From Protonemura montana (taxonomy: Eukaryota > Arthropoda > Insecta > Plecoptera > Nemouridae), in assembly GCA_947568835.1 (NCBI GenBank), contig OX387607.1:7573201-7637200 (forward strand): 64,000 nt of DNA, read 5' to 3'. The translations under genes were made by a program, and so were the position numbers. Shown here in pieces: positions 1 to 64,000 of this stretch; position 1 is the stretch's first letter; each line of letters begins with the position of its first letter. The notes under the pieces were generated by a model, which was not told where the DNA came from, ran no database searches, and was given only the letters and a program-made list of their open reading frames with translations.

Positions 1-2
1 TC

Positions 3-137
3 TATATTCTGTCCGATTCAGCGACCAAAAGTCACTGGAGGTTCAAGTTTGATGAGGAGGATGAACCGTTGCCGGTGAAGGGAAATAACAAATTTAAAAA
101 TTTTAGGACTACTCGAAGGGTAATCAAATCTTTATAG
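3..137 (+). CDS. possible 3' exon of a gene running in from the left edge
   Basis: An open frame enters from the window edge and stops at TAG 135-137, giving 44 codons. It contains a charged stretch (WRFKFDEEDEPLPVKG). The first 25 codons look coding in composition and the rest is Lys/Asn/Arg-rich. A possible donor (G|GTGAAG) lies near position 77, so the true exon may end there instead of at the stop. An AATAAA-type signal occurs near 388. I do not recognise the protein. Chance is a real alternative because the frame is short. Confidence 0.28.
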   Translation, partial: YILSDSATKSHWRFKFDEEDEPLPVKGNNKFKNFRTTRRVIKSL

Positions 138-1637
138 CACAGTAAAAAGTTGTAAAAATGACTTTAAATTATGGTTAGAACTTTGGTTTCTCTAAACAAC
201 TTCAATTTTGCAGTAAACTTTAAAAAAACTTTTGTGGTCAGCTTGAAATGTCATTAAACCATTACTCTGCTGAATGTCATGTGCACGTTTGTTTTCTTTA
301 TGTCAAGCATGTATTTGTTTTTCTATGTTTTAATGTGTTTTATGCTATGGCACCACTGGGTATTTGCCTGTCTGTCATAAAGGTTAAATAAAAAAATACA
401 TAGACCAGGATAAGACTGATATACGTACCTATCAGTGTACTTATTTCATGATAATAACAAGCCAGGTAATAACCCAAGCAGTATCGTCGAGCCACGAAGG
501 TCGTGTTTGAGGCCATATTTGACACAACAGTGAAAACTAGATTTGCTATTCTTAGGGTCGGTGTCCAGTGGTCCCTTTAAACTTATTTGTTATTTGTTTG
601 GTAACAGCCAATCTAAAGATGTATTTTCTTTGTTCTGAACACCTGGAATTTTAAACGTTATTTTTAGTTTACTTTTTTTTTTTTTAAGTTGTTTATTTAG
701 GAAAAAATGCTATTTACAGTAAATTTTACATTTTTGTAATTTCTTGGCTTAAATGTTTACTTAAATACTGACATGGCTTTCTAATTTTCTACTAAACTTA
801 ACAAAGTCTTCCTCGCCTTTAATATTTGCAGGAAGTGCATAATACTTTCTTACTCCTCCTTAAAATATACTTTTGTTAACCTTGCTTTCTACACACGAAT
901 TTCTTTCTGATCTAGTATTATGTTCGTGATCTTTAAAATTAAGTCTATTTTCTAAGTAATTGAGCATCTTGCCATGTAGGATCTTATTAATAGTATCTTG
1001 CTACTTATTTATACTTTTTATCAACCCTTTATGGTTTGTTATGTTTCACGCGAGAGTTATGTTTTCTTTTTACATTATTGTTTGACCGATGTCTTCAGTT
1101 TATTAAACACTCAAATAAAATAATTAAATCAGAAAAATAAATAAAATTTTCACGAAAGTTACTCTTTTTTGAACCAATTTCCAAGCATCTACGTGATAGC
1201 ACAAAGAATAAAATAAAAAAGTTCTATTTCAACAATACAATATAATACAGTTATTTATGATTTCTTTGATTTTTATCTAATAAGTGTAATTAACAAAACA
1301 CGCACAAAATAAAATAAGGCCTCACAAACGCAAAGGTTATGGTAATGACCATGCCGCAGTCAACCAATAAGTAGGTAGGTTCAATCAATGTCATAGGCAA
1401 TCGATAGCAATCCATGGCATCTCAGTTGCAACGCTGTGCACGTTTACGGCCTCTCACCTTATTCGGGGCTACATTGATCCAGATTGTGATGGTTTTTTCA
1501 TAAGTTTTCATCGATTAGTTTAAATTATAAACTAATCCAATATGGCTGCAAACCTGGTTAGAGCAACTCTATTCAGTGCTGTTATCAGCAGTACCAGATA
1601 CAAGGCACTCAGTTTCATTACTTCTTTCATGACTTAC
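138..1637. other. AT-rich intergenic DNA, no gene seen
   Basis: I see no convincing exon on either strand. The minus strand has an 18-codon frame followed by a donor-like AAG|GTGAGA near 1457, but no matching acceptor. The missing C-terminal exon(s) of the esterase, expected here, were not found. Confidence 0.6.
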
Positions 1638-3210
1638 CATAGTCTGCAACAGGTTCGGCAGTGTACGAGCTACCATAGCTGAAGATGCCCTTGTACCAGA
1701 AGTTGTACATGTAGATGGAGTCGTGTCCACGACGGGCTTGGATCTGCGCGGACTTGTGTGCACCTTGAATTACAAGGCGGTCCGAGAAGAGCTGTGGAAG
1801 TTTCTGAGTGCAATCCTTATTCCTCGGGGGTAGTAAGTCTACGTACGCAAACCATGGGCATGCTAGCTCCATGTTTAGGCTACTGTCAAATGTCGAACAG
1901 CGTGGCGTGGTGTTCGAAACATCGGTTATCGTGAGATCACCGACGATAAGCAACACTGCACTGGATCAGGTAATGGATGGGTGATCATCAAGCATATAAC
2001 CAGTTCTATTCGGGATTACTAGAGTATAGCATGGATTAGTCGAGCAATCATGTTTTTCGAAAATTGTCTTTTAAGTCGGCGGTCCTCATGGTACTCTTCG
2101 ATAGGAGTAGGGTCCATGCTGAAACCTGGTTTCCACTCCTCCCTTGTTCATCATCCTCATTATAGCCCACTCATTCGTCGACGTCTGTAGACCTGAGCAA
2201 CATGACTCATTTTCAAAACAGAGGTTCGCTAAACACAACAAAACAATCAATCTAATCTAGCTAATGTCAAACTCATTGCCAAGGCCACTCACATTAACAA
2301 GTTGAATACCGTTTTCAGGCGTGACTGGCAATAGGTCGTTGAAGTAGAAGGTCGTAATGTTCTTCCAGAGTTCGTCGACGACCTCAGAGTCGTCCACGCT
2401 GCGGTCCAGCTGGAAGATTTGCGGCCCCAGAGAGCTCCAGTTGGCGTTCAGATCTCCAAGCAACGACGGATTGCTTAGTATTGCTGCAATCAAGCAACCG
2501 CGTTGGCTGTTGGCCTTTAGGGTGGAAACCCATGGGACAAGGGATTATGAAAGTTTCGGGCAGTGTAAGGCCCGTTTGGTGCAACCTTTCCGTAAATGGA
2601 GGTGTCATCTATGAATTTAATTTTCTTGTTCCAACTTTGAAGACCTTATAACCCTTCACCATCAACCATGAAGACTAGATCAAGCGAGCTTTTTTAAAAG
2701 TAACATACTTAACTTACTGTGAGGAGTAGGTCTGCTGTGAGTTTCTCAAGAGATCTAATTTATTTATTAATTTATTGTTTTAGTCTAGTAACTCTGATGC
2801 CGATAATTTTCGATCAGCGGAATGTGCAGGAAGTGCCATGAAGTCGTTCAAACACGTGCAGTGAAATTTAGATTTTTTGAAGATGCTTAACTCAGAGCTG
2901 CAAATTTGAATAATAGCGGGACTTTATCAATCTTGTAACTCCTGAATTCCATGCGGCTGAACTGAGCAAAACCAAACGCTTTAAGATGTCGGTAATGCTG
3001 ATAACATAAGCAAAGATAAAGACGTAGGTTGACTTACGCAGTAATAAAGCCCTCTTGCTCCAGGGCACCCATCAGCCACGGTTTGCGCTGAAAGCTTCCA
3101 GCTCGCAGTAACTCCAACAGCTCCTCTGTGAGGAACGGCTGCTCTCCCACTCCGTCCCACGGCGCCTCCACCACGGGTCTGAACGGCGTCAAGGGCTCGA
3201 TGTCCCAGAA
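1638..3210 (-). CDS. carboxylesterase (cholinesterase-fold alpha/beta hydrolase), C-terminal exons only
   Basis: Three minus-strand exons read as the C-terminal half of a type-B carboxylesterase. Exon A is 3038-3210, exon B 2293-2506 and exon C 1638-1803. Exon A carries FRPVVEAPW and FLTEELLELLRAGSFQRKPW, then GALEQEG, the usual region after the substrate gorge. Exon B has AILSNPSLL. Exon C has LFSDRLVIQGAHKSAQ, YMYNFWYKGIFSYG and ends in ADYG, just before the position where the family carries its catalytic His. Donors are GTAAGT, GTGAGT and GTAAGT. Exon B is phase-compatible with A only if its acceptor is AACAG at 2507; a nearer acceptor at 2484 would shift the frame. The N-terminal half with the GxSxG nucleophile is not found between here and the maltase, and no His exon is found to the left. 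It is therefore a gene fragment or has very distant exons. Family assignment is firm; substrate is unknown. Confidence 0.75.
1911..2239 (+). mobile_element. 5S-rRNA-derived SINE, diverged copy
   Basis: The head reads ACATCGGTTATCGTGAGATC and continues through an AAGCAACACTG-like box A region and GGATGGGTGA. It ends with the family's TCATCATCCTCATTAT body and a CGCTAAACACAAC end. Internal bases are deleted. It lies between esterase exons B and C, in the opposite direction. Confidence 0.75.
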
Positions 3211-3308
3211 CTGGGTCAGGCGCAGAGCGGTTAACGGTAAGAGGGAAAGCGTAAAAAGGAAAAAGCCTATAAATACACGATGGAAAGGGAGCTAGACTGG
3301 AAAAAATG

Positions 3309-3395
3309 TGCAACCGAACCGGGATACGAACCCGGGACCTCCCAATTGCCGGTCGGGTGCTCTACCGGGTCCGGTCCGGTCGGGACCATTTTTGT
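3309..3395 (-). repeat. tRNA-like fragment / tRNA-derived SINE head
   Basis: On the minus strand the sequence runs GGTAGAGCACCCGACCGGC, then AATTGGGAGG, then a B-box-like GGTTCGTATCC, and ends with a T-run that would stop RNA polymerase III. The anticodon-arm geometry would place GGC (Ala). The 5' acceptor/D half does not pair with the 3' end, so it is not scored as a working tRNA gene. Confidence 0.5.
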
Positions 3396-3574
3396 TTAGT
3401 TATTACTTTCAAGTGGGTGAAGCTAGGCTGGCAGTCAGGCTAGAAAATGTTTCTCACTACACGTTGAGAAACACTCTTTACACGGTAGCTCTTGTTATCA
3501 TAGCAAGAAAATAATTGATAGTAAAATGTGTCGAACTGGTTTTTTCACCCTTTTATTTATTGATTGTGAGTTTC

Positions 3575-4190
3575 TTTGAGCGTGCATTTCAAGTCGGTGC
3601 CGATGTGCTTGATGTAACCAAGGCATTGTGTTTCGACGAAGACGTTTACAGGCACGTTGTCCTCGACAACCATACCGACCAGAGTACGAAACTCAATCTG
3701 GCAGCTGATATAATCTACAACTGCTCCCAGTCACCAATAGAAGAAATGGCTCTTTCAAAAGTTATGTCAGTGTACTTAAACGTATTGTATACAGACCAAG
3801 ATATTATGGCAATAGATTTTTTTTTTTTCAAAATATAGCGTTGATCCTTCTGTGTCTGTTCAAATTTATTTTTGACTTTCATCTCAACCGAAAAAGTTAT
3901 CACCCATAATTACAGGTATGTCGACATTGACGTTTGGCTACAATCGCGAGAAAGTCCCACAAAACTCCAGGGCTTTTACTTTACAGGTTCAGCTGAAGAA
4001 ATTCAAAGTTAGAATCTCATTTCTGAAATTGCCACAATCTCTAAATTTTATCTAACTTTTGCCTGTGTCGTAGTAAACCCTGAAACAGTTTCCTATTACC
4101 ACGTTGTAGCAGTCGTCTACCCAGTAAACGTGTCGCCGTATCCGAAAATAAGGTCAGCGGCAATCTTATACATCAACGTATGTTTTATGT
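3575..4190 (+). pseudogene. decayed fragment of a multi-GAIN receptor paralogue
   Basis: Three short plus-strand stretches match the fourth ectodomain repeat of the receptor at 52619-57118, in the same order. AADIIYNCSQ...KVMSVYLNVL (about 3700-3795) matches AALIHNAS...KKVLQTYLRVL. GFYFTGSAEEI (about 3970-4005) matches GIYFTHNTDQI. HVVAVVYPVNVSPYP (about 4100-4145) matches HRMVFAVYPTNMSPFP. The stretches lie in different frames with stops between them, and neither the GPS nor the seven-helix part follows. The alternative, exons of a live intron-containing paralogue, is weakened by the stops and missing splice sites. Confidence 0.6.
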
Positions 4191-4284
4191 TTTTATCGTA
4201 TATTATGTTTAATCATGCATTGACATCCCCAAAATAACCCCGAGGACGTATACTTAACGTAATTAGGTAGGTTTTGTTTAGGTA

Positions 4285-4335
4285 TATAGGTAGGTATGTA
4301 GGTGGGTGGGTGGGTGGGTAGAAGGGTGGGTGGCA
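4285..4335 (+). repeat. GGGT-rich microsatellite
   Basis: Tandem GGGT/GGTAGGTA units form a run of G-triplets that could fold as a G-quadruplex. It lies about 150 bp beyond the maltase stop codon. Confidence 0.8.
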
Positions 4336-4480
4336 GAATAAAAGTATACACTACAAAAAAACATGCGGTAGGTTCCAAATTTTTATCAATCTATCAACGA
4401 TCGTCCAAAGCAAACTGACTTCACTGCTAGCCATGCACTAGAATCACATCCGAGCACCTGCCAGCGAAGCAACGACGCCA

Positions 4481-25020
<20,540 letters not shown>

Positions 25021-25568
25021 TCATGGGAAATATACCTGCATGACTTCCTCAATTAACGAACACAGAACGATAATTATAGTGGCATTAGATGGTTAGTTTC
25101 GGGGGTTAGCGAAATCGAGATTTCTGCGAACGTCAATTGCAAGAGAGAGATTTTATTATATTTCAGTGCACATGCCCACGCATCATGAGGTAGATAAAGT
25201 TTTTCTCGTGTAATTTTTAAATTGCGGTCACAGAAAAAAAGCCGCATTCATTATATATCAACAAAAAGATAACTGTCCATGTATAAAAAATATAAAAATG
25301 TCTGATAACCTAGCAATGACCATCGTAGGATATCTTTGGAGCAATTTGTGACACGAACGTTTAAAATTTGACACTGAATATGATATTACATTAGAATATC
25401 AACTAGAACTAACTAGAATAAGCAGGTCGTACTGTAAATTACTTATCAAAATACGTGGCATTGTTCGTGTTGATCATTTTCACTCCTTTGCTCAATCCTG
25501 CTCCTTCACTGTACGCTTTTAATTTAGTGCAAAAACATGGTCGCCATTTTGTAATCGTTTATTTATTT

Positions 25569-25983
25569 GTGGTGTTTAACGACGCACTGTTTTGACATCT
25601 GGCCATGCGGCACTGGTCTAATGGCGTCGGTGAATGAGTGGATGATAATGAGGATGATGATGAACCCAATCTAGCTTAGAAGGGAGCCGGCACGTAGCCT
25701 ACTCCTGTCAAAGAGCACCAAGGGGACCACCGGATTGACGTCCCTTCCGAAGGACGGTACAACTCGAACAGCAGGATTCCTCCACAAATCCATGCTGTCG
25801 AGAGGTTGATAAGCGAGGCGAATAAAGTTGCTTTACTAACTTTCATTTCTCTTACCTCCCTCCCGAACAGAACTGGTCATGTGTATAATGGTCACCTATC
25901 CAATACCTGACTCAGCGCATTGTTGCTTAACTTCGGTGATCTAGCGAGAACCGCTATTTCCAACATGCCAAACCGTTTGGTTT
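25569..25983 (-). mobile_element. 5S-rRNA-derived SINE (outer-block copy)
   Basis: Duplicate of the element at 12683-13097, carried by the tandem duplication and not by a separate insertion. Confidence 0.9.
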
Positions 25984-26709
25984 GTGTTCGTTTGTCATAT
26001 CACTTTGGACCAGATTAGTTCACGTTTTCCCGCACCAGCCTAGAAGGTGGTGTGAGTTGGGGCAAGAATTCGTGGGGTGAGTTGGGGCAATTTGCTTTTT
26101 GCTAAAGTACCGTCAAATAATTTCTGATGCAAAATCATTTTAAGCTATTGATTAATTGTTTAATAGTAATACAAAACACAAGTAATAAATTTCTACATTT
26201 AATGACGAATTTAATTATATTAATCAATAGCATAACATAATTTAAAATATTTCTCTCACTTACACTATGAAGTAGTGGAGGGCCAGAAAATACGTGTTTG
26301 CGAATTGAAAATAAAAGTACAGCTCACCCAGTTGTTTGGTGGTATGGGTACCCCGTTGTCGTCGAAACCCTTGGGATCGACCCACACGTAGTAGTCTCTA
26401 TAGGCTGATTCATTGGCAAGCGACCGCACGAACCAGTCGTGCTCGTCGCTCGAGTGGTTGGCGACAAAGTCGAGGATGATCCGAATACCTGAGGAGATTG
26501 ACAGTGGTCTTAGCACTAATTATCGGGCATAGCTTAATAATTAGTGTTCAATAAGTTGAGTTGCATTTAATTTGAAAACTATTGAGATACTTTATCTTAA
26601 ATCTTGAGGGATCATAGCAATAATTAAACATTTGATATTCAGCTATGCTCAATAGTTAGAGCGATATGTGGTAACGCCACATGGTAACGTTCACAGACCT
26701 GGTTGACAG

Positions 26710-26954
26710 CAATTTACTGAACTTCATCCCTCCAACCTCTCTCTCCCGAACAGAACTGGGCCTGTGTATGATGGTCAACCATCCAATTCCTGTTCCAGCT
26801 CAGTGTTGCTCAAATTCGGTGATCTTACCAGTACTGGTGCTTCTAAAACGTTAAACCGTTTGGTGGTCACCCATCCAATACATGAACTAGCGAAGTGTTG
26901 CTAAACCTTGGTGACATCAAGAGAACCTGTTTTTGCTGCACGTCAAACCGTTTC
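26710..26954 (-). mobile_element. 5S-rRNA-derived SINE, tandem heads (outer-block copy)
   Basis: Duplicate of 13824-14068 carried by the large tandem duplication. Confidence 0.75.
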
Positions 26955-27925
26955 TTCCCAATATTTATGACGTTGTCGCAAGAAAGGGATTTTGGATCTT
27001 TAATAACATGCGTCCAGTAAATGCCATTTAAAGACATGGTCGGATCTATTTTTCCATCTCAATATAATTATAATTTATAATTTTTATTTATTCCACAAAA
27101 ACATAAAATGTTATTGAGGAAAGTGAGTTAAAGTATAAAAATTCTTTTATGATATAAAAGCAATGTTCAAAGTTTGAACTTATTACATTCTTTATCTCTT
27201 GGTATAGTTCCAGAAGAGACAAAAAAAACACGTTGTTTCTGATGACTATCTCACGACTCCCTGAAATAAGCCGTAAATTTGTTTAATTTTACCTCAAATG
27301 AGACAGCTAGTGCTTTTCAACTGTCATGGATGATTTAATAAAAATAAACACAACTCTTAGATCAACAACAAGTTAAACTTCAAACAGGATTCGGAATCCC
27401 TGTGGTTGGACTCAAATGATCACAACTCTACACTTCCAGCATCTCTGTGACTAATAAAATTTCGGCCTGCACGTAAAAAAATTGCAGGTAGACACATCAC
27501 AAAATACTTCCTTCTAAATGGGTCAATAATAAATAATAACAATGAAAGATGTTACAGGTTTACAACTCAGTGACGACAGCATACCATATGTTTGCAAACT
27601 TGATCAAATACACTACTGGACACAAAGCGCACGATCGTAAACCTAATTAAATAAACACGTTTTGAATGAAATATGAATTTTTTTTTGCTGTCGTTGTTTG
27701 TGGGTATTGTTTAGATATTTGACAGTCAGAGGCACCAGTTTAATTTAATTCGAAATTATCTCTATGAATAGATATAGATTTAAGTAGAAGTAGAATAATA
27801 ATAATAATAACAGTAAGTTGAAGTAGTGTTTCATATTTAGGCGCTTCATTTTATAATTTCAGGCTCAAAAACCCAAAATTAAGCATAACGAGTTTTAAAA
27901 AAAAGCAAAGCATTTTTTAATACCA

Positions 27926-28108
27926 CACTGTTTTTATAGTAATGATGAATTTTTTTTTTATTATGATATTATAATATCATAATCATAACCCATAATCATA
28001 CCAAAATATTATTGATACTATAATAAGAAATTGTATTTAATAAGATTGATTAGTTGGCTATTAATGGTCAACCATGTATTTGGACAGCTGTCAATTAATA
28101 AATAAATA
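27926..28108 (+). repeat. dispersed repeat with (AAAT)n tail (outer-block copy)
   Basis: Duplicate of 15040-15222 within the tandem duplication. Confidence 0.65.
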
Positions 28109-29055
28109 AATAAATAAATAAGTAATGCACGTGTGACGACTGTTGTATAAATGATACAATTTTGTGTTTATGACTTTGAATTGTATTTTAATTTCTACTT
28201 CGTTTTAGTTTAAAGCATTATGACCATTTTCAACGCTTGTCAAAATAACACCTGTTTCTTTTTACAAAAGGGCATGGATCGGCAAACGGGATATAAATAA
28301 ATAAAAATATCGGATTCTTTCACTGCTTTTCGGTCAAGTCCTCATTTCCCAATTTTTTTCTGCCCGGAAAGCCCATGTAGTTATCGTGTGAAATCGGCAT
28401 TCAGTTTGACGAAGTGTACCGGACAAGCTAGCTAGCATGGTCTGAGACCAAGGTAATGATATAATAAATACAGCTGGTTGCACCCTACAATTTTATACAG
28501 GTCCATAACCCTACTTTTATGAACTGCATTCACTTTTGATCCCCGATTGTAATTACGGAGTTCATTAATTTGGAGAAGTTTAATGCCCGGAATTAGCCGA
28601 AATTGCACCCAGTCGTTTTCTTAGATGGCTACAAATATGCTACCGCGTTGTAATGGCTTCGTAATTATCAGGGAAATACCAGGCCTCCGGCCTAAAACAC
28701 AGTTTCACTTAAAACTCACAGGAATTAGGAGATAATTGGGGCCAAAAATGTGTACAGAAATGATTATTTAGAGTTGATTTGCTGCACATTTACTGACATG
28801 TATGCAATTTTGTTTGCAGGTTACCGTTGTTAATGTTTTTTATTACTACTTGTTTGGGGGCAAGTGTGTAGCTATCATATAACGCTTGGAGGGTTCATAA
28901 ATGTTGAAAACAGAGATTTGCGGATTTAATAAAGCACACACACACAGATTAACTAAATTTGCTCGATACACTGTTTAATTACTGCTAGTTAAACAAGTTA
29001 ATAGCCATGACTTTGCTAATTATATAATAATGATAATTCGTAACGAAAAGTAAAA

Positions 29056-30896
29056 TAATCATACAACCGAGGAACCTCCCTGAGGTTGCTCTGGTGTCCC
29101 CCAGGCCTCAGTGCTTGGCCCTCTACTTTTCCTATTGTATGTAAATAGCATTCCCTAGTACATTACGAACGCAACCTGCCTAATGTGTGCCGACGATCTC
29201 AAACTGGACTTACCGATAGACAAAGTTGGGGAAGGATCTTTTAAAAAGGTCACGATCGTGCGATCGCGATCTTTTTTTAGTGATCTTCGGTCTGATCGCG
29301 ATCTTTTTTGTATCTCACGATCTTTTAATTTGATCGCGATCGAATTGTCCACGATATTTTTAAAAGATCGTTTTAAAAGATCAAGATCGTTTGCACAGTC
29401 GTTCCTTTTTTGGTGTTTGTTGGCAGATGGAATTATTTTCCATAGCTTTCAACTTCCTTCAAAGACTTCAAGCGTTTCCAGGATTCCAAATAGTTATTAG
29501 TTTTACTAGTATTAGTTTTATTGATGCGAGCAAATGCTGCCTAGTATGTCCGCCGAGCCTGTCCACAACCACAGCTTTTCTCAAATTGGGTTATCGAGAT
29601 TTGAGGCCCTCTTTCTGCCATGTTCCACTGACCACTGTCCGCTGTAAACAACATGCAAGGCATTTTTGTTCCTGTTAAGTGTTAACAGGCTGATAGTTTT
29701 CTTCTTGTATTCTTGACTATAAGCCATAGTTCTTGTCGCATTGTGTTCCTACTATTTCTATATTAATATGGCATTTCCCAGCACCTATGGGTGCTAAAAA
29801 ACACGTTTTTTTTTCAGGGATCACATGATTTTTTTTAAAAACGATCTTTTAAATAAACTTGATAATATCTTACAACGAATTTGAATTTGATCTTAGAAAA
29901 AACCGATCGCGAAAATCAATTTCAAAACGATCTTCCCCAACTATGCCGATAGACGACACAAAAGATCCCGCTCGACACCACAAGGACTCGACAGCGCTGA
30001 CCAAAAGGTGCAAAGACTGCCTTCCAAAGCTCGATGTGAAAAGTGTAAAAACTGTATCCATACATACGTCTAAAGAGAACTAACATCACGCATGATAGGT
30101 AACTTAGCCCACGACAAACCAATTCAACGAGTGAATCAAATAAAATACCTATGTGTAATTATAACTTAAAAAGTAAAAACTGTCCGTCAAACCACACATT
30201 TCCACCATAACTAGCAAATCCTTCAGAATGCTAGGTTTCCTCAAACGACACTGTCTTACTGACTTCTCGACCTCGACTAACAGACTTATTTTTCGCTTCT
30301 CCATACGACGAATAGTTGACTACGCATCAGTAATCTGGAACCCACATCACAAGACCCATATCTCCACAGCAACAACGTTTCGTCAAATGGATTAATTACA
30401 AAGCCCAGATGGACCATCACTCCTTCGACTACCCACAGACGTGCAGCAAACTAAACCTACCCACTCTCTCACAGCGTAGGGAGCTGACCGATCTCACATT
30501 CCTACACAAACTGTTCAATTTGTGGATTAATTCTGAGTAAGGATTTTACTCAATTTGAAACCGAATTCAAACATTTTCAATTTACCAATCTGAAAATAAT
30601 GACGTTGCCGAGCTTGTATATTTTTAAACTCTTAACTTTTATAAAGCTGAACGCTGATTTTTTCCAACAAGTAGTCACAATCAACATACGCGGAGCAGGG
30701 GTGGCTTTGAGATTTAAAGAGATTCCATGATCTCAACTCAAATTAAACCCCAAATTAAACTTTCCGGTATTTAACTTGCTACCAAATAATTTAAAGTCAT
30801 CCAGAATCAACACCTTTAAACTCTCGCTCAAGTCATTTCTCATCGAAGATGAATTTTATTATTGTGCTGAATTCAAGTCGGCCCTCATTAAAATAT
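29056..30896 (+). mobile_element. LINE 3' fragment split by a hAT MITE (outer-block copy)
   Basis: Duplicate of 16170-18010, with the same stop, MITE and frameshifts. Confidence 0.85.
29221..29945 (+). mobile_element. hAT-type MITE (outer-block copy)
   Basis: Duplicate of 16335-17059, with target duplications at 29213-29220 and 29946-29953. Confidence 0.9.
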
Positions 30897-31100
30897 AACT
30901 TTCCATATAATTATTTTAGTGTTTGTATGGTTTTCTAATTAATAACGTTTGATTTCCTTATCCGTACTTTTGTAAAATCTCGTCAAACTATTTAAGTCGA
31001 CATTTTTTTTAATGATTTTTCTGTTTACGTTTATAATTTAAATTTTTAGACAACTGTAAGTTGTATTGTTTTATTGCAAGCTGTAAATTATCTGTACAAA

Positions 31101-31348
31101 TGTGTACAAAGGTGTGTACATTCGTAAGAAGAATAGGACAACAAACAACAAAACAAACCCACAACAATATCGACACCCCTAGACTGCTATCAAAAATCTG
31201 CTTCCCCACACCACCAAAGCAAACTCGACATTACCATCCTTTCAGGCCGCCAAAGAGAAGGATTGATAGCCACAAGCACGGGTGCATCAAAAGACTAATG
31301 ACTACCTACAATAGAATTATACAACTACCTGCCCTGACATAGACATCA
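31101..31348 (+). mobile_element. LINE ORF2 C-terminal fragment (outer-block copy)
   Basis: Duplicate of 18215-18462. Confidence 0.65.
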
Positions 31349-31369
31349 TGTGATGACAATGACAGCCCT

Positions 31370-32026
31370 CTCATTAAACTCTTGGGCAAGAGCTTGCGAG
31401 AGAGTAGCGAAACGAAGTTCCTCGGAGTGACCATCAGTAACACCCTCGATTGGTCTACCCATATTGGCACTGTTGCTAGGAAAATTGCAACATCCGCTTA
31501 CCTATTACGCAATCTTAAACCGGTGACCAGTATGGAAGTTTTGCGAATAGCATACTTTGCTTTATTCCAGTCACACATATCGTATGGAATTTGTTTCTGG
31601 GGCTGCTCACCGCGTATAGGAAGACTACTTTTAATTCAAAAGAGAGCGGTTAGAAGCATGCTAGGTGTATCTGGAAGAACATCGTGCAAAGATCTATTTA
31701 AAAAAACTTGCGATTATGACGGTGCCATGCCTGTACTATACCTATATACAACCTCATAGTGCTTACAAAAAAAAACAGAAGCTCACGTCACAAACGGGCA
31801 AATACACAACCACGACACTCGGCAGAAGGGCAAGATTGCTGTCCAAGGGCACAACCTGGCCTTGTACAGCCAAAGCCCCTCATACGCTGGAGCAGCCTTT
31901 TTTAATCACCTTCCTACTCATATAAGATGCGTGGAAGACGACGCAGCCTTTCAGCAAAGTCTTAAACTGTTTTTAATATCAAACCCTCTCTACTCAACAG
32001 CTGAGTATTTTCAGATAAAAACTTAA
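31370..32026 (+). mobile_element. LINE reverse-transcriptase C-terminal fragment (outer-block copy)
   Basis: Duplicate of 18484-19140. It carries the substitution at 31871 that distinguishes the two blocks. Confidence 0.88.
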
Positions 32027-32758
32027 TTTATTATATTTTCATTTTATTGCATTGACTTGTGTTTATAAGTTTTACTGACTATGTTTATATCATCTATGTA
32101 TGATCACCCAAACAATAAACAACATTTGATATTGTGGAGAACACGTCTCGGGAGTTCCCTAGGTGTGTTCTCGGGAGTTGGTCAAGTCCAGAGAATTGCC
32201 TATCACGAAATGAAAACATATTCAACCCTTCATGTCTAAGATTATACGGCGGTTAAATTTTACATTATTTTGAACTTCGATAAAATCCAGTTATGAGATA
32301 GAATGTCGTCTGATGCATCTCTAACACAAAAATACTGCTGAAACCTAAACGTATACACATGTGTACGACTCCCGACATAGGACATGGTATAACTTAGCTT
32401 TCGCTTCAGCCACAAGTACCCAAACACGTTACTTCACCTGAGAGGTGCTCAGACAACGACCACATTTACAATTAGAAGCGTGTGGCGACTCACCCATAAC
32501 TGGTACCTGTGAGTAATGTCGGTGCGTGACAATTCGTCAGTTTCGTGCAATAAAATTGGTGGACATAGCTCGTAGAAATTTGCCTTAAATCCGAAACGAG
32601 TTAATGTTTATGTTGGTTTGCGTTTAAAATGCAACCGCTCGTGTTTGACAACCGTTCAACGCCAAAACAAAGAAAAATGCGCATCATTTCCTATTTTATT
32701 TTTTTGTGGTCGAATGTTATGATCGAATTTGATGGTCAATCGTAATTTGCCTTATTTA

Positions 32759-33128
32759 CACTGCAAAAACAAGTGTCTGACGCCTAGACGCAATTTCGTC
32801 TTTTAATCAGATAGTCGGTGTCTGATCCTCACTTTATGTCTGAATATTAAGGGAAAAGTCTGAAACTTCGGGAGATACGTCTTATTTTTCGTGCCCTATT
32901 CTATCAGACAAGGAAGGGTATTAATGTCAGACGCTTCCTGAATCATCCACAAACATCCCATAACCCTATTCTATCAGACAGAAAAGCGTCCGATTTTAAG
33001 ATAGAAACGCCGTCTGAACATCGGACACGAATGTGTCTGATGCAAATCAGACCCTGTTTTCGACCTATTCGGGAGAGCAAGTTTAGACGCCAAAATCGTC
33101 CGATTGTCAGACACTTGTTTTTGCAGTG
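32759..33128 (+). mobile_element. Tc1/mariner-type MITE (outer-block copy)
   Basis: Duplicate of 19873-20242. Confidence 0.88.
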
Positions 33129-34427
33129 TACCACCATAAGTTGTGTTACTAATTATTAACTGGTTGCCGTTTGAAACTTTTGTCTACTTTATCTAACTTT
33201 AGCACTAGCATTCAAAAACATATTTCCGACTAGGTTTTATGATTTCTAAAATTTAATTTGACACAATTTGTCAAAATTTGTCACCTACTCAAGATTTTAT
33301 TAAGAAAACTTCGCTGATTTTTACTCGGGATTCTAAACTTTAGAATGGAAATATGTTTTGCAATTTTAAACACGAATTGCTAAGAAACTTCGGAATACTT
33401 TCGTGGGCTTGTAAATTAAAAACATGCCCATTTTGTGACATGTTAAATATTTGGCTTTATTGATCATAATTACAGCAATAAACATGAACTTTACAAATTT
33501 TTGAAATGTATTTATTAGCATACGATGGATTTTTGAGTCAAATAGCTCTGGTATTAGCGATTCTCGGAACATTTTTATCGCAAACCGGATTGCAGAGTAC
33601 TGCTGGGTAGTGTACATCACGTTTTAGTTCAGACACTCTGGGAATTACTTTCCGTGTTATGAATTTCAAATGATACGAGTATGACAGTGAGTAAAATGCA
33701 TCACTTTCGAAAAGTGGATCATTTCGCTGTGCACCGCACATTAATTTGCGGTATCCAAAACTTCCCGCTGCATTTTAGCAGGTACAAAAATTTCAGTTAC
33801 ATAATTTGTATGTGTAAACCACAAGCGGAATTTCGAAACAAATACCCGTCGAAACCAATCATCTCCCTTAATTATATCAAACATCTATGATTGAAATTCA
33901 TCTGAACCGTCACGTAACAATACGATATTCGTGACTTCAAGATGTTATTTGATAAGAGAGGGTCTGGTTTTTCGTTGTTTAAATCAGTGTAACTTTCCTG
34001 CCAACTTCCAATTGAGCCAAAATCTAATCCTGAAAGAATTTTCCGAATTGAACCTCTCATTGCAATAGCATATACTCGTTTGCTAGATCAAGTCTAAAGC
34101 CTCAGGGTGCCAGGCGAATTACCAATAACCTGCACTTATTTCGCTGATGGGCGTGTACAATTGTCATTATCTGGTAATAACCATTATGTCCGCTGACTGG
34201 AACTGTAATCATCAATTGTTCACAAAACAGTGATTTGCCCACAGACACGATCAGACGAATTTCTGCGCTTTTTGGGGGCTACGCTACACTACACATACAA
34301 AAACTGAATTATTTCGTAGGAAACGCGTTAAAAAGCGATGTCGGCTCACTTTCAGTAACTATTGGTGTGCTTTGAAATTACTTTTAGAAACCATGTGGCG
34401 CTCGATTTCTTTATTAATTGGCATGTT

Positions 34428-34934
34428 CACCGAACGGTTTTGTGTTGGAAACACCGGTTCTTGTGAGATCACCGAAGTTAAGTAACACTGTGCCATAGGT
34501 CAGTTACTGGGTAGGTGACCATCGAACGGTTTGGTGGGTTGAAAACATCGGTTCTTGTGGGATCCCCGAAGTTAAGTAACACTGCGCCATGAGCCAGGTA
34601 TTGGGTGGGTGACCATGATGCATATGACCAGTTTTATTCAGGATAGAGGCTAAAGAGATAACAGTTAGTACAACTTTATTTTAGTTACCAATTTTTCTAC
34701 AGCATGGGTTTATGGAGAAATCCTGTTGTATGCGTTGTATCGTCCTTTGAAAGGGACGCTAAGCCGCTGGCGCTATTGGTGCTCTTTAAAAGGAGTGGGC
34801 TGTGTGGTGGTACCTGGTTACTTCTCCACCCTTTCAAGTTTAGGTTAGGTTTATCGTCATCCTCATTATGACACGCTGATTCACCGACGCCATTAGACCA
34901 GCGCTACAGGACCAGTTGTCAAAAGCAATCAATC
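34428..34934 (+). mobile_element. 5S-rRNA-derived SINE with dimeric head (outer-block copy)
   Basis: Duplicate of 21541-22047. Confidence 0.88.
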
Positions 34935-35695
34935 GTATACAGAAAATGTTCATTTGTAAGAATAAGCGAACCTGAAAATCTTCCTGTGGAAGTCCCAATT
35001 ATCTTATTTGTAACAGACGCCGCCGGAAAGATCTTACCCAGCTCCTTGGCGCGCGTAACCAAAGCGTCGAAGTCGGCGAGGGTGCCGAAGATCGGGTCGA
35101 TGTCACGGAAATCTGAGATGTCGTAGCCGAAGTCGATCATCGGCGATTTGAAAATGGGTGACAGCCATACTGCGTCTATCCCGAGGTCACGGAAGTGCTC
35201 AAGACGCGACGTTATACCTGTAATAGGCGCCACAACACGCAGTGCATTTCACAGATATATTACCATTATTTTTGTTGGATATTTTGCTGCACTTTCATTT
35301 CAACCGCACATTTTCACAACACCTTAACACATGTGATACATTCTCCCAAGACGCTTATGATTAGTTAATGGTTAATTTCCTGCACTTCACTTGTAAAGAA
35401 AAATTCCCTCCAGCACGAAAACATAATTTACCGACAGAGGCACCACCAGTCGTTTTGGGGTGCCATGCGGGCCTACTGTCAGTTTTAAAAACACTGCATA
35501 TCATCACCGTTGATGCCCGCCATTTTCCTGTTGCTCTAAGGCTTTTTTAGTGCCAAGATCTTTTGTTTTCGAGCTATAATAAGATATTCCCAAACAGTTG
35601 TAACAATCCCAAGATTTTTTTTGCAGATTTAAGTATTTTTAAATCCCGCTACTAAAATCATAGCTGAAATTTCATTCACGGATTGGTTTCCATGC

Positions 35696-35715
35696 GGGGG
35701 GGGGGGGGGGGGGGG
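35696..35715 (+). repeat. poly-G run, 20
   Basis: Outer-block counterpart of 22809-22825. Confidence 0.95.
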
Positions 35716-37460
35716 AGTCCTTTGGCTGGTACCTTATCTCACGGGCCATACCATAAATGACAAGCTGGTACAACCCCCCTCCCCCAACCCCAAGGCTTGA
35801 ACTAGGTTTTTTTTTTATAACGGCTCATGCACGTCGAAAGTATACAAAATTTATTACCTAAGAAAGCCTGTTTCGTTTCCAAGTAGAAAATTATTCAAAT
35901 TGTATAATTAAGTGTTAGAATCTTGAATAAACAGACATCTCATCGACAGCCAAATGCTACTATAGTGGGCCTCAAGAGCACTCAGTTTGTCTATTTTACA
36001 TATAATTTTGGTTTGTTTGTACCTCTGGTCTGAACCATAAGAATTATTATAGTTTTTGGTTAGCGTGTACCTCTTTCGGCACTGCCTGTTGCCACTAAAT
36101 ATTAGAATTCAGGAAGAAAGTCTACAACAGCCAGTGAGCAAACGAGCGCAATGACTGTTATTTTTTTCAACGCACATCAATTTTGCTGTTTATCCCGAAT
36201 ATAATTAGCAGATATTTTTGGAGAAATTTTAAACCGTACAAGATACATTTTGCATTTCAAAAGCCAAACGCATTCGCTCATCAATCAATAGGTGTGAGTT
36301 CACGATTGACGTTTCCAAAAGCTCATGTTACGCACTGGAAACTGAGCCAGGAAGATAAGGATGACAGTGCTCGTGATTGATTGCCCTTCTTGAGTTATGA
36401 GCTGTCAGTCAAATAAGGAGATTGGGGCTCTCAGTTCAAATGGACGAAGCTTATGTGTCCTAGAACATTACGTGTTACTAGCTAATTGAAAACAAATCTT
36501 TAGGAAAATACTGATTGAAATACGAGTCGCTAAATGTGCTTGGTAACAAAATATTTCAGAAGCTAAGACGATATTTTGAAGCTTATTGATTTAAAGAAAA
36601 GTAAACCCTAGGTGCAAGCGATAAGAAATGTGTTGTATTAACCTTGAACTTAATACTTGTAGCTAAGGGCCTGTCAGATAAATAACAAAATATCTCACTT
36701 ATCATTGAGTAATCATAATAACTTAAAAAATTATATGAGGTTGTTTCTTTCAAATTTGGTTCAAAAACGCTCAATGAACTTTAACATTTTTGATTCCGCT
36801 GACGATATCGTGGACGACAGGGCTAAAATGATTAAACCCATGAGCGAAGACAGCCGAAAACACAAACAAGAAAGTAAAATCGTCTACCGACCGCCCAAAG
36901 TTGCACCTTTATCGTTCACTAAACGGGTTCCATTGGAGAATATCATTACATACCTGCTAACCTAACTAATAATGGTAATTAGATCGTTGCAATTAATGAT
37001 ATACCAGCGTTATCTGGCTTTAATTTTACGGCTTCTATCTCCAGGACAGAAATACGTTTTGATGATATATTATTTGCGCTAAAAAGTCAGTCGAATAATA
37101 CCATGTGTAACGCATTGGAAGTCCACATAACTACGATATAAAGTTAATTAAACGATTTAGATTACAACACCTTGGTACTCCCTTAATGCTGATGCAATTT
37201 TTGGTTTTAAAGTATCCAAACTGGCTGCCTTGCGTGCTACGCACTATGTCCAGCTGATTTTTTAAAAAATCCTATCAACTCCTAATCACGAATGTCGTAC
37301 AACGTAACATAGTAAAATCAGTACAGGTTTGCAGTTATTGTAAAAAAAATAGCAGTTCGTTAACCAAATCATGTCAATGTTCGATCATCAAATCACAAAT
37401 CAAAAGAAAATAACTATAAGCAGTCAGCCCATGACGTGACCATTCATTTTTTGAGGTCTA

Positions 37461-37910
<450 letters not shown>

Positions 37911-38214
37911 TCAAAGATACATTAAATTAGTTAAAGCATGTTTATCCATAAAAATCTGCTAAATAGATATTCTTTATCTGGGAAATTTCAATTCAAACTG
38001 ATTTTCAATCAAGCATCAGAACACCATAATTTCCATTGGCCTAGTGATGTTGCTCTTTTCTAGGCTTTTATTAATAATATTAAATTTTATCTTTTATTTA
38101 TTCTTTCCATTATTCTTTATAATTCTTCAATAATCAAGGTAACTGATAATCAGATAATTCAATTCTCATCGATATTTGTAAATTTGACCGATTATAAGGA
38201 ACACTACAGCGCTA

Positions 38215-38303
38215 TCAAAAATTGATGTCCATACAGGGACTCGAAACCCAATATCCACCTATCGCGTGAGATGGTCTAGCTCATTGAGCTATTTGGACAC
38301 ACA
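38215..38303 (-). mobile_element. tRNA-derived SINE head
   Basis: On the minus strand: TAGCTCAATGAGCTAGA (box A like), then GGGTTTCGAGTCCC (box B like), then GGACATCAATTTTTGA. The same head, partly inverted, occurs near 40476-40620 and 48640. Confidence 0.75.
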
Positions 38304-38520
38304 ATATTTGAGAGGATTTTACTGCATTTCATGAAAATGACGGATCTCCAAGGAGTAGAACCAAGAGGCTGTGAATACTCACTGTCGATCTGATTCTAGT
38401 GACGCTTTTCTCGAGATCGATTACTGAGAGGATAGTAATTAAAAAAGTCTATAGCATGCTTTACAGCTACATAAATTCATGAAGCTAGCACATCGAGACA
38501 CATTTTCATAGATGTGCGTC

Positions 38521-38958
38521 GTCACCGAACGGTTTGGTGTGTTGGAAACACCGGTTCTCGTAAGATCACCGAAGTTAAGCAACAATGCGCTGAGTCAGGT
38601 ATTGGATGAGTGGCCATCATACACATGACCAGTTCTGTTCGGGAGAGAGGTTGGAGAGATGGAATTTAGAACAGCAACTTCACTCGCCTTGCTTAGCAAC
38701 CTTTCGACAGCATGGATTTGTGGAGGAATCCTGCTGTTTGAGTTGTACTGTCCTTCGGAAGGGACGTTAAGCCGGTAGCCCGCTTGGTGCTCTTCGACAG
38801 GAGTAGGCTACGTGCCGGCACTAGGTTTCCCCTCCTCCCTTCTAGGCTAGGTTAAGTTCATCATCACCCTCATCAACATCCACTCATTCACCGCCGCTAT
38901 TAGACCAGCGCCGCATGGCCAGATGTCAAAACAGTGCGTCGTTAAACACCACACAAAA
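38521..38958 (+). mobile_element. 5S-rRNA-derived SINE, best full-length copy
   Basis: About 438 bp. The head CACCGAACGGTTTGGTGTG leads into ACACCGGTTCTCGTAAGATC, AAGTTAAGCAACAATGCG and GGTATTGGATGAGTGG, which follow the internal promoter of arthropod 5S rRNA. The body has ATGGATTTGTGGAGGAATCC and GGACGTTAAGCCGGT. It ends GTCGTTAAACACCACAC plus an A-run, and a short second end follows. Confidence 0.93.
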
Positions 38959-39265
38959 AAATGTGCGTCGTCAAACAGCTCAACTAAGATATAAAACCGA
39001 ACTATCTGGCTTGGATTTGAATAAAATTATTATTTTATCGATTTGCTGATAACCTAGTGGCTTGAAGTAAATGTATTACCTTCTCGGTAGAAGTGAAAGG
39101 TTATGGGATTTGGTTATTGAAACGAAGAAAATTAGAATATTACTAGAAAAATTACTAGAGAAGAGAAATAGAGAAATGGAGAATCACTCAAAAGTTGTCG
39201 CTATTGAATATGAGCTTGTTATCCACTGTATTTATTTTGGTAACGATTACAAGTAGATTTGTCGA

Positions 39266-40024
39266 AGGCTAAATTTTAATCTGGTGACAGCAAACTTAAC
39301 GAAGGCTCGAACTTGGCTTATTTTTGTAACCAGTGAGATATGATAGCGTGGTATCATAGTGAATCATAGCTTTTAAAATTGCGACTAACGATAAATCGTG
39401 TAATTATTTGACTGCTCAAAATGAAAATACTACAAACTGATTTATTACACTGAAATTAGTTTTATTACCATATTATTACTCTATTATAAATAACCCTACC
39501 TCCTTAAGCACTCTTTGAGCTTATCGTCATCCCCTCTATCGCAAGTTGCTTTGCCGTATAATCGAACCAAAAGCAAATTTACGATAAATTGAAAAATGTT
39601 CGCATATTTTTCGACAATAAAGAGAAGCAAATTGAAATATTTGTGAATCACAAATATCTGGAACACAGTTTTAGCTTGCATGTAATAAAATGTCAATGTT
39701 TTTATGTTACATTTTATGAAAATCAGTTACAATTATACCACATCCCAAGCGTTCATTAAAGTATTCGCTTTTTCCGAAGCCTCTCCTTCAATTTCCCTCC
39801 AGCTTGCAAATAAATACATTTATCCACAACGCAACCGCGTCCACATAATTCTAACCTAATTCTAACTAAGTTTCCTCACGCCCATAATTTCGGTGGTGGG
39901 CATATCCTCCACCAAAATCCAACACGATTTCAGCACTGTTCAGTTTGTCGACCACCGACCGTACACTTTCCATCTCCCTTTTCACTTTCACGAATTGTTC
40001 TAACACTGCAATTATGGTGACCTG
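39266..40024 (+). repeat. 0.76-kb dispersed repeat, copy 1
   Basis: Nearly identical to 50057-50815: both start AAGGCTAAATTTTAATCTGG and end ATTATGGTGACCTGAC. No inverted termini or target duplication are visible. The minus strand has a short frame (EQFVKVKREMESVRSVVDKL) open in both copies, perhaps the end of a transposon protein. Confidence 0.85.
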
Positions 40025-40475
40025 ACCCGATCGTAGGGGTGTTTGGGTGGGGGGCCAAAAATCTCAAACCTCTGGCCCGGGTCTCTTTAAGAATTAGACA
40101 GTCTCTCGTCTTCTTGGGGTTTGAAACAACGTGCTAATCGTTTTGGCAACAAGCAGACGTTTTGGGTAAGTCTTAAATATAAGGGCAGCTATTTTAATGC
40201 CCAAACATTATTTGCTCTTAAGCCAGTATTTGAAGCTTTGGGATACATTTCTGAGTGGTCATTAATTGTTACTATTTATAACTTTAAAATACTCTGTATT
40301 TTGTACTTGAAAAACACACAGATACCAACATTAAATTATTTATATAAGATATTGTTTGAAATTTGTTTTGAATTACGTCTGTCAGCGACTGTCAGCGTCT
40401 GTCAGCTTGTAAAAGATATTTGATATCTGAAATCGTATCTTGTAATAAATATTAATATATTGTGATCTTCTCAAA

Positions 40476-40605
40476 AATTGATGCCCAAACGGGGACTCAA
40501 ACCTCGATCTCCACTTGTCGCGGGTGTTGCTCTAAACCATTGAGCTATTTGGACACGATAGGTGGAGATCAAGGTTCAAGTCCCCGTTTGGGCATCAATT
40601 TTTGA
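40476..40605. mobile_element. tRNA-like SINE as an inverted pair (fold-back)
   Basis: The arm GATGCCCAAACGGGGACT... (40481-40523) is repeated in reverse complement at 40562-40600 (...AGTCCCCGTTTGGGCATC). The central 40 bases hold the box-A half once. The RNA or DNA would fold into a long hairpin. Confidence 0.8.
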
Positions 40606-41514
40606 GACGGTTATAGTGTTGATAATAATAAAATACCCCGCGCATTGCAAGCGTTTGTAATTTACATAAGATTTCATCCTAATATTGTAATCTTATTTAC
40701 CTAATTTACTGTTTATGACGAATGCAATATCATGTATTATACATTGATAATACAAATTATCTAAATGAACTAAAATAACAATTAAATAATAAATTGCACA
40801 ATTAAGAAATTAACAGCCTATCAAAACAAAAAATTGCAGCAAATTATCGTACTTATTGACCTAATCACAAGTTAACAGACCTTTACGCTTTTAACCGACA
40901 GTTAAAAATCCCAGTAGTTTGCAATAATGTTGTATCTACTATCGTAATTTAAATAAATTATTGTATAATCAACCATAATTCTGGACAAGTAGGTAAGCTA
41001 AACAGCAAGATAATTAAAGCACAATTAAAAGTACTCACGCCGATATTAGGTCACTCGTGACTCATCGTGGTCACGTATATTTTTGAAGAGTAAATAATAC
41101 GCATAACCAACAAAAAGTAATTTCTTGATCAGTGCAACTCTTTCATAACGCAATGATCTACCTGCCTGCCCTGCAACAAGCACCAGACTGAGTCTTCTCT
41201 TACTATAGGTACCGTAGTCTCGGCGTGATCGTTCAAGGCCAATTCCGATTGGACGATGGTAGTAATGGTACTTGATACTACTGAGTCGATTCACGAGGTT
41301 TATTTTACGGTTTTATTTTAGGTTTGTTTACGGTTGATTTTTAGTTTCGCCGGGAGGTTGATAAAAATTGTAATTTCCTTAAACATAAATATGCATGAAT
41401 TAGGCCATTGTAATACCTATTTGAGTAATATTTTTTTGGTAAATTTAGTGAGAAAATTAAATTTAAGAGTTCTTAAATTGATTTGTTGTGGTAAACTACG
41501 CTCTGCCTTAAAGG

Positions 41515-41796
41515 TAGGACAGGAAACCGGGTGCCGGCGCGTAGCCTACTCTGATTGAAGAGTACCAAGGGGACCACCGGCTTAACGTTCTTTCCAAATC
41601 CATGCTGTCGCGGCGTTGATAAGCAAGGCACTTTCATGGATTGTACTAAAATGCATCGTATCATCCTCTCTTTCGAACAGAACTGGCCATGTTTATGATG
41701 GTCACCCATCCAATACCTGACACAGCGAAATTATGCTCAACTTTGGTAGTCTGATGGGATAAGGTGTTTCAAACACGCCGAACTGTTCGAATTTTC
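41515..41796 (-). mobile_element. 5S-rRNA-derived SINE, internally deleted
   Basis: Antisense body GGTGCCGGCGCGTAGCCTAC and CACCGGCTTAACGT, then GGTCACCCATCCAATACCTG and CGCCGAACTGTTCG, the antisense of the head. Its 3' end is missing. Confidence 0.82.
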
Positions 41797-42057
41797 TTAT
41801 GTTTTTAGACTCATATCTAAATTATCTAACCTTGGCACTAGATCTAAAAAAATATATTTAACACTATTACTTAGCATTCAAACCCGAGATTTTAGTGTTT
41901 GAATTTTCGATGTAAGTCGAAAATTTAGTCGATGTAGTTGCTTATTATTTTAAAGAACTGCGGATGAGTAAGAGTCTGAATAAGCGAATTCTGATATACT
42001 ACGAGGTTGATTGCCTCTCTTATGGCGCTACCGAACCAATATTCTTTGTTAATTACC

Positions 42058-42297
42058 GACAGCATGAATTTATGAGGGAATCCTGTTGTTCGCGTTTTAC
42101 CGTCCTTCAGAAGGAACGTTAAGCCGTTGGTCCCCTTGGTGCCCTTCGACAGGAGAGGGCTTCCTGCCGGCACCGGGTTTACTCTATTCCCTTCTAGACG
42201 AGGTCAAGCCTATCTTTATTCTCATCATCACCCACTCATTCACCAACGGCTTATGACCAGTGCCACAGAGCTCATCATCAAAACATTGAGCTGTTGA
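42058..42297 (+). mobile_element. 5S-rRNA-derived SINE, body only
   Basis: Starts in the body at ACAGCATGAATTTATGAGG, continues with GAACGTTAAGCCGTTGGTCC and ends GAGCTGTTGACAAG. The 5S head is absent. It ends about 130 bp before the P450 start codon. Confidence 0.8.
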
Positions 42298-42429
42298 CAA
42301 GATGTAAATCAATCATGAGATATTTTTTTCAGTCAAGATTCGAATCAGTGGTCTTCCCGTTGGAAAAGTCACAATCCTTATTCCCTATCTTTCCTCGACA
42401 GAAAGCACCAGCAGATACGCTACCTTGAG

Positions 42430-42605
42430 ATGCTGCTCCCTAATATGCTGCTGCTGGCGGCTGCCATCTTGACTTTTCTGGTCACATGGGTGGTGCCTCG
42501 CGTGCGGATCTGGACGTTGGGCAGAAAGCTGCCCGGACCTCCCGCTAGGCTGCTAGTGGGTAACGCGTATCAGTTAATGCGGAGACCGGAGACGACTTTC
42601 AGAGT
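42430..42605 (+). CDS. P450 exon 1: membrane anchor and proline-rich hinge
   Basis: Encodes MLLPNMLLLAAAILTFLVTW through RRPETTFR plus GT, at donor GTGAGC (phase 2). Confidence 0.92.
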
Positions 42606-45600
42606 GTGAGCTAATATTTTATAAAGTCGTGCGCCTATCGGTGCAGAGTGCATTTATTTATTGCTTCTAATGTGTCCCTTGATCAACTATAAAAAAAAAA
42701 GGTTACCCTTAAACTCGGTAATACCAAAATCTTCAACTCGGAGTTGAGCTGAAGTCAAAATAAACCCTGATTTTTATTGCATATGATTCGAAGGCAAATG
42801 GCAATGTTTTGAAGTTCCACAGAGTTGAGATTTTGGTAAAACAGGCCTCAATAATAGCACTATAGCATACACTTTGTTTCATGCTAGCTTGCTGCCATTG
42901 AATGAAATAAGAAGCTTGGCATAGCATGTTGTGGTGTAATGCTATATTTTTTCTCTTTACCAAAACAGTATTTGTCCTTGAGAGTTTTAAGCATAAAGCG
43001 TTGTTTTTTGTGCGCAGGATCGCGGATATGTTCATTAAGTACGGGCCTGTGGTTCGAATCTGGCTGGGCACCAAGCTGGTCGTGGGCATCACGAGTCCAG
43101 CCGATGCACAGATAATTCTCTCGCATCCGAAGGTAACAATGCAACGGCGACCAACGAGCAAGAGCTTGACATTTAAAGAGATGCCATTTCAGAGATGAAA
43201 CTGCGACAAACTGGTAGCAGCGTGTTTTTGGTGTCATCTATCCCCCCCCCCCCCCCCCCCTCAACCATAACAACAAACATTCACTATTGCTTAAAAGCAC
43301 CGAGGTTAAGCGCCACTCCGCTGCGCCAGGCTATGAGTGGTGACCCATAATCATAATGCATAATCATTCTAGGCTAGATTAGGTTTATCATCATCTTCAT
43401 AATCTATTTATTCACCGTTGCTTCTGAGAATCGAAAATTATTGGGCAACTTGGGAATTATTTTGCATTTACTATATGTTTTTTTGAAAACTAAGCCAGAA
43501 TCATAACTGATATTTCATTCATGAGTTGGTAGCAAAGCAAGAATACAGTCGTTAAGCTAATATCGTCTCTTACGGGCTGGAATGTTATTGGATTCACACA
43601 AAAATGCTAATTTTTTTTATCTAACAACATACCTTTTTCAGGTAATCAACCGCGACCCCAACTTTGATATAGTACTGAACGACCTGGTCAACAACGGCCT
43701 GCTGACGTCACAGGGATCATTGCATCGGTACCAACGGAAGCTTGTTGCTCCGGCGTTCCACGCCAAGATCCTCTCCTCTTTCTTACCGATTTTTGGACAG
43801 AAGGCCGAGCTTCTTGCGAAGCGATTGCAAGCCTTGCCAGACGGCACCGATGTCGACATGAAGGTGCAGTTAAGCGCGTGCACTCTCGACGCCATACTTT
43901 CGACGGCAATAGGTTGGTTCATTCGTGGTGTTTTACGACGAACTGTTTTAATAACTGACCCTGTGCCATGAACCATAATTAACCTAAGCTACCCTAGGAG
44001 GGAGGAAGATAAACACAATGCCAGGTTTTCGCCTACTCCTGTCGAAGAGCACCAAAGAGCACCTTAACGTCTTTTCCTAAGGATGGTACAACATCAAGGT
44101 CGATAAGCAGGGCGAATGAAGTTGTTGTTCTAACTTTCATCCCTCCAACCTCTCTCTCGAACAGAACTATGATGGTCACTCATCCAATACTTGACCCAGC
44201 GCAGTGTAGCTTAACCTCGGTTTTTTAATAGTAACAACATGCGGCCAATAGCGACACTATTTGGTTTAGATGAAATCTTATCAAAATTGCAAACGCTTGC
44301 AAAAATATATATACTATATATATAAACTATTTGGTTTAGTTTCGCAATGCGAGTTGTGACTTCTAATTGGTAAGTTTCAGTAAAGTTTGAATGAAAAATA
44401 GGGTTTGTTCTTATGGAGAACAAATCATCCCAATTATCGTGATCAATCGTTTTTCGGTGAATGTTTTCAGTTTACACCAGACAATTGAAGTTATTATCCG
44501 TGTAAACTGGGTATAGGCTTGATTATAATATAACATACAACTTTTCTAAATCTTTATTTAGAATGCTCGTTACGTTTACTAAAATTATTAAAACTAGTTT
44601 TTGAGTTATTATATGTCGATTTTTTTTTTTTGCTTCTTTTCTCGTGTCAGCGTACAATGGTAAGACAGTCACATAAAAAAAATGTTTAATTTAGCAGCCG
44701 TCACTCTTTTCTCTCTGCCCTAATTGCCGTTTAATATTTTAACCTCGAAATGATGGGGGTTTAATTTTTAAACTGTCATTTGGAGGTCAAAATAAGTAGT
44801 CCCATTGATATTTTATTTGTATTTTTAAGTCATCAAATATTCCGTTTTGCAGTTAAACACATAGGTAGTTAAAAACTTTTATTTTCTTGGTCTTTGTGTG
44901 TTGCATCGATTTTTTGGTTTGCAACCATTAAAATATCATTGTTTTAAAGTAAATTACTGCGCCGGTTAAAATCGCCCCTAAACGTCGTTTTAAACGGCTT
45001 TGGTGCAATCGGCCCTTAGAAACTCTGTTTAAATCTCCTTAACTACCAAACGTTGAATTTACTATTGCAACTCATATGCTTGATGGCAGGGCTCGCATAA
45101 GTAGACAACAAAAGAGGCTTTCTTAAACCTCACATACGGGATAACCTTTTGGGGTGCAGCGCCGAAAGCGTCACGAATCTTCAAGCAACAGAAGAGGATA
45201 GTAAGGGCCCTAGCTGGTGCGTCCTACAAAGCGACATGCAGACCAATCTTTAAAAAAAGAAGATTACTAACCTACTATGGTATATTTATCTACTGCAGTA
45301 TTCTGCACACAGTGACTAACAACACGCTGCCCTCAACACCAGCCACTGAACAAATGATCACCAGGAACAAGACATACTACACGCAGCCCAAACATAGCAC
45401 GCGAGCATACGAGAAAAGTCCGTTATATCAGGGGCACGCATTGTTCAATAACCTTCCGAAATCAATCAAAGATCGTCGAGGAACAAGCAGCCTAAAGAGC
45501 GAACTAAAGAAATTTCTCTGCGATCTCTGCCCATATTCATTAAACGAATTCTACGCCATCAAAGAAGCATAATATCGATTTTATTTAAACATATATATAT

Positions 45601-47240
45601 ATATATATATTGTATTATATCTACACTAATTTACTGTTGTTATTATAACGTACTATGTATAATCTGTACATGGATGTTCCCTGAATAAACTTATTATTAT
45701 TATTATTATTATTATTAAACAAATTGCAGGATATGTGAAAATCTCCCTCAAAAGATCAAATGGCTACTCTTGATCTATCGTGTTGAATTTTAGCCTAGCG
45801 TTGACGGTGCATCCACTGCTACTGGCTCCTTCGCTTCTTGATTTCTAGGGGTGATGGACGTTAAACTTGGCTATCAAGGACTGATCGACTTGAAGTCGTT
45901 GTTCGACGACTCCTTGACGCTGCTCTACCAACGTATGGTGACGCCGTACCTCCTACTCGAGTGGTTCTACCGGTGGACACCCATGGCGCGAGAGTCATAC
46001 GAACTTAGGAAGGTAGGAAACAGGCACAAAATGTGATACTAAAGAAGGGACTTAGGGTGGTACCAGATGAAGGTCCGAACACACTCTTGTTGATTTGGTT
46101 GAAGATAACTGCACTTGAATGTTATTAAGACTCGTTTGTAATAAATCAAGCCTCTCTGTTTTCTTTTCTACGCTCTTGGCTCTAACGATTAATTTACATT
46201 AACTAAAGAATTACCAAACAAAACAGCTAGTTTTAACTTTTGCACTAGCTTCCCAAAAAAAATGTATTATAACGTTCTGCATTTAATTTGCATTATTTAT
46301 TTACAAAGGTAAGTCGTGTATTTTTTGTTTGTTTTACAAATTATTCACACATATGAAATTTACTTACACATCACTTATAAGGTACACACGATCTAAATAA
46401 TACCAATTGGACTTAAATTATTAATACACTTTCTCAAAAAACTTCCAGCAACGCGAGGACTTCTTCCACACTCTCTGGACCACCAAAACCGAATCGGTCA
46501 ACAAAAGCGGTGGCAGGACGAACGCAGTCTACACCTCCGGCGACAAAAAGTTACAAAGCTTCCTCGACATGATCTTTGAACTGTCAGAAAAAGGCGAAAC
46601 GCCCTTCACCTACACCGAGATTCGCGACGAAGTGCTCACCCTAGCCGCCGCAGGCATGGACACCTCGGCCAACATCATGTCCTACGCGCTAATCATGCTC
46701 GGCATGCATCCCGAGTACCAAGATCAAGCGGTCGACGAACAAAAAGCCATCTTCCAAGACTCTTTAGAACCAGCCAACCTCCAAAACTTACCAGACATGC
46801 CGTTCCTTGAACTTATAATCAAAGAAACTCTTCGGCTATTCCCGCCTATAAGCCTGATGCCACGCGAGATACCCGTTGACATCACCATATCGAACGGTTA
46901 CGTTCTTCCTGCGGGAAGTTCGGCGTTTATCTTTAATCACGGTATGCAAAGAGATGCTGACAACTTTTTGGACCCAGAACGATTCTGGCCAGAACGCTGG
47001 CTACCGGAGAACAGCGTTGGCAGACATCCGTTCGCCTATTTACCGTTCAGCGCTGGTCCACGGAACTGTATTGGACAGAAATATGCTCTGATGCAGATGA
47101 AGGCGACGTTGAGTCGGCTTTTAAGGCAGTTCCGGTTTGAGAGCAGTTATACGATGAAAGAGTTAAACAGGATCAAGTTGAATATCACAAACGTCTCGGC
47201 GGTTGGTTACAACGTTCAGACGTTCATCAGGAAGTTCTAA
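42430..47240 (+). CDS. cytochrome P450, CYP4-like, five exons
   Basis: This is a membrane-bound haem monooxygenase of 505 residues; CYP4-type enzymes commonly hydroxylate fatty acids, hormones or foreign compounds. Exons (plus): 42430-42605, 43018-43132, 43642-43912, 45849-46012, 46449-47240, totalling 1518 nt with all phases matching. Residues 2-25 form the microsomal anchor helix, then the hinge LPGPPARLLVGN. The I-helix is AGMDTSA (310-316), the ExxR motif is E368-T-L-R371, PERW follows, and the haem loop FSAGPRNCIG holds the axial cysteine C449. The short AGxDT form with Ser instead of Thr after the conserved Thr is unremarkable. The start is chosen because it begins the anchor directly; the second Met is six codons on. 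Intron 3 carries a SINE and a LINE tail. Subfamily and substrate cannot be told from sequence alone. Confidence 0.94.
43018..43132 (+). CDS. P450 exon 2
   Basis: Acceptor GCGCAG, donor AAG|GTAACA. Encodes IADMFIKYGPVVRIWLG through AQIILSHPK. Confidence 0.93.
43242..43260 (+). repeat. poly-C run, 19
   Basis: Mononucleotide run in P450 intron 2, about 110 bp beyond exon 2. Confidence 0.95.
43289..43420 (+). mobile_element. 5S-rRNA-derived SINE remnant
   Basis: A short head piece (AAGCACCGAGGTTAAGCGCC, GAGTGGTGACC) is joined directly to the TCTAGGCTAGATTAGGTT end of the body, so the middle is deleted. P450 intron 2. Confidence 0.65.
43642..43912 (+). CDS. P450 exon 3, helix C region
   Basis: Acceptor TTTTCAG, donor G|GTTGGT. 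Encodes VINRDPNFDIVLNDL, RYQRKLVAPAFHAKIL (helix C pattern) and CTLDAILSTAI. Confidence 0.93.
43917..44221 (-). mobile_element. 5S-rRNA-derived SINE
   Basis: Begins five bases inside P450 intron 3 with the antisense 3' end (GTGGTGTTTTACGACGAACTG) and runs to the antisense box A (GCTTAACCTCGG). Its edge almost touches the exon 3 donor. Confidence 0.82.
45080..45720 (+). mobile_element. LINE 3' end with (TTA)n tail in P450 intron 3
   Basis: Frameshifted reverse-transcriptase C-terminus: YGITFWG and QKRIVRALAGASYKATC, then HSTRAYEKSPLYQGHALFNN and LPKSIKDRRGTSSLKSELKK. A (TA)n stretch and a (TTA)n run (about 45691-45716) end it, and the tail repeat marks the priming end. It is in the same direction as the gene. 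Confidence 0.85.
45849..46012 (+). CDS. P450 exon 4
   Basis: Acceptor TTTCTAG, donor AAG|GTAGGA. Encodes VMDVKLGYQGLIDLKSLF through ARESYELRK. Confidence 0.92.
46449..47240 (+). CDS. P450 exon 5: I-helix, ExxR and haem-binding loop
   Basis: Acceptor CTTCCAG; 263 codons then TAA. Carries all catalytic-core motifs in one exon. Confidence 0.95.
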   Translation, partial: QREDFFHTLWTTKTESVNKSGGRTNAVYTSGDKKLQSFLDMIFELSEKGETPFTYTEIRDEVLTLAAAGMDTSANIMSYALIMLGMHPEYQDQAVDEQKAIFQDSLEPANLQNLPDMPFLELIIKETLRLFPPISLMPREIPVDITISNGYVLPAGSSAFIFNHGMQRDADNFLDPERFWPERWLPENSVGRHPFAYLPFSAGPRNCIGQKYALMQMKATLSRLLRQFRFESSYTMKELNRIKLNITNVSAVGYNVQTFIRKF

Positions 47241-48639
47241 TTGAAAAGGTTATTGTGCACTATTTTTTAAATTCATAATTTGCTTGCCAGAAATCCTAAG
47301 GTCTGAAATGGTGAACTCAAAAATTTAAAATGTACCTATTTTAAGTATTACAAAATCACTGTCTTGTCCAGTGGTAGTATTCAGCCTCGTTAGTATTCAA
47401 TATATCGTGCTACCTTAGCGCTAATGTTAAACGGACTTCGGGAAAACTGGCTGCCAAATGGTTTAATTACCAAAAAAAAAATATGATTCTAATAGGTGGA
47501 GACACCGGCGTTTCGAGTGTTAAGAAATTGCAATTAGTTATTTTTCTCAGATTACTCGCGTTTGGGACTGACTTACGCTCAAATTATCTTTATTAATAGA
47601 GTTGCAAACATTTTCTAACTATTATGATACGGTAACAATAAAATATGTATATAAATAACTAAAAAAGATAATGATTAAAAATAAATCTAGATAAAGAGAA
47701 TCTAATTTTTCTAAACAAAATAAATCGAAATAAACATGTCTTTTACTATGTGACCTTGAAATTTCTTGTCGAAAATCTGGAACCTATCTCTAGTCACTGT
47801 ACGTTGCCAGATCTAAAACATGCTCTAAAATGAGAGCAACGTTGCCATTGCAATAATCGTTTTCCTGTTTAGAAAAGAGTCTGGAGACTTCGTAAAAAAT
47901 GTAGAAAATATTTTTGTAAATTTGAGATATCTTATAAAAAAAGATACGATCCTTTATCTAGACAAAGATCAAAGAAAACGACTGACCAACTTATCTAGAT
48001 ATGATAAAAGAAGAAAAAAATTATCTAAATAAACCACAACTCTGTAAAAATGCCAGCCTCAACGATTTATATACAAATATCGGTCTTTTGAGTCATAACT
48101 ATTTTCTTGTAGACGATCGTTAAAAGAGGATGGCTGTAAGCGCCATCGACTGGCACTTACCACTACCACTCGTTGCCGGGTCGTTTGCTTAGCAGAACGT
48201 TTAACATTACCGCTGGGTCTCTGACTGCACATGTACACTCAAAGATAATAATTACTGCCGTCGGTTGCCAGCAGTTTTACGTTTTAGTTCTAGTATCAGT
48301 AATACTCATATCACTTAACTTACTTATCAATGTAGCACGTGACAACAATGCACACTCATATTGGCTAAATTGGTATAGCTAAAATGTAATATTTTTGAAT
48401 AAATAACCACGAAAAGTTATTTTCTGTGTTTTTTTTTTAAATCAAGGAAATGTAAATTCTGTGCGTGCAGACACCAATGAGGTATTTTCCGTCTCGGGTT
48501 CTCCTCATTTTGGTTCTTATGCCTATACTTTCCTTGCTACAGTAAATTAGCCCTTTCCACGAAATTTTTTAGTTCTAATGCCGGAAAACAACATCACCTG
48601 CATCTCTTTTTTTATTGTTACGAACACTAATATACTTTT

Positions 48640-48790
48640 AAACATTGATGTCCAAACGGGGAATTAAAAATTGATCACCGTTTGATCCCTGTCAATTTTT
48701 GAGACGTTATAAGTGTTCCTTATAATAAAATACTTTGCGCTTTGCAAGCATTTGCCATTTAAATCAGATATCATACCTAAATCGATACTC
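48640..48790 (+). mobile_element. tRNA-like SINE, fold-back remnant
   Basis: GATGTCCAAACGGGGA (antisense head end) is followed within 30 bases by CGTTTGATCCCTGTCAATTT (sense), then the shared tail ATAATAAAATACTTTGCGC and TTGCAAGC. It has the same inverted layout as 40476-40605 with a shortened centre. Confidence 0.65.
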
Positions 48791-50056
48791 GAGAGTGAGA
48801 AAATACGTTTGTTTACGTCAGTTTATGTTATACAAGAGAGATTACAGAAGGTGAATAGGATCAGTGCGTTGGACTGTGGAACTTTGTGGTTCATATTTGA
48901 TGCCAAGTGAATTTTATTTAATTTTTGGGCGCCAGTAGCCGGATTCACAAAGAACCCATAACCCCCAAAAAATTAAGAGTGGTAACCGTGGTAACCGTGG
49001 TAACAGTGGTGTCTCTTGCAAAAAAGTATTTTATTTTGCTAAACAGTAAAACCACCCTTTAATAAAATGGTAAATCGCCATGTCGCTACCGAAGATTGAT
49101 TTGCTTGAGTCGGTTTGTATTGTTGTAATGAAGTGCTCTTGGAGTGGCACTTCACTGAAAGGGCGGTGACGTTCCTACAATAAAGTAGTTTCCCAAGGCC
49201 ACAGAGTGATTAGATGGATGATCAGGTAGCGTCCTCGAAAGTGGTAAACTCTCTAGGCTGTGTGGCTCTGATCGAAAAAGTGGACTAGCTATAAGCTAAA
49301 TTTTCTTTTATTTATTTCAGTTTTTTTTTGTGGCCCAGATAGGTCCACAAGTACAAAGTTTAGTCTTAAGATTCTCGCGTGGAACAAAAATAACACAGAA
49401 CAAAGTTTTTAACAGATTGTTGTTGTAAGTTAAGGTACAAATTATTAGTGGAGCAGAGAATTGAAACTAGAAATTGTGATGAACTGGTCGAATTGAATCA
49501 AGATCTAATTCGACGCTTAGTATTAAAGTCAATAACCGAGAAAAACTCTGCCACAGTGCTTGTCGTCTGCTAACGCACCATGTTAGCTCTCTTAAGGCAG
49601 TCCGGGATGGACCGAAAAGAACTTAAGTAATGAATATGAATAACAAATAAAAAAGTATGGGTCGCTCTGTACGCTGCACGGCTCTTACTTAATTAAAAGT
49701 GTGGACAATTGTATGATTTCTAATTAATAGCAAAGTTGTGAAAACAAGTGCAGCGCGTGAAACTTTAGATCTATTTATGGCATGACTAAGTCTTAAGGGC
49801 TAGACTGCTATAACAAGTTACAAACATTCTTTGGAGAGCACATTTTTACTACACAAGATAATGGCCTTTAAGGAGTTTAGATAAATATATATTAATGAGG
49901 GGTGCATTATTAAATTGTTATGTAGACGGCCACCCAAGCAATTGACATCAAGAAAGCTGATTCCAATATTTGCTATAATTATAACATTTTATATATTTTC
50001 CGTAGTATAATTTTTTTTTCCACAAGTTTCAAATAATCACCATGTAGATTACACCA

Positions 50057-50815
50057 AGGCTAAATTTTAATCTGGTGACGTCGAACAAAACCAAGGCTCG
50101 AACTTGGCTTATTTTTGTAAGCATGTGAGATATGATAGCGTGGTATCATAGTAAACCGGGCTTTTAAAATTGCGACTAACGATAAATCGTGTAATTATTT
50201 GACTGCTCAAAATGAAAATACTGCAAACTGATTTATTACACTGAAATTAGTTCTATTACCATATTATTACTCTATTATAAATAACCCTACCTCCTTAAGC
50301 ACTCTTTGAGCTTATCGTCATCCCCTCTATCGCAAGTTGCTTTGCCGTATAATCGAACCAAAAGCAAATTTACGATAAATTGAAAAATGTTCGCATATTT
50401 TTCGACAATAAAGAGAAGCAAATTGAAATATTTGTGAATCACAAATATCTGGAACACAGTTTTAGCTTGCATGTAATAAAATGTCAATGTTTTTATGTTA
50501 CATTTTATGAAAATCAGTTACAATTATACCACATCCCAAGCGTTCATTGAATTATTCGCTTTTTCCGAAGCCTCTCCTTCAATTTCCCTCCAGCTTGCAA
50601 ATAAATACATTTACCCACAACGCAACCGCGTCCACATAATTCTAACCTAATTCTAACTAAGTTTCCTCACGCCCATAATTTTGGTGGTGGGCATATCCTC
50701 CACCAAAATCCAACACGATTTCAGCACTGTTCAGTTTGTCGACCACCGACCGTACACTTTCCATCTCCCTTTTCACTTTCACGAATTGTTCTAACACTGC
50801 AATTATGGTGACCTG
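50057..50815 (+). repeat. 0.76-kb dispersed repeat, copy 2
   Basis: Partner of 39266-40024 with scattered substitutions. Here it abuts the PIF-like sequence 50816-51054. The minus-strand frame reading EQFVKVKREMESVRSVVDKL to GREET-stop is intact. Confidence 0.85.
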
Positions 50816-51054
50816 ACAACTTGCCCCTGACCTGTAACAACCTGCCCCGACAAGGGGCAAGTTGTTACACTTTACAACTAGACAAATTTTACGTTATCAC
50901 GTGTCTATTAAAAAAATTATCAATGTTATAAAAAGTATTTTATTAGTCAAAATATGTGCAAATATATTGCCAAATTTAAAATCCATGAAAATTTTGTTAA
51001 ATGTCCACAAAAAAATCAAACGTCGAAATTGTAACAACTAGCCCCAGTCTCCCC
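50816..51054 (-). mobile_element. PIF/Harbinger-like terminus
   Basis: Its reverse complement matches the first about 200 bp of the element at 59441-60559, starting GGGGAGACTGGGGCTAGTTG. The inner side carries extra AACTTGCCCC-type words in both directions. The other terminus is not found. Confidence 0.7.
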
Positions 51055-52618
51055 TACTGTATTATCACAATATATGTCACAAATTTCAGAGAAGTGCACG
51101 GCACCCCTATCAAGGCAAAAATAGCAAAGGATACGAGTAGGTACGCTAGAGACCGGACACAAATTGCTTCGGGCACTTTATTGTGTTCAGAGCGAATTTA
51201 CTGATCAAGCAAATGTTTATTGTAGAGCCATTAGGGGATCATTGAATGGCATAGGATATTACAAGTGCAACCTCTTAGAAGCAATTGTTTCAGGCAGTGC
51301 TTTTACACTAGAGATCGAAAATCCATTTGTTGCAAGCCGAAAAACGTTAAATTTGATAATTTTGATAAAGTTGTTTCGTTATTTACGATTTTTAAATCAC
51401 GGAACGTTTTTTCATCTATTCCTCTATGAAACGGAAAGAATTTAATATTAAAAACATATAAAACTATATCACACGAGCTGTCAAATAATTGTTCATCTTA
51501 ATTCCTTCCTTTCATTGTTTTCCTACTCAAAACCACTTTCTTACGTTTTTCTTTGTCCATTCAAACTTCGTTCTTTTCTACATATTTCCAAAAGTCTCCT
51601 CTTTCCTACATCTTTGCGTTCGTTTTCCACCCACCTTTCTCTTGGTCTTTCTCTTCTCCGGCTCTTGAATTCTTTTTTTTATCGATTTTATTTTTCATGC
51701 ATTAATTAAAACTTGCAGAAAATATTTAACTTTAAAAATCACAATTATTTTGCCCATTGCCCATCATTCTAGTGCCTAGCCTTGCAAGGCATTCATATTA
51801 GACTACTAATTTAGGGCACAGTTTTCTACATAAACTTTGCAAATCTGAGCGATCGCACCAAAAAATAAAATCCCACACATGCCACCAAAGTAGCGAACAA
51901 AGAGATCCCACTCCTGGCACCAAAGTAAAGAAAAATTAAATCTTTTAAATACAAGGAGTGAAGATTAACGTATTGAAAAACGAACTTATAATTAACTTTT
52001 TTGTGATTTAAAACTCGATTGGCATTATCTGGGAACGCTATAAAACACGTATTTAACAAAATCCATATAAAATTGTAGTCGAAATGTAATAAAATAAGTA
52101 ATCGTAGCGTACATTTGGGTTTATCATTGTCGGTGACCTAATTGGATTCTACTAATGTTTTGAAAAAGTTGGACCATTACTTAATCATGAGCAGCACTTT
52201 CGAAGTTCAAACAAAAAAGTAATACTAGCGCAAAATAAAACGCACTTTACATACTCAAAACGCTCCCCAAAAAGCTGATCTTTCAAATGGCATTGCTTTG
52301 CTCAACTTTGGTCCAAATTTCATAATGCAGGAAAAACCGAAAGAGAATTTTTAATTCTTCGATGAATTTTTCTTGTAAATCCACTGGTGTTTTTAATTCC
52401 TTAATCGAATCTAATAAATACGAACTATTCTCGAACCTTCTTCTGCTATTTAAACACCAGATAACACATTTTAACATAGTTTACCTTCCCCACCATGCCC
52501 CAATCGCACTGACGGCAACGAACCATACGTGGGTGAAGGTACGAACATAACCTTCAGTACGGCTCCTCCCTCGCACCACGTCGGGCGTCAAGTCTTGTGT
52601 TCCCTACCAGTGCTCACC

Positions 52619-55600
52619 ATGTCTCTACCACGCATCCTGTGCCTTGTCACATTGTTTAGTGTCAGTTTTTGTACAATTACAACTCTATCCAGCGCCCTCG
52701 AGGAAGCAACAACGCCAGCTACAACAATTGAAAGTATACTCGAGGAGTACAACGCCACAATAGAGGCGGAATCCGAAGCATACGTGGTCAATTACAACGA
52801 GGTTATAGAAAACGGTACCATAGCTTTGGCAGCCGAGTTGGTGCGTGACCTTGGGACGCAAGAGACGAACAAAGATACACTACAAACACTAGTCGCAATT
52901 TACGCAGCCGCCCTAAGTTTAGATGAGACTACCTTGATTTATGACTCCGACGTAAATTACCAGATCCTGCAAGATACGGCAGACATCTTAGTCAATTTGT
53001 CTCTCAGAAATATGGAACCATTGGCGCTCGAATGGGAGCCTGGTTCGGTACACTTTAAGATCATCAACCAAGTTGGACTCGATCCCGAATTTTATAAAAA
53101 CTTCAATGGTGATATAATTCATGCAAACGGTGGATTAGAGATTCGTAGTATGTGTTTAGTATCTCAGTTTAATCACGTGGGTCTGGTTATTTACCCTTCT
53201 AATAGGAATCTGTTTAGGCCTTTACCAAACGTAGACTACCCAATTACAAACTTTACAGTGTTCGACGTGATCGTGGTGAACTATAATATTGATACCACTG
53301 AAGTGTACAATAGTTCTTGCGCTCAATTTTTCGATATGGTCAATCTGCATTGGGTGTCCGAACTTCAACCTATGGGACTTCGCTTTGGGTGTGCCCAATG
53401 GAACTACGCTATCGATGACTGGTCTGGAAAACGCTGTTCAATTGAACCGGATGACTTCAACACCGGGTTTAGGTGCTACTGTGACATTAAAAACAACGGC
53501 AAGACGACACAGATAATTATCTATGAATATATTGAAGACACTTCGGCAAATTTCTTGTACTTGCCATCAAAAGGTAGCAACAAAAACTGCACTGATTTGC
53601 AGAAACTGAAAGAAAACCTAGATATGATAAGCGCTCTTGCTTTGATGCCGGAAAATTTAATTTCATTTGAAAGCCTTATTTATGATTACCTGTCGACGGT
53701 GTTCTGTTTTCACAATGACTCTGCGTTAATTCAAAGTGCACGTAACAGTAGCGTGATCAATGACATCGGCATCATCCTCTCTAGGGTGATTCCCGAAGAC
53801 GAGGGCATCTTGTTTGGCACAGGCAATGGCGTCATCAGTGGATTTATAATTTCGACGAGAACATACAGGTACGATCCACCAATAGCTTTCATATTTTACG
53901 CAAACCACTCAAATTGGATGACCTACTACAGATCCAGAGAGACCATCAACGGACACAAGATTTTCAGTGCCGAGGTGGAATACGCGGTGATCTTCTCGAA
54001 GTCTGTGGTGCGCCAAAACGCTCGATACGGCATCGTCCTGTACCCGCCTGGTAAGTTCTTCGAGGCGGCGACCTTGATCGATGGCCACAAAGTGCTGGCA
54101 AGTCGCGTTCTGGACGTCGTGTTGACGCCGTTCGCGAACACGGAGGGTGACCGCGACCAGCTCGTGCACATGTTCTTCAATGCATCTGTTGCCATCGGTT
54201 CTTTGTCCGGCTGCGCGTTCTGGGACGAGTCGTTTGAAGGTTGGGCAACAAAAGGCTGCGCCGTGAACCCAGCATTTCATCGGGACGACTTATGTACTTG
54301 TAATATGAGCGCAAGTTTAAACCAGTCTCGCACACGAGGCCATTTTCTCAGTTACAAGTTTCTTAACGTCGACTTTGATAACAACGACGGTGGATCTGAT
54401 TATCTTCTTCTTGCTGACCAAGATATGTTCGCCGTGTCCGTTTTGGGAATCAACCAGTTGCAACACTATCTTCATGGGGGTGACGTGGTCAACAAAGAGA
54501 TACGTCTTCTTGTCAATATTTTATTCGATGCGTACGCAACAATTCCGTTAAATGAGGGCTTGGACGATCAAATAATCCAGGACGCTCGCGCTATTTTCCT
54601 GCACCACAATTGTTCGAAACAGCAAATGGGCGCGTTTGGCGATTCAGTGGGAACAGTGTGTGTCAATACGAGTAATCCAGAGCAAAATTGGCACTTTGTC
54701 GCTTTCTCATACAATAAGATCTTGGCCTTTTATTCAACGAACTCGTACACGCGGGCTGACTTCATTCAGACAGTTGTGTTTTCACGCGACGTCAGTTATG
54801 CAGTCCATATATCTGACACCGTTTTCACACAAAACGCGCGTTACTCGTTTCTGATTTATCCTGTGGACGTCTACCTAAAACCTCTGCCTCACCTCAGATA
54901 CGAAATCCTGAGCAGCCGTGTGGTTGACGTAATTTTGGTACCAGGAAACTCTACAGAAATAGCAGACCAGTTCATCGAGATCTACCTCGACCAAACAATC
55001 TACAACAGCACACAAGGCTGCGCCTGTTGGAACGAAGAAATCAACGATTGGACGTCCAAGGGTTGTTATGTCTTCAAGGTGAATAACTTGGACGTCTGCA
55101 ACTGTAGTCTTTCAGCCAACTTCCTCCAGTCAAGATCTGGAGGTCAGTATATCGTGTACACATACTCCGCCACCTACTTCGACAACGACGTTTGGTTAAA
55201 ACTTGGATCGGAATCTCTTTCCGATGGTAGTGTCATCTTCAGTCAAGGCGCGGCACTAATTCACAACGCCTCCAAGCTGCACGTCAACGATGCAAGAATC
55301 AAAAAGGTGCTGCAGACATACCTGCGAGTCTTGTCACTCGACGAGAGTACACTGGCCGATAAACAGCATGAGATAGCGATGATTTTACGTGATATAGGGA
55401 CAATGATGAGTCGTTACCGGCTCAAACTGACGACGTCTGCGGTACGGAGTTATGGGATCCAAGGTTCGTGGAGTGTCAAAACCACGGACGTCGCCAAGGA
55501 CTTGTTTTCCAATGCCGTCCTGTCGTCGAACGTCACGAACGATATTTCGATGACTTCAGATATGTCACTCGTGGCCATGGGATTCTTAGAATTAGGTAAA

Positions 55601-57118
55601 ACACTTACTCGTCCGACTGGTATCTACTTTACCCACAACACCGACCAAATTTCTGCATCTGAAATTTTTCAAATTGCGTATACCCTCGACACATCAGAAA
55701 TTCTAGCCGCGAGTCCACTTTTCGCTTGTCTCTTAGTGCGTGACGATACAATCAACGCCCATCGCATGGTGTTCGCCGTCTACCCAACGAATATGTCACC
55801 GTTTCCACGCACCATGACATCGTTCACAATATTCAACACGCGTCAAGTCGATATCTTCATGGATACTGCAACCGGCGACAGCAAAGGGCAGACTTTCAAC
55901 CTTCCTCCGTCAAAGGCACCCCTGGATGTTTTCTTTCAGCCGTCAGAGCACCCGAAGAGCTACATTGAAGTGGGGTGCGCCTCGTGGGACGACCAGGGGT
56001 TCGAATGGACCAACAACGTATGCTCGCTTAACCAGACAAACGCGACCATCGCTAACGTAACTTCCACTCACGTGTTTTGCCGCTGCGATCTGACCAATCG
56101 TAGTGAGACTCGTATCATAATGTACGAATACACGATGATGGCAAACTTTTCTTTTGTTGATGAACTCGATGCACAGCTCATAGTCTTCCTAATCGTTTCT
56201 GTTCTTTCTTTTTTCGGCTTTGTTTTCATTTTTGCCACGGCGCTCACGTTCCCCAAATGGCGCGAAGAGCTCGGCAACAAGATCCTAATTCACCTCACCG
56301 TCTCCTCGGTGCTCTATCTCACTCTGGCGACATATCGCGAGACACACGTAATCTACTCGGACGGTTCGAACAGCATCCCGTTGATTGCGTTCACCGTGTG
56401 CGTGCACTATACTCGTCTGACGCATTTTTGCTGGGGGTTGGTCATGTCCGTACTACAATACAAGCGGTTCTCTAGCATAGTTGGAGCGTCATCGATACCT
56501 CACCTGCTGCTAAAGGTTAGTTTGATAGCGTGGGGTACTCCGGTTGTCCCCCTTTTTATTCTGCTTCTTTGGAATGTGGAAACGCACTTTTGCAGTCCGG
56601 ACAAGCTCACGCATCTCGTCTTGTACCTGATACCTGGCGTTGTGATAATGGCGATGAACTTTGGTTTAATGATTGCGATTGTTTACGCGATAACGAATAA
56701 GTGCGGGCGAGCAAATGATCCTGACCTACAAAGGCACAACATAGAGAACGCGGACGTGCTAAAACGCCAGCTCAAGACGATCACTCTAATGTTTTTTCTT
56801 TTTGGATTTCCAACTGCGTTTGAGATGTTTAACGACATTGGGTCACACAACATTACGGTAGAATTTATCAGCAAGATTTTGGATCCGGTCCAGGGGTTTG
56901 TTTTGTGGTTGTTTTTCATAGTGTTTGACGACAAGACGCGCGGCAAGTGGCTGGAAAAGTTTGGCTACGAAGAGACACCTGTGCGCGCAGGATCCAACAA
57001 TGCTAGCAATGGACCTCGTCGTGTCAACATAGTGGCTCGTAGAACCACGACCGTCTCTCGGCAAGCGACCGTTCCTCGGAGAACGACCATCCGGCGCGCG
57101 CCCCGCACAGCCGTCTAG
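52619..57118 (+). CDS. intronless multi-GAIN adhesion-type GPCR, 1499 aa
   Basis: One uninterrupted frame encodes a cell-surface receptor. I take the Met at 52619 (CACC-ATG, followed by the signal peptide MSLPRILCLVTLFSVSFC) over the in-frame Met at 52529, which would bury the signal. The ectodomain (about 25-1180) is rich in N-glycosylation sites and holds four repeats. Each is a helical stretch followed by a beta-rich part ending in a GPS-like C..W.....W...C....C.C pattern, starting near residues 256, 532, 801 and 1120. The usual His-Leu|Ser/Thr cleavage triad is absent: the last GPS reads CRCDLTN. The seven-helix domain is at about 1186-1438, with THFCWGLVMSV in helix 3 and DPVQGFVLWLFFIVFDD in helix 7, as in family B2. 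The basic Arg/Thr tail ends RTAV. Ligand and G protein are unknown. A decayed relative lies at 3575-4190. Confidence 0.9.
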   Translation: MSLPRILCLVTLFSVSFCTITTLSSALEEATTPATTIESILEEYNATIEAESEAYVVNYNEVIENGTIALAAELVRDLGTQETNKDTLQTLVAIYAAALSLDETTLIYDSDVNYQILQDTADILVNLSLRNMEPLALEWEPGSVHFKIINQVGLDPEFYKNFNGDIIHANGGLEIRSMCLVSQFNHVGLVIYPSNRNLFRPLPNVDYPITNFTVFDVIVVNYNIDTTEVYNSSCAQFFDMVNLHWVSELQPMGLRFGCAQWNYAIDDWSGKRCSIEPDDFNTGFRCYCDIKNNGKTTQIIIYEYIEDTSANFLYLPSKGSNKNCTDLQKLKENLDMISALALMPENLISFESLIYDYLSTVFCFHNDSALIQSARNSSVINDIGIILSRVIPEDEGILFGTGNGVISGFIISTRTYRYDPPIAFIFYANHSNWMTYYRSRETINGHKIFSAEVEYAVIFSKSVVRQNARYGIVLYPPGKFFEAATLIDGHKVLASRVLDVVLTPFANTEGDRDQLVHMFFNASVAIGSLSGCAFWDESFEGWATKGCAVNPAFHRDDLCTCNMSASLNQSRTRGHFLSYKFLNVDFDNNDGGSDYLLLADQDMFAVSVLGINQLQHYLHGGDVVNKEIRLLVNILFDAYATIPLNEGLDDQIIQDARAIFLHHNCSKQQMGAFGDSVGTVCVNTSNPEQNWHFVAFSYNKILAFYSTNSYTRADFIQTVVFSRDVSYAVHISDTVFTQNARYSFLIYPVDVYLKPLPHLRYEILSSRVVDVILVPGNSTEIADQFIEIYLDQTIYNSTQGCACWNEEINDWTSKGCYVFKVNNLDVCNCSLSANFLQSRSGGQYIVYTYSATYFDNDVWLKLGSESLSDGSVIFSQGAALIHNASKLHVNDARIKKVLQTYLRVLSLDESTLADKQHEIAMILRDIGTMMSRYRLKLTTSAVRSYGIQGSWSVKTTDVAKDLFSNAVLSSNVTNDISMTSDMSLVAMGFLELGKTLTRPTGIYFTHNTDQISASEIFQIAYTLDTSEILAASPLFACLLVRDDTINAHRMVFAVYPTNMSPFPRTMTSFTIFNTRQVDIFMDTATGDSKGQTFNLPPSKAPLDVFFQPSEHPKSYIEVGCASWDDQGFEWTNNVCSLNQTNATIANVTSTHVFCRCDLTNRSETRIIMYEYTMMANFSFVDELDAQLIVFLIVSVLSFFGFVFIFATALTFPKWREELGNKILIHLTVSSVLYLTLATYRETHVIYSDGSNSIPLIAFTVCVHYTRLTHFCWGLVMSVLQYKRFSSIVGASSIPHLLLKVSLIAWGTPVVPLFILLLWNVETHFCSPDKLTHLVLYLIPGVVIMAMNFGLMIAIVYAITNKCGRANDPDLQRHNIENADVLKRQLKTITLMFFLFGFPTAFEMFNDIGSHNITVEFISKILDPVQGFVLWLFFIVFDDKTRGKWLEKFGYEETPVRAGSNNASNGPRRVNIVARRTTTVSRQATVPRRTTIRRAPRTAV

Positions 57119-57907
57119 TGTATGCAGAGATTTGGTTTTGTTTTGCATTTTTTTGTTTATTCATGTTTGATATTTAACAGAAAACATAATGAAACAAAGT
57201 AGAATTAGATTAAATACCCACATAAGCCTTGACTTGTGTGTGGGAAACTTACAAACATTTCTTTTTAACTTAGTAAGTTTTTTTTTCATTCAAGATGGAA
57301 CATAGTTAAATGTGTAATATCGTCATGTGAAAAATATATAAATATAGTATTGGACCAGGTCGTCAATAAGTATAATATCAGTATAATCAGTGGTTAGTTT
57401 AATGGCATGTTTTTTTGTGAGGGTATCATTCAAATTTCTTTTGGTCTCGGTTTCTTTTGGTCAAATTTCTTGGGCTCGGTTTGTCAGAGTGCGAGTTCAG
57501 ACATTGTGTGTTTGATGCTGTGTTTTATTTGACGTTGAGTGGATTTACCTCGCACGCATAAATATTAATAAAACAAACTCAAAATACATTATTGTGATGC
57601 TAACTGATATGATATGATAAGGCATTCCTGATTCCTTATTAAACTTTATATCAATATTTTGCTCATTCCTGAAGTGAATGCATTTGAGAGAGCCTGAATA
57701 GTGAGGACAACGCTGTACTTACATCCCTGAAGAAATTATAAATTCTTTATTTTGCCGATAATGAAGCTGGAAAATGCAGGTGGCCTTGATCAGGAAACCT
57801 TTATCAGGTGACCTTAAGATCTTAATGGACGTAAGAGAGGTTCTCTCCGAAATTGAAGCTCATTGCTGTTGGGCTGGGGCGTGGGGCTCGGGGCTCGGGG
57901 CATTTGT

Positions 57908-57930
57908 GGGGGGGGGGGGGGGGGGGGGGG
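57908..57930 (+). repeat. poly-G run, 23
   Basis: Mononucleotide run inside a G-rich patch that starts near 57873. Confidence 0.95.
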
Positions 57931-59440
57931 ATTTTTCATTTCAAAGAAAAGAGTTTCAAACGTTTCTTGTTGGGCCCTCTTAAATGGAGCTTAGTAAAAA
58001 TGAAAACAATCATCTTTTGGGTAATAATTGATCATACGTAAATTGAGGCAACAACATTGAAATTTGATCCAACCCTTGCACTGTTGAATTTAGCATTGTT
58101 TGTGTTACTCGAGTTTACTCGAGTTTGATTGGGCTTGGTATTGGAAATATCCTTCATTCCGTTCATTCTTCAGCGTTTAGTTATCGCCAGGGATAATTTC
58201 TTACCCTCCTCCCCACGCCACCTATTGTTGAAAAATTACTAAGGACTTCCAAACATTCAATTTAATTTAATTTATTTATTGGCCGTGTAAATCACAAACT
58301 GGTAACTGGTAATAGATAACATGATATACTACCTAGTATCTACACAACAAAATATGACCAAAATCAAGGTAAATAACGCAACGAGCGTAAGAAAAGTAAC
58401 TGATTAATCATCATTAAGCAGCAAAAGAAGCCTTTAGAAGGTAGGTAATATAACCAGGTGAACTTATTACTAAGAACGACATCGCATGCTATGGTCAAAA
58501 CTATAATTACAAAGTAATTTCAAAGATAATGCTATCTTATTTGCCCAGTGCTTTTGAGGAAAAGCTATTCACTTTTTCAAATAAAATGTTGCTTTATCAG
58601 TAATTTTCACAAACGAACTATTTACACATAACTTCTTGAAGTTAATTTGAAAGTAAGTCAAGGGGCTAGAAATATTATCACACAATTGATATGACGGTAA
58701 GTACCCTAGCGAACATATTCATTTGAATTTTTCGATGGGATTCTTTCTGTTAGGCACCTTTACCGTGAGAATTTAAACTAGATCTACCATCATTTAAAAA
58801 AATGGAATGAGCTGCGGTACCTCCCTTTGATAAAATTGCAAGTTTACACCATTTTACCATGATGTAAGAACCCAATTTGGCCAAAAATCTGTGACAATTG
58901 TAGTCTGAACATCCTTGTTCAACTCTCTATGAAAAAAAATGTTTGTTTAATGTTCGTTTGTTTGAAATACAAACATTTAACATAATAACATAACAACATT
59001 TTTCTTCGAATATCTTCGAAGCTAGGTATTATTGATTTTCATGGCGCAGTTTTATGCGAACATTTAAATTTATCAATAGAGTTGTTCCAAACTAGAGGTA
59101 AAGATTTTCTTTGTAAGGATAGGTACTAAATGATTGCACAATTTTAAAATCTGCATGCAATTAAATTTACTGTCAACAGACGATGGTTCTTATTTCCTAA
59201 TCTTATCTTTACAGATATTTTTTTATTATTTACATCTCATACCAACCAAAATAACAAGTATCGCATCTACAGCCTGGCTTATGTATTGATAGTGCGGTTA
59301 ATTGTTTTTCTCTTTAGAAAATTATGACAATCTCGCTCTGCCGTAAGCTGGAGTTTCTGTTTACTCCTAATTCTTAAAGTCACAAAGTTACTGTACTCCT
59401 TCACGAGCACAAAAAAACAAGACAATCGTATTTTGAGTAA

Positions 59441-60559
59441 GGGAGACTGGGGCTAGTTGTTACAATTTCGACGTTTGATTTTTTTGTGGACATTTAACAA
59501 AATTTTCATGGATTTTAAATTTGGCAATATATTTGCACATATTTTGACTAATAGAAATAATTTTTATAACAATGATAATTTTCTTAATAGACACGTGATA
59601 ACGTAAAATTTGCCTGATTGCAAAGTTCAGGGGCTAGTTGATACAGTACCTAGTTAATAGAGTAAAAAACAAAAATGAGCTGATTTTAAATAAAGTTTTA
59701 TAGAAAATGCATATGAGGGTTTATTTTTTAAGTGAAATGTTATATTTACTGAATCAACATTCAACTGTATTAATCGTTTGCGTGCAATCTACACAAATAT
59801 ATTCTGGTGTGAATACAATACACTTCACATGCGCCCCAGCTGAACACTGAATGCACTGAATCCAGTCTAGTTCAGCGGGGCCTGATTTGGAGAAGAGTCG
59901 AGAACAGACAAAACAAACTCAAACTTCGTCGTCCTCCTCCAGAGGAGAGTTCTTGTTGACGTTCGTTGGCGCTTTTCGCTTCTTATCTCATATTTTGTCA
60001 ATATGTCAATATTCCTCCTATAAATCCGCATTTTATAACCTGGAAATCTAATGGAACTAATCATATTATATTTTGTACAAACGGAATATGAAACCCAAAA
60101 AATAAATCCAGCGTAAAATAAAAAAGGCAGTGTCCCAAAACCTCAAATCATGTCCAGACCCACACAAAAAATGAACAGTATCAACTAGCCCCAGTAGCAC
60201 TTCAATTACATTATAGTGCTATTATTGAATTACCTATTTGATTATCAGCCCGGGAATAACTATTGGCATTACGAGAAAATATGGGGCTAACAGGTAACAC
60301 AACTCATTCGGGGATTGCATTAAACTTAAACAGCTCGGAAGGAAAAAAGAAAAAAAGTATATCTAACCTCGTGGTGTTCAAATCGTTTTATCTTCAATAA
60401 TTTCCATAATTCGGCGCTTCGGACTAGTTTTGCAGTTTCAGACTGACGAGCGACCTATTAGCTAACACTGATATTAATGACACCACGATATTTCAAATCC
60501 CCTATTATTAAAGTCGATTGTAACAACTTGCCCCTGTAACAACTAGCCCCAGTCTCCCC
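59441..60559 (+). mobile_element. PIF/Harbinger-like non-autonomous element, 1.1 kb
   Basis: The left end GGGAGACTGGGGCTAGTTGT and the right end (reverse complement GGGGAGACTGGGGCTAGTTG) are inverted repeats. They are flanked by TAA on both sides (59438-59440 and 60560-60562). A 3-bp TWA duplication suggests PIF/Harbinger. Near both ends the word GGGGC(T/A)AGTTGTTACA recurs. It has no transposase frame. Confidence 0.75.
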
Positions 60560-60880
60560 TAAGCACAAACTGGTCATTGATAGGTACATGAAAACAAAAT
60601 GAAAATAACACAATTTCACTGACACTCATCGCGACTTTATTTCACCGAAAATGTATGCTCAAATATAATAAAATAATTGTTTAAGGTTATTACACAAGGA
60701 AGTACGTTGGATTTCAATTAAAACCAAATTCTTTTCAAAAAAGACAAACACACACATAATACAAATGCCACGTTAATCAACAATCCATCACAAAAGTATA
60801 AGTACGATACCTACATTATTTTACTAATCAACCCTTAAGATGATCTTGGAATGACCAGACATGTTTGCGTGGCACATCCT

Positions 60881-61957
60881 TTAGCCAGATTTGGATACTT
60901 TATTTTTGATAGTTGCTGATGGTTTTGCTGGAAGCTTAGGTGCTGGACCCTTAGAAGCAGTTTTCAGCTTCGACCTATCTATAATCGTTGCCTTCGAACC
61001 TGTATTAGTTGCCTCCGTCTTTGGAGCAGTGGTATAAAAATTCATAAACATGGTGTTTACAGATGCTGAACTTGCCTTGCTACCATCACCCAAATAGCAA
61101 ACTACCTGCCCCATCATCTTCATAAAAGTATCCATGTTTTGGTTTGGCGACATCTTCATGCCCTGTTTAAGAAGTGCCTTCAAGATTTCTATATTAGTTT
61201 TGCTCGTGTTTGTAGCGGCACAAATCGTAATCAGGCCTCGACTGCTGAAGTCGGCAAATTGCACCTGGTTAATTTGCCCGGTGGGAGACTTGGCCGCGGC
61301 GTCGCCGGCGTCAGTGATGACCAAAATGAACTTGTTCAGGTTCGCGTTATTGGTCTTAGGCCCGTAGCGAATCATACTGGCAAGAATCACGGGCATCACG
61401 TTCGCTACGTCTTGACATGTGGGATCCGCACGCTTGACCCGCGAGTTCGGGACACATTCGGTGAAGACAACCATTGTGGCCAGTGCCACTGAAATTAAAG
61501 AGATGATATTTGTCAGTAACAGCCTAGAGAAAGAACTCGGGAGGTGTGCATTATTTTTAGTGAACAGATTTTGTGGTGGTAACAAGAAATTTTGATCGGT
61601 TTTTTAGAACATAACAGATTTTGGGGAAGATGGGCGATAACTTTTGGTTTCAAACGATTAACACTGCTTTGAAAATACAGACACACTGAATTTTTCTTAA
61701 AAAAAATAAGCAACGATTCACTGTCTAACGCAGACATTGACCGTCTGTTGTTTCTTTCTCTCACTGGCAGCATTTTCACAGAAAAAAATTATGCGCCCAG
61801 AGAAGTTAACGCAAAACCAAAACTGGTAAGTTATTGGTGCTGTCCTGTTGACCTTAACAATAATGCTTTGGTCAGTAATGTGACTTTCAATTTACGTTTT
61901 GCTTTGCTAAATATAACATTAAAGCTCACCAAATCCCGAGAGAAGTACACCTTTCAT
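60881..61957 (-). CDS. small secreted protein of unknown family, two exons, 211 aa
   Basis: Exon 1 (61930-61957) encodes only MKGVLLSGF plus one base, at donor G|GTGAGC. Exon 2 (60881-61488) starts after TTTAATTTCAG in the matching phase. Together they give a signal peptide (MKGVLLSGFVALATMVVFTEC), which neither exon has alone; this agreement supports the model. After a dibasic site (RVKR, about 30) comes ADPTCQDVANVMPVILAS, a core FILVITDAGDAAAKSPTGQ, then LITICAATNTSKTNIEILKA and GQVVCYLGDGSKASSASVN, and a Lys/Pro/Ser/Thr-rich basic tail to the stop. The alternating hydrophobic strand and Asp-rich turn recall a von Willebrand A-like fold, but the metal-site motif is absent, so I do not assign it. 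No related gene lies in the window. Confidence 0.72.
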
Positions 61958-62924
61958 GTTTGCTGCTGAAAAACCTTCGAGCTTCTTCCAGTGATAAAGG
62001 ACAGAAGTAGTTCTGGTCAAGTTTTTGCGTAAGTGTTCAGATTTTTTAACTATGGTAGAACCGGAGAAGATTGTTTGTGTATTGGCTGCGAAGGCCGGAA
62101 AGGGAGGGAGTTTTAAGTGCTGTCGTTTTGTGATTGGTCGTGACAGTGCCCTGGGAGTGTACGTAGTTTGATTTTGAAGGTGAATCAACTTTGCTAGCCA
62201 ATCCAAAAGATAGGGTACTTTTTTAGTCGGTTGCTTGCTCAGTTTTACTATCAAATATACAAAAGTAATTGTTTATGTCAAAGTTTATTTACTTAAGCTC
62301 AAATGCATTGTGTCAAATATATATTCAATATCGATAAATGTCAATTAATGCCATCGAAATTTCTTTCAACGACGTGTTCTTGACACTCGCTGATTTATTT
62401 TTTTAATGAGTTTGGCACATGCCTTCATTCAAGTTTTCTCAAAAATGTGATCAAAATTCCAATTCCAACTTTGCTCGCCCACAGCCAGCTTCGTATTTCG
62501 GTCTATTATTTGGGGATTTTAGAAGAAGCGGCCGTCTGTTATTACAAACCTACCTCACACAGACAAATTTAACAGAGAAATGAACATGTGGCTTAGAGGC
62601 AAAAGGGACACTAGTACCTAGTACTGGTTAGGCACTTTAATTTCATAATTAGACCTAGATGAGTGTAAGAGTACCTAAGCACTGTTTGAAAAATAAAATA
62701 ACGTGATATTGTCTTTAGACTGTTTGTATGCCTACCTCAATTATAGTACGATTATTGTTGTCTCGAAATGTTATTATATCATTTATTACTTCAAAGAACC
62801 ATACTTTTGAACACACAAGACTATGAGCTTACGTGGATTTTATTTATTTTAAATAATGTTGATGTAAATAGGAGAAAATGGTAATGTTACAGGAAAAGAG
62901 AGAAAATAAATGTATGCATTAATT

Positions 62925-63075
62925 AATTGACAGCTATCCAAATACATGGTTGACCATTTAGATCTAGCGTACTAATCTATATTATAAAATACAATTTCTT
63001 ATAAAAGTAGCAATAATATTTTGGTATGAGTATGGTATTGCCTATAGTTAATTGTGAACACTGTCCATTAGAAAT
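62925..63075 (-). repeat. dispersed repeat, inverted copy
   Basis: Reverse complement of part of 15040-15222: it shares CCAAATACATGGTTGACCAT and AAATACAATTTCTTATAA. The (AAAT)n side lies at the left. Confidence 0.65.
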
Positions 63076-63230
63076 AAAGCCTATTCTACTCTATCTATAA
63101 TGTGGATACTCATTGGCAAATGAGTAATTGCCATGTATAAAAAAAGAACTCAATTACAAAAAGAGCGAATTCAAACAGCTTGGAGGTTAAATATTGATAG
63201 GGGTTGTAGTTGAGTAAACAAAAATGTCAG

Positions 63231-63535
63231 GTTAGGTTGGAGCGATTGGAGCGATGCAAATTAGTTATGCATTTTCATTCTTGCTTATCAACCTCTCAAC
63301 AGCATGGATTCCTGGAGGAATCCCGTTGTTCACGTTGTATACCTTCTTTCGTAAGAGACTTTGGACGATGGTCCTTTTGGTGCTCCTCGCCAGGAACAGG
63401 CTACGCGGCGCAGGGTTAGGCGCCGGGCTAGATTAGGTTCACCATCATCTTACTTAACATGATCATCCACTCATTCACCGACGTCATAAGACGAGTGCCT
63501 CAAGGTCCGTTGTCAAAACAGTGCCTCGTTAAAAC
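63231..63535 (+). mobile_element. 5S-rRNA-derived SINE, 5' truncated
   Basis: Starts in the body (AGGTTGGAGCGATTGGAGCG), then CATGGATTCCTGGAGGAATC, and ends AAAACAGTGCCTCGTTAAAAC. The 5S head is missing. Confidence 0.82.
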
Positions 63536-64000
63536 CCACCAACCAATGAATAAATCCGAATCAAGCCGTGATCACTTTGGTATAGGTAGCTGCTAAATGG
63601 GTCTTTGTGGTTTGTAAGGGCCAATGCTACCTGGTTACATGACTTTACGTTTTAGGAACGATTCGTTTGATTGGAGTGAACAATTGAAAGTAACACAATC
63701 CCCATGAGAGATAAAACACGTTAAGTGAAAAGCAAACGATACTAGGTAGGTAATTAGTTTTAAAACGCAATACACAAACCAAAATTATCGGCCCAACCAA
63801 GGTTAGAACTAATTGTTTGCGAAAGTACGTTGGATATGATACAGGAATTATCTTCAGGGGGAATGTAGGGTTCCTGTGGGGTTTCTGTGGTTTCCTTTTC
63901 AAATCGTTTGTTCTTTAAATTCAGTAAAACCACCAGGGGAAATGGGTCGTGGGGGTCAACGCTAGTTGCTTTGTTATCATGGCAGACTTTTGGCCGGTTG

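What the first reader, a model, noticed from the sequence alone, without database searches (positions are those of the whole stretch)
52619..57118. Receptor with four tandem GAIN/GPS-like repeats in front of a seven-helix domain
Known adhesion GPCRs usually have one GAIN domain with one GPS next to the first helix. Here a C..W....W...C....C.C pattern occurs four times, near residues 256, 532, 801 and 1120. Each is preceded by a helical stretch (for example LQTLVAIYAAALSLDETTL and KKVLQTYLRVLSLDESTL), so the whole GAIN-like unit seems repeated. Stacked GAIN units could act as a force-bearing or ligand-binding rod. I know of no described receptor of this layout, but I cannot search.
Basis: partly seen in the sequence, partly recalled or inferred. 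Interest (0 to 1): 0.9.

Follow-up and report, generated by a model that had tools for sequence, protein, structure and literature searches.

The report
Adhesion receptor with four stacked GAIN units
This animal-type gene encodes an adhesion-type cell-surface receptor whose outer part repeats, four times over, a domain that known receptors of this class usually carry once, and the residue needed for self-cutting is missing each time, so it may work as an uncut, stretchable sensor.

Summary
Window 52619-57118 (+) is one unbroken 1499-codon frame: hydrophobic leader, four repeat units (residues 27-316, 317-590, 591-862, 863-1176), seven-helix domain, basic tail. Each unit ends in a GPS-type motif with four cysteines and two tryptophans. 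All six unit pairs beat 300 shuffles. Pfam GPS passes its cut-off, just (23.1 against 22.5 bits). A profile of the units finds only adhesion-GPCR GAIN domains in the PDB, weakly (3 of 3 hits, best E 0.28). A low-confidence model of internal unit 3 has helices then 13 strands; its two best PDB matches are BAI3 GAIN. The seven-helix part matches adhesion GPCRs in 11 of 12 PDB hits. Limits: unit 1 lacks about 38 profile positions; the helical half is detectably alike only between units 1 and 4; the unit 4 model was poor and its 50 listed matches held no GAIN. No unit has the H-x-S/T triad. Best reading: a non-cleaving adhesion GPCR with GAIN units in series, probably force-transmitting. My ten literature searches showed no tandem-GAIN receptor. 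New variant of a known kind.

The parts
52619..57118 (+). Intact single-exon reading frame, 1499 residues plus stop
52619..52699 (+). N-terminal hydrophobic leader, probable signal peptide (residues 1-27)
   Evidence: hydropathy peak 2.0; no signal-peptide program was available
52697..53566 (+). Unit 1 (residues 27-316), GAIN-like but lacking about 38 profile positions in the first half
53390..53482 (+). GPS-type motif of unit 1 (residues 258-288)
   Evidence: no Pfam GPS match for this unit alone
53567..54388 (+). Unit 2 (residues 317-590)
   Evidence: (GPS E 0.0048)
54212..54301 (+). GPS-type motif of unit 2 (residues 532-561)
54389..55204 (+). Unit 3 (residues 591-862), modelled: helices then 13 strands, best PDB match BAI3 GAIN
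   Evidence: (GPS E 0.024)
55019..55105 (+). GPS-type motif of unit 3 (residues 801-829)
55205..56146 (+). Unit 4 (residues 863-1176), next to the membrane; model too poor to judge
   Evidence: (GPS E 0.39)
55976..56086 (+). GPS-type motif of unit 4 (residues 1120-1156)
56108..56131 (+). Last strand of unit 4 (TRIIMYEY, residues 1164-1171), at the place of the tethered agonist; assignment is inference
   Evidence: strand in the poor model (unit residues 302-310); sequence
56147..56968 (+). Seven-helix domain of adhesion-GPCR type (residues 1177-1450)
56969..57115 (+). Basic cytoplasmic tail, ends -TAV (looks like a class I PDZ ligand; motif recalled, not tested)
   Evidence: sequence
3596..4171 (+). 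Decayed or spliced fragment of a relative (resembles residues 842-1072), three in-frame stops
   Evidence: (E 1.3e-9)
3..134 (+). Possible C-terminal end of another relative, cut by the window edge
   Evidence: E 0.098 with the seven-helix query, 0.46 with the whole protein; 0 of 1000 shuffles

Best explanation
It is a divergent adhesion-type (class B2) G-protein-coupled receptor whose whole ectodomain consists of four GAIN-derived units in a row, directly followed by the seven-helix domain. Shown: the intact frame, the repeat, the GPS cysteines and tryptophans in all four units, the relation of the seven-helix part to adhesion GPCRs, and the absence of the H-x-S/T triad. Supported but weaker: that the units share the GAIN fold. 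Inferred: the receptor is not cut by itself; the chain of disulfide-stapled beta units spans from an external anchor to the membrane; pull or binding strains or partly unfolds unit 4, whose last strand (TRIIMYEY) lies where the tethered agonist of other members sits, and so turns on the seven-helix domain without shedding the ectodomain. The three outer units would act as extensible spacers and binding surfaces.
For: Intact frame. Six of six unit pairs alike. Four of four GPS-type motifs. Pfam GPS E 1.1e-4, 23.1 bits against a cut-off of 22.5, three stretches. Unit profile against PDB: 3 of 3 hits with E up to 10 are adhesion-GPCR GAIN domains (ADGRG1 twice, ADGRB2). hhalign of the unit profile with fragments of ADGRG1 (two), G3 and G6: E 1.1e-5, probability 81.9; single units 0.0018, 0.00032, 0.0024, 0.057 against 0.25 and 0.38 for two other window proteins. 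Model of unit 3: 13 strands after helices, pTM 0.51; Foldseek ranks 1 and 2 of 481 matches are BAI3 GAIN, ranks 5 and 7 ADGRG3 and ADGRG1. Seven-helix part: 11 of 12 PDB hits are adhesion GPCRs (D1, G2, F1, G1), best E 2.8e-4. No H-x-[ST] in the 16 residues after C.C in 4 of 4 units. Partial unfolding of the GAIN-B part under low force, also in non-cleavable BAI3, is stated in a review passage (PMC13197933).
Against: No PDB profile hit is significant by itself (best E 0.28). No Foldseek match reaches E 0.001; TM-scores 0.34 and 0.37 with 178 of 272 residues under pLDDT 50. The unit 4 model (pTM 0.31) gave no GAIN among 50 listed of 813 matches. Unit 1 has no Pfam GPS match and units 2-4 alone are below the cut-off. 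No Pfam 7tm_2 match at E up to 10. The N-terminal halves of units 2 and 3 resemble no other unit. BAI3 function needs neither tethered agonist nor GAIN domain according to an abstract (PMC13322242), so the tethered-agonist step is not a given. Expression was not tested.
Confidence: 0.65

Rival explanations
1. Four GPS/GAIN-derived units, but the outer ones have lost the GAIN role and serve only as adhesive or ligand-binding domains; signalling comes from the seven-helix part with ordinary ligand or constitutive activity, and force plays no part.
For: Divergence between units (U2-U4 score 61, the lowest), no cleavage triad, unit 1 incomplete. BAI3 works without its GAIN domain and tethered agonist according to its abstract.
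Against: All four motifs keep the four cysteines and two tryptophans, so the fold, not only a surface, seems kept. Nothing here identifies a ligand.
Confidence: 0.25
2. The GPS-like end is repeated, but the rest of units 1-3 is not GAIN: beta-rich modules that share only the C-terminal GPS hairpin with GAIN.
For: The N-terminal halves are alike only in U1-U4. Pfam and hhalign matches concentrate on the last 20 to 70 residues. Structure scores are weak.
Against: The 109 residues before the GPS are alike in 5 of 6 pairs. The hhalign match of the profile covers 69 columns including the strands before the GPS. The unit 3 model aligned with BAI3 GAIN over 305 to 313 columns, gaps included.
Confidence: 0.1
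3. A recently dead or chance-joined gene: adjacent single-GAIN receptors fused by tandem duplication, not a working protein.
For: Decayed relative at 3596-4171 with three in-frame stops and a 12.9 kb tandem duplication at 12133-37913 show an unstable region. No expression data.
Against: The 1499-codon frame stayed open while its units diverged to 36% identity at most between units in BLAST. Third-position G+C is raised throughout.
Confidence: 0.05

Closest known systems
ADGRX receptors of Drosophila, Mayo/CG11318 and Ketchup/CG15556 (review passage, PMC13197933)
   Same: Ectodomain built of GAIN only, without other recognised domains, before a seven-helix domain.
   Different: Described as having GAIN and 7TM domains only, with a canonical GPS, and self-cut; here four GAIN-type units and no cleavage triad. 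Their sequences were not held, so relatedness was not tested.
ADGRB3/BAI3 and ADGRB2, the BAI receptors
   Same: BAI3 GAIN is the best fold match of unit 3; ADGRB2 is among the three PDB profile hits; BAI3 is called non-cleavable in passages.
   Different: One GAIN in the solved chains matched, together with a HormR domain; Pfam reported no other domain at E up to 10 here.
ADGRG and ADGRD receptors (ADGRG2, ADGRD1, ADGRG1)
   Same: Best sequence matches of the seven-helix domain.
   Different: Low similarity (best E 2.8e-4 to 4.7e-5); no Pfam 7tm_2 match here; single membrane-next GAIN in those (general knowledge and passages).
Polycystin-1 type proteins (GAIN in an 11-helix protein; title and abstract seen)
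   Same: A GPS/GAIN before a membrane domain outside the classic receptors.
   Different: No PLAT, REJ, PKD or other polycystin domain reported by Pfam at E up to 10; the membrane part matches adhesion GPCRs.

Membership tests
Adhesion GPCR (class B2) | Seven-helix domain related to class B2 | tested here: met
   11 of 12 PDB hits are adhesion GPCRs, best E 2.8e-4; whole protein best E 4.7e-5, 4 of 4 hits. Pfam 7tm_2 did not match. Hydropathy above 1.5 marked only 4 segments in this part, so the count of seven rests on the alignment.
Adhesion GPCR (class B2) | GPS-type motif directly before the first helix | tested here: met
   Motif at residues 1120-1156, first hydrophobic segment from 1177.
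Adhesion GPCR (class B2) | GAIN fold of the membrane-next unit | tested here: inconclusive
   Unit 4 model pTM 0.31, no GAIN among 50 listed matches; homologous to unit 3, whose model matches GAIN.
Adhesion GPCR (class B2) | H-x-S/T self-cleavage triad (common, not universal) | tested here: not met
   0 of 4 units in the 16 residues after C.C. Not decisive: non-cleaved members exist.
Adhesion GPCR (class B2) | Tethered agonist that activates the seven-helix domain | not testable with these tools
   Only the position of a hydrophobic last strand, TRIIMYEY, is seen; the TxFAVLM consensus (passage) is absent.
GAIN domain | Helical subdomain A, then a beta sandwich ending in the GPS, found in more than one unit | tested here: inconclusive
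   Unit 3: met in a low-confidence model, best match BAI3 GAIN. Unit 4: not shown. Units 1 and 2: not modelled; homology only. That GAIN-B has 13 strands is recalled.
GAIN domain | GPS cysteines and tryptophans | tested here: met
   4 of 4 units.
ADGRX (Mayo, Ketchup) | Phylogenetic grouping with these receptors | not tested
   No arthropod sequences held.
Polycystin-1 family | PLAT/REJ/PKD domains and 11 helices | tested here: not met
   Pfam returned only GPS for the whole protein at E up to 10.
Methuselah receptors | Methuselah ectodomain | tested here: not met
   No such Pfam match; PDB hits name only adhesion GPCRs and one HicB.

The most novel reading that the evidence does not exclude
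A lineage of receptors in which the GAIN domain has escaped its role as the single, self-cutting, membrane-next trigger and has become a serially repeated building block: a chain of non-cleaving GAIN units that works as a tunable molecular spring, with the innermost unit still holding a built-in agonist.
Probability: 0.3. Interest if true: 0.8.

Novelty: new variant of a known kind. Interest (0 to 1): 0.6.

Why it matters
Passages of a 2026 review describe GAIN as the one extracellular element found across nearly all adhesion GPCRs, lying just outside the membrane, and name the fly receptors Mayo and Ketchup as GAIN plus 7TM only. A receptor with four GAIN-derived units shows that the domain can be multiplied and used in series, away from the membrane and without self-cleavage. 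It offers a natural test of what GAIN does beyond cutting and presenting the tethered agonist, for example whether units in series change the force range of the receptor.

Tried and rejected
Own-genome search: no genome is held for this window. Relatives: none in phage records (tblastn), viral contigs (3 pattern matches, none confirmed) or prokaryote genomes (6 pattern matches, none confirmed), as expected of an animal gene; so orthologues could not be compared. NCBIfam: one weak chance match (acetolactate synthase, E 0.072). Viral structure library with the unit 3 model: 483 matches with E up to 10, none with E up to 0.001. Unit 4 model: too poor to use; I do not count it for or against. A first motif pattern of mine (C.W instead of C..W) found no copy in the protein and one in 20,000 shuffles, because the spacing was mistyped; corrected. 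BLASTP of the whole protein with itself listed only the full-length match; the units had to be compared apart. ARAGORN found no tRNA while Rfam found one. Dead-gene and polycystin readings were considered and put low for the reasons given in the rival list and membership test.

Papers: ten searches; several lists were capped (25 of 27, 20 of 28, 15 of 35, 15 of 16, 15 of 127 shown). Five papers opened: passages only for PMC13197933 (first 300,000 of 412,533 characters held), PMC12716839 and PMC13062082; a term search without hits for PMC11697300; abstract and outline for PMC13322242.
Full report
What is there. Window 52619-57118 on the + strand is an open frame of 1499 codons. The longest stop-free stretch in 20 shuffles of the window was 173 codons. 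The protein starts with a hydrophobic leader and has four repeat units, which I bounded at residues 27-316, 317-590, 591-862 and 863-1176. A seven-helix domain and a short basic tail follow.

The repeat. Each unit ends in a motif of four cysteines and two tryptophans, starting at residues 258, 532, 801 and 1120. It occurred in 0 of 50,000 shuffles of the ectodomain and nowhere else in the 1564 six-frame stretches of 25 or more codons, though I set its spacing after seeing the copies. Of the 6 unit pairs, 6 score above all 300 shuffles; U2-U3 is the closest (BLAST 36% over 142 columns) and U2-U4 the weakest (z 5.3). By part, the GPS end is alike in 6 of 6 pairs, the 109 residues before it in 5 of 6, and the N-terminal part in 1 of 6 (U1-U4). 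In a profile of the four units, unit 1 skips positions 112-149 of 294. So the beta half is repeated four times, perhaps incompletely in unit 1; the helical half is shown by sequence only for units 1 and 4.

GPS and GAIN. Pfam GPS matches the whole protein at E 1.1e-4, 23.1 bits against a cut-off of 22.5, with three stretches. Unit by unit it is weaker: unit 2 0.0048, unit 3 0.024, unit 4 0.39, unit 1 none. The profile of the four units against 177,635 distinct PDB sequences gave 3 hits with E up to 10, all adhesion-GPCR chains matched in the GAIN/GPS part: ADGRG1 (0.28 and 0.31) and ADGRB2 (1.4). None is significant alone; the point is that no other protein appears. hhalign of this profile with fragments of ADGRG1 (two), ADGRG3 and ADGRG6, copied from tool output, gave E 1.1e-5, probability 81.9, over 69 columns that include the strands before the GPS. 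Single units gave 0.0018, 0.00032, 0.0024 and 0.057; two unrelated window proteins gave 0.25 and 0.38. These E-values are for one comparison each.

Structure. AlphaFold2 on unit 3 with the other three units as alignment gave mean pLDDT 49.6 and pTM 0.51, with 178 of 272 residues under 50: three longer helices, one short helix and 13 strands. Foldseek against 350,542 PDB chains listed BAI3 GAIN first and second (E 1.4e-3 and 1.5e-3, probability 0.96 and 0.99, TM-score 0.34 and 0.37), ADGRG3 fifth (0.11) and ADGRG1 seventh (0.12). No match reached E 0.001. No template was given, but AlphaFold2 may recall such folds. The model of unit 4 failed (pLDDT 40.3, pTM 0.31), and none of its 50 listed matches, of 813, is a GAIN domain. 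Units 1 and 2 were not modelled, for lack of jobs.

Seven-helix domain. Residues 1172-1499 alone gave 12 PDB hits with E up to 10: 11 adhesion GPCRs (D1, G2, F1, G1; best E 2.8e-4) and one bacterial HicB (1.8). The whole protein gave 4 hits, all adhesion GPCRs, best E 4.7e-5 to ADGRG2. Pfam 7tm_2 was not reported at E up to 10, so the domain is divergent. A plain hydropathy threshold marks only four segments there; the count of seven rests on the alignment to ADGRG2 over about 250 residues.

Cleavage. Passages on GAIN chemistry give H-X-S/T as the canonical self-cleavage motif (PMC13062082). In the 16 residues after C.C of each unit it is absent in 4 of 4, and a histidine occurs only in unit 2, at position 14. 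The residues after C.C read DIK, NMS, SLS and DLT; set against a canonical N-H-L-T (recalled), the histidine seems to be the one missing. I infer that no unit cuts itself.

Mechanism. The most likely reading is a non-cleaving adhesion GPCR with GAIN units in series. A review passage reports partial unfolding of the GAIN-B part at low force, also in non-cleavable BAI3 (PMC13197933). Four such units in series would lengthen stepwise and soften the pull on unit 4, whose last strand TRIIMYEY sits where other members keep their tethered agonist. All of this is inference. An abstract on BAI3 reports that the receptor works in neurons without tethered agonist or GAIN domain (PMC13322242), so binding or scaffolding without force remains a rival.

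Surroundings. A relative of the receptor lies at 3596-4171, with three in-frame stops (tblastn E 1.3e-9), on the strand opposite to alpha-amylase-type exons. The first 134 bases may be the tail of another relative (E 0.098 and 0.46). The receptor thus belongs to a local family with at least one decayed member. The window also holds cytochrome P450 exons and alpha-amylase-type exons. I take the source to be an animal, perhaps an arthropod; this was not tested.

Known or new. Review passages call GAIN the only extracellular element found across nearly all adhesion GPCRs, just outside the membrane, and call the fly ADGRX receptors Mayo and Ketchup minimal receptors with only GAIN and 7TM domains, both self-cut. 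Passages of a 2025 study describe a GAIN/7TM module in most animal and choanoflagellate members (PMC12716839). Searches for tandem, multiple, duplicated or two GAIN domains or GPS motifs listed no paper that, by title and abstract start, describes such a receptor; lists were partly capped, subscription papers are missing and protein databases could not be searched, so an annotated homologue may well exist. I file it as a new variant of a known kind.

Noticed in passing
window 12133-25023 and 25019-37913 (+): Head-to-tail duplication of about 12.9 kb, 99.94% identical over 12,895 columns: very recent, or an assembly error. Each copy holds a 5S rRNA-like match and an alpha-amylase-type first exon.
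   Followed up: partly
window 3596-4171 (+): Decayed or spliced relative of the receptor between alpha-amylase-type exons of the other strand.
   Followed up: partly
window 3-134 (+): Possible C-terminal tail of a further receptor relative that begins outside the window.
   Followed up: partly
window 43561-47237 (+): Cytochrome P450 exons (Pfam E 6.6e-7 and 7.3e-60).
   Followed up: no
window 60884-61603 (-): 240-residue open frame with a hydrophobic N-terminal stretch and no Pfam match at E up to 0.01.
   Followed up: no
window 12976-13094 (-), 25862-25980 (-), 38524-38644 (+): Three 5S rRNA-like matches above Rfam's gathering score; they may be parts of repeated elements.
   Followed up: no
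window 39250-40026 and 50041-50817 (+): Repeat of 778 columns, 96.9% identical, one copy about 2 kb before the receptor gene.
   Followed up: no
window 57107-57115 (+): The protein ends in -TAV, which looks like a class I PDZ ligand (motif recalled, sequence).
   Followed up: no
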